Assembly (NCBI GenBank): GCA_029262055.1
Contig: JAJDAD010000011.1
Location: 1 to 64,000, forward strand
Direction of reading: 5' to 3'
Length of the DNA stretch: 64,000 bases
DNA from: Candidatus Zhuqueibacterota bacterium
Lineage (GTDB): Bacteria; Zhuqueibacterota; Zhuqueibacteria; Oceanimicrobiales; Oceanimicrobiaceae
Part shown: positions 1-64,000 of the stretch, in pieces
Layout of the letters: each line of letters begins with the position of its first letter
How positions within the stretch are numbered: position 1 is the stretch's first letter
Made by a program: the position numbers and the translations under genes
Notes under the pieces: generated by a model
Databases searched by the model: none
What the model was told of the DNA's origin: nothing
Seen by the model: the letters and a program-made list of their open reading frames with translations, nothing else

Positions 1-1812
1 GATCCTGAACCGCTAGGCGACCTACGTGACGACATGCCACCCGGCCTTGAGCGGGTAGTAACACGCTGCCTCTCTAAAGAACCGGATGGACGCTACGCCG
101 ACTACACGGCGCTGCGCAACGCATTGTTGCCTTTCAGCTCCAAAGAACCGGAGGCAGCGTCGCTGAAGATCCGGGCAGCAGCAGGTTGGGTCGATTTCTT
201 AATCGCCTTCTTCATACCATATGTCATACTCATGCTATCCGTCGGTTCCGAGCAGTTGCTGCTTGCACCTGTGATTGAACGCACCCTGTATTCGGCGAGA
301 TACTATCTTACGCTTTTGGGCTTCGGGTTTCTCTATTTCAGTATTGTTGAGGGAATCTGGGGCGCTGGCCTGGGTAAGGGGCTTAAGGGACTGCGCGTGG
401 TCCGCACCAACGGGCGCACACCCGGCATGGGACGCGCGCTGATTCGAATCTTTCTTCCCATTTTTTCCGTTGAAGGCGTTCGAATGCCGCTCATGATGGC
501 CACAATCTCTGATATCAACCTGACCGGATTTCAGATCGCATTTTTTGTGGGCGCGGCCAACATCTGCGGTTGGATTCCTCTATTGTTGACGTTAGGCGCA
601 CGTCGTGAAAACGGTTTTGCCACGGTTTGGGACCGACTCTCCGGAACGAGGGTGATCATGCGGCAGAAGGGCACCGAGCGTCCGTCATTCGAGGCTGTAG
701 GTCAGAAAACAATTCCCGACGAGGGCTCTGTTTCCCTTGGGCCCTACAAAGCCATTAACCAGATTGTACCCGGGGAATGGCTCACCACTGCCGATCCTGT
801 GTTGCGACGCCAGGTCTGGTTGCTGCGAAGAACATCATCGGAGCCTTCCCTTGCCCGCCGAAACCTTGCCCGCCCCGGCCGCTTGCGCTGGCTGCAAAAG
901 GTTGAGACAACCCGGATCACCTGGGACGCGTTTGAAGCGACTCCGGGCGTTCCATTTTCCAGTCTGGTCGCTGGCGGGAAACCTCTGACTTGGGGAACGC
1001 TACGCCATTGGCTGCACGACCTGGCATCGGAATTATGGGACGCGACAAAGGATGAGACCTTGCCCGACGAATTGAGTGTTGATCATGTCTGGATTACTGC
1101 TCAAGGGCATGCCGTCCTGCTCGACGAACCCTGGCCTGATGTCAAGACTCCGGCGGAAAGCGTCCCGGTCGGAGATGTTGCCGGCCAGCAGCGTTTCCTC
1201 CACGCAATCGCGGCTTGCGTGGAATCAACCAGTCTACCCCTTCATGCCAGGCCCGTGCTGCAAAATCTTGAGGATGGCAAGTTCGAAAAACTCAGTTTCC
1301 TCACCGGCACCTTGCGTGGCCTGCTGGACAAAGCTACTGAGGTTAGCAAGGGGATCCGGGCCGGCTCAATCTTCATGCTACCTCTCTATATTTGGACCAT
1401 GGTCTTTGTAGGCTCTTATCAAGCAGATGAAATGGCGGGCATGATGGTCACGGTGGTGCGCCTCGCCATGAATACCACATTGTTTATTCTCATCGCCAAC
1501 GCGCTTGTGCATATTTTGTTATTGCCGCTTCGGACCACTACCGGTCAATCCATTTTTAGATTGGCAGTGGTCAATGCCAAAGGAGAACTGGCCAACAGAG
1601 CGGAGCTATTTGTTCGCTGGGCCATCGTTTGGATTCCGCTGTTTCTGCCAATGGGGCTCATCGCTCTGACGTTTAAAACGGCCGCGGGTATTGCTTTATA
1701 TTCCGCTCTTGGTTTGCTTGTTGTATGGATCAGTGCGGCGGTTTATGCTGTTGTTCATCCCAACCGCGGGTTGCATGACCGATTGGCGGGGACCTGGGTA
1801 GTACGGAGGTGA
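1..1812 (+). CDS. Ser/Thr protein kinase (C-lobe end) fused to two RDD membrane domains, 5' truncated
   Basis: The reading frame is open from base 1, so the gene starts before the window. The first visible residues match the end of a Hanks-type kinase C-lobe: CLSKEPDGRY has the usual conserved Arg of subdomain XI. An RDD domain follows (about residues 45-215 counted from the Met at 34), starting AAGWVDFLIAFF and ending near WDRLSGTRVI. A hydrophilic stretch of about 210 residues comes next. A second RDD domain fills the C-terminus and ends HPNRGLHDRLAGTWVV. Catalytic kinase motifs lie outside the window, so activity cannot be judged. RDD domains are membrane modules of unclear function, some linked to ion transport. 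The protein is probably an inner-membrane kinase; its partner is unknown. Confidence 0.8.
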   Translation, partial: DPEPLGDLRDDMPPGLERVVTRCLSKEPDGRYADYTALRNALLPFSSKEPEAASLKIRAAAGWVDFLIAFFIPYVILMLSVGSEQLLLAPVIERTLYSARYYLTLLGFGFLYFSIVEGIWGAGLGKGLKGLRVVRTNGRTPGMGRALIRIFLPIFSVEGVRMPLMMATISDINLTGFQIAFFVGAANICGWIPLLLTLGARRENGFATVWDRLSGTRVIMRQKGTERPSFEAVGQKTIPDEGSVSLGPYKAINQIVPGEWLTTADPVLRRQVWLLRRTSSEPSLARRNLARPGRLRWLQKVETTRITWDAFEATPGVPFSSLVAGGKPLTWGTLRHWLHDLASELWDATKDETLPDELSVDHVWITAQGHAVLLDEPWPDVKTPAESVPVGDVAGQQRFLHAIAACVESTSLPLHARPVLQNLEDGKFEKLSFLTGTLRGLLDKATEVSKGIRAGSIFMLPLYIWTMVFVGSYQADEMAGMMVTVVRLAMNTTLFILIANALVHILLLPLRTTTGQSIFRLAVVNAKGELANRAELFVRWAIVWIPLFLPMGLIALTFKTAAGIALYSALGLLVVWISAAVYAVVHPNRGLHDRLAGTWVVRR

Positions 1813-2100
1813 TGTCGCCGTTGTCGAGATCGCGGCAGCCGGTTCCGCGCCGCTGCAAAGCGCGGACAGGAGAAATTTGAAATTCCCGGATTGTACCCCT
1901 TTCATCAAACCATGCTGGCTCTCCTTTGCTAAAGGAGGGTACTTTCTACGGCTGCTGAGCCTGCTTCAGTAAAAAACGTCTGGCAGTTACTGGCCATGAC
2001 TGCCGCCACTGCAATATTTCCCAAAAATTTTCTCCTCTTTCTGTAACCTCGTAACATATTTCCTTCAGGAAACAGTAAGCAGACAAAAGGAGAAATAGCT
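1813..2100. other. intergenic gap with a small hairpin
   Basis: No gene is supported here. Bases 1921-1937 form a perfect 7-bp hairpin with a 3-nt loop (CTCCTTT/AAAGGAG). It has no T-run after it, so it is not a clear terminator. A ribosome binding site (AAAGGAG) lies just upstream of the ATG at 2101. Confidence 0.4.
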
Positions 2101-3255
2101 ATGGCTGAAGCAAGCAGTATCCCTGCGGAAAACAGAATTTACTTTTTAGACAATCTGAGAACTTTCATGATTTTCTTAGTGGTTCTACTACATACCGGAC
2201 TTGTTTATGAGAGCAGTGGCATTTCGGCTTTTTTTTGGATTGTGGATGACCCCGCGACCAATGATCTGTCTGGCATCATAAATCTAATTGTGGATGTTTT
2301 TGTGATGTCTACCATCTTTTTTGTTTCGGGATTCTTTGCACCATTGTCACTGAAAAACAAGGAAGGCCGCGCATTTCTAAGAACAAAATTCAACAGACTC
2401 ATGGTTCCCTGGGCTGTGGCTGTCTTGACTTTGATTCCACTTTACAAAATCATGTTCCTATACTCTCGAAATCTACCTCAGGAAAATTGGACGACCTACT
2501 TTCACTGGAGCAACGGCATTTGGAATCAAAATTGGCTTTGGTTTCTGCCGGTTCTTTTTTTGTTTAACGTACTGTATTTCATCTTCTCAAGAATGAACAT
2601 GACTTTGCCCACCCTTTCACTGAAAGGAGCTACCCTGGCGATCTTTCTTTGTGGCTTAGTCTATAGTTTCCTCATGGACACTTATAAGCTGCAGGGTTGG
2701 ACAAAAACATTTTTTCTGGATTTCCAAAATGAGAGACTCTTGATCTACCTTATGATTTTTCTATTAGGCGCTCTGTGTTACAAACTGAAGATATTTGAAT
2801 CAAAGTCGACCAGCAAGGGATTTTACATCTTGATAAATTGCGTTGCCTGGATACCAGTATCTTTGTATCTTCTATTGATCATCTTTGCCTTCATAAAACC
2901 CGGTCAGGTCATTTTTTCAGAGACTGGCGACAGATTGATAAGATGGACTAGTTTTCACCTGTCGTTGCTATCCATGCTTTACCTGATGGTTGCTACTTTT
3001 AGATTTTATGTGAATAAACCCGGCAAGATCTGGAAAGCGCTGAACCAGAGTTCTTACGGTGTCTACATCATTCATACGATAATCCTCGGCGCGCTCGCAT
3101 TAGCCATGCTTAACAGGGAAACGCCTTCATTATTGAAGTATCTTGTTGTGGCGGTATCAACTTATGCTGTAAGCAATTTGCTGATTTATTCTTATAGGAC
3201 AGTTATGAAGTCGAAAGTAGTATTCAAGAGAAAGGAACTCGCAGCGAGGACATAA
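2101..3255 (+). CDS. acyltransferase family 3 membrane protein (OpgC/MdoC-like)
   Basis: This 384-residue polytopic protein starts with the family signature around residues 14-35 (YFLDNLRTFMIFLVVLLHTG). The His in LLHTG is the conserved family residue. About ten hydrophobic segments follow, and NQSSYGVYIIHT near the C-terminus is also typical. Acyltransferase-3 enzymes move acyl groups such as acetyl or succinyl onto extracellular glycans or lipids at the inner membrane. The closest style is OpgC, which succinylates periplasmic glucans. The substrate here is not predictable. The start is well supported by AAAGGAG spaced before ATG. The gene is monocistronic and ends at a bidirectional terminator. 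Confidence 0.85.
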   Translation: MAEASSIPAENRIYFLDNLRTFMIFLVVLLHTGLVYESSGISAFFWIVDDPATNDLSGIINLIVDVFVMSTIFFVSGFFAPLSLKNKEGRAFLRTKFNRLMVPWAVAVLTLIPLYKIMFLYSRNLPQENWTTYFHWSNGIWNQNWLWFLPVLFLFNVLYFIFSRMNMTLPTLSLKGATLAIFLCGLVYSFLMDTYKLQGWTKTFFLDFQNERLLIYLMIFLLGALCYKLKIFESKSTSKGFYILINCVAWIPVSLYLLLIIFAFIKPGQVIFSETGDRLIRWTSFHLSLLSMLYLMVATFRFYVNKPGKIWKALNQSSYGVYIIHTIILGALALAMLNRETPSLLKYLVVAVSTYAVSNLLIYSYRTVMKSKVVFKRKELAART

Positions 3256-3442
3256 ACAACAGCACTTTTGGTCTTCCGGAGAATCCTCGGCGGAATGAAT
3301 AAAGAATGGAATTCCTGAATTGACCTGTTCCCGCAGAAGATTTCAAGTCTCCTGCGAGCAAGAGAACGAGATCCTGTACACAGCATTTCCAGGCCTATAT
3401 AATTGAGATGCTGGCGCAAACAGCGTAGTGGGCCTAATATCA

Positions 3443-3477
3443 AAAATGCCACGCACTTGCAACGTGCGTGGCATTTT
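3443..3477. terminator. bidirectional intrinsic terminator
   Basis: A perfect 14-bp inverted repeat (3443-3456 with 3464-3477) flanks a 7-nt loop. The arms begin AAAATGCC and end GGCATTTT, so each strand has a U-run after a GC-rich stem. It lies between the convergent genes ending at 3255 (plus) and 3500 (minus) and can serve both. Confidence 0.9.
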
Positions 3478-3499
3478 CTGGACACGAAACACCTAAACT

Positions 3500-6400
3500 C
3501 TATTTCTCAAAGAGGAGTTTCTTCGTCGCCACAAAACCTTTTGCCTTCAACTGGTAAATATAAACCCCGCTCGCTACTTTGGTACCGCGAAAATCCCTGC
3601 CGTCCCACACCCTGCTGTGCTGGCCGGCTGCAATGCCTCCTGAGTACAGGGTCTGCACAAACTGACCGCGCATGTTGTAGATAGTGAGCGTGACCTCGCC
3701 CCCTTCCGGTACTGCGAAAGCGATCGTGGTGCTCGGGTTGAACGGGTTCGGATAGTTCTGCGCCAGTGCAAAGGCTTCGGGAATGGTTCCTGAGGTCGAT
3801 CCACCCTGACTGTCTGTCGACAAAAGCTCCGCTGAATCAGTCTTGCCGGAAGCAGCAGCTTTAGCCTCTACAGCTTGTTGAGCGTAGCTGCTGGGTTGCA
3901 TTGCGCTGGTTTGGGCTGCGGCCATTGTTGCGCCTGTGAAGGCGTCCACAGTCACCATGCTGGAATTCCCTGAGGCGTCCGTAGCCGTGGCCTTCATCAT
4001 GATGGCAGGATCGCCACTTTCGAATTTCACCTTCTCCAGAATGCCATTGTTGAACTCGAACTTGTACTCGTCTTTGTTGTCCTTTTGTTTGCTTTCCAAC
4101 TGGAGTACCTGATTGTTGAGGACGGCAAACCCGCCACTGGCGATGGCGTCAGCCAGTTGCGCGCGCAGAGTCGCTTCGTCCGTGCCTTCGAGGCTGATTT
4201 TGAAGGTACCCTTCTTGGCGTCGAAGCGGAACTTGATGGAAGACTGGAGCGGGTCGTCGCCTGCTTCGAACTCTGTTACCGCGTTAGCAGGTATCGCCGG
4301 AATCAGAATGACCGCGCTGACGTCGGGACTGGCATCGCAGAGGTCGGTGCCGGAGAAAGATATTTGGAAATCACCCTTGTCCTTGCTGTCGCCGCCCTTG
4401 TCTTCCTCTTTGTCATTCTTGCCTTTAGCCATTTTATTTTCGTTGTCGTCGCATTCGCCCAGAACATCGCCGTGGCCGAGATGGCCTGGCACTGCCGATG
4501 CAGGGACCTCGAGGGTCTTCTCGGCATTGGTGCCGGGTTTGTGGCAAAGCTTGACCTTGCCGTCATCACCATCATCGTCGTCGTCCCCTGAGTCCAGCGG
4601 CAGGAATTGTGCTGTTACTTCCGGTGCGGTCACGTCGTTGACGCTGACATCGAACGAACAGCTTGACTGGTTGCCGGAGTCATCTGTGGCGGTGACGTTG
4701 ACCGTCGTGCTTCCCAACGGGAAGGAGCTGCCGGAAGCCGGTGTGGCAACCACTGTGGCGTTGCCGCAATTGTCGCTTGCAGTCGCTGTAAAGGTAACGA
4801 TGGCAGCACAGGCGTTGGCTGGCGCATCGACACTTATATTCGCCGGGCAGGCGACGACCGGCGCGGTGTTGTCCACCACGATGACCGCAATATCGGTGCT
4901 GCAAGTGCCGCCATTGCCGTCGTCCGCGGTCACTGTGACCGTGTTGGCGCCCAGCACCAGATTGGTTGGGCTGACTGTGATGGTCAGCGGGTCGTTATCC
5001 GGGTCGGTGACGCCGGTCACGTCAGCACCCGAGATGGCAGCGCTGCAACTGGCGTCCGCGCTTTGGTCTGCGATGGCTACCAGGCTGCAGTCGGGGTCTT
5101 GGTTGGAAGTCGGAGGCGGCGGAACCGGATCGCCGCAGGTGTGCGTTCCCGGGGCACTGATGTCCATCTTAGTGATGAAGGCGTCTCGGCTTCCACCCAT
5201 CGAGGTCTGATATGCGCCCGGTGTGATAGGGAAGTCGGAGGACCGCGTGTTGCCGGCGATCACCGGGGTGCCCGACGCGTCGAGCTCTAGAGCAAGGGCA
5301 AACTCGAAGGAAGAACAACCGAAGTATGTAGAGAAAAGCAGCGTCGAGCCATCGGCGCTCAGCTTGCCCAGCCAGGCATCGACCACGCCGGATAGAGCGG
5401 CCTGGTACGGCGCAACTGTGGGCATGTCAGACGATTGGGTGGTCCCCGCGACAAAAATGTTGCCGGCGTCATCGATCGCGACATCAGCGGCACCGTCCCG
5501 ATTTACACCGGCAATGAAGGTCCCGAAGAGAAGCGAGCTCCCATCCGGACTGATTTTGACCACGAATACATCTTCCTTGCCCTGGGCTGGGTTGAGGTCA
5601 CCAACCGGGTCAAACGCCCCAGGTGTCGTGGGGAAGTCCGGCGTAGCCGCGTTCCCGTCAGGGTTCGCCAATCCGACAACGACCAGGTTGCCGTCCGGGT
5701 CCAGTTCCGCGTTGTCTGCTGACTCGAATCTGTTTCCGTCGCCCCCGAGATACGTTGCCCATAGCAGGTCGTCCGCGCCGTTGCCATCCGGGGACAGCTT
5801 GGCGGCGAAGCCTTCAATCTGGGTGCCGGCGGGCCCGCAGACGGGGTCGATCGCCGTGGACGGTATCGGGGCGCCGTTCGGAAATTGCTGCGCACCACAG
5901 CCGACGCCGCCTACCATGTAGACATCACCTGCGGCATCCAGGACGAGATCCACAATGCCGTTCTTGTCTTCTGCGTTCGTTCCCATGTAGGTTGAATAGA
6001 CCAAGTCGCTGGCGCCACCACCGGCGGGATCGATGATGGAGAAGATGAGATCGGTCAGCCCGTTGGCTCCCGTATCGAAGGCGCCGGCGGTAGTTGGATA
6101 ATTGGTTGCCCTGGTAGCGCCACCCACATAGATCTTGCCCTGTGCGTCAACCTCGATCGCCGCCAAGCCCTCGGAGGTGCCGCCGCCGCCAATGTATGTC
6201 GAGTAGAGCAGAGTGGATCCGGTGGGATCGAGCTTCGTCACGAAACCGTCATTGGTGCCGTTGCGCGCGGTCTGGAAGGCCCCGCTCGTCGTGGGGAAGT
6301 CTGTTGACTGCGTAAAGCCGGTGACGTAAACGTTGCCGGACGCATCCAGGACGAGATCGGCTGCGGCGTCGTGACCGCTTCCCCGCAGGAAGGTCGACCA

Positions 6401-7366
6401 GAGCAAGGTGGTGCCATCGGCGTTCAGTTTGCCCACGAAAGCGTCCTGAGCGCCGGACCCACCGTCCCCAGTTCCGGAGGTGGTTGGGAAGTCGGGTGCA
6501 TTGGTTATACCCGTGAAGTATACATTGTCGTCCGCGTCGAGCTCGAGATCGACTACGGAGTCAAGTGTGCCGCCGGCGCCGCCAATGAACGTCGAATACA
6601 GGAGCACCGGGTCGATGATCAACTCGCGGTTCGGGTCATAGTCGCCAATCTCGAAATTCACCTGATTGTCGGCCAGTAAAGCGTACCGTCCGTCCACTCG
6701 CGCGCGATAACCCTCATGTTCCTGATAGAGCACCGGTTCGCGCAGCACCACGTCGCCGGCGGCAGTCGCCAGCACCAGCTCACCATCCACCAGCGACACC
6801 GCCTCAGCGCCATCGAATGACATACTTATGGCAGAGGGATCGACATCAGGCTCGACCACGAAGTCGTACTCAAGCTGGCCCTGCTTGCCATAGTAAACCA
6901 CATCGATTCCTGGCCAGACCTCGTCGTAGCGCACTTTGCGGTACTGAGCTACATTGGTTTGCCACTGTTGCGGGTCACTGCCCTTAAAGTAGTTGCTTGT
7001 GCCAGGTAAACGCCCGATGCCCTCGGCTTGGGCCTCAGGGTTTGCCCCGTCGAGTACGAGATGCAAGCCAAACCCGGTCTCGTCCGGACCGTCGAGCGCC
7101 AGGGCCAAACGCTCACCCGTTAGGAATAGACCGTAGCCCGGTCCGCGCGCCATAAATTGCACCGCATCGTCAGTCTGGCCTTCGTTAGCTTCAAAGGCAA
7201 GCGGCAGCTTTCCGAATGATTGCTCGACATCAGCGGGAGCGTTGGCATCAGTCATCTCATTAGCTCCGCTGTTTCCTTCGGTTGAAGAACTCACTTTCAG
7301 CGTCATTGCCAACAAAACGGCAAGCAGGGAAATCCCCAAGAAGCCTACAATTTTAGAAACCTTCAT
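3500..7366 (-). CDS. secreted SBBP-repeat beta-propeller protein with HYR domains and YPNPFNP C-terminal sorting domain
   Basis: The protein is 1288 residues long from the ATG at 7366, which is preceded by GGAGG. The open frame extends 36 codons further upstream, but that part has no signal sequence. A signal peptide (KIVGFLGISLLAVLLAMTL) comes first, then the N-terminal module typical of SBBP proteins (LAFEANEGQTDDAVQFMARG). At least eight SBBP repeats follow with the pattern NVYVTGFT..TDFPTT.GAF. Next come HYR-type Ig modules (about 5100-4620), an Asp-rich linker, a cysteine module beginning VKLCHKPGTNAEKTL (about 4560-4450), and a charged Lys/Asp linker. The last 90 residues carry QNYPNPFNPSTTI and a FlgD-like Ig fold ending KKLLFEK. 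This tail is typical of type IX secretion cargo. The likely role is a cell-surface or adhesive protein; its ligand is unknown. Confidence 0.85.
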   Translation of the reverse strand: MKVSKIVGFLGISLLAVLLAMTLKVSSSTEGNSGANEMTDANAPADVEQSFGKLPLAFEANEGQTDDAVQFMARGPGYGLFLTGERLALALDGPDETGFGLHLVLDGANPEAQAEGIGRLPGTSNYFKGSDPQQWQTNVAQYRKVRYDEVWPGIDVVYYGKQGQLEYDFVVEPDVDPSAISMSFDGAEAVSLVDGELVLATAAGDVVLREPVLYQEHEGYRARVDGRYALLADNQVNFEIGDYDPNRELIIDPVLLYSTFIGGAGGTLDSVVDLELDADDNVYFTGITNAPDFPTTSGTGDGGSGAQDAFVGKLNADGTTLLWSTFLRGSGHDAAADLVLDASGNVYVTGFTQSTDFPTTSGAFQTARNGTNDGFVTKLDPTGSTLLYSTYIGGGGTSEGLAAIEVDAQGKIYVGGATRATNYPTTAGAFDTGANGLTDLIFSIIDPAGGGASDLVYSTYMGTNAEDKNGIVDLVLDAAGDVYMVGGVGCGAQQFPNGAPIPSTAIDPVCGPAGTQIEGFAAKLSPDGNGADDLLWATYLGGDGNRFESADNAELDPDGNLVVVGLANPDGNAATPDFPTTPGAFDPVGDLNPAQGKEDVFVVKISPDGSSLLFGTFIAGVNRDGAADVAIDDAGNIFVAGTTQSSDMPTVAPYQAALSGVVDAWLGKLSADGSTLLFSTYFGCSSFEFALALELDASGTPVIAGNTRSSDFPITPGAYQTSMGGSRDAFITKMDISAPGTHTCGDPVPPPPTSNQDPDCSLVAIADQSADASCSAAISGADVTGVTDPDNDPLTITVSPTNLVLGANTVTVTADDGNGGTCSTDIAVIVVDNTAPVVACPANISVDAPANACAAIVTFTATASDNCGNATVVATPASGSSFPLGSTTVNVTATDDSGNQSSCSFDVSVNDVTAPEVTAQFLPLDSGDDDDDGDDGKVKLCHKPGTNAEKTLEVPASAVPGHLGHGDVLGECDDNENKMAKGKNDKEEDKGGDSKDKGDFQISFSGTDLCDASPDVSAVILIPAIPANAVTEFEAGDDPLQSSIKFRFDAKKGTFKISLEGTDEATLRAQLADAIASGGFAVLNNQVLQLESKQKDNKDEYKFEFNNGILEKVKFESGDPAIMMKATATDASGNSSMVTVDAFTGATMAAAQTSAMQPSSYAQQAVEAKAAASGKTDSAELLSTDSQGGSTSGTIPEAFALAQNYPNPFNPSTTIAFAVPEGGEVTLTIYNMRGQFVQTLYSGGIAAGQHSRVWDGRDFRGTKVASGVYIYQLKAKGFVATKKLLFEK

Positions 7367-7853
7367 AGTTTTTACCTCCGTCTTAGGTTGCCATATCACG
7401 GTTGCTGTGCTGCAGTGAACCGTTTGAATTACTTCCTGTTCTGACTCTTCCGAATCAGCATAAACTACTAACATTGCCCGTTGAGTGAGACTCGGGTCTC
7501 TCGAATCACCTCCTTGTTGCTTTTTTCATTACAGAAGATTGCTCATAAACCGACTCTCTGTCATCGTTTTTGAAAAATCCCTTTGCACTAAACAACTATA
7601 GACAGGGTCCGGCTCCCTGTCAGAGTTGACGCAGCGCACTTCGGAAGGGGGCCCACTTCTCAGCGCTACAAATTTCGGCTTACAGGCTTTGTGTTCCGGC
7701 TGGAAAAAAATAGCAAAAATACGGGGTGTCTTTCATGGCGATATTGCGCAAATGTTTGTCATTTTTGCGCATCATGCCTGAAAATAAATTTGTAGCTGAT
7801 GAAGGTCGTATGGGGAAAGCAGTGCTTCGGGGGGAGTTGGTGCCCGTCTTAAG
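7367..7853. other. long leader/intergenic region between the sensor gene and the SBBP gene
   Basis: No gene is supported in 487 bases. On the minus strand, 7515-7504 reads AAGGAGGTGATT, an extended Shine-Dalgarno sequence with no start codon at normal spacing. A small hairpin (GAGAC-TCGG-GTCTC, 7487-7500) lies between it and the gene. A longer inverted repeat, TGCGCAAA/TTTGCGCA, occupies 7745-7771. The region probably holds the promoter and 5' leader of the SBBP gene. Confidence 0.4.
7745..7771. promoter_or_regulatory. inverted repeat TGCGCAAA-11-TTTGCGCA, possible operator
   Basis: Perfect 8-bp arms are separated by 11 bases. There is no U-run after it on the minus strand, so a terminator for the upstream sensor gene is less likely. 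A protein-binding site controlling the SBBP gene is possible, but no factor is identified. Confidence 0.3.
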
Positions 7854-10800
7854 TCACTTTTTATAAGCTGCCGGCGAGCAGCCGAACTGCTTTTTGAAGC
7901 TGCGGGTAAAATTGGCCTGATCACTGAATCCGACCGCGTAGCAGATTTCCGCAACTGTGCCGCTCTTCTTTGCCAGCAAATCTGCGGCCCGCTGTAGACG
8001 CATGGAACGGATCATCTGCCCGGCGGGCTGGCCGATCAGTGCCTTCAGTTTGCGGTTGACTTGAGAGACGCTCATCGTTACTTCCTTTGCCAGCGTTTCG
8101 ACGTTGAAGGTCTCATCGTCAAAATGCGTTTCGATAATCTCGATGACTCGTTCGAGAAAAATACGGTCCATTGAGGTTGCTTCGACTTCGGAGGGTTTGA
8201 TGACCGTTGCCGTGCTGAAGCGCGCCCGCAGTTTTCGCCGCAACTCAACGAGCTTGCGCACCCGCACTGCCAGCTCTTTCCGCCGGAACGGTTTGAGGAC
8301 ATAGGCGTCGGCCCCGGTTTCAAGGCCGGCGAGTTTCTCCTTTTCCCGCGCTTTGGCGGTGAGTAGGATTACAGGAATGTGGCTGGTACGCTCGTCCGTT
8401 TTCAGGGTGCGGCAGACCTCGAAGCCGTCTCTCTTCGGCATCATGACGTCGCTGATTACGAGATCAGGAATGACCTCTATGGCCTGCGCAATACCTGCCT
8501 CGCCGTCGCCTGCTTCGAGAATGGCGTACTCGGGTTCCAACTGCTCGCGGATATAGGCACGGACGTCTGCATTGTCCTCGATGATAAGGATGATGGGCCC
8601 CTCGCTATTGGTTGCTGTGGGTGTTTCGTCGGATAGTACGGGCACGTTGTGGCGTGTCACTACGGTTTCTTCAACAACGTCCCAATGGTTGATGCTGATG
8701 GGCGCCACGCGATCCTCTTCAGCAGGCTCTTCGACGATTTCCTCTGGACGCAGATGTTCTTTTCCCAACGGTAGACCAATCGTAAAGATAGTGCCTTTGC
8801 CTTCCTCGCTGGCTACGGCAATCGTTCCGTAGTGCAATTCAACCAGCTCTTTCACCAGGGCCAGACCGATACCTGTGCCCTCGTACGTTCGGGTGCTAGA
8901 GGTGTCCGCCTGAGAAAACCGGTCGAAGATATGGGGCAGGCGGTCTGCCGGGATGCCCACGCCGGTGTCTTTGACAGTGATTTGAATAACACGCCCCGTC
9001 GCTAAGGCGGCACCCTCCTTCGTCAAGCTCAGGACAGGCTCCCCAAGGGGGGACTTTGAAACACCCGTTGTATGGGCGGGTTTGAAACTTGCACCAACCT
9101 CTATTCTCCCGCCACCTGTCGTGAATTTCAGCGCATTTGACAACAAATTGAAAAATATCTTCTCTGTTTTATCCCGGTCGAAATAGGTTTTTTTCAAACC
9201 TTGCGAAGGGTCGGCACCTTCCCAAGGATGAACGTCGAAGCGTAAATCGATTTCCCTTTCTTGCGCCCAGGATTCAAAGGACATGACCACTCCTTTCAAA
9301 AACCCGATGAAGTCGCCCGGACTCGCCCGCAGGGGCATCTTACCGCTTTCGAGTTTCGACACATCCAGAAGCTGGTTGATGAGCCGGAGCAGACGTTGCG
9401 CATTGCGGCGGATCAGCTTTCCTTTATTCTTGCTACTTTCTGAGGGCTCTTGCATTAGTTGTTCAGCCGGACCGAGAATCATGGTCAGCGGTGTGCGGAA
9501 TTCATGGGAAATATTGGCGAAGAAGTCAGACTTGAGCTTGTCCAGCTCTTTCAGTTTTTGGGTCTCCACGCTCTGTAATTCTGCCCGGTGCTTGAACTGC
9601 TGACGATTTTTTTCGTAGCGACGTATCGCATACAAAACACCAAGTGTCATCAAGCCACAGAACGAATAGTTCCACCAGGTACGATACCATGGAGGTAGAA
9701 TCTTGAACGCGAATACCGATTCGTCGCCAATATTCTGATAAATGTTCCTGGAGCGCACACGGAATCGGTAATGCCCTTCAGGCAGCTTGCGGTAATTGGC
9801 ATTGGTTTCACTGGTCCAATCAGACCAATCGTCATCAAAGCCCTCCATGAAATATTGGTTCTGATTGGCTGCTTCATTATCATAATAGGGTGCAGCATAT
9901 TCAATACCCACCTGGTTATCTTCGTAGACGAGAGTCGGGGCTTTTATGATAGCACCGGGATTGGAGTAAGCACCGCCGTAAATAACAGAATCCCCATTAA
10001 CGGTCACACGGCGAATCAGCGAGGGATAGCTGGCCTCATAGTTATTTTCAATCGTATCATCATAACGAACGATACCGTCGGCGCCACCAAACCAGTAGAC
10101 GCCTTTATGTTTCTCATCAATATGAAAATTCCAAATTCCACCGAAATCGGCAAAGCGTCTAAAAGGTGTTGTGTGCCACGAATAGCTGCCATCCGGATTG
10201 GGGACAGCCACCCCAACTTCTGTCTTGTCACCAAAAATCCGCGACGTCCAAACACGTCCAATATCATCAACGGCAAAGAAAGTATCGCCCAAATCCCAGG
10301 CAGCGTCCGCAAAGACGCCTCCGAACGATGAACTTAATTCAAATGTTTGAGTCTCAGGGTCAAAGTTTCGCAATCCATAGTCGGTCGAAAAGACAACTTT
10401 GCCATTGACGGCTATTGGATTTACCCATCCCCTGTCCAACTCATGCCTTTCTCCAAACCGTTCGATTTGGACGGTTGCGGAATCATACAGGGCTGAAAGC
10501 TGAATCGACTCAGTGCGCAAGAGTGAGACATCACCATATCGGGTTGTCAGCCACAGGGAGTCAGGGCCATCTTCCGCAATGCCTTCTATGATCTCATAAA
10601 TGCCGGGAACATAACCCGCAAATATCCATCTTCCATCTCGCGACTGCATAACCCCAAAGCCGTGACGAAACCCGACATACAGGCGGTTTTGATCATACCG
10701 TGAACGGAGGAGACTTAGCGGTTCCTTTGTGTCAAATTTTTTGTTAGGTTTGGATTGGTTATTTTCAATTTGGCAGATCCCTTTATCCGTTGTAACCAGG

Positions 10801-12080
10801 AGCTGGCTGTCGGCTGATAACAATTTTCTGCAATGCGCCTTAACTCCGGTAACAGGTTGAAATGCAGGCGGTCCTCCTCGCCATGAGCTTTGTTCCATAG
10901 TATAAATGCCATCAGCGGTTGTCGCATACACTTTACCGTTATGGCGTTGGACACCTTCAACGCCGCTTTGTAGTCCCGAGGCCTCGGAATGCAGGGTGAT
11001 GGGTGATGCAAGTTCAATCCGCGCAAGGCCCATGTTCAACGCTAACCATAATCCTCCCTGGGTATCGAGGTATGCTTGTTTAACCGTGTTGTCAGGTAAT
11101 CCGGTCGCCTTATTTAAGATAAGTTGCAGTTTTCCCTGCTCATTGATTATCGCAATTCCGCCATGTAGGGTTCCCAAGGCATAACGGCCATCTGCCAGAA
11201 CAGCGCCACACGAGAGGCGATTCTGCAGCAGGAAAGCATCCGCTTCTGTCTTGAAAGGATAAAAATCGACGCCGTCGTAGACAAAGAGCCCGTTCGCTGA
11301 GGTCGCTATCAGGAACCGTTTGCGCATTCTATCATTGTTGTTTGCATTCGTATGTCCTTCGGATTGGTGGGGGTTGTCTCGGTCGGCAGACGCTTTTCTT
11401 GAATCGGACAATGGTATCAAATCGCGAATAAGCATATGTGCAAATCTTTCTCCTCCGGACATGAGACGCAAAGAATCGCCTTCCATTCTCATGAGACCGA
11501 CACCAGTTTGAGGAATATGAAGCTCATCTCCAACCACGTATGTCAAGTCAAACTTTGTTTCGGGCCGCCAGACTTTCAGCGCGCTCGATCTGCCGGACCA
11601 CCGGAAGAGTACATTTTCCGTATCGAAATAGACGCCTTGCGATGTGACTGCCACACCCCACCCGTATTCTCTCTCCCGGTCCTGAAGCGGGATGCGCCCA
11701 AGCAGCGAAATATGCTTCAAAGAGCCAACGGAGTCGGGCGCCAAATAGCCGAATTCTCGCCCTGCTCCCACCCAGATCCGCCCGTTTTTATCCATATTTA
11801 GAGTTGTCACGGTCATACGAGTTCCCGGGATGATTTGACGCCAGGAAACACCGTCGTATTCCAGAACACCGCTGTTATTGGCAACATATATCACACCACG
11901 TCGATCCTGAACAATGTCCCAGTTTTGCGGATCACTATTGTATTCGTTGGCGCCGTACATCCTAATGTAGGGCAGGCCGGCTTCACGCCAGCGTTCATCA
12001 GCCGCCGGCATTGAGGTTTGGGCGTAGTTTGGAAATGTCAGAAAAATGCAAAGCAGCATTGTGATTGCTGTGTAATTCAT
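7854..12080 (-). CDS. hybrid two-component system protein (sensor propeller, histidine kinase, receiver, AraC HTH)
   Basis: This 1408-residue protein has the full one-polypeptide hybrid architecture. A signal peptide precedes periplasmic ligand-binding propeller repeats (about 30-735). A Y_Y_Y domain (about 740-805, with FMEGFDDDWSDW) and one TM helix (about 805-825) follow. The HisKA domain carries the phospho-acceptor His859 in NISHEFRTP. The HATPase has N, G1 and F-type motifs (NLLSNALKF, DTGVGIP, IFDRF). The receiver has phospho-acceptor Asp1211 in VISDVMMP. An AraC HTH closes the protein (about 1305-1408). Such proteins sense extracellular glycans or their fragments and directly activate nearby genes. 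The next gene downstream on the same strand is the SBBP surface protein, a plausible target. No strong ribosome site precedes the ATG. Confidence 0.93.
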   Translation of the reverse strand: MNYTAITMLLCIFLTFPNYAQTSMPAADERWREAGLPYIRMYGANEYNSDPQNWDIVQDRRGVIYVANNSGVLEYDGVSWRQIIPGTRMTVTTLNMDKNGRIWVGAGREFGYLAPDSVGSLKHISLLGRIPLQDREREYGWGVAVTSQGVYFDTENVLFRWSGRSSALKVWRPETKFDLTYVVGDELHIPQTGVGLMRMEGDSLRLMSGGERFAHMLIRDLIPLSDSRKASADRDNPHQSEGHTNANNNDRMRKRFLIATSANGLFVYDGVDFYPFKTEADAFLLQNRLSCGAVLADGRYALGTLHGGIAIINEQGKLQLILNKATGLPDNTVKQAYLDTQGGLWLALNMGLARIELASPITLHSEASGLQSGVEGVQRHNGKVYATTADGIYTMEQSSWRGGPPAFQPVTGVKAHCRKLLSADSQLLVTTDKGICQIENNQSKPNKKFDTKEPLSLLRSRYDQNRLYVGFRHGFGVMQSRDGRWIFAGYVPGIYEIIEGIAEDGPDSLWLTTRYGDVSLLRTESIQLSALYDSATVQIERFGERHELDRGWVNPIAVNGKVVFSTDYGLRNFDPETQTFELSSSFGGVFADAAWDLGDTFFAVDDIGRVWTSRIFGDKTEVGVAVPNPDGSYSWHTTPFRRFADFGGIWNFHIDEKHKGVYWFGGADGIVRYDDTIENNYEASYPSLIRRVTVNGDSVIYGGAYSNPGAIIKAPTLVYEDNQVGIEYAAPYYDNEAANQNQYFMEGFDDDWSDWTSETNANYRKLPEGHYRFRVRSRNIYQNIGDESVFAFKILPPWYRTWWNYSFCGLMTLGVLYAIRRYEKNRQQFKHRAELQSVETQKLKELDKLKSDFFANISHEFRTPLTMILGPAEQLMQEPSESSKNKGKLIRRNAQRLLRLINQLLDVSKLESGKMPLRASPGDFIGFLKGVVMSFESWAQEREIDLRFDVHPWEGADPSQGLKKTYFDRDKTEKIFFNLLSNALKFTTGGGRIEVGASFKPAHTTGVSKSPLGEPVLSLTKEGAALATGRVIQITVKDTGVGIPADRLPHIFDRFSQADTSSTRTYEGTGIGLALVKELVELHYGTIAVASEEGKGTIFTIGLPLGKEHLRPEEIVEEPAEEDRVAPISINHWDVVEETVVTRHNVPVLSDETPTATNSEGPIILIIEDNADVRAYIREQLEPEYAILEAGDGEAGIAQAIEVIPDLVISDVMMPKRDGFEVCRTLKTDERTSHIPVILLTAKAREKEKLAGLETGADAYVLKPFRRKELAVRVRKLVELRRKLRARFSTATVIKPSEVEATSMDRIFLERVIEIIETHFDDETFNVETLAKEVTMSVSQVNRKLKALIGQPAGQMIRSMRLQRAADLLAKKSGTVAEICYAVGFSDQANFTRSFKKQFGCSPAAYKK

Positions 12081-12360
12081 CTGGTAATTAAATTAGCGTG
12101 ATTTGTGTATCTGAGCCGAGAGAATATATACAATAAAAAAAATACGCGCAAATAGCTTGGAATGAGGAGATTGAAGCTGCTAAATCAAACGATGCCATCG
12201 CCCGAAACGATGGCACGAAGCTGGATCAGTTTTCTTGCCGACCCCTCCCCACATTGCTTGTTTTTTAAGCTCCCACTCCCTAAATTCCTGCTGTTCCGCC
12301 ACCAAACCCGGTCTTGACAAAATGCACACTACCTTGGCGCAAAATCACTCGGTAGATCTA
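12081..12360. other. upstream region of the hybrid sensor gene
   Basis: No gene or strong signal was recognised. The stretch near 12120-12150 is A-rich and could hold the promoter of the minus-strand sensor gene. Confidence 0.3.
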
Positions 12361-12530
12361 TTTTTTTACCGTGGTCACCTTTGGCAGCGTCGATATTGGG
12401 AACACCGGATAAAAGATGAGGGGACTCTGAAAGGCATTTTGACTATGTTCACTTTAGCCCGGTTAAACGTGCTCTGGTGCGTAGGCCACAGGATTGGAAA
12501 AGGGATCTTCCCGAGGAAGTCGTTCGGTGA
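12361..12530 (+). pseudogene. remnant of a REP-associated tyrosine transposase (Y1_Tnp, IS200-like)
   Basis: Frame 1 reads RGHLWQRRYWEHRIKDEGTLK, the hallmark stretch near the C-terminus of RAYT transposases. Around 12433 the homology shifts to another frame, consistent with loss of one base. That frame reads HFDYVHFSPVKRALVRRPQDW and ends at the TGA at 12528-12530. This matches the family pattern H.DYIH.NPVK.GLV..P.DW. The N-terminal catalytic half, with the HuH motif, is missing. It is therefore a truncated, frameshifted relic. An intact-looking open frame (12235-12534) across it is accidental after the shift. Confidence 0.8.
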
Positions 12531-12605
12531 ATAAGTGGTCAAAAAAACTACCACGCCCTGCAAATGCAATGGACTTTCTAAAGAATCTACTTACTTAACA
12601 CGCCC

Positions 12606-13106
12606 ATGGAAATCACTGACATTCAAAGGTTCCTCAGCTACTACGAACGCATTCGCCAACGGACCATGCGCGTCGTGGCCTGTATCCCGCCGGAGAAAAT
12701 AGACTGGACCTACCAGGAAGGAAAATTCTCGTTCGGCGATCTGCTCCGTCATATCGCGGCCCTCGAACGCTACATGTTTGCAGAGAACTTCCGGGGAAAG
12801 CCAAGCTGCTACCCCGGGCACGGTCCGGAACTCGCGCGTACTCATGCCGAGGTTGTGGATTTCATGCAGGAAATGCATACTGAGACAGTCGCGATTATCG
12901 GCGGCTTGCAAAACGGGGCGTTACAGAGCAAGTGTACAACGCCGGGCGGCGGTGCCATCGCGATTTGGAAATGGATGCGAGCGATGATAGAGCATGAGGT
13001 TCATCATCGGGCACAGATTTATACTTACCTGGCAATGCTGGGGATAGAAACACCTCCCCTGTACGGCTTGACCGAAGAAGAAGTGTTTGAGCGAAGCGGC
13101 CCTTAA
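12606..13106 (+). CDS. DinB-family metal-dependent protein
   Basis: At 166 residues this fits the DinB/YfiT four-helix bundle. The three metal-binding histidines are placed as expected: His49 in LLRHIAALE, and two in EHEVHHRAQIYTYL near residues 129-133. Family members include bacillithiol- and mycothiol-dependent transferases and many uncharacterised damage-induced proteins. The thiol cofactor and substrate here are unknown. It lies between the transposase relic and the oxidase operon and appears monocistronic. The ribosome site before ATG 12606 is weak. A second DinB gene (34245) and a DUF1569 relative (33333) occur in the window. Confidence 0.85.
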   Translation: MEITDIQRFLSYYERIRQRTMRVVACIPPEKIDWTYQEGKFSFGDLLRHIAALERYMFAENFRGKPSCYPGHGPELARTHAEVVDFMQEMHTETVAIIGGLQNGALQSKCTTPGGGAIAIWKWMRAMIEHEVHHRAQIYTYLAMLGIETPPLYGLTEEEVFERSGP

Positions 13107-13271
13107 TACCTCCCACTGCAAGACAACCCCGAACATCTTTCTACTCCAGAAAAATGTTGCATATAATTCACGCCTTCTTTATATTTTGCCGTCCAGTCCT
13201 ATCCCAATTGTTGTAGTTACCCCTTAACGGCAAGAACCAAGTTCGACACTATTTCCTTACGAGGAGGAATC

Positions 13272-13931
13272 ATGCTTGATTGGCTCCCGCAGAACGTTTC
13301 CACGTTCGGCAGTGAAATCGATAAATTCTTCTATGTCATATACTATATCACCACGACAGTTTTCTTTCTAGTCACCGCTGCCATGATCTACTTCCTGGTG
13401 AAATATCGCTTCCAGGAAGGAAAGCCCGCGAGATACTACCATGGCAACAATACACTGGAAATAGTCTGGACCAGTGCCACCTTGGTGGCCATGCTCATTC
13501 TCGCGGTGGCGAGCAAACCTCTGTGGAGCAAAATCAAACAAAACCCTCCTCCGGCGGAAGTCATAATCAAAGTGACCGGCAAACAGTATAACTGGGAAGT
13601 ACTTTATCCCGGACCTGACGGCGCATTCGGCACTGACGATGACTATCAAGTAGACAATAACGTGCATGTGCCGGTCAACAAAGTTGTGCATGTCCTGCTG
13701 GGTTCGATCGATGTAATCCACAGCTTCTTCGTCCCGCAATTGCGACTGAAACAAGATGCCGTTCCGGGCAGAGAAATCGTCGCCTGGTTCGAAGTAACCG
13801 AGGCCGGCAGTTATGAAATCCCTTGCGCCGAATTGTGCGGCTTCGGGCATTCCGGCATGCTGGGGCGCTTGATCGTCCACAGTCCTGAGGAATACGAGCA
13901 GTGGGTTGGCCAGACCTGGCCGGACAATTGA
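13272..13931 (+). CDS. coxB: cytochrome c oxidase subunit II
   Basis: This 219-residue protein has two N-terminal TM helices (about 16-45 and 60-85) followed by a periplasmic cupredoxin domain. The CuA ligands are visible in CAELCGFGHSGM (two Cys, His, Met) with the upstream His in DVIHSFFVPQLRLKQD. WEVLYPGPDG is typical of the caa3/aa3 group. No fused cytochrome c domain is present, so a separate cytochrome c must deliver electrons. The gene leads the oxidase operon and has a strong ribosome site (GAGGAGG). It accepts electrons from cytochrome c and passes them to subunit I at the inner membrane. Confidence 0.95.
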   Translation: MLDWLPQNVSTFGSEIDKFFYVIYYITTTVFFLVTAAMIYFLVKYRFQEGKPARYYHGNNTLEIVWTSATLVAMLILAVASKPLWSKIKQNPPPAEVIIKVTGKQYNWEVLYPGPDGAFGTDDDYQVDNNVHVPVNKVVHVLLGSIDVIHSFFVPQLRLKQDAVPGREIVAWFEVTEAGSYEIPCAELCGFGHSGMLGRLIVHSPEEYEQWVGQTWPDN

Positions 13932-14015
13932 CCTTTCGAGACGTACCCATTACAAATCTGTGAGACTACTTGTAGCGCTTCTATCAGCCTATTTACATAA
14001 TAACCAGGAAAAGAA

Positions 14016-15848
14016 ATGAGTGAAGCAACCGCGGTAAAAGAGCACATTTCCCACGAGCACCACGGGTTTATGAATACCTATATTTTTTCTCTGGACCACA
14101 AGATGATCGGCAAACAGTTTCTGCTCCTTGGTCTGATCATGCTTCTCCTCGGAGGTGGACTGGCCCTGCTGGTTCGCTGGCAACTCGCGTACCCGGAACA
14201 GCCATTGCCTTTGATAGGTGCTTCGCAGCACTATCTGGAGACAGGTGAGGCTGAGACCGCAATGGATTCCTACTGGGATTCCGAATTGTCCAAGACCGAA
14301 GATGAGCAGGGCTGGCTGGTGCAGAAGATGCCCGTTGGCATTATTACCCCCGCTTTCTACAACGCGCTCTTTACCATGCATGCCACTATCATGGTGTTTT
14401 TCGTTGTTATGCCAATCCTGGTTGGGGCCTTCGGCAACTATCTCATCCCCTTGATGATCGGAACACGGGATATGGCGTTCCCGCTGCTCAACATGCTTTC
14501 ATTCTGGATCGCGGTTGTCTCCGGGGCGATCATGCTCGCAGGTTTTTTTGTTCCCGGGGGTCATGCCGCGACCGGCTGGACCGGCTACCCGCCTCTGTCC
14601 ACGGACCCGGCCTGGACCGGCGTGGACTGGGGCCAGAACCTCTGGTGCATAAGCTTGATCGTTTTGGGCATTTCTTCGCTCATGGGCTCGATTAACTATA
14701 TTACGACGATTATCAATATGCGCGCGCCGGGTATGACCTACATGCGTATGCCGATGGTGATTTGGGCTCTGTTTATCGTTGCAATCTTGTTGCTGCTGGC
14801 TTTGCCGGTGCTCACCGCCGCCCTGGCAATGTTGGTGTTTGATCGCTTGGCGGGCACGACCTTCTTTAATCCTGCTGGCGGTGGCGACCCGCTTCTTTGG
14901 CAGCACCTGTTCTGGTTTTTCGGACATCCGGAGGTTTACATTCTCATCCTACCCGGGATGGGCATCACTTCAGAAATATTACCCGTCTTTTCAAGAAAAC
15001 CGATATTTGGCTACAAGGCAATGGTTTTGGCCATGGCAAGCCTGGCGTTTCTCAGTTGGATCGTTTGGGGCCATCACATGTTCCAAAGCGGCATGAATCC
15101 ATCCATGGGCATGACTTTCATGATTACCACCATGGTGATCGCCGTACCCTCGGCAATCAAAACGTTCAACTGGCTGGGCACTTTGTGGGGAGGGAGCATT
15201 CGCTTTACAGTGCCGATGTTGAACAGCCTGGCTTTTGTCTCGATGTTTGTCATCGGAGGTCTTTCCGGGATCTTCATGGCTTCGTCGGCAGTCGATATTT
15301 TCATCCATGACACATATTACATCGTGGCGCACATTCACTACGTGGTCTTCGGTGGCAGTATCTTTGCGATCTTTGCGGGAGTCTACTACTGGTTTCCAAA
15401 GATGTTCGGAAGAATGATGAATGAACCACTCGCCAAAGTCCACTTTTGGCTGTCGTTCATCGCTTTCAACTGTACATTTTTTCCCATGCACATTCTGGGT
15501 GTCGGCGGCCACATGCGGCGTATTTACAACCCCATGCAATACGAATTTCTACAGCAGTTTGAGCACATGAATATCTTCATCACGATGAGCGCATTTGCCC
15601 TGGGCTTGACGCAATTGATCTTGCTCTTCAACGTCTTTCATAGCATGTTTCGCGGAAAGAAAGCCGGTGACAATCCCTGGAATGCAAACACCCTGGAATG
15701 GACAGCCGCGACTCCGCCGCCACATGGAAACTTCGACGCTATTCCAACTGTGCACCATGCGCCTTATGAATACAGCGCTCCGGGCATTTCTGAAGATTGG
15801 CTGTCGCAAACCAATGAACTGCAACCGACAAATGGCAATGGACACTAG
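14016..15848 (+). CDS. coxA: cytochrome c oxidase subunit I
   Basis: This is a 610-residue heme-copper oxidase catalytic subunit with about twelve TM helices. The active-site HPEVYILILPGMG motif carries the CuB His and the cross-linked Tyr. The adjacent CuB histidines are in WGHHMFQSGM, and the heme ligands in VAHIHYVVFGG. It reduces oxygen to water and pumps protons. The N-terminus (about residues 55-115) has an insertion before the second TM helix containing a hydrophilic loop (ETAMDSYWDSEL). It sits 84 bases after coxB, in the same operon. A purine-rich site (AGGAAAAG) precedes the ATG. Confidence 0.96.
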   Translation: MSEATAVKEHISHEHHGFMNTYIFSLDHKMIGKQFLLLGLIMLLLGGGLALLVRWQLAYPEQPLPLIGASQHYLETGEAETAMDSYWDSELSKTEDEQGWLVQKMPVGIITPAFYNALFTMHATIMVFFVVMPILVGAFGNYLIPLMIGTRDMAFPLLNMLSFWIAVVSGAIMLAGFFVPGGHAATGWTGYPPLSTDPAWTGVDWGQNLWCISLIVLGISSLMGSINYITTIINMRAPGMTYMRMPMVIWALFIVAILLLLALPVLTAALAMLVFDRLAGTTFFNPAGGGDPLLWQHLFWFFGHPEVYILILPGMGITSEILPVFSRKPIFGYKAMVLAMASLAFLSWIVWGHHMFQSGMNPSMGMTFMITTMVIAVPSAIKTFNWLGTLWGGSIRFTVPMLNSLAFVSMFVIGGLSGIFMASSAVDIFIHDTYYIVAHIHYVVFGGSIFAIFAGVYYWFPKMFGRMMNEPLAKVHFWLSFIAFNCTFFPMHILGVGGHMRRIYNPMQYEFLQQFEHMNIFITMSAFALGLTQLILLFNVFHSMFRGKKAGDNPWNANTLEWTAATPPPHGNFDAIPTVHHAPYEYSAPGISEDWLSQTNELQPTNGNGH

Positions 15849-15866
15849 ATTCCGGGGACACATGCT

Positions 15867-15983
15867 TTGCAAGAAAGTCTGACACACAGCAAGAAAAAAA
15901 ACTGGCGGACGCTGCTGGTTTTGCTAGGCGTCCTTGTATGTTTGTATGCACTTTCCGTCATAGTTATTTTGGTGAAAAATTGA
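15867..15983 (+). CDS. 38-residue single-TM protein in the oxidase operon
   Basis: This short frame lies between coxA and the first subunit III-like gene. It starts with TTG at 15867, 18 bases after the coxA stop, and its TGA is followed directly by the next ATG (TGAATG). The peptide has a basic N-terminus (HSKKKNWR) and one helix of about 21 hydrophobic residues (TLLVLLGVLVCLYALSVIVI), ending LVKN. This fits an N-in, C-out single-span membrane peptide. Tight packing between two oxidase genes and the convincing TM segment support a real gene. It may be an accessory subunit like the small helices seen in many oxidases. A GGGG stretch precedes the TTG. No ATG is available. Confidence 0.65.
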   Translation: MQESLTHSKKKNWRTLLVLLGVLVCLYALSVIVILVKN

Positions 15984-16661
15984 ATGTCTGACGTATTTAC
16001 AGAAGAGAGGGCAAACACCCTGGTCCAGGATTACGGCGGCACGCCCCCGCCAATAGGCGCCGGGCCCTCTGACCCGGGTAATGGTGGGCGGCAAGACTCT
16101 TCTGGGAAGTCCCATGCAAATGCCATCCTTGCCATGGCTCTCTTCCTAGGTGCGGACGTGATGTTTTTTGCAGGTTTAATTGGCGCTTTTGTTGTTTTTC
16201 GTTTCGGCGCACTGCACTGGCCGCCGCCGGGACAGCCGTTGTTGCCTTTGGGGATCACCGGAATAAACACCGGGATTCTACTAATCAGCGGTGCCTTCAT
16301 GGTGAAGACATGGCAAAATATAGACAGATGGCCCCACAAGAAGATAACAAAAGCGCTCACCCTGACAACCCTGTTAGGAATGACGTTCCTGCTGGTGCAA
16401 GGGTACGAATGGTTTCGCTTGGTCGCGTTTGGCTTCAAACTAACTTCAGGGACTTTCGGTGGAACGTTCTACACGTTGATAGGATGCCACGCCTTGCACG
16501 TTATGGGCGCTGTTCTTTGGCTTGCGACAGTAACCGTCAGGCTGGCCCGCAACCGATTAGATCAGCAGCAGCGGAACACCTCGATTGCGCTAATCGGCAT
16601 GTACTGGACGCTGGTGGTGGCGCTGTGGCCAATCCTGTATGGACTTGTCTATTGGAACTAA
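15984..16661 (+). CDS. cytochrome c oxidase subunit III family protein (first copy)
   Basis: This 225-residue protein has about five TM helices. Subunit III features include LFLGADVMFFAGLIGAFVVFRFG early, QGYEWFRLVAFGFKLTSGTFGGTFYTLIGCHALHV in two parts mid-protein, and a C-terminal WTLVVALWPILYGLVYWN helix. The Glu in QGYEW and the His in GCHALHV are the usual conserved positions. Subunit III stabilises the oxidase core and proton uptake. It starts exactly after the small TM gene. A second, shorter paralogue lies at 16953-17570, so the operon carries two subunit III-like genes. Confidence 0.88.
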   Translation: MSDVFTEERANTLVQDYGGTPPPIGAGPSDPGNGGRQDSSGKSHANAILAMALFLGADVMFFAGLIGAFVVFRFGALHWPPPGQPLLPLGITGINTGILLISGAFMVKTWQNIDRWPHKKITKALTLTTLLGMTFLLVQGYEWFRLVAFGFKLTSGTFGGTFYTLIGCHALHVMGAVLWLATVTVRLARNRLDQQQRNTSIALIGMYWTLVVALWPILYGLVYWN

Positions 16662-16673
16662 ACTAACGCCCGC

Positions 16674-16940
16674 ATGAAATTACAGCAACTAAAAGCTAAA
16701 ATACCTGGACTCGTGATGATTGCTTGCGCCACTGTCATCCTACACCCGGGACAAATGTTCGCATGTCCGGGATGTGGTGCCGCCCTCGGTGCCACCGTAG
16801 GGCGAGGGTTCAACATGAGCATTTATTTCCTGATGGCGATGCCGTTTTTGGTGTTTGGCTCGATCATCACAGGTGTGGTGTGGGCGAAGAGAAACAGCCT
16901 CCCGACAAAAACAGAACTATCCCTACATCAAACCAAATGA
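16674..16940 (+). CDS. small membrane protein with CPGCG motif in the oxidase operon
   Basis: This 88-residue protein lies between the two subunit III genes, 12 bases after the first. A cleavable or anchoring signal (about 9-31, GLVMIACATVILHPGQMFA) precedes ACPGCGAALGA, a CxxC pair that would face the periplasm. One TM helix follows (about 47-72, MSIYFLMAMPFLVFGSIITG), then a basic tail (WAKRN). It has no recognised family. The CxxC could bind metal or do thiol-disulfide exchange, for example in copper delivery to CuA, but that is inference. Its position inside the operon makes a link to oxidase assembly or stability likely. Confidence 0.75.
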   Translation: MKLQQLKAKIPGLVMIACATVILHPGQMFACPGCGAALGATVGRGFNMSIYFLMAMPFLVFGSIITGVVWAKRNSLPTKTELSLHQTK

Positions 16941-16952
16941 AGGAGAATGACA

Positions 16953-17570
16953 TTGAGTCAAGTTTCCACAGTTGAGACAGCAATCGACCCGGTCGAATCA
17001 CCGCTCACTCCTGATAGCAGTGGCAAGCTGGGAATGTGGATTTTCCTGGCAGGAGACGCCATGTCGTTTGGCGGACTTCTTGCCGGTTATGGTGCGCTGA
17101 GGGCCGGCAGCCCGGATTGGCCGGTGCCACAGGAGGTACTGGGTATTTCGCTGACCGCGTTCATGACCTTTCTACTTATTGTCAGCAGCTTAACAATGGT
17201 GAAAGGACTTTCCGCGATTCAGAATGGTGATATCAAAGGAATGATTCGTTTTCTTTCGCTGACTGTTCTGGGTGGAGTCATTTTTCTTGGCCTACAAGCC
17301 TACGAATGGACGCACTTGATGCACCGGGAGATTCTGTTCACCAGTAATCCATTTGGCGACTACCTGTTCGGCAGCACGTTCTACATAATTACCGGGTTCC
17401 ACGGAGCTCATGTCACCGGCGGAGTCATTTACCTGGCGGTCTTAGCCATCAGAGGCTTGCAGGGAAAACTCGATGCAAACAACTCCAGTATCGTCGAAAT
17501 CGCGGGACTGTATTGGCATTTCGTCGATCTGGTCTGGATTCTGGTATTTACGTTTGTCTACTTAATATAA
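16953..17570 (+). CDS. cytochrome c oxidase subunit III family protein (second copy)
   Basis: This is a subunit III homologue with five or so TM helices. GLQAYEWTHLM carries the conserved Glu, FHGAHVTGGVIYLAVL the conserved His pair, and the C-terminal helix is YWHFVDLVWILVFTFVYLI, the classic subunit III ending. TTG at 16953 is preferred as the start because AGGAG (16941-16945) lies 7 bases before it; the in-frame ATG at 16947 would leave one base of spacing. The C-terminus is closer to textbook subunit III than that of the first copy. It is followed after 18 bases by subunit IV. Confidence 0.9.
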   Translation: MSQVSTVETAIDPVESPLTPDSSGKLGMWIFLAGDAMSFGGLLAGYGALRAGSPDWPVPQEVLGISLTAFMTFLLIVSSLTMVKGLSAIQNGDIKGMIRFLSLTVLGGVIFLGLQAYEWTHLMHREILFTSNPFGDYLFGSTFYIITGFHGAHVTGGVIYLAVLAIRGLQGKLDANNSSIVEIAGLYWHFVDLVWILVFTFVYLI

Positions 17571-17588
17571 GCTCGCGGGAGGTAAACA

Positions 17589-17930
17589 ATGAGCTCTGCT
17601 CATCAAGAACCTGATTACATGAAGATATTCTTCGCTTTGACAGTATTGACAGCAGTTGAAGTGGGCATCATCTATCTGCCAATTGGGAAACTCGCCATAG
17701 CGATTGCGCTGATCCTTCTGGCGCTTGGTAAAGCGGCCCTGGTTGCACTCTATTTTATGCATTTGCGCTTCGAGAAAGTGGGCGTGGGGATTATCGCCTT
17801 GACGCCGCTCTTTCTATGCACCTTGCTGATATTCAGCCTCCTGCCCGATCTCCTAGGAATGGCCCACAAAAAGCAACATGACCAGGCAGAAAAACCCGCA
17901 AGCAGTGTTGAGCAAGGTTTCAATCACTAA
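17589..17930 (+). CDS. cytochrome c oxidase subunit IV (caa3 type)
   Basis: This 113-residue protein has three TM helices: IFFALTVLTAVEVGIIYL, IAIALILLALGKAALVALYFMH and a third around residues 75-95. HLRFEK after helix 2 is the usual motif of prokaryotic subunit IV. It packs against subunits I and III and helps assembly. A strong site (GGGAGG) precedes the ATG. It is the last gene of the oxidase operon, followed by a hairpin at 17948-17989. Confidence 0.9.
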   Translation: MSSAHQEPDYMKIFFALTVLTAVEVGIIYLPIGKLAIAIALILLALGKAALVALYFMHLRFEKVGVGIIALTPLFLCTLLIFSLLPDLLGMAHKKQHDQAEKPASSVEQGFNH

Positions 17931-17947
17931 AAAGCCTTCTTTGCAAA

Positions 17948-17989
17948 GTCCCGGCGGGTGGGTCAAGAAAACTGGCCCACGCGCCGGAC
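17948..17989. terminator. long imperfect hairpin between convergent genes
   Basis: Arms 17948-17965 and 17973-17989 pair over about 16 bp with one bulge and a few mismatches. It lies just after the oxidase operon and before the stop of the minus-strand DUF4345 gene. No long U-run is present on the plus strand. The core GTGGGTCA...TGGCCCAC resembles the hairpin at 20898-20921, so it is also a dispersed repeat. Confidence 0.6.
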
Positions 17990-18005
17990 TACTACGCTCC
18001 TTTTC

Positions 18006-18401
18006 TTACTGATCCTCTCGATATCTTAGCAGAGCGAAAACGCCAAGCAGTCCAATTATTATTTCCAAAACGGTCGCCTGCACAAGCCCTTCAGCCGGCA
18101 TTCCATCAATTGCTAGGCTCAGAATTCGGGATATGCCATAGGAAAGGTATATCAAGGCGGATACCACTACGGAGGTAAAAGTTAATTGAGTCACGAAGGC
18201 GCCCAACATGACCAGAATTCCGCTTGCCAACAAGGCACCACCAGGAGCTCGTACTTCACTTAACAAACTGATATTACCCCCAAGGTCAATGCCGTTCCCC
18301 GCATGGAAAGCCACAGGCATAAACAAAATTGCGCCTCCGACTCCTGTCATAATCAAACCTGAGATAAGTAATATGGTCTTGAGCACTTTTGAATTTTTCA
18401 T
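18006..18401 (-). CDS. DUF4345-like four-helix membrane protein
   Basis: At 131 residues and with four TM helices this resembles DUF4345: an N-terminal helix (ILLISGLIMTGVGGAILFMP), then RAPGGALLASGILVMLGAF with the typical RAPGG turn, and two further helices. The start is the ATG at 18401, preceded by AAAAGGAG at good spacing. An upstream in-frame ATG at 18419 overlaps that ribosome site and is unlikely. Function is unknown. The gene stands alone on the minus strand, convergent with the oxidase operon. Confidence 0.75.
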   Translation of the reverse strand: MKNSKVLKTILLISGLIMTGVGGAILFMPVAFHAGNGIDLGGNISLLSEVRAPGGALLASGILVMLGAFVTQLTFTSVVVSALIYLSYGISRILSLAIDGMPAEGLVQATVLEIIIGLLGVFALLRYREDQ

Positions 18402-18518
18402 GTCTTCTCCTTTTGGCAATTATGGTGTTATCAAAAGCCCTTACAAATGACAACCCAAAACCGTATGATTCTAAAGTAATTGTCTGGTGGTTGTTCTCCC
18501 TCCCCAGTATCATTGAGC

Positions 18519-18575
18519 GACCGCAAAAGCGGTCAAACACCGTAGCCCAGGGTTAAACGTAGTGCAACCCTGGGC
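18519..18575. repeat. tandem hairpins (GACCGC-AAAA-GCGGTC and GCCCAGGGTT-11-AACCCTGGGC)
   Basis: Two perfect inverted repeats lie 10 bases apart. The first has 6-bp arms with an AAAA loop (18519-18534). The second has 10-bp arms with an 11-base loop (18545-18554 with 18566-18575). The arrangement suggests a palindromic intergenic element rather than a terminator, since no gene ends close by on either strand. Confidence 0.6.
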
Positions 18576-18695
18576 AAAAAGCACAAAACAGATGATGACC
18601 CTGAAGGGGGCAAACACCCTGCGACGGGCTCAGGGTATCAGCCACATATCACCTCCCTTGTTGAACGCCGTTGGGGTTGCAGTTGTGCGGATCTT

Positions 18696-18739
18696 CCGGC
18701 CCCAGGGTTGCCCAAAAACAGCGCAACCCTCGGCACCGG
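18696..18739. repeat. hairpin related to the 18545-18575 palindrome
   Basis: Arms AGGGTTGC (18704-18711) and GCAACCCT (18723-18730) are extended by outer CCGG/CCGG pairs. The AGGGTTGC core is shared with the palindrome 150 bases upstream. Both probably belong to one element family. Confidence 0.5.
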
Positions 18740-18879
18740 AATTTGACGCTTTCAGCGCCATGCGACAGATTCAGCACCCTGAATGCCCGTGCCTTGAAAC
18801 GCATGCCCATATCTCTACCTACTCTGCCACTAAATATTGAGCTGGCTCCTTATGAAGAATTCAACTCTTCATGTCTGCT

Positions 18880-19728
18880 CTACTCGCGCCAGGCGCCGGC
18901 AGCGGCGGCGTCCCGTGCATACTGTGCGAAATCACGTGGCTTGCGGCCCAGGGCACGCTGGATGCCATCGGTTATTTCTGAGTTACGACCGTCGAGAACG
19001 GTAGTAAACAAGTAGCTCGTCAATGACACTATCTCCGTGGGTACGCCCTGTTCTTTCATCCCGGCTGCGAAATCATCATGAGAGATCTGCACGTACCGAA
19101 TCTCACGTCCGGCTGCTTTAGCGATTTCCTGTACTGCCTCTGCAAATGTAAGGGGGGCCGGACCCGTCATCTCATAGAGCTTGCCGGCATGGCCTGCCCC
19201 GGTTAATGCCGCGACCGCAACCTCCGCGATGTCATCGGCATCAATAAACGGCTCCTTCACTTCTCCGACAGGCAGGAAGACCTCGCCGCCAAGAACCATT
19301 TCCTGCAAGAAGGCCTCACTGAAGTTCTGGCAAAACCAGCTTACGCGCAGGATTGTCCACTCAATACCGGACTGCTGTACGACCTGCTCACATTTTTGCG
19401 CTTCTTCCTCTCCGCGCCCGGAAAGCAGGACCAGGCGCTGGACACCGCTATGTTGCGCGAGAGCAGTAAACGTACGGATCGCTTCTACTGCTCCGGGAAC
19501 TGCCAGGTCGGGATAGAATGTCACATATACATTTACCATTCCCCGCAGAACGGCTTCCCAGGTGGCCGGTTCTTCCCAATCGAACGGAGGCGCACCGGCA
19601 CGTGAACCGATTCTGACCGGTACCTCGCGTGTCTTAAGCCGCTCCACCACACGCCGACCGGTCTTGCCAGTACCGCCAATCACCAAAGTGTTATCCGTTT
19701 GCTGCGTCTTCCTGTTCATGCTATGCAT
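18880..19728 (-). CDS. NmrA-like NAD(P)-binding reductase (atypical SDR)
   Basis: The 282-residue protein begins with a Rossmann motif, LVIGGTGKTGRRVVERL, the TGxxGxxG of atypical short-chain dehydrogenases. VNVYVTFYPDLAVPG and VQRLVLLSGRGEEEAQ follow the second and fourth strands. The usual catalytic YxxxK is absent, as in NmrA-like proteins that act as redox sensors or quinone/ether reductases. The ATG at 19728 is chosen because AAGGAGA precedes it; an upstream ATG at 19782 lacks one. An AraC-type regulator is transcribed divergently from 19868, so it may control this gene. The substrate is unknown. Confidence 0.85.
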   Translation of the reverse strand: MHSMNRKTQQTDNTLVIGGTGKTGRRVVERLKTREVPVRIGSRAGAPPFDWEEPATWEAVLRGMVNVYVTFYPDLAVPGAVEAIRTFTALAQHSGVQRLVLLSGRGEEEAQKCEQVVQQSGIEWTILRVSWFCQNFSEAFLQEMVLGGEVFLPVGEVKEPFIDADDIAEVAVAALTGAGHAGKLYEMTGPAPLTFAEAVQEIAKAAGREIRYVQISHDDFAAGMKEQGVPTEIVSLTSYLFTTVLDGRNSEITDGIQRALGRKPRDFAQYARDAAAAGAWRE

Positions 19729-19867
19729 TTTATTCTCCTTGTTCGTTTCAAGAATGTTAAGTGTTTGCTTGACATCCAGCATAACGATTCTTTTTTAGAG
19801 TGACAATGCCCATTACTCGCCATATCATGCCTAATCATCCAGAAATGTGGCTTGATTATAGGATGCG

Positions 19868-20866
19868 ATGATGGTATATTCAACAATTATGAGTGACTTA
19901 GTATCTGACACTGCCCGCACGGAGACCCTCTGGGCTTCCGTAGACCCGCTTGGGGAAGCGCTACACTTTTTGCACATGAGCGGCGTCATCTATACGCGCT
20001 CGGAACTCACTGCGCCGTGGGCCTGTGCCATGCCGGCGCTACCGGATTGCCTGATGTTCCATGTGGTGACGTCAGGTCATTGTTGGCTTGAAGTTGAAGG
20101 AATTGAGCCTCGTCGCCTGCAACCCGGCGATTTCGCCCTTGTGCCGCATGGCGAGGGGCACAGTATATTGAGCGCGCGGGGTGTTCCTGCGGCAAATCTT
20201 TTCGATCTCCCGCGTGAACAGGTCAGCGAACGGTATGAGATATTGCGGTATGGCAAAGGAGGAGCGGCGACCAGTCTGATATGCGGTGCTGTTCGCTTTG
20301 ACCATCCGGCAGCACACCATCTCGTTCGGCTCTTGCCGAAGTTAATCTACGTTGAGTCGTGGCGTTCGCCCCAGATGGAGTGGATTCAGAGCACGCTGCG
20401 CTTGATGGCGACCGAAGCCAGAGAACTGCGTCCTGGCGGTGAGACCATCATCACCCGCCTGGCAGACATTCTGGTAATACAGGCGATTCGCTCCTGGATG
20501 GCGGAAGACCCCTCGGCCCAAACGGGCTGGCTGGGCGCTCTGCACGATAAACAGATTGGGCGCGCTATCCTGCTTATTCAACGTAATCCCGCGCGGGCGT
20601 GGACCGTGGCATTGCTGGCGGATGAGATCGCCATGTCGCGTTCTGCCTTTGCGGCGCGTTTCAAGGAACTGGTGGGCGAGTCACCCATGCAGTACATTAC
20701 CCGGTGGCGAATGAACATGGCAGTAACGTGGCTCAAGGAAGAAAATGTGCCTGTGACCGAGCTTGCCGAGCGGGTCGGCTACCAATCCGAGGCGGCATTC
20801 AGCCGTGCTTTTAAGCGCTTCATTGGTGTTTCTCCGGGGTCTGTCCGGCGCAATGCTAAAGTATGA
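19868..20866 (+). CDS. AraC-family regulator with cupin sensing domain
   Basis: The protein is about 332 residues long. The N-terminal half is a cupin_6-type domain (SGHCWLEVEGIEPRRLQPGDFALVPHGEGH). The C-terminal 100 residues hold two AraC HTH motifs: WTVALLADEIAMSRSAFAARF and VPVTELAERVGYQSEAAFSR, followed by FKRFIGVSPGSVRR. It is divergent from the NmrA-like reductase with a 139-base gap, the usual layout for local control of a redox gene. The start is uncertain: ATG 19868 or ATG 19889 (MSDLVSD), neither with a strong ribosome site. Confidence 0.9.
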   Translation: MMVYSTIMSDLVSDTARTETLWASVDPLGEALHFLHMSGVIYTRSELTAPWACAMPALPDCLMFHVVTSGHCWLEVEGIEPRRLQPGDFALVPHGEGHSILSARGVPAANLFDLPREQVSERYEILRYGKGGAATSLICGAVRFDHPAAHHLVRLLPKLIYVESWRSPQMEWIQSTLRLMATEARELRPGGETIITRLADILVIQAIRSWMAEDPSAQTGWLGALHDKQIGRAILLIQRNPARAWTVALLADEIAMSRSAFAARFKELVGESPMQYITRWRMNMAVTWLKEENVPVTELAERVGYQSEAAFSRAFKRFIGVSPGSVRRNAKV

Positions 20867-20897
20867 ATTTTTCCGAGGAACATGCGTTTTGGGAATA

Positions 20898-20921
20898 GGT
20901 GGGTCAGGAAACTGATCCACC
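20898..20921. repeat. hairpin GGTGGGTCAG-GAAA-CTGATCCACC
   Basis: Ten-base arms with one G-T pair flank a GAAA tetraloop. It lies 32 bases after the AraC regulator stop and may end its transcript, though no U-run follows. The sequence and the bases after it (CCGACTAC) match the hairpin at 17948-17989, which continues CCGGACTAC. Confidence 0.6.
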
Positions 20922-21037
20922 CTACCGACTACGAACTCAGATACGACGAAGTTCAAATAATAATGGCGGCCAACAATGGCTCGGGTTTAGGCAGTTCGCA
21001 GAGATCCTGAATGTTACTTATGAGTAGTGGGGGATAG

Positions 21038-22609
21038 ATGAGGAACGTGCTCTTGTGGTTAACTTCATTCTTGACCTTAAGTTCCTGTGTTGATGATTAT
21101 GGGCCTGCAGCAAGATTGCGGAACAAAATTACCGATGCTGATACCGTTTCGGTATTGGAGCTTGGCAACATACCGTTTGAGGATGAATATGAATGGCGGT
21201 TCAACTACTGGATTCCTAGGCGCGTTCGATTCTCACGCCTAGACTCAGTGCCAAAAGAGATAGGTTTGTTCAAGAGCCTTCAGAAACTCTATCTTAACGA
21301 AAACAACCTCAGCAGTCTGCCTGACGAGTTTAGTCGATTACGTAAGCTGACCGACTTGGATCTCAGCGCCAATAAGTTTGAATCGGTGCCTGAGGCTGTT
21401 GGAGGATTTGACCAGCTTGAATTTCTTAAGCTGGATAGTAACCCGATAAGGCAGTTTCCAATCTTCTGTACTAGATTGAAGAAATTGAAAGGATTAGATT
21501 TGAGTGGTACGGATATTCAATATCTACCATCCGAAATTGGTGACTTAACAGAGCTGCAATACCTTTCACTAAGCTCTACGATTAAGCAGATACCACCAGA
21601 AATCGGCAAATTACGCAACCTTGAATACTTCAGGTTGGCTGCTGGAAGTTTACTCGATCTCCCAAAAGAAATGGGGGATCTGAAAAAACTAAGAGTTCTT
21701 GAATTAGGGGGTAATCGTTTGACAGACCTGCCACATGAATTCAAAACCCTCGCTGAAATTAGTAGCCTCGACATATCTAATAATCGATTCGCAGAGTTTC
21801 CAGCTGAGATCACGAAGATGACCAATCTTGTCGAGCTGAAGGCAATAGAAAATACTTTTGACGAATTGCCACCGGGAATTGGCCGATTAAGGAAGCTAGC
21901 AAAACTAGAATTGAAAGGGAACCGTCTTAGGAGTTTGCCGCCCTCAATCGGACAACTTGATGGGCTTGTTGTGCTTGACCTACAGGATAATAACCTAGAG
22001 AGTATACCGAGACAAATAGCAAATCTTCGAAATTTAGAAAAACTTTACATAGCGAACAACGCTCTGCGGGCACTGCCTAGCAACCTTGAGGGTTTAAGAA
22101 ACCTTGGTGACTTGGACTTATCACACAATGAACTCATAGAATTGCCCGGTTCGATTGGATCATTACACCTGTGGTCCTTGGATGTTAGGGATAACAAGCT
22201 ATCTTCATTACCAGTTGAATTTTCTGAAATGGACCGCCTCACCCATCTATATTTAGACAATAATAACTTTTATGAATTTCCCCATGCTGTACTTTTCTTA
22301 AAGTCTCTCAATGAGCTGCATTTGAGGAACAACCCAATTTCGATATTACCTAGTCAAATTTCTAACCTTGGGTTTTTGTCCTATCTCTATTTAAGCGGAA
22401 CTGCTCTTACCGAAGTGCCTTACGAAATCACCTTGTGTAATAGCTTAAAAGTGCTAAGTTTAACCAAGACACAAGTCACAGACTTTCCTCTTGAATTAAC
22501 AGCAATGACAAGTCTGAAAACGGTTTTTCTAAGTAGTGAAAGGTTCACAGAGCAGCAAAAAAGACGCTTGCGTAAACGGTTCTCCAATATCAATCTATTT
22601 TTTAAGTAA
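21038..22609 (+). CDS. leucine-rich-repeat lipoprotein
   Basis: This 523-residue protein starts with a lipoprotein signal (LWLTSFLTLSSC, lipobox Cys about residue 17). Nearly the whole mature part consists of about 18-20 LRRs of 22-23 residues with the pattern L..L..LDLS.N.L..LP..I, for example LRKLTDLDLSANKFESVP. This is the plant-like/ROC-type LRR consensus. There is no GTPase, kinase or enzyme domain, so it is probably a surface-exposed or periplasmic protein-binding scaffold. GGGGGAT precedes the ATG. A mini-frame of 8 codons (21011-21037) ends exactly before the start. A 194-bp tandem duplication lies downstream. Confidence 0.85.
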   Translation: MRNVLLWLTSFLTLSSCVDDYGPAARLRNKITDADTVSVLELGNIPFEDEYEWRFNYWIPRRVRFSRLDSVPKEIGLFKSLQKLYLNENNLSSLPDEFSRLRKLTDLDLSANKFESVPEAVGGFDQLEFLKLDSNPIRQFPIFCTRLKKLKGLDLSGTDIQYLPSEIGDLTELQYLSLSSTIKQIPPEIGKLRNLEYFRLAAGSLLDLPKEMGDLKKLRVLELGGNRLTDLPHEFKTLAEISSLDISNNRFAEFPAEITKMTNLVELKAIENTFDELPPGIGRLRKLAKLELKGNRLRSLPPSIGQLDGLVVLDLQDNNLESIPRQIANLRNLEKLYIANNALRALPSNLEGLRNLGDLDLSHNELIELPGSIGSLHLWSLDVRDNKLSSLPVEFSEMDRLTHLYLDNNNFYEFPHAVLFLKSLNELHLRNNPISILPSQISNLGFLSYLYLSGTALTEVPYEITLCNSLKVLSLTKTQVTDFPLELTAMTSLKTVFLSSERFTEQQKRRLRKRFSNINLFFK

Positions 22610-22634
22610 TTCTTTAGAACTGGCTTGTTTCTTT

Positions 22635-22828
22635 AGTCGGAGTAGGTTGGGTTCATCTTTTTGAACCCAGCTCCTTCACTAAATTCCAAAAGCTTCTTGC
22701 ATTTAGTCACGATCGACCGAATTCTCTGAATCTCTCTGGAACAAATTCCCGAGCAGAGAATATGGGCTAAATCCGTGCCTGTTGCATGCTGCCCCGACCC
22801 TGTTCGAGAAAGACTCCTCCTGAATGAC
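22635..22828. repeat. 194-bp direct tandem repeat, copy 1
   Basis: It starts AGTCGGAGTAGG and is repeated immediately at 22829 with about four substitutions in 194 bases. It contains the hairpin TTGGGTTCA-TCTTTT-TGAACCCA (22647-22669), which could also end LRR transcripts. Confidence 0.9.
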
Positions 22829-23022
22829 AGTCGGAGTAGGTTGGGTTCATCTTTTTGAACCCAACTCCTTCACTCAATTCCAAAAGCTTCTTGCATTTAG
22901 TCACGATCGACCGAATTCTCTGAATCTCTCTGGAACAAATTCCCGGGCAGAGAATATGGGCTAAATCCGTGCCTGTTGCATGCTGCCCCGACCCTGTTCG
23001 AGAAAAACTCCTCCTGAATGAC
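22829..23022. repeat. 194-bp direct tandem repeat, copy 2
   Basis: This is the second head-to-tail copy. In this copy the hairpin arm is perfect over 9 bp (TTGGGTTCA/TGAACCCAA). It ends CTCCTCCTGAATGAC, and the same end sequence is found at 26921-26934. Confidence 0.9.
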
Positions 23023-23073
23023 AGTGACCGCGAGATTTGTGCTCAATGCCCGGCTTCATGAATTATCCGGGCT
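23009..23073. repeat. 65-bp dispersed 3'-end element, copy A
   Basis: This block aligns without gaps to 26921-26985. Both ends are strongly conserved (TCCTCCTGAATGAC and TTCATGAATTAT.C.GGCT) and the middle is diverged. On the minus strand it begins within a few bases after the stop of acs, as copy B does for the OB-fold gene. Confidence 0.7.
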
Positions 23074-23077
23074 GACG

Positions 23078-24988
23078 CTATTCTTCCAGTGTGCTCAAAT
23101 CGCCTTCGTCTACTCCCTGGGCCCGCGCTTTCAAGACGCGTCTCATGATTTTTCCGCTGCGGGTCTTCGGTAGCGTTTCTACGAACGTGACCGATTCCGG
23201 GCGAGCAATCGGTCCTATCTCATGGCCAACGTGTTTTCTCAAAGTTTCTTCCAGATCCGGGCTGCCGCTCACACCTGCGCGCAGGATAACGTAGGCGTAG
23301 ATAGCATTCCCCTTCACTTCATGCGGTAAAGCGATGGTGGCGGCCTCGGAAACATCAGGATGACTTACGAGCGCGCTCTCCACCTCCGCGGTTCCCAGGC
23401 GATAGCCGCTGACCTTGATCACGTCATCAATCCGGCCGATGATCCAGACGTACCCATCTTCATCGATGCGGGCGGAGTCACCCGCTTTATACCAGCCTTG
23501 TTTTTCATAGTCTTTCCAATAGACCTCAACATAGCGATCGGAGTCGCCGAAGATGGTGCGGGCCATTCCGGGCCACGGTGCTTTGAGCACGAGCTTGCCT
23601 TCCTCGCCCGCAGCGACTTCTTTGCCATCGTCGTCGACCACCGCAACCTCGTTACCAAAAAATGGCTTGGTGGCTGAGCCCGGTTTCAACGGCGTAATGG
23701 GCAGGGGCGTGATCATGAAGCCGCCGGTTTCTGTTTGCCACCAGGTATCCATGATCGGACAGCGCCCCTCGCCGATGACTTCGTGGTACCAGCGCCAGGC
23801 CTCGGGATTAATCGGTTCGCCGACCGATCCCAGCAAGCGCAGCGTGCTCAGGTCGTGACGCTTGGGCCACTGGTCGCCGAAACGCATTAGTCCCCGGATG
23901 GCAGTCGGGGAGGTGTACAGAATTGTGATCCCGTATTTTTCAATCATCTGCCACCAACGATTGGGATAGGGATGGTTGGGCGCCCCTTCATACATCATGA
24001 TGGTAGCGCCGTTGATGAGCGGACCGTAGACGATATAGCTATGACCGGTGATCCAGCCCGGGTCGGCGGCACACCACCAACGGTCTTCATCCTTTATGTC
24101 AAAAACATACTTGTGCGTCGTTGAGGTGTAGACCGAGTAGCCACCGTGTGTGTGCAAAACGCCTTTCGGCCGCCCGGTGGTGCCGGAAGTGTAGAGGATG
24201 AACAGCATATCTTCAGCGTCCATCTCTTCCGTCGTACATTTAGCGCTTGCTATCGGCAACCCCATCAGGTCGTGGTACCAGAAGTCGCGATCATTTTCCA
24301 TATAAACTTCTTGTCCCGTGCGCTGCACCGTGATACAGACCTCGATCGTTGCGGAGCGTCCCATGGCTTCGTTGGCAATGCCTTTCAGGTCGGTGATTTT
24401 TCCCCGCCGCCAGCCGCCGTCGGCCGTCACTAATACCCGGCTTTGCGCGTCCTGGATCCGTTCAGCCAACGCCTCGACACTGAAGCCGCCATACACGACG
24501 CTGTGCGCTGCGCCGATTTTGGCGCAAGCCAACATAGCGATGGCCAGCTCCGGTATTTGTGGCATGTAAATGGTGACGATTTCGCCTTTTCTTACTCCCA
24601 TGCTTTTGAGAACATTGGCAAATTTTGACACTTCGCGGTTCAGGGCATGGTAGGAAAATGTTCTGACGTCGCCGGGCTCGCCTTCCCAGATCAGAGCCAG
24701 CTTGTTGCGGCGCTGGGTTTGCAAGTGACGATCGATGGCGTTGTGGATGATGTTGATCTTGCCGCCGGTGAACCACTTGTAGAATGGCTTGTTGTCGTCA
24801 TCCAAAACGCGATCCCACTTCTTATACCACTCGAGGTTGGATGCCTCATCGGCCCAGAAGCCTTCCCGGTCTGCAACAGAGCGTTTATAAAGCGTGTCGT
24901 AGTCCTTTACATGTGCGTTTTCCACAATGGACTTGTCGGGTTGATAAACGTCAGATTGGTGCTGCGCAGCGGTACTCGACTTAGCCAT
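23078..24988 (-). CDS. acs: acetyl-CoA synthetase (acetate-CoA ligase, AMP-forming)
   Basis: At 636 residues this is full length. The AMP-binding motif YTSGTTGRPKG and the WWQTETGG stretch are intact. The C-terminal domain carries PKTRSGKIMRR, where Lys613 is the catalytic lysine that acetylation controls in this family. GWITGHSYIVYGPL is diagnostic of acetyl-CoA synthetases. The enzyme turns acetate, ATP and CoA into acetyl-CoA in the cytoplasm. A strong ribosome site (AAGGAGAG) precedes the ATG. It is the last of a run of minus-strand genes with large gaps, so it probably has its own promoter. Confidence 0.96.
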   Translation of the reverse strand: MAKSSTAAQHQSDVYQPDKSIVENAHVKDYDTLYKRSVADREGFWADEASNLEWYKKWDRVLDDDNKPFYKWFTGGKINIIHNAIDRHLQTQRRNKLALIWEGEPGDVRTFSYHALNREVSKFANVLKSMGVRKGEIVTIYMPQIPELAIAMLACAKIGAAHSVVYGGFSVEALAERIQDAQSRVLVTADGGWRRGKITDLKGIANEAMGRSATIEVCITVQRTGQEVYMENDRDFWYHDLMGLPIASAKCTTEEMDAEDMLFILYTSGTTGRPKGVLHTHGGYSVYTSTTHKYVFDIKDEDRWWCAADPGWITGHSYIVYGPLINGATIMMYEGAPNHPYPNRWWQMIEKYGITILYTSPTAIRGLMRFGDQWPKRHDLSTLRLLGSVGEPINPEAWRWYHEVIGEGRCPIMDTWWQTETGGFMITPLPITPLKPGSATKPFFGNEVAVVDDDGKEVAAGEEGKLVLKAPWPGMARTIFGDSDRYVEVYWKDYEKQGWYKAGDSARIDEDGYVWIIGRIDDVIKVSGYRLGTAEVESALVSHPDVSEAATIALPHEVKGNAIYAYVILRAGVSGSPDLEETLRKHVGHEIGPIARPESVTFVETLPKTRSGKIMRRVLKARAQGVDEGDLSTLEE

Positions 24989-25224
24989 TTGAACTCTCCT
25001 TGCTTGGGTTAATCAGTGTCTGACCGGAAAGTCTCTCCGGACAAATAGGGCCTTGGCTCATGAATCCCGGCCGCAATTGTAACCAGGGAATGCAGGGTCG
25101 CTTCCGAGCGGATACTGATTGCACATCTGAATTGATTGAAATAGATATTATACAACGTGGACGGTAGATTTGCAAATGGAAATCCCACGCCGGACCGAGG
25201 CCCGGGTACAACGCCCCAGCCCTG

Positions 25225-26505
25225 TCACCTGGTCAGAACAAGCATCCTGGTTGCCTCGGACTTATCTGTTTGCAGCCGAAACAGGTAGATGCTGCTGGCC
25301 ACGGGCCGACTCCGCCCATCCGTCCCATCCCAGGAAACCACGTGTTCACCGGCCGTCAAAGGTTGATCCAGCAGGGTGGCGACCAGCTGTCCTTTGAGGT
25401 TAAAAATTCTGCCGGTGACATGGCCCGCTGCCGGCAACCTGAACCGGAAGTTGGTTGCAGGGTTAAACGGGTTGGGGTAGTTTTGCTCCAGAGAAAAATC
25501 GTCCCCCGGTTGCTCTGTTCGCGCCACAACCGAGGTCACCACCAATCCCAGATAATCTCCGATGCCGTGCAACAAAGCAAAAGCCGTCTGGTCATATTCT
25601 CCGGCGGACGGGCAGTTCATATCTTCATAGGTCAGCGCCATCACCGACTCACCGTGATTGAGCCAGAACCAGCTCTCCGGAAAGCGCGTCGGCGTGCCAC
25701 TGGTCCAACTCACAAAATAGTGCCAGGGTTCGACGCCGCCCGGGAAGTAGCTGCGCACGCCGCCGATAAAGTCTTGCTCCAATACCGTGAAATCAGTCGA
25801 GGTGCCGGCAGCATCGTGATAAACAAAAAACCTTTTGCACGCAATGGCGGAGTGCATGTTCATGGCCGCGGCAATCGGCGCGTCGGAAGACATGAGTTCG
25901 GTGAAACGAGCCCGCAGGACGGCGACTTCCGGTTCTACCGGACTCTTGTTCCAATTGCTTTCGATATCGATGCCGTTGGCATTTTGCCGGGGAAACTCCA
26001 ACTCCACACCATCGGGGTTGTACATGGGGATGATGTAGAAAGTACAGCTTTCCCGCATAAACTGTGCAAAGCCGTCTTCGGCGATCAGCAGATTGATCAA
26101 TTCGTCCGTCACCCACCACGCTTGCACTTCGTTGGGATGGGTACGAGCATGGACAAAGACCGTCCTTCTGGGTTCCCCGACAGGCAAGTCCGAAGTAATG
26201 GTCAATTGCCAAATAGCCCGATTTTGCCCGCTCGCACCAAGGGAGTCGATGGTGACGTACGGACTTTGCCGCCAGCGCTCCAGGTCCTGCAGAAGGTCAT
26301 CATAGCCGTAGCCCCAATGATCGCCGAGTTGCCGCAACTGTTGCATGGCAAGCTGTTCGTCGTAACCGCATTTGTCATGGACAACGTCCTGAAGATCGAG
26401 AGTCAAAGGCTGGGCCGTAAGGCCCTGTGCAGCGACCACACAACAGAGCATGATTGCGGAAACGCGGGCGCGCTGGCAAAAAACTTTGGCAGATAAACAG
26501 ATCAT
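25225..26505 (-). CDS. secreted M14 zinc carboxypeptidase with YPNPFNP C-terminal domain
   Basis: This 426-residue protein has a signal peptide in its first 32 residues. The M14 fold shows the zinc pair His123/Glu126 (THPNE), Arg and Asn substrate residues downstream (NPDGVEL, NANGIDIESNWN), the third zinc His in NMHSAI, and the catalytic Glu in LTYEDMNCPS. The last 85 residues start QNYPNPFNPATNF and end in a FlgD-like Ig domain (MLVLTR). This suggests outer-membrane export by a type IX-like route. It removes C-terminal residues from extracellular peptides. The start lacks a clear ribosome site; ATG 26451 is an alternative but would cut the signal peptide. Confidence 0.9.
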   Translation of the reverse strand: MICLSAKVFCQRARVSAIMLCCVVAAQGLTAQPLTLDLQDVVHDKCGYDEQLAMQQLRQLGDHWGYGYDDLLQDLERWRQSPYVTIDSLGASGQNRAIWQLTITSDLPVGEPRRTVFVHARTHPNEVQAWWVTDELINLLIAEDGFAQFMRESCTFYIIPMYNPDGVELEFPRQNANGIDIESNWNKSPVEPEVAVLRARFTELMSSDAPIAAAMNMHSAIACKRFFVYHDAAGTSTDFTVLEQDFIGGVRSYFPGGVEPWHYFVSWTSGTPTRFPESWFWLNHGESVMALTYEDMNCPSAGEYDQTAFALLHGIGDYLGLVVTSVVARTEQPGDDFSLEQNYPNPFNPATNFRFRLPAAGHVTGRIFNLKGQLVATLLDQPLTAGEHVVSWDGTDGRSRPVASSIYLFRLQTDKSEATRMLVLTR

Positions 26506-26983
26506 ATTGGCTCTATGTTGTTTAGTGTGGGTAAAGTAGTACTCTTATTACGGTCTTTAGCCACGGATTCACGCTGATGAAACACGGATTCTGTCTATTT
26601 CAATTTGCGAAACGTTTGAATTCTACTTTCTCTTTACCGAAAATTGATTCGTAATCCTGCTTTGATTTCTGTGGCCTTCAATTCATTGCGTAGTTGCGGC
26701 TCATCCAGGGAATTGTACCTTTTCGCAACTTTAACAATTCAACCTGTAATGCCTTTTGATGTAATCTCATTTTATCCGTGTCGAATCTGTGTGAAACCGT
26801 GGCTCACTTTTTCCCCAATTACCCACATCAAACAACATAGAACCATCCTTGTCATCCTGGAAGGATCTTTTGGTAAAACCTGTGCCCGTTGATAGCTACC
26901 GGACACGGTCAATAAAGGATTCCTCCTGAATGACCGTGGTTGTTTGATTTGCCCTTAGGATGCGGATTCATGAATTATTCAGG
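26506..26983. other. gene-free stretch with degenerate repeats
   Basis: The gap between the OB-fold lipoprotein stop (26984) and the carboxypeptidase start has no supported gene. It holds a short direct repeat (CACGGATTC near 26561-26590) and ends in the 65-bp element copy B. Confidence 0.5.
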
Positions 26984-26985
26984 CT
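26921..26985. repeat. 65-bp dispersed 3'-end element, copy B
   Basis: It aligns base for base in length with 23009-23073. On the minus strand the motif overlaps the stop codon of the OB-fold gene and continues into its 3' side. Confidence 0.7.
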
Positions 26986-27718
26986 AGATATCTTCGACTT
27001 TGGCCGACTCGATGATGACCTCATACGAGTATCCGTGGCCAAAGTCCCGGTTGAGCGCAACCTTACCGACAAACGTCACAACATCACCTACCTGGGCCTT
27101 GTCCTCAGTGGTAATGGTCAGATCGTAGTTGCCGGAATCCTCCGTGCCATCCTGAATGTGAACCCAGTTACGTCCCATAATCGCCGAACTGAATTTGGTG
27201 ACCTTTCCTCTGATCTTGACGATCTTGCCGGCGTATGATTGCTTGTTTGTAAAGAGTTCCGCAACTGAAATCCCATCTTTTGCCAGGTCGATTTTGACTT
27301 TCTGTTCGGTCACGTTCATCTTGTTCCGGCTATGCTCCCCGGATTCACCGCTTTGCGGCGCTGACGGATGTTTGCCGAGTTGTTCTACAAAATGGACGGT
27401 TTCAAAGGTTTTATCGAGATCCTTACTTGTGAAATTCTTCATTTCCAGACTGTTGCTATAAAACAAGGTTTCCCCCTGTTGCATCTGCCTCTTAGTGACC
27501 GCAATCCAATACTCTTTTTCACCCTCCTGTACTTTTGCGTAGGTATAGGCATTGGCCTGCAACACCTCTGCGACCACAACCTTGTGACCCGACACCGTGC
27601 CCTCCTCTGGCGCGCTTTGTGCCGTATTCTGTTCCGCAGTACTTTGGCAGGCCAGCAGCATTGCGCCAGATATAAGAGAGACCACAACTGATGGCATTAG
27701 CATTTTCTTACTTTTCAT
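26984..27718 (-). CDS. OB-fold nucleic-acid-binding-like lipoprotein
   Basis: The 244-residue protein starts at ATG 27718 (AAGGAG upstream); the frame continues 19 codons further but without a ribosome site. A lipoprotein signal ends in AMLLACQS. The first module (VVVAEVLQANAYTYAKVQEGEKEYWIAV, in part) is a known N-terminal unit of such lipoproteins. The second is an OB fold with YAGKIVKIRGKVTKFS and WVHIQDGTED, like tRNA anti-codon or BOF-type OB folds. The ligand is unknown; a periplasmic or outer-membrane location is expected. The C-terminus overlaps the dispersed 65-bp element. Confidence 0.78.
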   Translation of the reverse strand: MKSKKMLMPSVVVSLISGAMLLACQSTAEQNTAQSAPEEGTVSGHKVVVAEVLQANAYTYAKVQEGEKEYWIAVTKRQMQQGETLFYSNSLEMKNFTSKDLDKTFETVHFVEQLGKHPSAPQSGESGEHSRNKMNVTEQKVKIDLAKDGISVAELFTNKQSYAGKIVKIRGKVTKFSSAIMGRNWVHIQDGTEDSGNYDLTITTEDKAQVGDVVTFVGKVALNRDFGHGYSYEVIIESAKVEDI

Positions 27719-27793
27719 GATTCGTGACTCCTTCAAGATACGATTGTTAGCCCCTAGTGATAAACATTTGCTCATGACGACTGTGAGCCGCTA

Positions 27794-29476
27794 TTAGTAA
27801 CCGGCCGCCTGTCCGTCCTTGCGGGATTCGGACGCGCCGTAGTAGACCTTGTTTTCGTGATCAAACATGATGGCCTGATATCCGCCAAAGACGCCGACGC
27901 TCTTGACCATGTTGTGCCCTATTTTGACAAGCTCGCGAATGCTTTCGGAGGAGAATCCGGACTCGAAGCTGACACGTCCACCGGAAGTCATTTGGGAACC
28001 CGTAGGTTGTGAAGAGCCGCCGTGCCGGACCCGGGGCGCGTCACCAGCCTCCTGCAGGCCCATCCCAAAGTCAATTAGATTGATCAGGATCTGCACGTGG
28101 CCCTGCGGTTGCATCGCGCCGCCCATTACGCCAAAACTCAGAAACGGTTTACCCGCTTTTGTGACAAACGCCGGGATGATCGTATGAAAAGGCCGTTTTT
28201 CGGGTGCGTATTGATTGAAGTGTCCATCTTCAAATGTGAATAACGCACCCCGGTTTTGGAGCGGAAACCCGAGCTTGGGCGGCACCATGCCAGAGCCAAA
28301 GCCCCAATACAGACTCTGGATCAGGCTGACCATATTGCCGTCCTTGTCGGCTACGGTCAGGTAGATGGTATCTCCGTGCTCCAAATCGCCGGGAGCGTAG
28401 CGTTTGGCAGCCCGGGAACGATCGATTAACTTTCTCCTCACTGCGGCATATTCCTTCGAAACCAGCTTTGCAACCGGGAGCGCGTTGAAGCCCGGATCGG
28501 CATAATACTTCGCACGATCCTCGTAAGCAAGCTTCTTGGCCTCCACCAGCAGGTGCAGGAATTCACGGCTACCGAAGCCCATCTTCTTTATGTCGAACCC
28601 TTCCAGGATGTTCAAAATCTGCAGGGCAGCGATTCCTTGCCCGTTGGGCGGAAGCTCCCAGACATCATACCCTCTGTAGTTCGACGAAACCGGTTCGACC
28701 CATTCGGACCGGTGCGCAGCCAGATCAGCGACCTGCAGAAAGCCGTCATTTCGCCGCAAAAACAACTCGATCTCTCGCGCAATTTCTCCTTCATAAAAAG
28801 CAACGCGGCCACGTTTGGCCAACAACTCCAAAGTCCTGGCCAGAGCCGGATTGCGGAAAATTTCTCCTTTGGCTGGCGCTTTGCCGCCGGACATGAATAT
28901 CTCGGCAAAACCAGGCATGTCATACAACGATTTGGCGCTGTTACCCCAGTAATGGGCAATGACCTCGGTAACCGGAAAACCGTTGCGGGCATAATATATG
29001 GCTGGCTGCAGGATGGTGGCCATCGGCAGGCTGCCGAATTTCTTATGCAGCTCAAACCAGCCGTCGACGCACCCCGGCACCGAAACGGGCAGGGAGCCGC
29101 GAATCGGTATTTTTTCGATACCGAGATCTCGCATGTGGGCGAGGGTGAGGGATTTCGGCGACCGGCCGCTGGCATTCAGCCCAAACAGTTTTTGATCCTT
29201 AGCGGACCAGACCATGGCAAACAAGTCGCCGCCAATACCACAACTCATCGGCTCGACAACCGTGTTGACCGCATTGGCTGCAATCGCGGCATCAATCGCG
29301 TTGCCGCCTTGTCGCAGAATCTCAAGCGCCGCCTGTGTCGCCAGTGGTTGGCTGGTGCAGGCAATCCCGTTCTGAGCAATAACCTCAGAGCGGGTAGCAA
29401 AACGCCTGCCGGTTACTCTATCTTGTGCCAGGCAGCAGGTACTCAGGAGGACCATCAGCAGGAGTGTTCTCTTCAT
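27794..29476 (-). CDS. ggt: gamma-glutamyltransferase (glutathione hydrolase)
   Basis: This 560-residue protein has a signal peptide (LLLMVLLSTCCLAQ). The N-terminal part shows QGGNAIDAAIAANAV and SCGIGGDLFAMVW, family signatures of the large subunit. The autoprocessing nucleophile is Thr370 in GDTIYLTVAD; the preceding HGD matches other members of this subgroup. FGVMGGAMQPQGHVQ is the small-subunit signature. It cleaves the gamma-glutamyl bond of glutathione and related peptides in the periplasm. It lies 75 bases upstream of the OB-fold lipoprotein on the same strand. Confidence 0.93.
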   Translation of the reverse strand: MKRTLLLMVLLSTCCLAQDRVTGRRFATRSEVIAQNGIACTSQPLATQAALEILRQGGNAIDAAIAANAVNTVVEPMSCGIGGDLFAMVWSAKDQKLFGLNASGRSPKSLTLAHMRDLGIEKIPIRGSLPVSVPGCVDGWFELHKKFGSLPMATILQPAIYYARNGFPVTEVIAHYWGNSAKSLYDMPGFAEIFMSGGKAPAKGEIFRNPALARTLELLAKRGRVAFYEGEIAREIELFLRRNDGFLQVADLAAHRSEWVEPVSSNYRGYDVWELPPNGQGIAALQILNILEGFDIKKMGFGSREFLHLLVEAKKLAYEDRAKYYADPGFNALPVAKLVSKEYAAVRRKLIDRSRAAKRYAPGDLEHGDTIYLTVADKDGNMVSLIQSLYWGFGSGMVPPKLGFPLQNRGALFTFEDGHFNQYAPEKRPFHTIIPAFVTKAGKPFLSFGVMGGAMQPQGHVQILINLIDFGMGLQEAGDAPRVRHGGSSQPTGSQMTSGGRVSFESGFSSESIRELVKIGHNMVKSVGVFGGYQAIMFDHENKVYYGASESRKDGQAAGY

Positions 29477-29584
29477 CTCTTTTCCCCGAAATCAATCTTT
29501 CCATTCTCTCTAAAATCAACAACTCACACTTGTTTCTCAAAACAAAATTCAAAAATCGCAAACTGACGGCAGAGGTGGAAAACC

Positions 29585-29989
29585 CTAAGCCGCCCGTCTC
29601 TGAACCGCACGATTCAGGAGCAGCACCGCCACGCCCAGTAAAGTCACGAATGGACCTTCCCACACCTTCCAATAGAACGGCAATCCTTCCCACCAGTCGA
29701 TTGCCAGCAGGGCCAGGCCAAACACAATCAGCGCGCCGCCCATGTAATTCAGCACATAACGGTGGCGGATGAGATCGAAAGAGAGCACCCAGAACAGACC
29801 TCCGAGCAAGGCGTAAAAAGCTGAGACCGATCTGGCGAGGTAGCCAACCACAGGCTGGTCGGGGAGTTTGCCCATCCCAAGATACGCATGTATCGAGTCC
29901 ATCCATGAATATGGCACTGCCACAAACAAGACAGCAAATAAGGAGGACGTACCGATGATACGCAAAATAAATCTAAGACTGGCCTCCAT
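29585..29989 (-). CDS. conserved four-TM membrane protein, unknown function
   Basis: This 134-residue protein has four hydrophobic helices: FAVLFVAVPYSWMD, SAFYALLGGLFWVLSFDLIR, MGGALIVFGLALLAIDW and FVTLLGVAVLLLNR. The link PDQPVVGYLARS and the charged RHR turn between helices 2 and 3 look conserved-like. I do not recognise a named family. A GAGGA site precedes the ATG. It sits 108 bases upstream of ggt on the same strand, possibly co-transcribed. Confidence 0.7.
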   Translation of the reverse strand: MEASLRFILRIIGTSSLFAVLFVAVPYSWMDSIHAYLGMGKLPDQPVVGYLARSVSAFYALLGGLFWVLSFDLIRHRYVLNYMGGALIVFGLALLAIDWWEGLPFYWKVWEGPFVTLLGVAVLLLNRAVQRRAA

Positions 29990-30199
29990 ATCTTCCTCAG
30001 AATGCCGAAATGCATCCCTCCGTTTTGGTGAAGCACAACGCGAATTGCAGCAGCAGTCTGCTCAACCCTGCGCCCTTGTTCCGACGCCGTTGCCCCCATC
30101 AGTAAGATGGCAACGCAAGGTAGGGACTTTCCCTGATGGAGTCAAGGCAAGAGCGCAGGAAGGCGCTTGTCCCGCCCCTCGCGGAGCATTTGATCCGCT

Positions 30200-33100
30200 T
30201 TAGCGCAGTGTCTGCCACCGTCGTTCTAGCTGGTTCAGAGTTTCCTCCAAAGCCTGCACCGCACTCATTGCCTGTTCCGTCGGCCTCACATCTGCACCCT
30301 GCAGGAGATTTAGGAGAAAAAGAAACTTGTTCTGCAAACCGACAACAGTCTCCTGGTCTCCTGCCACTGCGGAGATGCTGCCGTACAGAATGTCCGGGGT
30401 CTCAGGCATGCCGGAGCCGCGCAGGACAAGGAGAGCGCTGCGGGTGTCTCCATTTAAACCCCGGTCCGCCAGCAGAGCGTCGATCTTGTCCCGGATGCTC
30501 TGTGCCGCCACATAGCCGGAGTAACAGGTCATTGAATTGTCCGTCTGTAATTGCAAATCAGCAGGGCTGACAGCTGCGCGCGGATCGAGACGGACTTTCA
30601 TTTGGCGTTCGTAAGTGGCTCCGTCGACTGTCAGCCTGACGGTGTAGTCGCCGGGATGAGCGAAGGGTCCGTGCGGCCCGCTTGGCGTCTTGCGATAGAC
30701 GGCAGCAATCGAGAACTGCTTTTGCGCACCGCGCGGAGGCTCATAACGCAGATCCCAAACAAAGCGATGGTGCCCAGCGCTCGTTGCCAGGCGCTGGTCA
30801 GGCCGAATCCAGTACACCGGGTGTGGGAGCAGTGTCGAATCCACGGCCGCCGGTTCATCCTTGCTGGAGAACGTCCGCACCAGATTGCCCGACGCGTCCA
30901 GGACCGCAAGCGAAACCTCGCCGGCTGGCCTGGCGAGCGCGTAGTCGATAACAGCTCCGTCCGGAGGGTTTTGCCCGGTTGGTTCCTCCGGTGGCAGCGG
31001 TGTGTCGGAAAACATATTCCAGCGCACGCGCGTAGCAGTTGGTGGTTCATAGAGATAGGTTTGCGCGGCCGCCGCTGGCCCGGTTTCCCGCAGCGGCCCC
31101 ATGTTGTCCAGGACCCAAATGGAACGCCCGTGCGTTCCGACGACCAGGTCGTTCTCGTGGACCACAAGGTCGCGAATAGAAGAAGCCGGCATATTCAGTC
31201 GAAGCGATTGCCAGTTTGAGCCGGCGTCACTTGAGAAGTAAACTTCGCGCTCAGTTCCGGCAAACAGGAGACCGGCCTGTTGCGGATCTTCGCGCACGAC
31301 GTTGACCGGTCCGCTGGCCGGCAGCCCGTTCACCACTCGCTGCCAGCTCGCACCACCGTCCCGGGTCCGGTAAATATGGGGCCGCATATCATCGCGCCGA
31401 ATGGCGTTGATAGCGAGATACGCGGTGTTGGCATCAGCGTGTCCCGCATCGATCTGCGAGACTTTGTCCCAGGCGCGCAGACCGGCAGGCGTCACGTCGC
31501 TCCATGTCAGACCACCATCCCGGGTCACGTGTACCAGGCCATCGTCTGTGCCCGCCCAGATCGTGTTCACGTCCAGCGGCGAGGGCGCAACTGCATAAAT
31601 GACGCCGCGCCGCGGCATGTTGGCCAACTCAGGTGTGCGAAAATCACCGATACTTTCGGGCACCTCGGGCTGTGTGCGGGAAAGGTCCGGACTGATGACC
31701 TGCCAACTGCGGCCGCCGCTGGTTGTTTTCCACAGGACATTGGTTGCGAACAGCAGCGTGGTCGGATCCGCCGGATGGAAGAGCAGCGGCATGGTGCGCA
31801 GGATGCGGTACTGTCCTGAGCGCAGCGCCTCGGGCGCCACATTTTGAGTTTGTCCGGTCTTCTTGCTGAAGCGAACCACGCGCCCACCATAGACGATGTC
31901 CGGGTCCAGGGGATCGGGTGCGACGTATGCGTACTCGTCCGCGCCGACGCCAATCCAGTCGCGGAACGAAATCTGGCCACCGTTGCCGCGACTTGCGATG
32001 CCGATGGCGCCGCTTTCCTGCTGGCCACCGTAGATCCAGTATGGGAACTGGTTATCGGTCGTCACGTGGTAAAGCTGAGCGGTGGGTTGATTGTACCAGG
32101 AACTCCAGGTTCGACCTTCGTTGACCGTGATCGCCGCCCCCTGGTCCGTGGCAAACAGCATGATTTCCGGATGAAAAGGGTTTATCCAGATACGGTGGTA
32201 ATCATCGCCGCCGGGCGCACCTTTGATCGACATCCAGGTCTCGCCGCCGTCGTCCGACCGGTAAGAAGCGATGTTGCCCACGAAAACAACGTCCGGGTTT
32301 TTAGGGTGAACGCGGATTTCGCCGAAGTCGCCGCCGCGTCCCCAGAGGCGGTGGTCGGTGTGGAGCAAATGCCAGCTCTCACCGGCATCGTCACTACGAT
32401 AAATACCGCCATTTTCCGTAGCGTCGACCGTGGCGTACATCCGGTTTGAGTTGCTCGGCGCAATGCCAACGCCGATGCGCCCGAGACCTTGCGCCCCCGT
32501 GGGCAAACCTTCGGTCAAACGGCGCCAGTTGGAACCACCGTCCGTAGATTTATAAAGACCGCTGTTTTGACCGGAAAAGCGGGCATTCTCCCACGGCCCC
32601 TCGCGGTGTTCCCAAAGATCGGCGAACAGAATTTCCGGATTATTGGGATCAAACTCGACTTGAATGGCGCCGGTATTGTGATCGATGTAGAGGACTTTTT
32701 CCCAGGATTGGCCGCCGTCCCGTGTGCGGAAAACGCCACGCTCTGCGTTGGGCCCGTACGGGTGGCCGAGCCCTGCCACAAAAACGATATCGGGGTCGTC
32801 CGGGTGTACGATCATGCGGCCGACTTGCTGTACATCCTGTAAACCGATGTGAGTCCAGGTCGCGCCGCTATCGATGGATTTGAAGATGCCGTCGCCGATG
32901 CCGAGATCAGGACGATGCAGGCCTTCGCCAGTGCCGACGTAGATGACCTCGGGCCGGGAAGGTGATACCGCAATGTCTCCGACAGAACCGGTAGGAGCGT
33001 CGTCGAAGATCGGCCGCCAGGTCCGGCCGTAGTCATCCGTTTTCCAAACGCCGCCATTGTTGATACCGATAAAAAATACATTTGGCTGCGACGGAATCCC

Positions 33101-33268
33101 AACCGCGCCCACCGTTCTGCTCGCCCGGAATGGGCCCAGTAAACGGTAGCGCAACTCCTGGTACTGAATCGCGTCGACGGGTTGTGCCCCTGCTGGCGCA
33201 GCCAACAATAAGAGTACGCCGATAAGCTGCAGCCTTAAAGCAAGTCTGATCGTTGTGCGCATGCGCAT
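30200..33268 (-). CDS. secreted BNR/sortilin-like beta-propeller protein
   Basis: The 1022-residue protein starts at ATG 33268, with GGAG nine bases upstream, and a signal peptide (RLQLIGVLLLLAAPAGAQ). At least ten Asp-box motifs (S/T-x-D-x-G-x-T/S-W) are visible, such as TDDYGRTW, TRDGGQSW, STDGGSNW, SDDGGETW and TRDGGASW. This gives two stacked propellers like the VPS10/sialidase-like group. The C-terminal third (about 760-1022) is a beta-rich region and a helical tail without a known catalytic motif. No sialidase RIP motif was found, so enzymatic activity is not supported. It is probably an exported binding protein or a glycoside-hydrolase-like relic. Confidence 0.8.
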   Translation of the reverse strand: MRMRTTIRLALRLQLIGVLLLLAAPAGAQPVDAIQYQELRYRLLGPFRASRTVGAVGIPSQPNVFFIGINNGGVWKTDDYGRTWRPIFDDAPTGSVGDIAVSPSRPEVIYVGTGEGLHRPDLGIGDGIFKSIDSGATWTHIGLQDVQQVGRMIVHPDDPDIVFVAGLGHPYGPNAERGVFRTRDGGQSWEKVLYIDHNTGAIQVEFDPNNPEILFADLWEHREGPWENARFSGQNSGLYKSTDGGSNWRRLTEGLPTGAQGLGRIGVGIAPSNSNRMYATVDATENGGIYRSDDAGESWHLLHTDHRLWGRGGDFGEIRVHPKNPDVVFVGNIASYRSDDGGETWMSIKGAPGGDDYHRIWINPFHPEIMLFATDQGAAITVNEGRTWSSWYNQPTAQLYHVTTDNQFPYWIYGGQQESGAIGIASRGNGGQISFRDWIGVGADEYAYVAPDPLDPDIVYGGRVVRFSKKTGQTQNVAPEALRSGQYRILRTMPLLFHPADPTTLLFATNVLWKTTSGGRSWQVISPDLSRTQPEVPESIGDFRTPELANMPRRGVIYAVAPSPLDVNTIWAGTDDGLVHVTRDGGLTWSDVTPAGLRAWDKVSQIDAGHADANTAYLAINAIRRDDMRPHIYRTRDGGASWQRVVNGLPASGPVNVVREDPQQAGLLFAGTEREVYFSSDAGSNWQSLRLNMPASSIRDLVVHENDLVVGTHGRSIWVLDNMGPLRETGPAAAAQTYLYEPPTATRVRWNMFSDTPLPPEEPTGQNPPDGAVIDYALARPAGEVSLAVLDASGNLVRTFSSKDEPAAVDSTLLPHPVYWIRPDQRLATSAGHHRFVWDLRYEPPRGAQKQFSIAAVYRKTPSGPHGPFAHPGDYTVRLTVDGATYERQMKVRLDPRAAVSPADLQLQTDNSMTCYSGYVAAQSIRDKIDALLADRGLNGDTRSALLVLRGSGMPETPDILYGSISAVAGDQETVVGLQNKFLFLLNLLQGADVRPTEQAMSAVQALEETLNQLERRWQTLR

Positions 33269-33332
33269 ATTCGTCCACTCCGATTTTTGATGAGAATGGT
33301 GCATACCGCAGGCCCGTTGCCTGCGCGCGGCT

Positions 33333-33794
33333 TCATATATCGAATTGTGACAGATGATGATCGAGGTGCTTATATCCAATCCAACCCTTTTCCGCAAGCG
33401 TCATCTTTCCGAACAAAGGGTGCTTCGTTTGTAGCGCCTCCTGTTGCTCTTGGTTTACAAAAAAGTCGAGAGCAGCGAGCAGGTGTTTTTTTTCTTCATC
33501 AAAATTTCGGTCGGTTGTTTGCTTAAACTGGGAATGGGTTTGCGCGTTCTTCGGATATGGCTTGTCACCGACTACCATCTTGCGGATCATACCCCGCATC
33601 AGCTTGACCAAAAGCGGGGTGTTCTGCAATTCTTTGCCGTTGGTAATCTCCTGTACTTCCGCGCAATGGGCGAGCATTTGTCCGGAAGTCATTTTCCCCC
33701 ATTGTGGCCGGCTGTCAGCCGTTAGCTTGTCGATTCTGGCCAGACAAGCCTGGTAATCAGCGGGTGTGTAAAGGCTCTTCTTTTCCCCTGGCAT
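33333..33794 (-). CDS. DUF1569 protein (DinB-like helical bundle)
   Basis: This 153-residue protein carries WGKMTSGQMLAHCAEVQE, the signature of DUF1569, and ends with a GYKHLDHHLSQF helix that supplies the remaining His residues. The family is structurally related to DinB. Function is unknown. A strong ribosome site (GGAGGA) precedes the ATG. It is 64 bases upstream of the propeller protein on the same strand and may be co-transcribed with it. Confidence 0.82.
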   Translation of the reverse strand: MPGEKKSLYTPADYQACLARIDKLTADSRPQWGKMTSGQMLAHCAEVQEITNGKELQNTPLLVKLMRGMIRKMVVGDKPYPKNAQTHSQFKQTTDRNFDEEKKHLLAALDFFVNQEQQEALQTKHPLFGKMTLAEKGWIGYKHLDHHLSQFDI

Positions 33795-34244
33795 TGAGTC
33801 CTCCTTCCGTTTGTTTTCTTCATCTCGCTGTTTGTCATCCGGGCTGCTGTGACTTTACCGTTTCACTATTATCAATTTCTTGCCCATGTTCAGTTACATA
33901 TTCGGACCACTCATAAAACAGACGGTCAAAAATAAGAAAGCCGGGATAAAAAGTAAAGCCCGGGCAGTGTTCTGAGACGGCGTGAAAACCTTTAAGATTA
34001 TGATTATATTGAACGTATTTTGATATTGGCTTGTCTTTTCGGATCTAGCTTACTATCTTTTTTCTATTCAAGCAATAACGTGGAAGCATCATGAGAGCTT
34101 ACACTACCGGTACCGACCGGACGCAGGCCATCCTGCTGCCGATGATTCCCAAGGCAACAGGGTCGGTTTGGTAAAACAGTAATTTGAACTGCGCTTCGCT
34201 TCTGCATGCATCGTAAATGGAAGCCCACAACAAAGGAGGAAACG
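33795..34244. other. divergent intergenic region
   Basis: This 450-base gap separates the DUF1569 gene (minus) from the DinB gene (plus) and should hold both promoters. A 27-codon frame at 34091-34174 starting MRAYTTGTDRTQAILLP recalls the N-terminus of IS1182-like transposases, but it is too short to call. Confidence 0.4.
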
Positions 34245-34715
34245 ATGAGTCCGGATATACTGCACTATCTTTTCGGTGTCAACCACTACGCCGCCAAAGT
34301 GAACCTCGAAGACATCACGCAGGAAGAGAGTCTGCGCCAGCCGGCCAGTGGCGGTCATTGTATGAACTGGGTCTTCGGGCACATCGTGGCGTCGCGCAAC
34401 AGTATCTTTGAGCTCCTGGATCAGCCTCCGGTTTGGACCGCCGAGCAAGTGGAGCCGTACAGGAGAGGGACAATCTATACGCCACAGCCCGCCGGACTGC
34501 GCGAGCTGCTGAGCATCCGAGATGACTTTGACCGCTCGCAGGAAATACTTGCAGCAGCGCTGCAAAATCTAACGGTTGAGCAGTTTGAGAGAAGAATAGA
34601 CGAAAAAAAGAGTCTCGGGCAGAGCCTGGCCTTTCTGCAATTTCACGAAGGGTACCATATCGGGCAACTGGGATTGTTGCGCAGGATAGTGGGAAAGGAT
34701 GGCGTGATCAAGTAG
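34245..34715 (+). CDS. DinB-family protein
   Basis: The 156-residue protein starts at ATG 34245 because AAAGGAGG lies just upstream; the frame opens 13 codons earlier without one. Metal ligands are expected from FGHIVASRN (His near residue 46) and FHEGYHIGQLGLLRR near the C-terminus. It is most like DinB/YfiT thiol-transferase-fold proteins. The substrate is unknown. It is followed after about 160 bases by a small secreted protein on the same strand. Confidence 0.83.
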   Translation: MSPDILHYLFGVNHYAAKVNLEDITQEESLRQPASGGHCMNWVFGHIVASRNSIFELLDQPPVWTAEQVEPYRRGTIYTPQPAGLRELLSIRDDFDRSQEILAAALQNLTVEQFERRIDEKKSLGQSLAFLQFHEGYHIGQLGLLRRIVGKDGVIK

Positions 34716-34873
34716 CTAAGCCCTGCGGCACGGCACCCTACTCAGGTATCCACGTGGTGTGCAGAGTAACTGCAGTGCTCAGTCACAACTCTGATTCAGC
34801 TTGCTGTTGCCCACGCTTTTCCTAAATTAGCGGGACACACATCAGTTTGCCACAGAAAAGGAGAAATAACAAC

Positions 34874-35404
34874 ATGAGCCGGACCAAAGCCAGCAGCCTC
34901 TCACTGTTCTTAAGTACTCTATTCGTGCTGGCCGCAGCCGGGCCGGGCATGACCCAGCCGGGTAAGACCAGCACCATGCCGGAACTGGGGCAGGCGTTCC
35001 TGGGCGAATGGGTCGGCACCGGCACAACGCCTGACGGAGAATCATTTACTTCATCCCTGAGCTTTCGCTGGATTCTGGATGATAACTTCCTGGAGGTGAC
35101 GAACCATGTGCAAAACCAGAACCGGAAGCGGCATCATTTTGCATCGACGACCTACGCCTGGCAACCCGTCTTGGGCAAGCTGGTCTTCTGGTCGTTTGAC
35201 CGGGATGGGACCATCAACGAAGGGATCGCTGAACTGGATGGTCAGGAGCTCAGACACGAATGGCGGTCTTTCAGCAAAGGCGGGGAAATCCTCGACTGGC
35301 GTTCGGTGTTGACCAAACAGGACGACAGTCATGCCACCTTCCGGGTCATCGACAGCCACGGCGTTGAGCTGGTCGCGATCAAGTACCGGCGAGAGAGCCA
35401 GTGA
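34874..35404 (+). CDS. secreted lipocalin-like/DUF1579-type small protein
   Basis: The 176-residue protein starts at ATG 34874 (AAAAGGAG upstream). A signal peptide (SLSLFLSTLFVLAAAGPGMTQ) precedes an all-beta domain with LGEWVGTGTTPDGE, LSFRWILDDNFLEV and LVFWSFDRDGTINEG. Such patterns are seen in DUF1579-like lipocalin folds that bind small hydrophobic ligands. The ligand is unknown. It ends 5 bases before the convergent stop of the folate enzyme. Confidence 0.65.
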   Translation: MSRTKASSLSLFLSTLFVLAAAGPGMTQPGKTSTMPELGQAFLGEWVGTGTTPDGESFTSSLSFRWILDDNFLEVTNHVQNQNRKRHHFASTTYAWQPVLGKLVFWSFDRDGTINEGIAELDGQELRHEWRSFSKGGEILDWRSVLTKQDDSHATFRVIDSHGVELVAIKYRRESQ

Positions 35405-35409
35405 GAGGG

Positions 35410-36012
35410 TCAGCCCTGCGCTTGCCGCCGGCCGGTGTCAAACCGCAAGACGCGCGCCTCGGTCACGATCACATCCATGACTTCATCCTCCGGTCGGCGC
35501 GGTAAGCGCTCGATTACCTGAAAGTCATACGCCAGCGCAACACGAAATGCCGGCGTTTGGCGCAGGAACCCATCATAGTAGCCGCCACCATATCCTAAAC
35601 GATGGCCCGATAGATCGAACCCGACTCCGGGCACCAGGACCAGATCTAAGCAGCTCAGGATGTCGTTCTCTATCGCTTCGGTTTGGGGCTCCGGAATGCC
35701 AAACGCTCCCGGCCGCAAGTCAGCGACATCGGCGAGCCTGTGGTGTTCGAGCACGCGCCTGTCCAGATTCACCCTCGGAACAACAACTTCCAGGTCTGCC
35801 GCCAACAGATCCGTGATCAGCCCCAACGTCCGCACTTCATTGCGCCAGGATGCGTAAGTATGAATGGAGTGAGCGCGGCTAAACTCGGGCAGGTTTTTGA
35901 GCCGGTCCAGGACTGTGGCGCTCTTCTGCTCTACCTGGGAAGGGGATAGGCTCTCGCGTTGTTCTTTGAGGCGGGCGCGCAGGGTGTTTTTTCGCCGGAC
36001 GACATCATTCAT
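35410..36012 (-). CDS. 5-formyltetrahydrofolate cyclo-ligase
   Basis: The 200-residue protein uses ATG 36012, which overlaps the end of the L7Ae gene by 8 bases; an upstream ATG at 36054 would overlap much more. The family motif GYGGGYYDGFL near residue 150 forms the ATP site, and RRKNTLRARLKEQRESLS is typical of the N-terminus. It converts 5-formyl-THF to 5,10-methenyl-THF with ATP. It is the last gene of the macro-ylxR-L7Ae operon. Confidence 0.92.
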   Translation of the reverse strand: MNDVVRRKNTLRARLKEQRESLSPSQVEQKSATVLDRLKNLPEFSRAHSIHTYASWRNEVRTLGLITDLLAADLEVVVPRVNLDRRVLEHHRLADVADLRPGAFGIPEPQTEAIENDILSCLDLVLVPGVGFDLSGHRLGYGGGYYDGFLRQTPAFRVALAYDFQVIERLPRRPEDEVMDVIVTEARVLRFDTGRRQAQG

Positions 36013-36319
36013 TTGCGCGAGCTGCTCTCCGCAATGATACCGCGAAACCGGCATCGTTAACCCCTATTATCCCAACTTCATTCCTGCCCAGTCTCTGTCC
36101 GAGGGTATCCTTTGTACTCAGAGATAACACGGGTATCCGTTTTTTTCTTGCTGCCTCAGTTATTTTTTTGGCGGCATTGGGGGAAAGGTCTTCGGCCAAA
36201 ATAACGAGTTGCGTTTCCCTGTATTTGATAGTCTTCACGGTGGCCGTCATGCCGATCGAAAGCAGGCGAGCGCGGTTAGCCAGCCCCAGTAATCCAAGAG
36301 CCAGATCGGGTTTGCTCAA
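36005..36319 (-). CDS. L7Ae/L30e-family RNA-binding protein (YlxQ-like)
   Basis: The 104-residue protein starts with TTG at 36319, immediately after the YlxR stop. It has the L7Ae fold pattern: LGLANRARLLSIGMTATVKTI, LVILAEDLSPNAAKKI, RIPVLSLSTKDTLGQRLGR and GIIGVNDAGFA. In many bacteria this gene follows ylxR in the nusA-infB operon and binds structured RNA. Here nusA and infB are absent from the neighbourhood. Confidence 0.88.
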   Translation of the reverse strand: MSKPDLALGLLGLANRARLLSIGMTATVKTIKYRETQLVILAEDLSPNAAKKITEAARKKRIPVLSLSTKDTLGQRLGRNEVGIIGVNDAGFAVSLRRAARANE

Positions 36320-36571
36320 CTATAGCCTACGGAGTTGGTCATGAAAAGCAGGTGAAGCGGTACAGTGCAACATTCTGGTCGCAATGTTCTTCTTGAGTTC
36401 TAACGCGATACATTCATTTGTCTTGCAGAGATAAGCGCCTCTGCCGGGCATTTTCTGAGCCACATCAATCTTGATTTCTTTTTGTGACGTTCGGACAAGG
36501 CGCAGCAACTGATTTTTGTCCCTTCTCTGGCGGCAGGCAATGCAAGTCCGAATCGGTTGATGAGAGGTCAT
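36320..36571 (-). CDS. ylxR: YlxR (DUF448) RNA-binding protein
   Basis: The 83-residue protein has the family signature RTCIACRQRRDKNQLLRLVR at residues 8-27 and PGRGAYLC at about 43-50. The two Cys in CIACR are typical. YlxR binds RNA, and a role as RNase P modulator or transcription regulator has been described for homologues. Its ATG overlaps the macro gene stop (ATGA). Confidence 0.92.
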   Translation of the reverse strand: MTSHQPIRTCIACRQRRDKNQLLRLVRTSQKEIKIDVAQKMPGRGAYLCKTNECIALELKKNIATRMLHCTASPAFHDQLRRL

Positions 36572-37104
36572 CCCAGTGGGTCTTCGACAGCTTCTTCGTC
36601 CTCTTCACTGCGCCAACATTCTTCCCATTCAACGATCAAATCTTCATTCTTGTCGATCAAAACCACGTCTTGCAGCTTGGCATTGCGTGTCGAAAATTTC
36701 CGGACCGCTGCGATCATGGCCTGCGCTGCATCCTGCAACGATACTTTGCCTGTACCCAGGCCCATCCCCGGAATCGCCAAGCTGTGAAATTCGTGCTCCA
36801 CTGCCGTCTCCAGGGCGGCGTCCATAGCCTGTTCGATCTTCTTTACGGATGTTCGTTGTACCGGCATAGCCGTGATTGGCGCGTGGATGATATGCTGGCA
36901 CGGTAGTCTTCCGGAATCCGTGACAGCGGTACGGCCGATGGCAATGGGCGCCTGCGCCATGACTTCACGCTCTATTTTCTTGCCCCCCGATCGTAGAATC
37001 GTTGCCCCCACCTCGTGCCCCATCTCACCCTCAGAGTTTGTTGGATTCACGATGGCATCTACCGCTTGTTCAGTCAATTTACCGACCACAAATTGGATTT
37101 CCAT
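36568..37104 (-). CDS. macro-domain protein (ADP-ribose/O-acetyl-ADP-ribose binding)
   Basis: This 178-residue protein matches the macro fold: VDAIVNPTNSEGEMGHEVGATIL (adenine and distal-ribose loops) and LAIPGMGLGTGKVS (phosphate-binding loop). It resembles the YmdB/Af1521-like group that hydrolyses or binds ADP-ribose derivatives. The acidic C-terminal tail (EECWRSEEDEEAVEDPLG) is extra. It opens the operon with ylxR, L7Ae and the folate enzyme, and its stop overlaps ylxR by 4 bases. Confidence 0.9.
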   Translation of the reverse strand: MEIQFVVGKLTEQAVDAIVNPTNSEGEMGHEVGATILRSGGKKIEREVMAQAPIAIGRTAVTDSGRLPCQHIIHAPITAMPVQRTSVKKIEQAMDAALETAVEHEFHSLAIPGMGLGTGKVSLQDAAQAMIAAVRKFSTRNAKLQDVVLIDKNEDLIVEWEECWRSEEDEEAVEDPLG

Positions 37105-37226
37105 CTGCTGCCTCCTATCGGTTTAGAGCCAACACAACCTTGCGACAAAGACAATGATTCTCTGAGAGGGAAGTGCAAAAACCTAACGCAATGGCGACAT
37201 AAAGTCAAGTGAAATCCGGAACTGGA

Positions 37227-40200
37227 CTAACGGACGATAGCCAGCTTCTCGACAACCTCCTGCTGCCGGCCGTCGCGTTGTGCGATAATCTTGTACAGAT
37301 AGACGCCGTTGGCCAAACGATCACCGGCCCGGTCCCGGCCGTCCCAAAAATAACGATTGAAGCCAACTTGTCCGGGAAGCGTATTCAGGTTTAGAATCAA
37401 CCGGCCCGCGACCGTGTAAACTTTGATAGAGACCTGATCCGCAGACCGGGTTAGAACGTAGGTAAAATCAGTGCCGGAACTGAACGGATTGGGATAGTTC
37501 ATCACATTGGCGAGAATAAACTCATCGCTCACAAAAAACGTCGTCTGCAGGGACTCACGATTGTCGCTGTTGTCACTAGCAGCAACGGAGATCTCGTGCT
37601 CGCCCGGAGTGAGTTCCGGGCTTAGCAAAACGCTGGCGCGCAAGTCAGCCTCATCGACCGGAGCGGGCAGAAATGTCGCCTGTCCGTTGCCTGGGCCGTA
37701 GCCGATTTTTCGACCATCGAGGAGGATCGTCACCCTGCTGGTATCTTGCAGTTCAACACGGGCCAGATCACGCACCTCGACTACGATTTCGGGTTTGGAC
37801 GAGACGAATTCATTGACAGCGACCGCGCGTCCGTCAAAAGTGATCCGGATTTCCGGTCTGAGCGTATCTCGTTCAACCCAAATGTTGGTTGAAACTGTGT
37901 TGTTGGTTTCGTTGATTTCGGGGATTTCATCATCAGCATCTACGAGAATCCGGAACCTCACCTCGCCATCTAAGTCCGAAGATGGTATCATAGCCTTAAA
38001 TGGTTTTGAATCGCCCGCCGCGATCTCGTCGAGTCGAGCCTCGGCTACAGCAGACTCCGTTGCGTTTTTAGGTGTAGCGAAAACTCGGATGGTACAGCTG
38101 TCGTTGGCTGTGATACCCCAGTTGCCAACTGTAGCAGTAATCTCAATATCATCACCTACTTGCACCGTGTCGTTTCGAGCTTCAATGGAGTCATTTCCTA
38201 TGACCAGATCCGGAGGAGGAATAAAATCAGCGGACCAGTAATGAAGCACAGGCGTGGAGAGGCCGTCATTTGACGCAAATTCAGCCACCAAAGAGATGGT
38301 GCGGTAGTGACTGGCGTCAATTGCGGAGAGATCGACTTGGGTCATATCTCGTCCTAATTCGAGTAAGCTGTCCAGCCTGCCCGTGACGCGATTCCGTCCA
38401 AAAATCTTTACCCGTAGCTCAGCACCCTCGCCAATCGATGACAAATCCAGCCCCGCGGTGCCCCAACCGGTGGAAGGACCAATTTCAGGGGAACCCAGGA
38501 CACCGGTCTTGTTGTAAAGGGTGACGGTATCCTCGATGGCCACTCCTCCTTCTCCAGCCTTGACAAGTTCCTCAGGCACAGAACCCGTAGAGGCGCCTTT
38601 CTTTCCTATGATAGCCCAGGAATCACGAGCACCCACCTGCCGGGTCAAGCTACTACCGATGGCCTCCAAGGCCAAATGAGCATTCTCCGTCATTGCGTCG
38701 CTTCCTTCGTCATCAATCGCCACCAAGACGATTCTCCCGGGCTTTAAGCCGATAATGAATTGGGCCATCTCCTCCGCGGCATTTTGGTCACTGTGCGTGT
38801 CAAAATGAACCGTTGCGAGCAGCTCGCCGGTCGTTTCATCGAAGACGGCCAGATTATGCCCCCGATGATTTCCCTCCACGACTATTCCGTTGACAGAAAG
38901 CTCAGACAAATTGCCATCAAGAAAACCCTGTGACAATGCTCCGAATACAAACGTATTCTGAGAGAGAACCACCGAATCCTGAACGAATGATAAGTTCTTA
39001 GCTTCGTTTTCTTCGAACTGTGACGACGAGGTTTGCGTCCAACTCGAAGTGGCCGAAGGCTCGTACAGGAAGCTCTGATTCCGCCAGGCTCCAAAGTCGC
39101 TGCCGTCAAATGATCTGACTCGCCAGTAGTAGACTCCCTTTTCCGGGAGCCCTGTCTCCCATCTGGCAACCAAACCACTCGATTGCAGAGGTGGGGATGC
39201 CACCAGCAAAGAGCTGTTAAATGTATCCGCCTGGTCGATTTCGAAGTGATAGGTTGTCTCGCTATTGGACAGGCGACTATTCGTCGTCACAAGCGCGACG
39301 GGTGACGTGTTGACCACTCCATAATTCAGCGGTTTTATGGTCGTGAGATCCGTCAAAAAAACATCGATTCTCCGCACAGCGCTATTGTTCGCGTCTGATG
39401 ACTCTTCAATCAGGTCATGTGGATCGACACGCACTGCAAACAGGTGAGTTCCGGCTTGTTTGGGTATCGGCCATTCAATGAACAGTGAATCTACGTTCTT
39501 GACTGGCGCCATCTTCGAGACGCTGATTGGCCTCTGGGCGCCTGCGGGACTGGTGTGGCTAATATCAACTTCTACGCTATCTTGGGAAACTGGCCCATAA
39601 TTCCTTATCTTTATGCCGACAGTTTCCGTTGAGTCTGTTGCTAGTAGAAAATCACGACTAAAAGCTATATCAGCAGCATTGACGGCTAATTCTGGTTTGG
39701 CTGATAGACTCAGTCTCAGAGCAGGGTCTCCAATCACCACATATTGGTTGATGACATTTCTATTGCGCGACGACTCACCTAGTTTGCCCCACAAGAACAG
39801 CTTTGCGAGCGATGTGGCCTCTCCTATGGACCGCACTCCGCCTTGGGAAACGCTGGAAAAGAGTCCCTGCAATAGAAAGAAGTCCTGCGTAATATACCCA
39901 AATCCACTCGCGCCCCAGTACGCAATGGCCCCTTGACGATCCAGCACATATTCCTCAGACAGACTATTGCGGATGGGGTTGGCAAAGCGGGCCGAGTGAC
40001 ACGACATCCCTGTCATAAAGGGGAAGATTGTGTTTTGCCAATCGGATGGCCCTCCAATATCTATATCCCAAACCGAACTTGCGGCATGCCCAATAAAGTT
40101 GGCCCAAAGAACACCCTCCTTGATCTTTTGTGCGGCGATTTCCCGAAAGTCTAACGAAATTACTTCTTCAGTCATCTTGTTAGCTTGCCTTACCGTTCCG

Positions 40201-42983
40201 AAAAGAGGTGGGGCGCCGACGTAGTTGTCAACCAACTCAGTGGCCTGTCGGCGAAAGATAGTTTGCTCGACATCGTTGAAACCGCCATTGAAAAACAGAA
40301 ACTCTTTGTTCCACGAACTGAAGTCGCTCTCCTCGTAGTCTATAATCTTGTTGATTAGGACTTGAGCCTGTTCAGACGTTTCAACGGGAATTCGACCCAG
40401 ATGCATATCGGGTAAGATATCATCTCCAGAATCGAGAGTCACGAACCAGTTATCCGCCACTGGGTCGCCATAAGCTGGAACATAGCTTGTCTTTGAGGTT
40501 TCAGGCATCAATCTTTTGGGGTCCCACGATGCGTCTCCCAGAAGGACGACATACATTGGAGCCGGCTTCAACCAAATCGTGTAGGTGTACTTCAGAAACT
40601 CTTTGATTGCCACAGGTGAGACGATGCCATAATTGAACTCGTCGTAGATATCCTCCGCATCAACTACGAATGTGCGAAACGCGTTATGCTGCTTTCGATA
40701 GTCTGCCAAGGCCTTGGCTGATTCCCAAAACTCCCGGTGAGTTATAACAACATAGTCCGCACCGAGATCCGGGTTTCTAAGATTGCTAGGCAAATCGAGA
40801 CGCATGTTCCTGGGCTTCTGAAATTTCGACTGAGTCACGCAGTAGTAGAAACCAGAACGCATGGTATCTATGAAAGATGCGATGTAACGCGTTGCCAACC
40901 CGCTATGCAGTGTATCACTTGCAACCGCCGGTCCCGAAAACCGCTTCGATACGGTTTCGGCAACTGTTCCAGTTGAAGCTCCCTTCCAGCCGACAATCGC
41001 CCACGAATCCCTGAAGCCAACGCCACGTGACAAGCTGCTCCCGATCATTTCCAAGGCTCCGTGGGCAGCATCCGTCATTTTACCCGAGCCCTCATCCACG
41101 ATTCCGGCCAGCACGATGCTCGAATCTGGCAGGGCTTGTATGTACTCAGCCATGGCATCCGCGGCGGCACTTGAATTGTGCGTGTCAAAGTTCTGGACCT
41201 CTGTTTGTCCGGTTTCACGATTGATGACCAGTAAGTAATGACCTATTCCTTGAAACGCGCGTGTCTCAAAATCCACTTCGAATTGCACAAAATTGCCGTC
41301 ATCAAAGGCAGCGGATGTGGCCGACGGAATAGAAGCACGTTGTGTCCGTGGTTTCCACAGTTTTCCGCTTTGCGAATGAAGAATTATGGGATCGGGCTGA
41401 GCGAAATTACTAACAGCAACTTCAGCGACTTTGCCGAGCCCGGCCTGGTGAGAAAACCTCAACCCATCATCCCTGGCCGCAAAACTCCGTGGATAAATTA
41501 TCTCAACCCAGTCAAGGAGGATCTGATTCGCAACGGTTCCGAAAGTCGGCAGCAGCTTTACGCTGAGGTTATTTTCTCCATTGCGTATCATGTCATTTGG
41601 AACCGGTATTGAGATTGAGGCCGTCTCCCTATTGTCAAAAAACGCTTCGTGAATCTGGACATCATTGACGGAGATTACGACGTGGTGGTCGGGTTCAACA
41701 GGATCCAGTGTAGTGCCCTTGACCACAACCCTGACCGTACATGTAGCGACGGGTTCGTAATGGCCACTGATACGAAATCCGATGGACTCTTTCTCGTCCT
41801 CGAACAGATACCGCCAAATCCAACCTTCTCCATCATCGTATGTACTTGCTATATTCCAGCGATAGAATACCAGATCCTTCTCAACATGAAGCGTGTCCCA
41901 GTAGAATGGCACCGATTCCGTTGCCGGCGGCGGGGCCTCGACTCTGTCGTAGCGTTTCCCAGCTTCTCCATCAAAAGTGAGCCAGTAGACGTTATCATCC
42001 GTGAACATGTCGTTGAATAGACCTTCCTGTCGATTGCGCTCGGCAAGGAAACGCAGCTGATTCTGGTCGTCGAAGATACCGTCGGTGGGTCCATCAATCC
42101 AGATGGGAATCTGCTCGCCACGATTAATCACTTTGGCATTGCGCGTTTCGACAATCCCGCCTTTAAGGCCCGCATCTATGAGGTCATCGTAGCCTACCGA
42201 GTAGACGCCATCTTCATTCACATCCAACTTGAAATATGAATAGTCGGTATTGTACCAGTTCTCACCAGGGACATTGCTTCTTGTTTGGTGGTACAGAGCC
42301 GCGCTCGGGTTGAGCAATAACGGCCCGACAGCTCTAATAAACTGAGAATCGACGCCAAGTGCAGCTCTGCTTGGCTCAGCAGACGTCGAACTCCAGTCCA
42401 CTTGAAATCTCAGTTTCTTGCAACGCCGTATTGTCTTTCGGATGGGGTTGTACTGAATCGGGTTGACCCCAATTCTGAACAGGTTCACGCCTCGGATCTT
42501 GCCCTCTCTTCCATGCTCTATAATGTTATGTGGCCAGAAAGAATCTGAGCTGTAAGCAGGTCCCTCGTCCCACAGATAGTCCACTATATTGGCTTTGAGA
42601 TCTGTCTGGGCCGCTGCGCTGGGCAAAACGCGAAATTGACCTTCTATTTCGTCAGTTTCAACCTCCAGAATAGAAATAGTGACTTCTGCTCCAGGTGGGA
42701 CTTGGGCTAACAGCCCGAGTGTAGGCACCTCTGGACTACCGGGAAGGTTCCTGACACCGTAGCCAGTAACAAAAATCTGATGATATTTTCTGCCCTCAAC
42801 CTCAAGTGGACTGATATTGATTTCATAAGGTTTAAGCGTGATGAGCAGTCGGGACTCGCTTACGCGTTCCACAGAGACACGCTCATTCGGCGAAGAGCCT
42901 CCCCAAGCCAAACGGGTTGCCAAAAGCAATAACGCGATACACGCACTCGCGCGAAACAACAGAGGCATCATTATGTTTCGCAT
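37227..42983 (-). CDS. C25 (gingipain-type) peptidase, PorU2-like, with two ILEI/FAM3-like domains
   Basis: This 1918-residue secreted protein starts with a signal peptide (FRASACIALLLLATRLAWG) and a C25 propeptide-like region (about 30-330). The first ILEI-like domain (about 574-680) has NFDTHNSSAAADAMAEYI, GSSLSRGVGFRDSWAIVGWKG and similar strings. The C25 catalytic domain (about 735-1110) has His966 in NFIGHAASS and Cys995 in GMSCHSARF, spaced like the gingipain dyad. A second ILEI-like domain (about 1370-1480) repeats FDTHSDQNAAEEMAQFI and RDSWAIIGKKGASTG. CARDB-like Ig modules (about 1590-1720) and a MNYPNPFSSGTDF C-terminal domain follow. The resemblance to PorU-type sortases or gingipains is inferred. 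It is 6 bases downstream of the WecA-like gene, at the end of the polysaccharide locus. Confidence 0.88.
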   Translation of the reverse strand: MRNIMMPLLFRASACIALLLLATRLAWGGSSPNERVSVERVSESRLLITLKPYEINISPLEVEGRKYHQIFVTGYGVRNLPGSPEVPTLGLLAQVPPGAEVTISILEVETDEIEGQFRVLPSAAAQTDLKANIVDYLWDEGPAYSSDSFWPHNIIEHGREGKIRGVNLFRIGVNPIQYNPIRKTIRRCKKLRFQVDWSSTSAEPSRAALGVDSQFIRAVGPLLLNPSAALYHQTRSNVPGENWYNTDYSYFKLDVNEDGVYSVGYDDLIDAGLKGGIVETRNAKVINRGEQIPIWIDGPTDGIFDDQNQLRFLAERNRQEGLFNDMFTDDNVYWLTFDGEAGKRYDRVEAPPPATESVPFYWDTLHVEKDLVFYRWNIASTYDDGEGWIWRYLFEDEKESIGFRISGHYEPVATCTVRVVVKGTTLDPVEPDHHVVISVNDVQIHEAFFDNRETASISIPVPNDMIRNGENNLSVKLLPTFGTVANQILLDWVEIIYPRSFAARDDGLRFSHQAGLGKVAEVAVSNFAQPDPIILHSQSGKLWKPRTQRASIPSATSAAFDDGNFVQFEVDFETRAFQGIGHYLLVINRETGQTEVQNFDTHNSSAAADAMAEYIQALPDSSIVLAGIVDEGSGKMTDAAHGALEMIGSSLSRGVGFRDSWAIVGWKGASTGTVAETVSKRFSGPAVASDTLHSGLATRYIASFIDTMRSGFYYCVTQSKFQKPRNMRLDLPSNLRNPDLGADYVVITHREFWESAKALADYRKQHNAFRTFVVDAEDIYDEFNYGIVSPVAIKEFLKYTYTIWLKPAPMYVVLLGDASWDPKRLMPETSKTSYVPAYGDPVADNWFVTLDSGDDILPDMHLGRIPVETSEQAQVLINKIIDYEESDFSSWNKEFLFFNGGFNDVEQTIFRRQATELVDNYVGAPPLFGTVRQANKMTEEVISLDFREIAAQKIKEGVLWANFIGHAASSVWDIDIGGPSDWQNTIFPFMTGMSCHSARFANPIRNSLSEEYVLDRQGAIAYWGASGFGYITQDFFLLQGLFSSVSQGGVRSIGEATSLAKLFLWGKLGESSRNRNVINQYVVIGDPALRLSLSAKPELAVNAADIAFSRDFLLATDSTETVGIKIRNYGPVSQDSVEVDISHTSPAGAQRPISVSKMAPVKNVDSLFIEWPIPKQAGTHLFAVRVDPHDLIEESSDANNSAVRRIDVFLTDLTTIKPLNYGVVNTSPVALVTTNSRLSNSETTYHFEIDQADTFNSSLLVASPPLQSSGLVARWETGLPEKGVYYWRVRSFDGSDFGAWRNQSFLYEPSATSSWTQTSSSQFEENEAKNLSFVQDSVVLSQNTFVFGALSQGFLDGNLSELSVNGIVVEGNHRGHNLAVFDETTGELLATVHFDTHSDQNAAEEMAQFIIGLKPGRIVLVAIDDEGSDAMTENAHLALEAIGSSLTRQVGARDSWAIIGKKGASTGSVPEELVKAGEGGVAIEDTVTLYNKTGVLGSPEIGPSTGWGTAGLDLSSIGEGAELRVKIFGRNRVTGRLDSLLELGRDMTQVDLSAIDASHYRTISLVAEFASNDGLSTPVLHYWSADFIPPPDLVIGNDSIEARNDTVQVGDDIEITATVGNWGITANDSCTIRVFATPKNATESAVAEARLDEIAAGDSKPFKAMIPSSDLDGEVRFRILVDADDEIPEINETNNTVSTNIWVERDTLRPEIRITFDGRAVAVNEFVSSKPEIVVEVRDLARVELQDTSRVTILLDGRKIGYGPGNGQATFLPAPVDEADLRASVLLSPELTPGEHEISVAASDNSDNRESLQTTFFVSDEFILANVMNYPNPFSSGTDFTYVLTRSADQVSIKVYTVAGRLILNLNTLPGQVGFNRYFWDGRDRAGDRLANGVYLYKIIAQRDGRQQEVVEKLAIVR

Positions 42984-42989
42984 AAGAGG

Positions 42990-44099
42990 TTAGTCGCCAT
43001 TAGGCACCGAACTCTCCAGTTTGGCTCTGTTTTCCGAGAGACCTGTGGGAAGTTTCTCAAATCCTGAAGACCGCCAAGACAGGGATAGAGAATCGAAGCA
43101 TCCTAGCCTCATTCCTGCGAAAAAAAAGACAGCGGCATTGCAAAGAAATGACAAAAGGCCTGCGGTTGGACTGAGATGAAGCACCACAAGGCTTACAACT
43201 CCACAAAAAAACGTCGCACCGAACAGCAGGAAAACTGCAGTGCGCTGGTTTGAAACTATCATCAACAGACGATGATGGAGATGCTCTCTGTCACCAACAA
43301 ACGGATGCTGCCCTCGACTTAGTCGGCGTAAGATAGATATCACGGTGTCGAATAGTGGAATAAAAAGCAGAGTCACAACGGCCAATATATTCACTCCGTC
43401 CGAGACAGAAAAGGCTCGCAATGCAACTATAGAAAGCAGATAGCCAAGATACAGGCTGCCATTGTCTCCAAGAAAGATCCTGGCAGTAGAGAAGTTATAT
43501 GGCAGAAATCCCAGTGCACTTGCGCCGAGTATTAGCGCTATCGCGGCCACATCAAAATGATTGGTTGCAGTAGCACCGATGAAAACAAAAAGCGCTACGA
43601 TCACAGAGAAGCCAGTGGCCAGACCATCCACTCCGTCTATCAGATTGAGTGCATTGGTGACGGTCAGAATCCACAAAAAAGTGAGTGGAATCGCAAACCC
43701 TTCCAGAGCGTAGGAGCCCAGCAGTGGTATATAGATTTGGTCCATCACTACTCCGCTTTGAATGGCAATGAGAGCCCCTATAGACTGCCCCAGGAGCTTG
43801 TAGTTGCACTCGATCTCATGCAGGTCATCGATTAGCCCCGTGAGCAGCACGACCACGCTTCCGAGGATCACCCCCCACCAGTCCAGAAAACTATCCATGC
43901 AGAGCCAGCAGAGGCTCAAACACGTCACAAAAGTGACAGAAATGGCAAGGCCCCCGAGATTGGGAATATGGCCCTGGTGAATCGTTCGGTGATTTCGAAC
44001 TGCATAAATCTCTTTCTTAATTGCAATTCTTCTAACAATCGGTGTAAACCCTAGTGATGCAACCAGAGCCATCCCCGCCAATACCGACAACAAAAACAT
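42990..44099 (-). CDS. WecA/TagO-like polyprenyl-phosphate sugar-1-phosphate transferase
   Basis: The 369-residue protein starts at ATG 44099 (AAGGGA upstream) rather than 44123. It has about ten TM helices. Family motifs are visible: NHRTIHQGHIPNLGG (loop I), TGLIDDLHE, NALNLIDGVDGLATG (catalytic Asp loop) and IFLGDNGSLYLGY, plus the His-rich loop VGDREHLHHRL. It transfers a sugar-1-phosphate, usually GlcNAc-1-P, from UDP-sugar to undecaprenyl phosphate. That makes it the probable initiating enzyme of the locus, though it lies at its 3' end. Confidence 0.93.
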   Translation of the reverse strand: MFLLSVLAGMALVASLGFTPIVRRIAIKKEIYAVRNHRTIHQGHIPNLGGLAISVTFVTCLSLCWLCMDSFLDWWGVILGSVVVLLTGLIDDLHEIECNYKLLGQSIGALIAIQSGVVMDQIYIPLLGSYALEGFAIPLTFLWILTVTNALNLIDGVDGLATGFSVIVALFVFIGATATNHFDVAAIALILGASALGFLPYNFSTARIFLGDNGSLYLGYLLSIVALRAFSVSDGVNILAVVTLLFIPLFDTVISILRRLSRGQHPFVGDREHLHHRLLMIVSNQRTAVFLLFGATFFCGVVSLVVLHLSPTAGLLSFLCNAAVFFFAGMRLGCFDSLSLSWRSSGFEKLPTGLSENRAKLESSVPNGD

Positions 44100-44156
44100 A
44101 ATAAGTCCCTTTCTTTTCTGCAATCCATTTATTGTTCGTTACGAATGCTTTGTTGT

Positions 44157-45365
44157 TCAGTTCAAGTTCATCAGAACCCGATAGTATTGCTCTGTCGCTA
44201 TTCTTCGCTCAAAATTCTCAAGAAAATAGCGGTGGCCATTTTCTCCAAACTTCTTGGCCAGATCGCTATCACTGTGCAGGAGTAATATCTTCTCAATGAA
44301 CCCATCAACATCCCCTTCATCAATCTGAAAACCGCACTCCGCGGACTGAATGAGTCTCGCAATGTCCGAATCGTTCTTGCCAACCATGATAACCGGTCGC
44401 GCGGCGGCCATGATACCATAGATTTTACACGGCACAATGAACCCGTCAAATGAGCTCTTTAGCGATATCAGTGACACATCTCCAGCAGAGATTGAGAAGG
44501 GCAAGTCGTGACGTTTCTGGTAAGGGAAACAATACAAGTTCGCTAGATCCCACCGTTCCTTAGCCATCAGAATCTCCTTCTTTCTGACACCATCGCCGAT
44601 GAACAAAAACTTGATGTCCTCAAGATCGCGCAGAGAGACAATTCCGCCGAGAAACGTTTCGAAATCATGTGCAACACCCATGTTCCCTGAGTACTGTACT
44701 GTAAAGTACTTCTCGAGATTGTTCCGAGAAATAAATCGGTTTTCGTTTCGGCAAACAGGATAGATCTGTTTCACGTCGGCCCAATTGTGAATAGTGCTAA
44801 TCGTTGATGTTGCCACACCTTTGTTCGTCAGGGTTGTCTTCATCTTCTCCGATATGGCAATGACTCGGTCCGCGTGACGGTAGCTCTGGTTCGAGATGTG
44901 ATTCATGATGCCCGTCAGAATCCCATCTTTTTTCAAGACGCCGAACGCAACAGCTGTATCAGGATAGACGTCCTCTACCAGGTAAACAAACTTGCTACGC
45001 TTTACGACCTTTAGAAGCAAGCCAACCAAAGAAAGAAGTGGCGGCGTTGTTAGAGCAATGACCACATCTTGTTTACACAAAAACAGACTCCTGACCGTGA
45101 CCAAAAAATAAAAAGACAAGTAATCCAAAAGCCTTGCCGCATTGTTTCGCTTTCCCAGAGATGAGCTATTCACCCTGATGATCTTGGCATTGGGTTGCCT
45201 CCCGTTCCGACTTCCGTCCAGCTTGCCACCGTTGTACCGAGAATTGCTGGTGAGAACCGTCATCTTGATATTCCGGGACGCTAAATCCTCGGTCAGATCG
45301 GTCATGAGCTGAGCTGTTGCTGCAACATCGGGATAGAAATACTGGTTAATCAACAGTACTTTCAT
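44157..45365 (-). CDS. GT4-family glycosyltransferase (WbuB-like)
   Basis: This 402-residue GT-B enzyme begins KVLLINQYFYPDVAATAQLM, the start typical of WbuB-like transferases. The GT4 donor site (about 210-330) includes VQYSGNMGVAHDFETFL and KSSFDGFIVPCKIYGIMAAARPVI. It probably adds an N-acetylated or 6-deoxy amino sugar to the lipid-linked repeat. It overlaps the upstream gene by 20 bases. Confidence 0.92.
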   Translation of the reverse strand: MKVLLINQYFYPDVAATAQLMTDLTEDLASRNIKMTVLTSNSRYNGGKLDGSRNGRQPNAKIIRVNSSSLGKRNNAARLLDYLSFYFLVTVRSLFLCKQDVVIALTTPPLLSLVGLLLKVVKRSKFVYLVEDVYPDTAVAFGVLKKDGILTGIMNHISNQSYRHADRVIAISEKMKTTLTNKGVATSTISTIHNWADVKQIYPVCRNENRFISRNNLEKYFTVQYSGNMGVAHDFETFLGGIVSLRDLEDIKFLFIGDGVRKKEILMAKERWDLANLYCFPYQKRHDLPFSISAGDVSLISLKSSFDGFIVPCKIYGIMAAARPVIMVGKNDSDIARLIQSAECGFQIDEGDVDGFIEKILLLHSDSDLAKKFGENGHRYFLENFERRIATEQYYRVLMNLN

Positions 45366-46566
45366 GTCTCGTTTTCAATACTCGTGTATAGGCTTCCAGT
45401 GTCTTGTCCATTATCAGATTCCAAGTAAAATGCTCATCCACTAGTTTCGCCGCATTAGCGCCCATTGTCGCACGTAATCCCGGCTCGCTCAACAAAGTGG
45501 CCAAATCCTCTGCTATTTCATCCGGCTCGCACGAAGTGACCAGGCCTGCGCGGTATTCTTCGACGATGCCCATACGACACTTGTCCGTGATCAGGACGGG
45601 CGTGCCGAAGGCCAACGCTTCCAATATAGCCATTGATGAGCCTTCTGAAAAAGACGTTAACGCGAAAATGTCGGCACGCTTGAGAAGGTGAGACTTTTTT
45701 GAGCCTGCCACCAATCCGATGAACGTAACGTGGTCACATAAATCCAGAGCTTCGATGAGATTGGCCAGGTCTTTTTTGTGGTCCACTTCATCTGGTCCCG
45801 CGACAACTAACAGGACGTTGGGATGCTCGGCAACAACTTGCGCCAGCGCGCGAATCAGCAGAGGGAGCCCTTTGGTGGGATGGATACGACCGAGGAATAA
45901 TATGACTTTCTTTCCAGAATAGTCAAAAGCCTGAGTAGCATCGCCAGTGCTCGGTGAATCAGGCACTGCCACGCTAACCCCGTTGGGAATAATGGCCACA
46001 TCAGAGTCAATGCCTTGACAACGCAACTGCGCAAGCTCAGCGTCGGACAAGGCTATCAACATACCCGCTTTGCTTAAGACACGTTTCCCGATCAGCTTCA
46101 TGTAGACAAGTTTCTTGAGTTTTCTGTGTCTCAATCTGTAAGCATCAAGCATCCCATGGATGTGAACAATGTACGGGACATCCTTTCTGTTGCAAATTTT
46201 CGCCGCTTGCAACGCCGGATAACAGAAGAATTCATGCAGGTGCACGATGTCGAAATCAGCGACATGCTGATTCAGGTATTGCCTTAACTCAGGAGAGTAA
46301 AAAAAGCCAACGGTTCGGCTGATATAGGGCAGAAAAGAAAAAGCTTTCTCGACCCGAATGCGCTTGAAATAGAGAACTTCCAGTCCGTCGTAGGACCTTG
46401 GATTGAGGCCATACGAAAACTCCTGATCGCCGTTTGCTGTCGTTGTGGCCACCACGACCTTGTGTCCCTGGCTTTGGAGCTGCTTGCCAAGCTGCAGCAC
46501 AACATGAATTGGGCCACCATATTGCCATGCCGGAGCAAAATATGGGATAACCTGAAGAATTGTCAT
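45346..46566 (-). CDS. GT4-family glycosyltransferase
   Basis: This 406-residue GT-B enzyme has the acceptor-side start VIPYFAPAWQYGGP.HVVLQL and the donor site ILFLGRIHPTKGLPLLIRA, VVAGPDE and SEGSSMAILEALAFGTPV with the EX7E motif. It is one of three GT4 enzymes in the locus; sugar specificity is not predictable. Its start overlaps the previous gene by 4 bases (ATGA). Confidence 0.93.
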   Translation of the reverse strand: MTILQVIPYFAPAWQYGGPIHVVLQLGKQLQSQGHKVVVATTTANGDQEFSYGLNPRSYDGLEVLYFKRIRVEKAFSFLPYISRTVGFFYSPELRQYLNQHVADFDIVHLHEFFCYPALQAAKICNRKDVPYIVHIHGMLDAYRLRHRKLKKLVYMKLIGKRVLSKAGMLIALSDAELAQLRCQGIDSDVAIIPNGVSVAVPDSPSTGDATQAFDYSGKKVILFLGRIHPTKGLPLLIRALAQVVAEHPNVLLVVAGPDEVDHKKDLANLIEALDLCDHVTFIGLVAGSKKSHLLKRADIFALTSFSEGSSMAILEALAFGTPVLITDKCRMGIVEEYRAGLVTSCEPDEIAEDLATLLSEPGLRATMGANAAKLVDEHFTWNLIMDKTLEAYTRVLKTRHESTVD

Positions 46567-47738
46567 CGCCCGTTACTTCCGTTGCCATCAAGAAATCTCT
46601 CTGAGATTACCCTCCATGACAGTTGCTGTTGTACCAATTGCCGACCCACACGGCCCATGTCTTGCCGCACCTCGGGATGTGACACAAGAAAGTCAATCTT
46701 GCTACAAAGATCAGATGCGTCACCAAGCCGATAGCAGAGTCCGTTTCCATCTGTGGTTCGTTCCCTCACAGGCTCAAGGTCGCAACCAATTATTGGACGG
46801 CTGCAAGCCATCGCCTCTAGCATACTCGCTGATATGGTGTCACCCCACACGCAAATATCCGCCGCGCTATAGTATTCTGGCAAACGTCTGTTGAGAACAA
46901 AATCATGAAAAATCACCATTCGTCGCTTCTCATCATCAAGCAGACTCAGCAGATGTTGTTTGTAATGCCAGTCCACTGAACCGACCATAAGAAGATGTAC
47001 CTTGTCGCCTGCTACCTGTGAAAAAGCTCGTATCAACGTTTCGACACCCTTGTCCGGATTGATCTTGCCGGTACTGACCAGTAGTATATCCGACTCGGAG
47101 ATGTCCAAGTATTCCCTAAGCCTCTCTCTTTGACTCCTATCATATACATACAAATCGCTGTCAGCACCAAGAGGTATATGTTCAATTTTTTCTCGCGGAA
47201 TTCCATATAGCTTTTGCATAATCTCACAGGACTCATCTGTTACTCCGATGAACTTTTCCACCTGATCAAGGTGGCTGCCAATCCGCCTGCGCTTCATTCC
47301 GTTATAGTATCTCGCCAGCCAGCTCTTGTTCCTCACATGCTCTATAAGATGCTCGTCAACTACAAGTTTGAATCTATGTCCACGTTGTTTGAGCCTCATC
47401 GTTCTAAACGCATTTGCCAGTATATTGTGCACAATTACACAGTCCGGCTTCAAACTCAGGATGGTGTCTTCGAGATTAAGTAGCCAAACTCTGTACTTGA
47501 GCTCAGCAAACGTTCTGAGACGAATGACGGGGATGCCTTCCTCCACCCGATGTCCGGCACCGCGGATTCTCCGGCCTATGAGGGGTTTGTAGGCTACATC
47601 GTAATTTCGAAAAGGATAGTATCTATCTGACGTTATCACTGTCACATTATGGCCACATCGAATCTGTTCTCTTGCCAAGAAATACTCCTGATAGCCAAGA
47701 CGAGGTTGAAAGTAATTTATTACGTGGACGATATTCAT
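46563..47738 (-). CDS. GT4-family glycosyltransferase
   Basis: The 391-residue enzyme uses ATG 47738, which overlaps the polymerase stop (ATGA); the open frame extends 22 codons further upstream without support. It starts NIVHVINYFQPRLGYQEY. Donor-site motifs are LLVSTGKINPDKGVETLIRA and WGDTISASMLEAMACSRPII. It assembles the repeat unit at the cytoplasmic face. Confidence 0.92.
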   Translation of the reverse strand: MNIVHVINYFQPRLGYQEYFLAREQIRCGHNVTVITSDRYYPFRNYDVAYKPLIGRRIRGAGHRVEEGIPVIRLRTFAELKYRVWLLNLEDTILSLKPDCVIVHNILANAFRTMRLKQRGHRFKLVVDEHLIEHVRNKSWLARYYNGMKRRRIGSHLDQVEKFIGVTDESCEIMQKLYGIPREKIEHIPLGADSDLYVYDRSQRERLREYLDISESDILLVSTGKINPDKGVETLIRAFSQVAGDKVHLLMVGSVDWHYKQHLLSLLDDEKRRMVIFHDFVLNRRLPEYYSAADICVWGDTISASMLEAMACSRPIIGCDLEPVRERTTDGNGLCYRLGDASDLCSKIDFLVSHPEVRQDMGRVGRQLVQQQLSWRVISERFLDGNGSNGR

Positions 47739-49066
47739 GGCCGTAGATGGTTTGGTGTCCCTTCTCGCCGTAGCCAGCGTAATTCGCTTATTAGAGCGTA
47801 GCACAAGAATGTACTCAGCACCCCGAAAGTCATTAGGGAGGTAAATAGTCCCGATGCGGCGAGTTTAGCACAGTTGATGATCAGAGCTACGTAAGCGCCC
47901 ATTACAAGAGACGTTTTTCTCGCAAGCGAAAACCAAAGATTGTAGGCTTGTAGAAGCATTCCTACGAGGAACGATGTGCCGATTGTGCCCAGATAGCCGA
48001 AATCCGCCCAGGCATCACCGATGAAGACGCAATTCCATGTCGTATGAAACTTGCTAAAAAGCTGTCTTGGAATAAAAGTATGTGGTGGAATTGCGTCTGC
48101 ACCAGCGAACGAGGCGACCATTTGCGAACTTGCCCCTAACAGAAAGTCGTGCTTTTCAGGATAAGTGTCGAAATAGAGTTGCAGGACTCGATTCGGTTCC
48201 ATAGTCAGACGAAACCACGTATTGTAGAGCGCTTGCCCGTAGCCAATGTCATATTGGATCGTAAACAAGAAAGGAACTGCTGCCAACAAGATAAATGCCA
48301 CAAAAACAAATGTTTTTAGCAAATCTAACTTCAGGCTCAAACCATTGTGACGCACGTAGTGGCAGACGAACAAACCGATCAGAAAAAACAATGCCGTGCC
48401 TTTGTGGCCGGACACTACTCCGTGATAGATGTTCAGCGCCGCAAGCGACCAGAATGCTATTGAGTACCATCCGGTCTTTATCATCTCTTTGGCGAAATAG
48501 AATACGAACGCAAGAAAAGGCAGTAACGCCGCCCCACCGATATTTGCAAGGTAGTGCGCAAAGCTATTTGCAGAAGCAGTAGTTTTCCCAAACAGGAGTC
48601 TTGCGACCTGATAATTCTCCGGGGCAATATCACCAAGCAGCAACGACAATGGGTTGAGTATCGTGGTCGCCGCATACAACTTGTAAACCATCAAGGCAGT
48701 CAACGAAATTACGACAGGCCAGAAAAGCAATGGGTTAGCCCCAAGCGTTGGCACAAAACGAATCCGGCGTTCCCTTCTCGCCGCGCCATGGGAAATGGCA
48801 TCTACCATCAAGATTCCGCCCAACATGCAGACGTACATGACAACAAGATTGAGTATGTAAGTAACCAAACTCTCAGTTGAGATTTGTACGCCCAGCTTTG
48901 GGTTGATGCCAATTGAAAACGGTACATTAATTCCATGGAATACAAATACCAGGGTGATGAAGAGGGTGAAGGTATTTATGACCGTAAAGCACTTGGTCGA
49001 CCTCTGAAACAGGACGAGCATCCATGCAAGAAAACCAAACCAAATTACAGTCAATAACAGGTTCAT
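47735..49066 (-). CDS. Wzy-like O-antigen/exopolysaccharide polymerase
   Basis: The 443-residue protein has about ten to twelve TM helices with a large periplasmic loop late in the sequence (about 290-350, with FDTYPEKHDFLLG and DAIPPHTFIPRQLFSKF). Length, topology and the short cytoplasmic ends fit the poorly conserved Wzy family (oligosaccharide repeat-unit polymerase). It would join undecaprenyl-linked repeats in the periplasm together with the Wzz/GumC-like protein. It is one base after the deacetylase gene. Confidence 0.82.
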   Translation of the reverse strand: MNLLLTVIWFGFLAWMLVLFQRSTKCFTVINTFTLFITLVFVFHGINVPFSIGINPKLGVQISTESLVTYILNLVVMYVCMLGGILMVDAISHGAARRERRIRFVPTLGANPLLFWPVVISLTALMVYKLYAATTILNPLSLLLGDIAPENYQVARLLFGKTTASANSFAHYLANIGGAALLPFLAFVFYFAKEMIKTGWYSIAFWSLAALNIYHGVVSGHKGTALFFLIGLFVCHYVRHNGLSLKLDLLKTFVFVAFILLAAVPFLFTIQYDIGYGQALYNTWFRLTMEPNRVLQLYFDTYPEKHDFLLGASSQMVASFAGADAIPPHTFIPRQLFSKFHTTWNCVFIGDAWADFGYLGTIGTSFLVGMLLQAYNLWFSLARKTSLVMGAYVALIINCAKLAASGLFTSLMTFGVLSTFLCYALISELRWLRREGTPNHLRP

Positions 49067-49067
49067 G

Positions 49068-50306
49068 TTACCTTATAATGGTTTCCAAGTGTTGTACAAC
49101 CTCCCCAATTGGCGCTACCCAAACTTCATCATCTTCCGTGATTCGTTTTAGTATCTCGCGGTACGTTTGTTGAACACCGGGATTCTCGACTGGGTCAAGA
49201 TACTCCTGATGAAAATCGAGTACTAAACAGCCACCAACTTGTTTTACCCGGCGCATAAATTCTTCAAATTGCTCTACATACCGCGATGGTTGGTCAATCC
49301 GTGGTGAGTCCATCAGTTGGAACGGTACCTCCCACAGCTGTCCTAGACGATCATCCAGCAAAGGAACTGGATAGGGAATGCAAGTTCCTGCACGGAAGCC
49401 ATTGTTCCCACCGCTCCATCCCATATTCGAGCTGTATCGAAAGCCTGCTTTGGCATAGAGCTCCCAACTTCTCGGAAAAACAACGCGCAGGTAATGATGT
49501 CGGCACCCCTGAACCTCACTACCCAAAATGTTCTCGAGGTTGTGCTTTTGGCGTATTAGATATTCACTGTTCAGGTGCCCGTAATAAGCTGCATGTAGGC
49601 CGACCTCCCAACCGTTTTCGTGGAGCCGCCTTATCACTGTGCGGACCCGCGGATCCTTGTAGCTGTACCGGCGCCCCTCCAGGCTAAGCGCCCTGTCCAA
49701 AGCCAAAAAAAAGAATGTAGAGCGAACTCCATGCTCATCTTCCAATTCCATCCACTGATCAAAAGCGTAGACTGGATCGTAATCCAAAGCTCGCCATCGC
49801 GTAATGCGCTCGTGGGTGTCACGGTAGTGTTGAACCTTTCCCCTCATGCAAAACAGGGCGAGCTTAAACCACCAACTTGCCTGACGAAGCACTTTAAATG
49901 ACGTCCCGTCAAACAGGTCAACATCATGAGTCAGGCAAACTGCAGCCTTCCTTCCATCGGGCCAACGAGCCGCGGGTTGAAAGTTCATATCCTTGAGTGC
50001 ATCTACCAGAACCTGGTCAATAACAGGCTTCCCGCTCAAGTTGGAGCGAGCCAAGTCACTTTGATCAAATGGGAATCTCCCGCGACGGTCATGAAGCCCA
50101 CAATCAGCCTCTTCCAGTCTAGTAAGGGTTTCGTAATTCAATCTTGCTAGCTCGTCCAAACACAATTGCCTGCTTAGGCCGTGACCAGCTAGGTAATCTG
50201 CATGACGCAGTCCCACTTTGACTGGCGTCGCGAAATCCAGTTCTCCAAATTCGCGTGAATTGCAGAAAAAGTCCATTCGCTGGACAAGGAACTCTCTATG
50301 TTCCAA
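49068..50306 (-). CDS. polysaccharide deacetylase (NodB-like) family protein
   Basis: The 412-residue protein starts with TTG at 50306 (AAGGGTGG upstream), with ATG 50276 as the alternative. The NodB-like core shows VCLTHDVDLFDG (catalytic Asp and metal Asp), WEVGLHAAYYGHLNSE (metal His) and LVLDFHQEYLDP near the end. No signal peptide or TM is seen, so it may act in the cytoplasm on lipid-linked or nucleotide-linked sugar. The first 120 residues have no assigned domain. It overlaps the PHP gene by 11 bases. Confidence 0.82.
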   Translation of the reverse strand: MEHREFLVQRMDFFCNSREFGELDFATPVKVGLRHADYLAGHGLSRQLCLDELARLNYETLTRLEEADCGLHDRRGRFPFDQSDLARSNLSGKPVIDQVLVDALKDMNFQPAARWPDGRKAAVCLTHDVDLFDGTSFKVLRQASWWFKLALFCMRGKVQHYRDTHERITRWRALDYDPVYAFDQWMELEDEHGVRSTFFFLALDRALSLEGRRYSYKDPRVRTVIRRLHENGWEVGLHAAYYGHLNSEYLIRQKHNLENILGSEVQGCRHHYLRVVFPRSWELYAKAGFRYSSNMGWSGGNNGFRAGTCIPYPVPLLDDRLGQLWEVPFQLMDSPRIDQPSRYVEQFEEFMRRVKQVGGCLVLDFHQEYLDPVENPGVQQTYREILKRITEDDEVWVAPIGEVVQHLETIIR

Positions 50307-51003
50307 GACTTGCCACCCTTCTGACGATGAGTCGCGTCATGTTCCACCAACCGTGTTTCTTGTAAGTCTGGATCAATGTCGAGTAGCGTAAGCTCCACTT
50401 CTGCGAGGATTCATCTAAACGGTCCAGCCCCACTGTATGAATTGGCTTCGAAATCAGGAGCTCGCGGAGAGACTGTTGCTCTGATGGTAGTGAGTCATTT
50501 TGAATCTCGTTATAAACCCTCCCAATATCCCAAATTGAGTGCGCATCGCTGCCAGCTACAACTGGCCGCCTGCTGGCCAGCAAGGTGACCTCCTCATTTA
50601 GACTCCTTGGGCACCGTGCGTTCAACGCTTCTATGAAATCGAACCTGTCCCACGCATGATGTGGCAGGTTCTTATGAGATTTAAGTGGGTGTGGCAGGAC
50701 TGCCACCCCCCCTCTTTCGTGTATCTCCTCAATGACAGAGCAGTAATCAAAACTCAGAATGTCCCGACTTACGAAGAGTCCGATAACATCACCGATGTCT
50801 GTTTTTTTTTCAATGCCGGGAATAAACAGCAAACCGAGTCGCTTGGCATGAAAAGCGGCTTCATCATTGTTTTCAACGCTGTCGTGGTCTGTCAAAGCGA
50901 ACCCATCCAGTCCCGTTCTCTTGACCACCTTCGCGATCGTCGCTGGGCGCATTCTGCAGTCGAATGAAGCATTTGAGTGGATATGGAGATCAAGCCTAAT
51001 CAT
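50296..51003 (-). CDS. PHP-domain phosphoesterase
   Basis: This 235-residue protein has the PHP metal-site motifs: LDLHIHSNASFD (HxH), ALTDHDSVEN (DHD), FIPGIEKKT (Glu), VLPHPLKSHKN and AGSDAHSIWDI. The set is complete, so it should be a metal-dependent phosphoesterase or hydrolase. It directly follows the ATP-grasp gene (stop and start abut) and overlaps the deacetylase, so all three are translated together. The substrate is unknown. Confidence 0.9.
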   Translation of the reverse strand: MIRLDLHIHSNASFDCRMRPATIAKVVKRTGLDGFALTDHDSVENNDEAAFHAKRLGLLFIPGIEKKTDIGDVIGLFVSRDILSFDYCSVIEEIHERGGVAVLPHPLKSHKNLPHHAWDRFDFIEALNARCPRSLNEEVTLLASRRPVVAGSDAHSIWDIGRVYNEIQNDSLPSEQQSLRELLISKPIHTVGLDRLDESSQKWSLRYSTLIQTYKKHGWWNMTRLIVRRVASLGT

Positions 51004-52185
51004 CTAGCACCCAGGCCTGCCGTTTGGATATCTTAGTTCGCCATGGATGGCCCGCTTGACAATAGCTCCGAGCTCACGGAAGAGCTCAACCACTGTCGGA
51101 ACTGGATCTCCCAATTCTATGTTCCATGTGTTTCTCATTCTTCGGTCAAAAAGGACTCCCAGAACCGTGCGCAACTCTCCGGGGAAACCTGCAATCAAGG
51201 CGAGTTCGCCCCGAAAAGGCCAGTGGCAAACCGTGTTGTTTGAGAAGTTCATTACCGGCTGAAAAGAGTCGCCCAAGGCCGTCTGGACTGCGTAGACGGG
51301 AAAGTCCACTCCTGACTTGATTGCAAGTTCTAACGAGCCCCAAAATTTGGGATTGATCTCCATGAGCCTGAACTCATCATCACGGACATCTCGTTTGAAC
51401 TCCACCATTGCAACGCCATTCCACTTGAGATGGCTCAGCACACGTCTACCAAGTTCTTCAAGGCGACGGTGATGAAAGCTCTCGGCCAAAACACTGGGGC
51501 CTCCCGTTATTGGGTACTCTCTGATTCTGTGATGCATAAACTGACAAAGGATCTCGCCCTCACGGCAGAGAGCAAAGTAGCCGTATCCGTCCCCCCTCAC
51601 GTATTCCTGCACCAAGATTTCCGGTTCAGACGTCTGCCTCCAAAACTGATCGACCTGATATCGGAGTTGTGATGGGCGATTTACATACCGCGCTCCGAGG
51701 CCATCTGGCCCCTTCAATACGAGCGGAAACGTCAAGTCGCACGAAAATGGCCCCTGGTCATCTCTATCCAGAAATTGGGTCCTCGGAATCGGCACTCCGA
51801 TTTTTTTCGCGAACCGAAAACTGCTGACCTTACTGGCGGCAGTTTGCATGCCGTCCTGCCACGCAGTTACCAGGACCTTGATTCCGGCACGCTCGAAAGT
51901 ATCGATGTGCCGCGAGAACAACACGTTGGCAAAGAACGAGATTGGCAAGACAGCAGCAGCACGTTGCTGTTGCGCAAAGTCGACCAGCTGTTGAATTATG
52001 ACCTCCCTGGAATCTGTTTTTCGCATACGTCTGTATGCTGAACAATACCTTGAGAAACAGCCGTAATCCGCCACCTTACTCTCGCCAAAGCCGACCGTGG
52101 CTACGCGAAAACCGGCTCTAGCAAGGCTACGCACAGCCGAGATGCTGTGAGGAAAGCCGGGGTCAGTAACGACAACCGTTCGCAT
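51004..52185 (-). CDS. ATP-grasp carboxylate-amine/thiol ligase family protein
   Basis: This 393-residue protein has the ATP-grasp core: FPLVLKGPDGLGARYV (Lys binding ATP), ILVQEYVRGDGYGYFAL and RLMEINPKFWGSLELA (Glu and Asn binding Mg). The N-terminal part resembles the preATP-grasp domain of carbamoyl-phosphate synthase-like enzymes (VVVTDPGFPHSISAVRSLARAG). It should ligate a carboxylate to an amine or similar nucleophile using ATP. Inside a polysaccharide locus it may add an amino acid or other acyl group to a sugar; that is inference. Confidence 0.85.
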   Translation of the reverse strand: MRTVVVTDPGFPHSISAVRSLARAGFRVATVGFGESKVADYGCFSRYCSAYRRMRKTDSREVIIQQLVDFAQQQRAAAVLPISFFANVLFSRHIDTFERAGIKVLVTAWQDGMQTAASKVSSFRFAKKIGVPIPRTQFLDRDDQGPFSCDLTFPLVLKGPDGLGARYVNRPSQLRYQVDQFWRQTSEPEILVQEYVRGDGYGYFALCREGEILCQFMHHRIREYPITGGPSVLAESFHHRRLEELGRRVLSHLKWNGVAMVEFKRDVRDDEFRLMEINPKFWGSLELAIKSGVDFPVYAVQTALGDSFQPVMNFSNNTVCHWPFRGELALIAGFPGELRTVLGVLFDRRMRNTWNIELGDPVPTVVELFRELGAIVKRAIHGELRYPNGRPGC

Positions 52186-52191
52186 TCAATC

Positions 52192-53002
52192 TTACCTTTT
52201 TCTCAGCACCATGAACGTCGACGCACCCATAAAAGGCAAAAACCGGCGAAGGAATGAATCCTCTATCCAATCGAATGCGCTAATCATGGCCGGTGCACGC
52301 CTCCCTATCACACTTATAATCCGCGCCGGCAGTGGCCATAGGAAGACGCCCTCTTTGTGAACCATTTGCAGGCCATATCTCGATTTGAGCAGTTTGTATA
52401 TCGACCAATAGGTGTGCCGAAAATGCTTGACCAACTCCGTGGGATACGGTACATTTCGCAAAACCATGCGCCTGAAAAGGAATCCAAGCAGGAGCCCAAA
52501 GTAATAACCGCTCAAGACGTTCGGCATGCTGATTACGACCAGCCCTCCGCTTTTCAACTTGGATTCGATAGTATCAAGCGCGGGGCCTATCGCGGCAAGA
52601 TGTTCCAGAACCTCTGAGCAGATGATCAGATCAAAGTGATCATCAGGCAGCCGCAGGGATTCTATTGGTTCGTTACAAAATTCAACATTCCTTCTACCGT
52701 TTTTTGCAACCCACTCTTCCGCAAGAATCAGTTCCCTAACGTCGGAATCCACGCCATATACCTGACGCACCCCAAGTGCACTCAGCAGAACAGAAATGGG
52801 GCCTTTGCCACAGCCGAGGTCAAGAGCAACGCACTTGTCAAGATCGATTGTCAAATACTTGGTGAGGAGCCTTCTGACCGCATCGATCCGCCGGCGATGA
52901 AAATGTCTCCAGACGCACCAGTCTTGGTCATAATTGTGATATTTGTCGAGCTGACTCTGAAAATCATCCCGTGGCACGGAATACTCGATGAAGGTTCGTT
53001 CG

Positions 53003-53013
<11 letters not shown>
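52192..53013 (-). CDS. SAM-dependent class I methyltransferase
   Basis: The 273-residue protein uses ATG 53013, which overlaps the flippase stop by 11 bases. The frame extends far upstream inside the flippase gene and is not used. SAM motifs are VALDLGCGKGPISVLLSALG (motif I), YGVDSDVRELILA, FDLIICSEVLEHLAAIG and LVVISMPNVLSGYYFG. It probably methylates a sugar or lipid-linked intermediate of the polysaccharide. The substrate is unknown. Confidence 0.88.
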
Positions 53014-56269
<3,256 letters not shown>

Positions 56270-56297
56270 TCCATCTGCTCACCAAGGTAAGTTAGCC

Positions 56298-57404
56298 TCA
56301 AACGCTCAAAACCTTCTTCACCGCCGCAACCACATATTCCAACATCTCCTCTGTCATCTCAGGATAATTCGGCAAACTCAAGACCCTCTCACCGGCACGC
56401 TCCGCAACCGGAAAACTCCCGGCTCCGAGACCCATAAAACCGTAACACTTTTGTAAATGCAGGGGCCTGGGGTAGTGAATCGCCGCACCGATGCCGGCTT
56501 CATTTAGCTTTTGCTTGACCTGGTCGCGATGATCAACCTGGATGACATACAAATGGTAGACACTCTCAGCCCAGGATGATTCCTTCGGCGTTTGAATGGC
56601 GGGGATATCTTTGAATGCGTCGCTGTAAAATGTCGTGATTTCCCGGCGGCGTTGGTTCCATTCGTCCAGATGGTTGAGCTTGACGCCCAGGACTGCACCC
56701 TGAATCCCGTCCAGCCGGCTGTTGAATCCCATCACATCATTTTCGTATTTCTTCGCGGAGCCGTGATCCCCCAGCATGCGCACAGCGTCTGCCACTTTAG
56801 GATCGTTGGTCACGATCCCACCTGCGTCACCGTAGGCGCCAAGGTTCTTTCCCGGATAGAAACTGAAACTAGCCACGTTGCCGAATGAGCCGACTCGTTT
56901 CCCTTTGTAGCGTGCGCCATGAGCCTGGGCCGCATCCTCGATCACTTTCAAATCGTATTTTTTGGCAATGGCCAGGATGGCATCCATGTCTGCCGGATGG
57001 CCGTAAAGGTGTACCGGAATGATCGCCCGTGTCCGCTCGGTTATGGCCGCTTCGATTTTTGACGCATCAATGGCATAGTTCTCCGGGTCGATGTCGACAA
57101 AGACATTCTTGCCACCCACCCAGTGCACTGCTTCGCCGGTGGCCGTAAACGTAAAGGCAGATGTGATTACTTCGTCGCCGGCCTTGATGCCGACGGCGCG
57201 CAGTGCCAGCATCAGAGCATCCGTGCCGTTTGCGACGCCCACGGCAAATCCGGTTTCGCAGTACTTCGCAAATGCTTGCTCAAATTGCTTGCTCCTGGGC
57301 CCGCGCACGAACTGCGTATTCTCGATCACGTCCGCAATAGCAGCCGTGACCTCCTCCTTGATCGTGTGGTATTGCGCCCGTAAATCAGCTTGTGGAATTT
57401 TCAT
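56298..57404 (-). CDS. DegT/DnrJ/EryC1/StrS sugar aminotransferase
   Basis: This 368-residue PLP enzyme shows VANGTDALMLALRA, VIEDAAQAHGARYKGKRVG and FSFYPGKNLGAYGDAGG, where Lys186 forms the Schiff base. SRLDGIQGAVLGVKLNHLDEW is typical of the QdtB/WbpE-like group. It transfers an amino group to a nucleotide keto-sugar. No separate keto-sugar maker other than Gmd is nearby, so GDP-4-keto-6-deoxymannose (giving perosamine) or a sugar made elsewhere are both possible. GAGGGA precedes the ATG. Confidence 0.93.
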   Translation of the reverse strand: MKIPQADLRAQYHTIKEEVTAAIADVIENTQFVRGPRSKQFEQAFAKYCETGFAVGVANGTDALMLALRAVGIKAGDEVITSAFTFTATGEAVHWVGGKNVFVDIDPENYAIDASKIEAAITERTRAIIPVHLYGHPADMDAILAIAKKYDLKVIEDAAQAHGARYKGKRVGSFGNVASFSFYPGKNLGAYGDAGGIVTNDPKVADAVRMLGDHGSAKKYENDVMGFNSRLDGIQGAVLGVKLNHLDEWNQRRREITTFYSDAFKDIPAIQTPKESSWAESVYHLYVIQVDHRDQVKQKLNEAGIGAAIHYPRPLHLQKCYGFMGLGAGSFPVAERAGERVLSLPNYPEMTEEMLEYVVAAVKKVLSV

Positions 57405-57463
57405 GGTTCGATTCCCTCGTGATATTTCTCAACAGAATAGCCAGTTGCTCACTCTACCCTACC

Positions 57464-59176
57464 TCAACGATTGATGCCAAAATTCAAAGAAACCTCGTTC
57501 CGATCTATCCCGGCCCGGCTGCCGTCGGAGAGTTCAATGTTCTTTGAAAACGCCACACTGCCGGACAGTCCGAGGTAGAAATTTCTAAATACTTCGTAGC
57601 TCGTTTCCAGGCCCAGCCGGCTTCTCTTTTCCAGCGCTCCGCCCAGGAATCTTGAACTTACGGAAGCGCCTTCACCAAACGGCTGACTAATCTCTCCACC
57701 GGCATTATTGTTGGGTTCATTGTCGCCATGGCGAAATTTGGTAAAATTTGCCGCTACCACCAGACTCTTCGAAAAGCGATAGACCGCTTCCGCAAAAAGT
57801 TCATCGGAATTCGGGCCGATGCGGTGGCCGAGTCCGGTGTTGAAATGCGTGAACTGGTTGATCTGTCGACGATGCGAATACAGAAACGGCCGGGTGCGGG
57901 CATACTCCAGCCTCAGATCGAGATTAGGGACACGAAGAGCATCGACCCACAAACCGCCTGCCAGCAGCCCCGTCTTGTTGCCAAAAAAATTGCTGCCCAA
58001 TTTGGTTGTAGAGAGATCATCGATGAACAACTCGCCATAAAGCTTGGTATTGGGAATCGCCATAAACTCGAAATCAAAACCCAGGGTCGCGTTGTCATCA
58101 TCGCTCAAAAAATGCTCGGCGGAGCGATAGAAGTTGATCGGGTTCAGGTAGGCGATCTCCAGGCGGCGATTGCCGAATATCACAGTCTCGTGCAAGCCGA
58201 CATTGAGCCATCTGGCCACGTCGATCTCGATACGATGGGCCACCAGACTTTTAGGTGCTGTCCTTCCGTCCTGCTGCGCGATCCTGGGAAAAGTACGCAA
58301 GAATCCCCAAAGCCAGGTGAACTTCAGACGCCAGAACCTGGACTGCAGTTTTATTTGGTCAAAAGAAGTGGCGTTGTCGGAAAGCGCCAAAGCGCCGTTT
58401 GCTCCCGGCCCCCAGTAATTTTGGTTCTTGCCCAACTGGACTTGCAAGTAAGGAAGTTTGAAGACGAGGTAGGCGTTGGTTTCATCGTGCCAGATGTGGG
58501 TGCCGTAGCCGTTGACAAAGCCAAGACCCGGCAGGGAAATGTCAAACCGGTCCGGGTATGAGCGTGTGCCCCATTCTTTGGTGTCCCTGAAATCAAAAAA
58601 GAAACCGATGTGCTCACCCAGGTTACCACGCACGCGGAAGCCATGCGACCGCTCAAAAACTCGCTCGGTTCCGCGCACCGAATCAGTGCCGGCATAAAGC
58701 AATTGCTGTGAAAAGACCGGGTCGACAAATGCCTGAAAATCTGCACTTTTTATACTGAACAGGTTGCGGTTGTTTTTGTACAAAAAGCCTGGAAAAGCCT
58801 TACCGAAGACCGGGTGCTGCTTGAGCTGTTCGATTTGCGTGCGGTAGTGAATACCGTTGGAGCCGGTTGCCTTTATGAACTCTTCTTTAAACTCAAACCG
58901 GAGAAAGGCAAGCTGTCGCGTCTCTACCGGGTTCAACCTGGCGCCTTGCCTGACCCTGTCCTGCACTTGGACCAGGTAACGCACAACCTCATCGCGACTG
59001 AAGGGTTTCACACCGTTGAGTACACCACGGACCAATCCCCTGGCCTCCATGCGTTCGATAAAATCATAGGCCCAGTGCTGCAGCGGCAGATCGGTGGACT
59101 GCGCCAGGGCCAGTGGCCCCCAAAATGTGCAATATAATAGAACAGTCGCGCCACAGATCGTTCGAAACTGAAACAT
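57464..59176 (-). CDS. Wzi-like capsule assembly outer-membrane protein
   Basis: The 570-residue protein starts at ATG 59176 with a signal peptide (TVLLYCTFWGPLALAQ). A short N-terminal helical region (HWAYDFIERMEARGLVRG) precedes a long beta-barrel-like part with alternating aromatic residues and NRNLFSIKSADFQAFVDP. Barrel-like strands continue to the end (NEVSLNFGINR). The region near 220-330 resembles Wzi, which anchors capsule to the cell surface. It lies between the Wzz/GumC-like protein and the sugar genes. The exact family should be tested. Confidence 0.65.
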   Translation of the reverse strand: MFQFRTICGATVLLYCTFWGPLALAQSTDLPLQHWAYDFIERMEARGLVRGVLNGVKPFSRDEVVRYLVQVQDRVRQGARLNPVETRQLAFLRFEFKEEFIKATGSNGIHYRTQIEQLKQHPVFGKAFPGFLYKNNRNLFSIKSADFQAFVDPVFSQQLLYAGTDSVRGTERVFERSHGFRVRGNLGEHIGFFFDFRDTKEWGTRSYPDRFDISLPGLGFVNGYGTHIWHDETNAYLVFKLPYLQVQLGKNQNYWGPGANGALALSDNATSFDQIKLQSRFWRLKFTWLWGFLRTFPRIAQQDGRTAPKSLVAHRIEIDVARWLNVGLHETVIFGNRRLEIAYLNPINFYRSAEHFLSDDDNATLGFDFEFMAIPNTKLYGELFIDDLSTTKLGSNFFGNKTGLLAGGLWVDALRVPNLDLRLEYARTRPFLYSHRRQINQFTHFNTGLGHRIGPNSDELFAEAVYRFSKSLVVAANFTKFRHGDNEPNNNAGGEISQPFGEGASVSSRFLGGALEKRSRLGLETSYEVFRNFYLGLSGSVAFSKNIELSDGSRAGIDRNEVSLNFGINR

Positions 59177-59288
59177 TCTCGACGACTTTCGGTTAAAATT
59201 GAAGCGTTTTGTTGTGAAGAGGATAGCTAACTTGCCGACACGTGAGTGGTGATCCGGAAAAGACCATGCGGACCGACGACTGAGGCCT

Positions 59289-60560
59289 CTACTTCTTCCC
59301 AGGTTTCGCAAAGTACTTTTCTATTCTCTCCCTGAATTCATGATAGTCCCGCTTTAGCTCGCCGCCAAAATGCTGGATTTTCTCAAAATCCGCCTCATTT
59401 GCCCTGACGTTATTCGCATACTCGATCAAAAAGCTCGCGAAAACGCTGAAGGAAAATCCAAGAAACAAAGCGACCAGCACCAGAAGTTTCCGCTTCGGGC
59501 TAGTGCGTTTTTCGGGAGGTAAGGCGACATCCAGGACCTGGACGGTCGGGGTATCTCTCGCCTCCTGAATTTTTGCGCTGTAGTACTGCTGATTGAGGAG
59601 TTGCCAGACGGTCTCCTGCACCTTGACTTCGCGTATCAAGCTTGCAAATTTCAGACCAACTTCCGGCACTTTCGCAAACGGAATAAAATAGTCTCTCTGC
59701 TCCTCAAACGGGACGGAATTCCCAAATTGCAGGTGTTCAAACTGTTTGCGCAGCTCATATAGTTCCTTCTGCAAGCGCAAGATGACAGGGTTGTCGGCCT
59801 TCATGGTTTGCTTGGCCACTTCCAGCTCAACCTCTCTGCCGATGATGGTCCCCTTGATTTCACCGGCCTTTTCAATCGCGACCCTGGTCTGCTCCTCCAG
59901 GTTAACCGCTTTAGATTCTGACTGGAAGGTCGCGAGCTGCTGCGATGCCCGCGCCAGGTTTGCTTCGGTCAGGGCCAGTTGCTCCTCGATGTAAACGCGC
60001 GAACTTTTCGCCTTCGACAGGCTCTTTTCCTGATTCACCTTGTCCAGCGCAGCCACAAACGCCCGTGCCACTTGCGCCGCCAGGTCCGGATCGCGCATCT
60101 CCACCGAAATCTCGATGACACCCTGATCGTTTGCGGAAAGCGATGCTTTTTTGTGCAACGTGGTCAGAGCATCCTGCCTGCCGTCCTCGTCCCATATCTG
60201 AAAGAGGTTTTGCTGCTTGCCTGCAAAATCGTAAGTGGTATTCAAAACCAGTTCGCCGACAGTCCGGCTGCTGAGGATCTCTACAAAGATCTCCGAAGAC
60301 GTGGTTCCCAGGCCACTGAGATTCAAGAATGAAGCATCGCTATTGGCCAGCAGACTGGTCAGACTTTGTGATTTCCCTTCGTCAGGCGGCAGCAGCGTAG
60401 TGGTCGCAGTGTACGTTGAGGGCAAAACAAAACTGACGAGCAGAGCCAGCAGGCCGGCAAAAAGCGTGTTGCGGCCTATCATTCTCCTGTGGTCGATGAC
60501 TACGCTGAGGTAATCAAGCAAGTTGATTTCGTCATCGGGTTTGTGTTCCGGCTTGTTCAT
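59289..60560 (-). CDS. Wzz/GumC-like chain-length determinant
   Basis: The 423-residue protein has the PCP layout: an N-terminal TM (NTLFAGLLALLVSFVLP), a long periplasmic coiled-coil region (about 60-375) and a C-terminal TM (LLVLVALFLGFSFSVFASFLIEY) preceded by the family Pro-rich segment LPPEKRTSPKRK. No BY-kinase domain is fused, so polymer length may be set without tyrosine phosphorylation or by a separate kinase elsewhere. It lies between the Wza-like and Wzi-like genes. Confidence 0.9.
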   Translation of the reverse strand: MNKPEHKPDDEINLLDYLSVVIDHRRMIGRNTLFAGLLALLVSFVLPSTYTATTTLLPPDEGKSQSLTSLLANSDASFLNLSGLGTTSSEIFVEILSSRTVGELVLNTTYDFAGKQQNLFQIWDEDGRQDALTTLHKKASLSANDQGVIEISVEMRDPDLAAQVARAFVAALDKVNQEKSLSKAKSSRVYIEEQLALTEANLARASQQLATFQSESKAVNLEEQTRVAIEKAGEIKGTIIGREVELEVAKQTMKADNPVILRLQKELYELRKQFEHLQFGNSVPFEEQRDYFIPFAKVPEVGLKFASLIREVKVQETVWQLLNQQYYSAKIQEARDTPTVQVLDVALPPEKRTSPKRKLLVLVALFLGFSFSVFASFLIEYANNVRANEADFEKIQHFGGELKRDYHEFRERIEKYFAKPGKK

Positions 60561-60657
60561 CTATCCTTTCGGTAGTGTTTATTCATAAAGATAACATCCG
60601 ATCAGCACACCATGCGGCTTTGAATTACAGCCGCACGTCCGCGGCTCCCTGAGTCGC

Positions 60658-62658
60658 CTAATTACTCGCCCTATCAATGATCAGGTAGATCGAAGCGAGT
60701 TGCGCGGCCACCGTCACCGTCTGCAGAAAGACAGGCCAAAACCTTCTGTCTGACTTGCGTGGCACCCATATGATGTCGCCTGCTGCGAAGGAATCCACAT
60801 CTTCGTCATCCACCACCTCCCCCGACACCTTAATCACCTTGGTCTTGCGCAGCTCGGCGTCCCAGGAAGCGCCACCCGACCTGGCAAGATAGTACTCAAG
60901 CTTAGCGCCAGGCAGATAGGTGACGCCGCCAGGTTTGGCGACGCTACCCGTAACGGTGACAATTCTGGGCGCTTTGGGAATTACGATGACATCGCCGTCT
61001 TCCAGTATGACGTCCTCACTGCGGTCGCCTTCTCGCATCAGCCGCCCGAAGTTCACAACGATCTGTTTTACGTCTGCGGAATTCTGACGCATGACAAGAT
61101 ACTGGTATTCCAGTTCGGTCATATCTTCGCGTCCCATATCCTGCAATCGCTCAAACTCCTTGTCAAACCGGAGACGTGAACTTTCCCGAATCAGACGCGC
61201 TTCCTGCAAGAATGCGTCATCGGTAAACCCGCCTGCCTTTGTCAGAATTTCACTCAAGGACGTTTTGTCTTTTTCGATGGGATAAGCACCAGGAAACAGG
61301 ACTTCGCCATCGACCTGCACCAAAAGTCCAACTTGCCACTCCGGGATCTGGCGGATAAAAACCTGATCATCTTCCTCGAGCAACGGGTTACTGTGGCCGT
61401 TGCCGCCAAGCTGTTCCTGCAAACTGACTTTCTGGAACCTGGTTGGCTGGCCCGGGTCAACTTTCGCGACCTCAGCTTCCAGGGTGTATGCTTTTCGGGT
61501 CAGATTGCCTGCCTTCAGAATCAGATCCTCCAAGTGCATATTGTCTGCCAGATCGTACGTGCCGGGACGCCTGATTTCGCCGTAAATGGACACTTGCCTT
61601 TTGTGCAGTTGCTCAATTTTCGAGTAGACCGTTACCGCATCGTGGTTACGAAGGACAAGATCCAGCGCACTGTCGCCTTGTGCGATTGCAGAAAAATCAG
61701 GGTACACTACGGCCGCTCCGCCATCAGCCCGCATGCGAGTTACCTCGATCTTGGATTCGAAGGCCAAGTCCGTGAAACCGCCGGCCAGTTCGATCAAATC
61801 CGAAAGACGCTCCCGCTGGCCTGGCTTGAGTTCAAAAATGGCGGGCCGGTGTACTTCTCCGCGGATACTGACTTTATCGTGTGCCACAGGTACAAAAACC
61901 CTGTCCCCAGCCTGTAAAAACACGTCTTCGGTCCCGGCCCCACTCATGAGGAACTGGTATAAATCGACGGATGCAAACACACTTTCATCCCGAATCAACT
62001 GAATGTCGCGGATGGAACCCTTCGAAGTCGGACCGCCCGCGACGATAATGGCATCCAGTACCGTATTCAGAGCACTAAGCAAATATCTGCCGGGACGCCG
62101 AACGTCGCCCACCACCGAAACCGTGACGTTTTTGGGCTGCAGCAACATGATATCCAGATGGAAATTATCGTAGTATTGCGAGAGTTTATTTTCCAGGCTG
62201 CGCTCGACTTCCGCCAGGTCGAGGCCCCAAACGTACAGGACACCTGCGGGGGGGACAAACACCTTGCCTTCGACATTGACAACCACATCGAGGGTCTGCT
62301 GGACGTTGCCGAGCAGATAGATCCCCAGGCGATCTCCGGGGCCAAGCGTGTACTCGCCGGGCAATGCCATGGACTCGGAACTGAACTCAAGGACGTCGCC
62401 GCGCTCGCGAGTAAACAAATCAAATCCAAAAGGAGCCAGGCTGACACCGGATTGCACGGCCGGCTGCATGGATGCATCGCTGCCCTGGGTTATCAGGACC
62501 CGTGAACTTTCGGAAAAAGGATTAGTGGATTGTACTTGATAAGGGGGGGCAAACCGGGACGTGTCCGTGGGCGCCTTTCGGCTCATTTGTCCGGAGGCCT
62601 GGTGCGCAGAAGCGATAAGAAAAACAAAGGCGCAGGCCCATCTCAACATCCTGTTCAT
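60658..62658 (-). CDS. Wza-like SLBB polysaccharide export protein
   Basis: The protein is about 666 residues from ATG 62658; the frame can also start at a TTG at 62670. A signal peptide (RWACAFVFLIASAHQASG) precedes the Poly_export domain (LGPGDRLGIYLLGNVQQTLDVVVNVEGKVFVPPAG, seen in parts). Several SLBB repeats follow, with VSVVGDVRRPGRYLL, VSIYGEIRRPGTYDL and VTVTGSVAKPGG. A C-terminal hydrophobic helix (VFLQTVTVAAQLASIYLII) differs from classic Wza. It forms the outer-membrane/periplasmic export channel for the polymer and is the first gene of the locus. Confidence 0.92.
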   Translation of the reverse strand: MNRMLRWACAFVFLIASAHQASGQMSRKAPTDTSRFAPPYQVQSTNPFSESSRVLITQGSDASMQPAVQSGVSLAPFGFDLFTRERGDVLEFSSESMALPGEYTLGPGDRLGIYLLGNVQQTLDVVVNVEGKVFVPPAGVLYVWGLDLAEVERSLENKLSQYYDNFHLDIMLLQPKNVTVSVVGDVRRPGRYLLSALNTVLDAIIVAGGPTSKGSIRDIQLIRDESVFASVDLYQFLMSGAGTEDVFLQAGDRVFVPVAHDKVSIRGEVHRPAIFELKPGQRERLSDLIELAGGFTDLAFESKIEVTRMRADGGAAVVYPDFSAIAQGDSALDLVLRNHDAVTVYSKIEQLHKRQVSIYGEIRRPGTYDLADNMHLEDLILKAGNLTRKAYTLEAEVAKVDPGQPTRFQKVSLQEQLGGNGHSNPLLEEDDQVFIRQIPEWQVGLLVQVDGEVLFPGAYPIEKDKTSLSEILTKAGGFTDDAFLQEARLIRESSRLRFDKEFERLQDMGREDMTELEYQYLVMRQNSADVKQIVVNFGRLMREGDRSEDVILEDGDVIVIPKAPRIVTVTGSVAKPGGVTYLPGAKLEYYLARSGGASWDAELRKTKVIKVSGEVVDDEDVDSFAAGDIIWVPRKSDRRFWPVFLQTVTVAAQLASIYLIIDRASN

Positions 62659-62790
62659 GAAAGAAAACAACCGAATTCTTTAAGAGTATTCCTTTACCGA
62701 ATTGTAAAAGATAGTAAAAGGCCTTTACACAGTCAATACTAATCTGGCCTGCCAAAAGCGTCGGGCGGCCATTTACATTTTGCCGGTTTC

Positions 62791-62832
62791 AAAAAAAATA
62801 AGGCCGGGAAACGCCTGTCACATTTCCCGGCC
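62791..62832 (-). terminator. intrinsic terminator of the Ig-like repeat gene
   Basis: Perfect 10-bp arms GGCCGGGAAA (62802-62811) and TTTCCCGGCC (62823-62832) flank an 11-base loop. On the minus strand the stem is followed by TTATTTTTTTT, a clear U-run. It lies 26 bases after the stop at 62858. Confidence 0.93.
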
Positions 62833-62857
62833 CGTCTACGAGGGAGGAAGAAACAAA

Positions 62858-64000
62858 TCAGCGTAAAAGTGTCATCATGCGCACCCGCCTTTCCAGTGCG
62901 TCGGCCGCGGGCCCGGATCCGCGAGCAACTTCAAGGCTGTAGATGTACACGCCGCTTGGCACCGAGATCTCATCATCGTTGCGGCCATCCCAAGCCATTG
63001 CATGAAACCCTCCGGCCAGTTCGGCTTTGACCAGGGTCCTGACCGTCTGGCCAAGCGGATTGTAAATTTTTAGCAGAATTTTTCGCTGCCGGTCGAGAAA
63101 GAAACGAATCTCCGTTTCCGGGTTGAACGGATTCGGGTAATTGGGTAGCAAGGTGAAAGTATCCGGGCCACTTGCCGTTCCGTTGCCCGGCCCAAAATCC
63201 GCATCCGGGCCGATCATGTAGGTCAGGCTGCCGGGCTGCACTACATTGCCTTTGTCCGAGCGGTCCGGAATGTCCTGCACCGACAGAGTATATTCCTGAT
63301 TCTCCACGTGCTGGCCGGTGATCAGATGGACCGTGCTCAGATTGGTTGAAAGAATCGCGCCCACCACTGTGACCGGAGGATTGATCGAGTAATTGCCAAT
63401 GTCTTCCGCGCCAACCTGGTCGAGCGGTTCACTGAAATTGACATCGATCTGGGTGCGACCGTTGACCCCGACCGAAATCAGCGATGGGGGCGTCCTGTCT
63501 TCTGCATTGAAATCAGCTACGTAATCAATCTTGCTCTCCGGCAATCGATTAGCGGCGAGATCTTCGATGTTTGCCATGGTCAACCGGTATTGTTGTTGAT
63601 CATTGTGCGGTGCTGTAGTTAGTTTCACGACGCTGTGATTCCTGGTCCGCTTCGCGCGTAGAATGGTAACATCCGGCTCGATCCTGAAGTTGTTCAAATC
63701 CTCAGCCTGTGACTTGCTGAGATTCTCACTGAACGTGATTTTCACGATGGTCGGACTTTGCAGCACAACGGCTTTGGTTGCCGGTGGCACGTTGTCCGTA
63801 TCGATGGCCGGCATGCGGTAACTTTTCGCCGAGCCGGTCCTGACTTTGTCGCCCGAGGCATTTTCCAGGTTGGTGACCGCAAGCACATAGTCTGTGTCGG
63901 GTCGATGGGCCGAAGTAACCAAATGCACAGTCGACGGGTCAGAGCCAGGCAACGCACCGATCACGGCGATGTCAGGGTTTATGGCGTAATTGCGAAAATC
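62858..64000 (-). CDS. secreted Ig-like (SbsA-type) repeat protein, 3' part, with YPNPFNP domain
   Basis: The frame is open to the window edge, so the 5' end is missing. At least three Ig-like repeats of about 95 residues are seen, each with NYxIxPxxxVxGA, STVHLxTxxH and a YxLxVxNxxD pattern. These resemble the SbsA/Big-type Ig-like modules found in large surface proteins. The last 85 residues begin LLPNYPNPFNPETEIRFFL and end in a FlgD-like Ig domain (RRVRMMTLLR), the presumed type IX sorting tail. The role is likely cell-surface display. It ends at a strong terminator. Confidence 0.83.
   Translation of the reverse strand, partial: DFRNYAINPDIAVIGALPGSDPSTVHLVTSAHRPDTDYVLAVTNLENASGDKVRTGSAKSYRMPAIDTDNVPPATKAVVLQSPTIVKITFSENLSKSQAEDLNNFRIEPDVTILRAKRTRNHSVVKLTTAPHNDQQQYRLTMANIEDLAANRLPESKIDYVADFNAEDRTPPSLISVGVNGRTQIDVNFSEPLDQVGAEDIGNYSINPPVTVVGAILSTNLSTVHLITGQHVENQEYTLSVQDIPDRSDKGNVVQPGSLTYMIGPDADFGPGNGTASGPDTFTLLPNYPNPFNPETEIRFFLDRQRKILLKIYNPLGQTVRTLVKAELAGGFHAMAWDGRNDDEISVPSGVYIYSLEVARGSGPAADALERRVRMMTLLR

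Follow-up and report, generated by a model that had tools for sequence, protein, structure and literature searches.

In the 64,000-nucleotide stretch of DNA from a Candidatus Zhuqueibacterota bacterium that was analysed here (the window), positions 15867–15983 of the forward strand are, on the comparative evidence described below, a real gene under purifying selection, and its 38-amino-acid product is a predicted one-helix membrane protein. Comparisons across genomes indicate that this small gene, of 36–38 codons, has been kept alongside a single cytochrome oxidase clade in four phyla. We propose, with about an even chance of being correct, that the product acts as an assembly or stability factor for subunit I (CoxA) of the oxidase, held in the membrane by its one helix with the N-terminus inside.

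The gene lies within a cluster of oxidase genes that share its strand. It is preceded by coxB/ctaC, which encodes subunit II (13272–13931; TIGR02866 and PF00116), and coxA/ctaD, which encodes a subunit I with intact CuB ligands and Tyr (14016–15848; PF00115, with TIGR02891 slightly under its cut-off). It is followed by a first COX3-like gene (COX3a, 15984–16661; PF00510), a gene for an 88-aa CxxC membrane protein (16674–16940) that is conserved in the same operons and is treated here as context, separate from the small protein, a second COX3-like gene (COX3b/ctaE, 16947–17570; PF00510), and the gene for subunit IV (COX4_pro, 17589–17930; PF03626 and TIGR02229). The initial annotation had described a TTG-initiated frame of 38 codons that begins 18 bases after coxA, stops directly before the next ATG, and encodes a basic start plus one transmembrane helix. 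The coordinates agree with this description: the coxA stop codon ends at 15848, the TTG lies at 15867, the TGA stop occupies 15981–15983, and the ATG of the next gene abuts it at 15984. A Shine-Dalgarno-like GGGGA, read from the sequence, is located at 15854–15858 on the same strand, 8 bases 5′ of the TTG.

With TTG taken as Met, the product is MQESLTHSKKKNWRTLLVLLGVLVCLYALSVIVILVKN. Its basic residues (K9, K10, K11, and R14) stand ahead of the single helix, as the initial annotation had read them. The predicted transmembrane segment reaches its highest hydrophobicity over the 19 residues 18–36 (15918–15974, forward strand; Kyte-Doolittle mean 3.09), and AlphaFold2, applied to the 38-aa product, placed a helix at residues 12–37 with a mean pLDDT of 82.5. 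By the positive-inside rule, the basic N-terminus would be cytoplasmic, with one helix crossing the membrane and a very short C-terminus outside. Codons 12–14 (15900–15908, forward strand), at the predicted cytoplasmic end of the helix, read N-W-R in the window and mostly N-R-R in relatives.

The evidence for a gene comes in the first place from close loci. A CoxA search of 60 related genomes found clade-1 coxA in 14 of them, as 13 long loci and a fragment in G054; the long loci include the window's own, and their CoxA proteins are 75–100% identical. A frame of like type is found 3′ of coxA in 13/13 of these loci, the 12 frames other than the window's starting with ATG or GTG and spanning 31–40 codons. 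In alignment A1, which holds 12 clade-1 proteins (L013, whose protein is identical to that of L012, was omitted), N12 and R14 are invariant and L19, L26, and N38 are near-invariant; N12 and R14 are also conserved at 90% or more in alignments A3 and A6. None of the 13 clade-1 sequences has an in-frame stop in the 31 codons that were aligned. Pooled pN/pS for 10 pairs over 31 codons was 0.35 in frame vs. 2.16 and 0.99 for the two shifted frames, and 0.53 vs. 1.76 and 1.01 for all 78 pairs; the pairs share sequences and are hence non-independent, and with the identical proteins of L012 and L013 the 13 loci are not all independent either. Despite this shared-sequence problem, two single close pairs agree with the pooled values: L004/L005 differ by 4.0 synonymous vs. 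1.0 nonsynonymous changes, and L007/L009 by 9.5 per 25.2 synonymous sites vs. 7.5 per 67.8 nonsynonymous sites. Conservation in relatives and a synonymous/nonsynonymous comparison had both been named in the initial annotation as checks on the frame, and both came out in its favor. From purifying selection, we infer that the small gene is translated. Two artefactual origins were considered. A short frame with a TTG start could be open merely by chance, an explanation that the 13/13 close loci, the occurrence in four phyla, and the selection test reduce to practically nothing. The frame could likewise be a C-terminal piece of coxA, which is ruled out by loci elsewhere, where ctaB (mostly together with ctaA) intervenes between the two, and by the gap of ~1.2 kb that separates them in L124.

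The distribution of the small gene follows that of one type of oxidase. The A1 profile was compared with 82 genomes of the window's phylum, 22 of which lay outside the CoxA search, and 15 matched at E up to 0.01. Fourteen of these are exactly the 14 clade-1 coxA genomes, including G054, which is outside the profile; the 15th (G016, E 0.006) aligns to half of the profile, lies within a 308-aa frame, and was taken as chance. Nowhere in the genomes of G002 and G004, which carry clade-2 coxA, was a match found, and thus A-type oxidases do not in general require the small gene. A CoxA scan of named genomes yielded 80 further loci, none of them contained in the A1 profile, which nevertheless detected L035 (an uncultured proteobacterium by its record; E 1.7e-10), the Poribacteria loci L069 (E 1.6e-5) and L031 (E 1.3e-4), and L034 from Deltaproteobacteria (E 0.0028). 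The match to L032 (Entotheonella) was weak (E 0.39), and this locus was included because of the place of its frame before COX3. A profile built with these five loci matches them at 1.1e-10 or lower by construction, and nothing else among 97 loci (L014–L110) fell below 0.38. The five are all the loci with a CoxA at least 60% identical to that of the window, save L033 (63% identical, with ctaA and ctaB present), in which no recognizable small gene was found.

Whole phyla were also surveyed. In the phylum of G082 (L031, Poribacteria), 55/84 genomes match the A5 profile, which contains L031 and L069, at E up to 0.001, and a whole-genome profile search of the phylum of G083 (L032, Entotheonella) found the small gene in 4/5 genomes. 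For the phylum of G085 and G086, two overlapping draws of 345 and 297 genomes gave five context-supported genomes each and six in union (G085, G086, G145, G238, G310, and G353), with G145 being matched at 1.4e-8 by a profile lacking it; the remaining matches listed in this phylum are weak, and those that were read sit inside larger frames. At L191–L200, in the same phylum as the Poribacteria loci, the small protein is longer, in open frames of 81–158 aa, and the ones read contain a second hydrophobic segment. Genome G082 carries two copies of the small gene, on contigs C121 and C381; the copy on the short contig adjoins COX3a and the CxxC gene, and the second copy may be an assembly or binning effect.

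Neighboring genes were examined in 44 loci, covering 20 of the 55 matching genomes in the Poribacteria phylum (L183–L200, L031, and L069). A COX3a match lies downstream in 42/44 loci (the exceptions are L035 and L148), and the gap between the small gene and the aligned part of COX3a ranges from 1 to 398 bases. Beyond the window's phylum, the heme O synthase gene ctaB is located upstream in 30/30 loci, with no more than 210 bases between the end of its aligned part and the small gene, whereas the upstream gene found in the 14 loci within that phylum is coxA. The slot named in the initial annotation, between coxA and a subunit III gene, thus applies to the window's clade but not to other clusters, where the gene follows ctaB, and two clusters without the first COX3 keep it. 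The older order was likely coxA-ctaA-ctaB-small-COX3a, from which ctaA-ctaB would have moved away in the window's phylum. In genome G000, ctaA-ctaB is located on another contig (C85), on which the family profile found no copy of the small gene (best E 2.6); the linkage of the small gene to ctaB is therefore not universal. At L124 (G054), a candidate dihydrofolate-reductase-type frame, recognized by eye at ~733–1314, separates coxA from the small gene; the latter remains with COX3a.

The arrangement in the window, with the stop codon abutting the COX3 start codon, would suit a leader peptide, or a coupler of translation, acting on the COX3 gene that follows, in which case the peptide itself would be unimportant. 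Yet its amino acids are conserved, as the in-frame pN/pS attests, the distance to COX3a varies over hundreds of bases, and no COX3a was found in two clusters that have the small gene (L225 and L226, described below); we reject this explanation as very improbable.

Clusters with altered CuB ligands provide further information on function. CoxA ligands were read in 70/72 loci (L001–L069 and L216–L218, except L026 and L027, where CoxA was not matched; L070–L110 lie outside the sample), and 68 of these 70 have His at all three CuB positions. In the other two, L035 (G086) and L217 (G238), Gln replaces two of the three CuB histidines, with the Tyr, the heme ligands, and the subunit II CuA motif all kept. 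In longer stretches from the same genomes (L226 of G086 and L225 of G238), the order is coxB-coxA-ctaA-ctaB-small-COX3b, and neither cluster has a COX3a or CxxC match; the G086 contig ends just after COX3b, and the absence of COX3a in G086 is a cluster-level observation. In L216 and L218, near relatives from the same phylum whose CoxA begins with a very similar sequence, the ligands are intact and the order is small-COX3a-CxxC-COX3b. The ligand changes in G086 and G238 may be one shared event. Because the small gene is kept despite the changed CuB ligands and with no COX3a adjacent, its product would serve subunit I or an earlier step, and the two clusters argue against a role in CuB insertion or with COX3a. 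A copper chaperone for CuB is disfavored on these grounds and also because the helix and C-terminus of 39 aligned family sequences contain no conserved Cys, His, Met, Asp, or Glu, which makes a copper-carrying role unlikely; a partner of COX3a is similarly disfavored by the presence of the small gene in L225 and L226. The enzyme with the Gln-substituted CoxA may act on another substrate or hold another metal. Its assignment to the eNOR group is unsupported: the definition in the available part of the source places Gln at the Tyr position (PMC8756737), whereas L035 and L217 retain this Tyr.

The 88-aa CxxC protein encoded in the window has a signal-like N-terminus, the CxxC motif, and one helix, and no Pfam model matches it at threshold. 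Members of its family are found in numerous oxidase clusters from several phyla (94 hits in all loci together, counting duplicates and weak ones) and also near clade-2 oxidases. A genome-wide search with the CxxC profile gave no hit in G086; its single hit in G238 belongs to a second oxidase cluster, of which only the first CuB histidine was read. Because it is missing in both clusters with the two-Gln CoxA, the CxxC protein is a candidate copper-insertion factor. The known CuB factors are Cox11 (PF04442) and caa3_CtaG (PF09678). Neither has a match in any of the 14 genomes with the window-type oxidase (G000 and 13 related ones); among 14 control genomes, PF04442 was matched in Caulobacter and PF09678 in B. 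subtilis and C. glutamicum. In the phylum of G086, Cox11 was found in 0/99 genomes. A second A-type oxidase cluster of G000 (L030, G000:C48) is without the small gene and has a divergent CxxC gene nearby.

Neither Pfam nor NCBIfam contains a model that comes near any cut-off with the small protein of the window, and we found no report of its family in the open literature; no such small protein is mentioned in the available part of a review on assembly proteins of bacterial oxidases (PMC9145763), and short hypothetical genes in oxidase clusters are mentioned in the accessible portions of two other papers (PMC8239418; PMC4013037). Of the proteins already described, the nearest is SEP20 of Sinorhizobium meliloti, which, according to the available part of its description, has 46 aa and one predicted helix, is encoded between ctaB and ctaG, shows ribosome-profiling coverage without passing the authors' strict filter, and is further documented by a single peptide match, by the signal of a tagged form on a Western blot, and by its presence in a membrane-containing fraction; its authors propose a role in oxidase assembly or function (PMC10117765). 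Thus, the initial suggestion of a new small oxidase subunit stands insofar as the product is a conserved, predicted single-helix membrane protein tied to the oxidase, but its kind is not wholly new. SEP20 resembles the small protein in its basic N-terminus and in its one helix; its gene follows ctaB within an oxidase cluster, a slot that the small gene takes in 30/30 loci of other phyla and in none of the 14 loci of the window's phylum, where coxA precedes. The two differ in what follows, namely a Cox11-type ctaG after SEP20 and COX3 in the window-type family (the 14 genomes with the window's oxidase lack PF04442), and the C-terminal tail of eight SEP20-like proteins is longer than in the window's family. 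In neither of two annotated gammaproteobacterial clusters could the interval from ctaD to ctaG accommodate such a gene.

Whether these resemblances reflect ancestry was addressed with alphaproteobacterial clusters drawn from a plasmid collection. An S. meliloti ORF with the slot and length of SEP20 was taken from L175 (CP090106.1), a 3.7-Mb record titled pSymB with a ctaCDBGE-type cluster, the title of which may be wrong, and counterparts were found in seven further clusters. A family profile without alphaproteobacterial members, searched against 1413 peptides, returned 8/8 of these SEP20-like ORFs among 14 hits at E up to 10, the best E of 0.031 being not significant; an earlier run on 2622 peptides returned 4/5 among 11 hits and missed the P. 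denitrificans ORF. Three hhalign comparisons of the family with SEP20-like proteins gave probabilities of 59, 79, and 84, and a control that shuffled columns within segments equalled or exceeded the real score in 2/200 trials with 5 sequences and 32/500 with 7. NF038351 (cyt_ox_assem_30, cytochrome oxidase small assembly protein), a model of 30 positions whose name refers to oxidase assembly, is one of the two NCBIfam models with the most family members matched, although 4/25 members match it below its curated cut-off of 27.5 bits (best E 0.056) and the window protein is unmatched.

Homology of the small protein to SEP20 is thus suggestive, and it likely works like SEP20. The window's family, alphaproteobacterial SEP20, and the NF038351 proteins could be one old family rather than analogues, as the like slot after ctaB, the full recovery of SEP20-like ORFs among the profile hits, the hhalign values, and the NF038351 matches would suggest. 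However, no single E-value is significant, one ORF was missed in the larger run, the shuffle control with 7 sequences is unfavorable, NF038351 does not match the window protein, and the composition of basic one-helix peptides may raise scores; we consider common descent possible, at somewhat short of an even chance. This question concerns ancestry and is compatible with either an assembly factor or a subunit. In mitochondria, COA3 acts on COX1. The model of this assembly factor (Coa3_cc, PF09813) has a basic segment and then one helix, as in the small protein, but its gathering cut-off of 27 bits is not reached: PF09813 matches 2/18 family members (best E 0.013), vs. 7/18 for DUF2116, which places COA3 homology of the window's family at noise level. 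Against the alphaproteobacterial SEP20-like proteins, PF09813 matches 4/5, again under the cut-off (best E 0.0068). It is improbable, in our estimation, that SEP20, the NF038351 proteins, and mitochondrial COA3 all belong with the small protein to a single ancient family of subunit I chaperones with one helix each, and that in its lineages the separate CxxC protein serves CuB in place of Cox11 and caa3_CtaG; if true, the mitochondrial COX1 factor COA3 has bacterial relatives.

The main rival to an assembly factor is a permanent small structural subunit whose single helix would pack against subunit I or III. Small subunits are found in other terminal oxidases, such as CydX and ba3 IIa, with which the small protein shares its size class and likely topology, and its presence with one coxA clade and under purifying selection would suit a subunit as well. 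Nevertheless, none of the four PDB chains matched in sequence at E up to 10 belongs to an oxidase; the gene is kept without COX3a and so does not encode simply a COX3a-bound subunit; and its place beside ctaB resembles that of biogenesis genes. We regard a permanent subunit as a real possibility that falls well below an even chance. If the protein is instead an assembly or stability factor, then the oxidase operon would encode a helper that binds subunit I, its presumed partner, and holds or guides CoxA while the oxidase is built, around the heme stage of assembly. In favor of such a factor are purifying selection, presence in 14/14 clade-1 genomes, the invariable ctaB neighbor outside the window's phylum, retention in the two Gln-CoxA clusters, and the precedent of SEP20, which occupies a like slot and, in the available part of its description, is translated and found in a membrane-containing fraction (PMC10117765). 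Against it are the lack of a copy in L033, the lack of a match in G002 and G004, and the separate contig of ctaA-ctaB in G000.

Together with SEP20, the family suggests that distant bacteria carry, in their oxidase clusters, a gene for a conserved one-helix helper. The clusters with Gln-substituted CoxA point to subunit I, and not to copper or COX3a, as what this helper would serve, which makes its function directly testable.

Follow-up and report, generated by a model that had tools for sequence, protein, structure and literature searches.

The window considered here, a stretch of 64,000 nucleotides from a Candidatus Zhuqueibacterota genome, encodes on its minus strand a protein of 1918 aa in a single open frame (Table 1). 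From the N- to the C-terminus, the protein consists of a likely signal peptide, a C25 propeptide, a first ILEI domain (ILEI1), Peptidase_C25, CARDB, a second ILEI domain (ILEI2), CARDB and a T9SS sorting domain. The signal peptide is predicted and was read by eye from the sequence. Membership in the Peptidase_C25 family is clear (238 bits relative to a Pfam cut-off of 23), and the catalytic Cys/His pair is intact in every ILEI-bearing row of the 71-row C25 alignment. A second CARDB stretch is also matched by Pfam. The sorting domain scores 30.3 bits with TIGR04183 (cut-off 23), and 34.8 bits in a genome-wide count of such tails. The Pfam order bears out the sequence-only reading that the ILEI blocks flank the catalytic domain: ILEI1 ends ~60 residues before the C25 domain, and ~280 residues, with a CARDB Ig-like region among them, lie between the end of the C25 domain and ILEI2. 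The ILEI1-C25-ILEI2 arrangement was unreliable in an AlphaFold model of 976 residues (pTM 0.57), and no contact between ILEI and the active site is claimed. A macro-domain gene is located directly downstream (36568-37104), as it is in several relatives (L050, L069, L103).

Table 1. Positions of the 1918-aa protein, its domains and the adjoining polysaccharide genes in the window
Feature	Position	Strand	Evidence
ILEI-bearing PorU/PorU2-like C25 protein, 1918 aa	37227..42983	-	open frame, Pfam, NCBIfam
T9SS type A sorting domain, residues 1830-1902	37278..37496	-	TIGR04183
CARDB Ig-like domain, residues 1591-1698	37890..38213	-	Pfam CARDB 1.4e-20, 2 stretches
ILEI2, residues ~1373-1475	38559..38867	-	Pfam ILEI and fold; Arg, Asp, Arg all kept
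C25 catalytic domain, residues 744-1091	39711..40754	-	Pfam Peptidase_C25 2.7e-70
Catalytic Cys995 codon	39999..40001	-	column is Cys in 70/71 aligned C25 rows
Catalytic His966 codon	40086..40088	-	column is His in 70/71 aligned C25 rows
ILEI1, residues ~579-680	40944..41249	-	Pfam ILEI; Ile, Asp, Arg at contact positions (2/3 kept)
C25 propeptide domain, residues 36-199	42387..42878	-	Pfam Propeptide_C25 5.7e-11
Likely Sec signal peptide, residues ~1-28	42900..42983	-	basic start, hydrophobic core, WGGS
PNPT (WecA-like) sugar-phosphate transferase, polysaccharide-repeat starter	42990..44123	-	Pfam Glycos_transf_4 1.8e-35
Three GT4-type glycosyltransferases	44157..47804	-	Pfam
Wzx-like flippase	53003..54325	-	Pfam Polysacc_synt 1.1e-12
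GDP-mannose 4,6-dehydratase	55253..56269	-	Pfam GDP_Man_Dehyd 5.3e-146
Wzi-like capsule assembly protein	57464..59311	-	Pfam 1.1e-25
Wzz-like chain-length determinant	59289..60560	-	Pfam 2.2e-12
Wza-like polysaccharide export protein	60658..62670	-	Pfam SLBB 7.8e-48, Poly_export 1.5e-13

Two similar blocks carrying FDTH, DEGS and DSWAI motifs had been recognized within positions 38540-41265. Both copies are covered by this span, and the motifs are found at residues 599 and 1394 (FDTH), 630 and 1425 (DEGS), and 659 and 1454 (DSWAI). The blocks are 45% identical over 147 residues (E=4e-28). The Pfam ILEI family (PF15711) is matched in 2 stretches with 155.9 bits (E=3.8e-46, cut-off 27), and a whole-genome search, in which the separate copies score 94.3 and 73.8 bits, finds no ILEI domains in the host beyond these two. 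The repeat, the Pfam scores and the motif positions together exclude chance. When the ILEI2 block is compared with PDB sequences by phmmer, the POMGnT1 stem (6.4e-13), TMEM2 and FAM3A, B and C are detected, and no others. An AlphaFold model of ILEI2 (pLDDT 95.1) is predicted to have the FAM3 beta-beta-alpha fold: Foldseek matches in the PDB at E<=0.001 are exclusively the POMGnT1 stem (3.8e-11), FAM3A/B/C and TMEM2, all with probability 1.00, and the best unrelated match has E=0.24. Thus the ILEI/FAM3 identity proposed earlier is confirmed by HMM, which is significant for both copies, by PDB sequence and by fold, with no rival fold at E<=0.001. The ILEI domain had also been described as a pattern of animal proteins. 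The matches to FAM3, POMGnT1 and TMEM2 agree with this, but 54 of the 82 phylum genomes, and Bacteroidota/Ignavibacteriota, have the domain as well.

C25 proteins of the same architecture, which the earlier reading proposed to list, are indeed widespread. Named relatives identify the phylum as the KSB1/Calditrichota group. In the phylum there are mostly two ILEI copies in one frame of ~1900 aa, and mostly one ILEI-C25 gene per genome, conserved over families. Four families (f12, f13, f15, f16) have a single ILEI at the ILEI2 place, in frames of ~1750-1800 aa. Among sampled Bacteroidota/Ignavibacteriota genomes, ILEI is found in 45 of 158, and the design is the same with one ILEI, or with two that are both C-terminal to C25. 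Proteins of the latter type (L123, L127, L128, L129, L133) are ~2400 aa where complete. The order of ILEI duplication is left unresolved by a domain tree of ~100 columns; that ILEI2 would be the older copy is suggested only by the C-terminal place of ILEI in single-ILEI proteins. Two genomes labelled Nitrosomonas and Actinomycetota (L108, L113) have KSB1-type ILEI-C25 genes, and these are probably binning errors.

The protein had been called a gingipain-type protease. The C25 domain and a gingipain-compatible fold stand, but by sequence the enzyme belongs to the PorU/PorU2 sortase lineage and is not gingipain-like. A phmmer comparison of the C25 region with PDB sequences gives PorU (6za2, 5.4e-17) as the sole related chain; the gingipains RgpB and Kgp are not found with E up to 1. 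The modelled fold of the catalytic domain does not discriminate, as gingipains and PorU are matched equally well. Gingipain membership was therefore ruled out by sequence. The top NCBIfam models are PorU2 (NF052324, 383.4 bits) and PorU (NF033707, 303.9 bits), and formal membership in either was rejected, as the curated cut-offs are 450 and 420, respectively. The PorU2 match is broken up, with ILEI1 inside the model span, and a sister protein reaches 447.3 bits. In a tree of 70 C25 domains, the 51 ILEI-bearing domains are split by a branch (support 100/99) from 19 ILEI-less domains, which belong to true PorU and related C25 proteins of the phylum. In several phylum genomes, C25 genes that match true PorU in size (~1330-1390 aa) are arranged in tandem pairs (L090, L091). 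In addition, the host genome has a 394-aa C25 frame (L040:4511-5692) without both catalytic residues, which is a fragment or an inactive copy. Bacteroidota/Ignavibacteriota also contain an ILEI-less PorU-like class of ~1907-1933 aa (L214-L218), with PorU2 scores of ~240-264 bits.

Canonical Bacteroidota PorU2 proteins, mostly scoring >450 bits, contain an ILEI in the corresponding C-terminal position, diverged almost beyond detection by Pfam. It is found by hhalign (98.3%) and by iterative HMM, at <1e-5 in 9 of 14 proteins and weakly in 5; PorU controls gave no significant ILEI match in this test. The NCBIfam PorU2 model ends ahead of the ILEI region. ILEI has thus probably belonged to the PorU2 lineage from early on, hidden by the end of the model, as judged from a limited sample. 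An ILEI at the C-terminal place, which the 1918-aa protein has, is a criterion proposed here and stands outside the curated PorU2 definition.

The T9SS background of the host is well represented. SprA, a true PorU, the PorV family and PorZ are all present, and SprA is found in 82/82 genomes of the phylum. The true PorU is a separate C25 protein (845 bits), and it too has a sorting tail. There are ~147 sorting tails in the genome. PorZ (NF052228, 272 bits) is encoded elsewhere in the genome. The idea that ILEI replaces a missing PorZ was rejected, as 74 of 82 genomes, the host among them, have a PorZ match. With respect to sortase function, the 1918-aa protein has the catalytic Cys and His, in a host with T9SS.

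It could be argued that the protein is a secreted C25 protease retained at the surface, tethered by ILEI to the cell's own polysaccharide, and that it digests or matures external proteins instead of acting as a sortase. This would accord with its own sorting tail, the intact Cys/His, a predicted fold as close to gingipains as to PorU, and a gene placed in a polysaccharide locus. We consider it rather unlikely, however, since sequence search detects PorU and no gingipains, the top curated models are sortase ones, and a gene mostly present once per genome and conserved over families is unlike a variable protease repertoire. The suggestion in the sequence-only reading that ILEI targets a protease to the polymer is weakened accordingly: given the PorU/PorU2 lineage, the likelier job would be attachment of cargo to the polymer.

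That the gene lies right after a polysaccharide locus, as noted at the outset, is borne out by the PNPT gene directly upstream and by the genes that follow, from glycosyltransferases to Wza. The placement is conserved. A PNPT gene is at most three genes away in 26 of 27 other two-ILEI loci, drawn from families f1 to f11, vs 0 of 19 ILEI-less C25 loci of the same phylum, the gene models outside the window being greedy open frames and most loci coming from draft genomes. Nearest-neighbour Pfam counts are 25/79 (PNPT) and 23/79 (GT1) for the two-ILEI set, compared with 0/75 and 2/75 for the ILEI-less set (Fisher, p=8e-9 and 5e-6, respectively, although kinship of the species overstates independence). 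Single-ILEI and Bacteroidota members were counted in two neighbour sets, one with GT2 (13/78), GT1 (12/78) and WecG (4/78), the other with GDP-Man dehydratase (9/60), WecG (6/60) and GT1 (6/60). Canonical PorU2, with a degenerate ILEI, has GT2 in 2 of 56 neighbours, and a PNPT or GT4-type gene in 0 of 15 loci. By BLAST, 5 of 27 Bacteroidota loci have glycan neighbours, a count that misses GT2, WecG and sugar-nucleotide genes, and Pfam counts were therefore used there; the Bacteroidota ILEI-less control has 2 Wzi, 2 Polysacc_synt_2 and 1 sugar transferase among 40 neighbours. The wider ILEI-less control (L214-L223) has SIS/GATase (GlmS-like), SecA and Wzi genes nearby. This comparative synteny supports the earlier suggestion that the ILEI domains may be glycan-binding modules tied to the adjoining locus.

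A position directly beside PNPT in most loci, and the Wzi, Wzz and Wza genes in the window, could also be expected of a factor for maturation or assembly of the polysaccharide machinery. Here ILEI would recognize the nascent polymer, and C25 would process Wza/Wzi-type or other surface proteins and so let polymer export or surface anchoring work. We know of no precedent among C25 proteins for such a role. The PorU lineage, moreover, suggests sorting tails as substrates, and this explanation appears quite improbable.

Sugar-contact residues provide further information. POMGnT1 contacts beta-GlcNAc through Arg129, Asp179 and Arg207. Two proteins that retain this triad, FAM3C and C. elegans Fam3L2, bind sugars, and C. 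elegans Fam3L1, without two of the three residues, does not (PMC9802357). The triad was mapped through the phmmer alignment of ILEI2 with the PDB, in which one offset, 86, accounts for the residue type at each of the three positions, and the numbering is inferred from this. The triad columns are the R of 'RG', the D of 'DEG' and the R of 'RDSW'. Within the phylum, the full triad is present in 28/29 N-terminal and 23/29 C-terminal ILEI domains, and in 9/11 of those that occur singly. Bacteroidota domains that are clearly ILEI have it in 16/29 cases, and the canonical PorU2 domains that were aligned in 0/13. In the window, ILEI2 has R/D/R and ILEI1 has I/D/R, the sole loss of the first Arg among the 29. 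In the double C-terminal Ignavibacteriota/Bacteroidota members, the first contact Arg is missing from the second ILEI copy in each of the six cases counted, which suggests a separate duplication. The triad columns are well conserved, yet no more so than structural Gly, Trp and Ser positions. Retention of the triad therefore supports sugar binding rather than proving it, and a lectin likeness of the ILEI domains is supported at this predictive level.

ILEI might instead be a structural or protein-docking module with no sugar ligand, with the linkage to glycan loci a matter of shared regulation only. Fam3L1 provides an example of a non-binding ILEI (PMC9802357), the ILEI retained in canonical PorU2 is diverged and has no triad, and ILEI1 of the window misses one triad residue. 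But most domains of the glycan-locus clade have the triad, and the clade outside such loci lacks it, and we regard a purely structural module as improbable.

The reading put forward here is of a second, PorU2-like T9SS sortase with a built-in ILEI lectin, which would keep hold of the local polysaccharide as the acceptor to which sorted cargo is joined. This reading builds on what computation revealed, i.e. family, fold, an intact catalytic pair, kept sugar-contact residues and conserved placement in glycan loci, and its chances of being correct seem to us evenly balanced. In P. gingivalis, PorU takes off the sorting tail and the new C-terminus is joined to A-LPS in a sortase-like reaction (PMC4560394), and PorZ, a carbohydrate-binding protein, delivers A-LPS to PorU (PMC8545088). 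For the ILEI enzyme we infer transpeptidation, ligand, acceptor and cargo as follows. The protein would be exported by Sec and then translocated by the T9SS via its own sorting tail. Once at the cell surface, ILEI2, and perhaps ILEI1 too, would grip a HexNAc-containing stretch of the local polysaccharide, the product of the adjoining Wzx/Wza-type locus, with its repeat begun by the PNPT encoded directly upstream. The Cys995/His966 pair would then cut the sorting tail of the cargo, and the new C-terminus would be transferred to an amine-bearing acceptor on the polymer.

It should be pointed out that several findings count against this reading. The protein scores under both the PorU2 (383/450) and PorU (304/420) cut-offs. 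It has its own sorting tail, as cargo proteases do, although the host PorU has one too. ILEI1 of the window is without the first contact Arg, and canonical Bacteroidota PorU2 is without the triad and outside glycan loci. Furthermore, PorZ and PorU are also in the host, so the standard route is not replaced.

The closest known systems share some of these properties. PorU (NF033707; 6za2) has the same C25 lineage, propeptide and catalytic Cys/His, is a partner of the T9SS, whose parts are in the host, and attaches cargo to a surface glycan of P. gingivalis (PMC4560394); however, PorU of the phylum is ~530-600 aa shorter, has no ILEI and is not beside glycan genes. PorU2 (NF052324), a putative T9SS sortase, gives the best curated match, which spans the N-terminal and catalytic parts, and its canonical members have the diverged ILEI at the equivalent place. 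It differs in that the ILEI enzyme is under the cut-off, has a second, N-terminal ILEI, keeps the triad in ILEI2 and lies in a glycan locus. PorZ (NF052228) binds carbohydrate at the surface and supplies the sortase with glycan (PMC8545088), which is the role proposed for ILEI, but it is a separate protein of two beta-propellers, whereas the ILEI enzyme would have its glycan holder in the same chain. The POMGnT1 stem, FAM3A-D and TMEM2/CEMIP (GG/ILEI domain) share fold and sequence family and, as far as ILEI2 is concerned, the mapped beta-GlcNAc-contact residues, and in POMGnT1 the lectin is likewise joined to an enzyme that acts on glycoproteins; these are animal proteins with other catalytic partners. 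RgpB and Kgp share the C25 fold and catalytic pair, but there is no sequence match and their function is extracellular proteolysis. Exosortase genes occur with exopolysaccharide genes (Haft 2006, as cited in PMC7468200), and the exosortase/PEP-CTERM system, as it is described there, resembles the present case in having a sortase encoded with such genes; the likeness is limited to genomic logic, as exosortase is an unrelated membrane enzyme.

What is known of acceptor choice by T9SS sortases comes chiefly from PorU/PorZ and the A-LPS of P. gingivalis. Literature searches found no text on PorU2, no account of bacterial ILEI domains with the terms used, and nothing on point for KSB1 with T9SS. 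We tentatively suggest, with somewhat less than even confidence, that the ILEI enzymes may form a distinct class of T9SS sortase, encoded inside the polysaccharide locus whose product they use and equipped with their own FAM3-type lectin to grip the acceptor glycan, and that different cargo may go to different polymers. PorU/PorZ would then serve one glycan and the ILEI enzyme the other. If so, acceptor choice would be directly testable, as the lectin-fused enzyme is encoded beside the genes of its likely acceptor; uncultured phyla would have a second route of surface display, and the FAM3/POMGnT1 lectin domain would gain a bacterial setting with a predicted ligand.

ILEI is also found outside C25 proteins. 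In three phylum genomes (L075:6619-9582, L076:4299-7223, L077:4763-7645), it is N-terminal in T9SS-tailed CotH-kinase proteins of ~960-990 aa, in the order LTD, ILEI, CHB_HEX/Fn3-associated, CotH and sorting tail, according to a Pfam scan of two of the three. ILEI is present as well in large non-C25 proteins (~1180-4280 aa) of Omnitrophota and Acidobacteriota, including Sulfidibacter corallicola (L116, L138, L141, L142).
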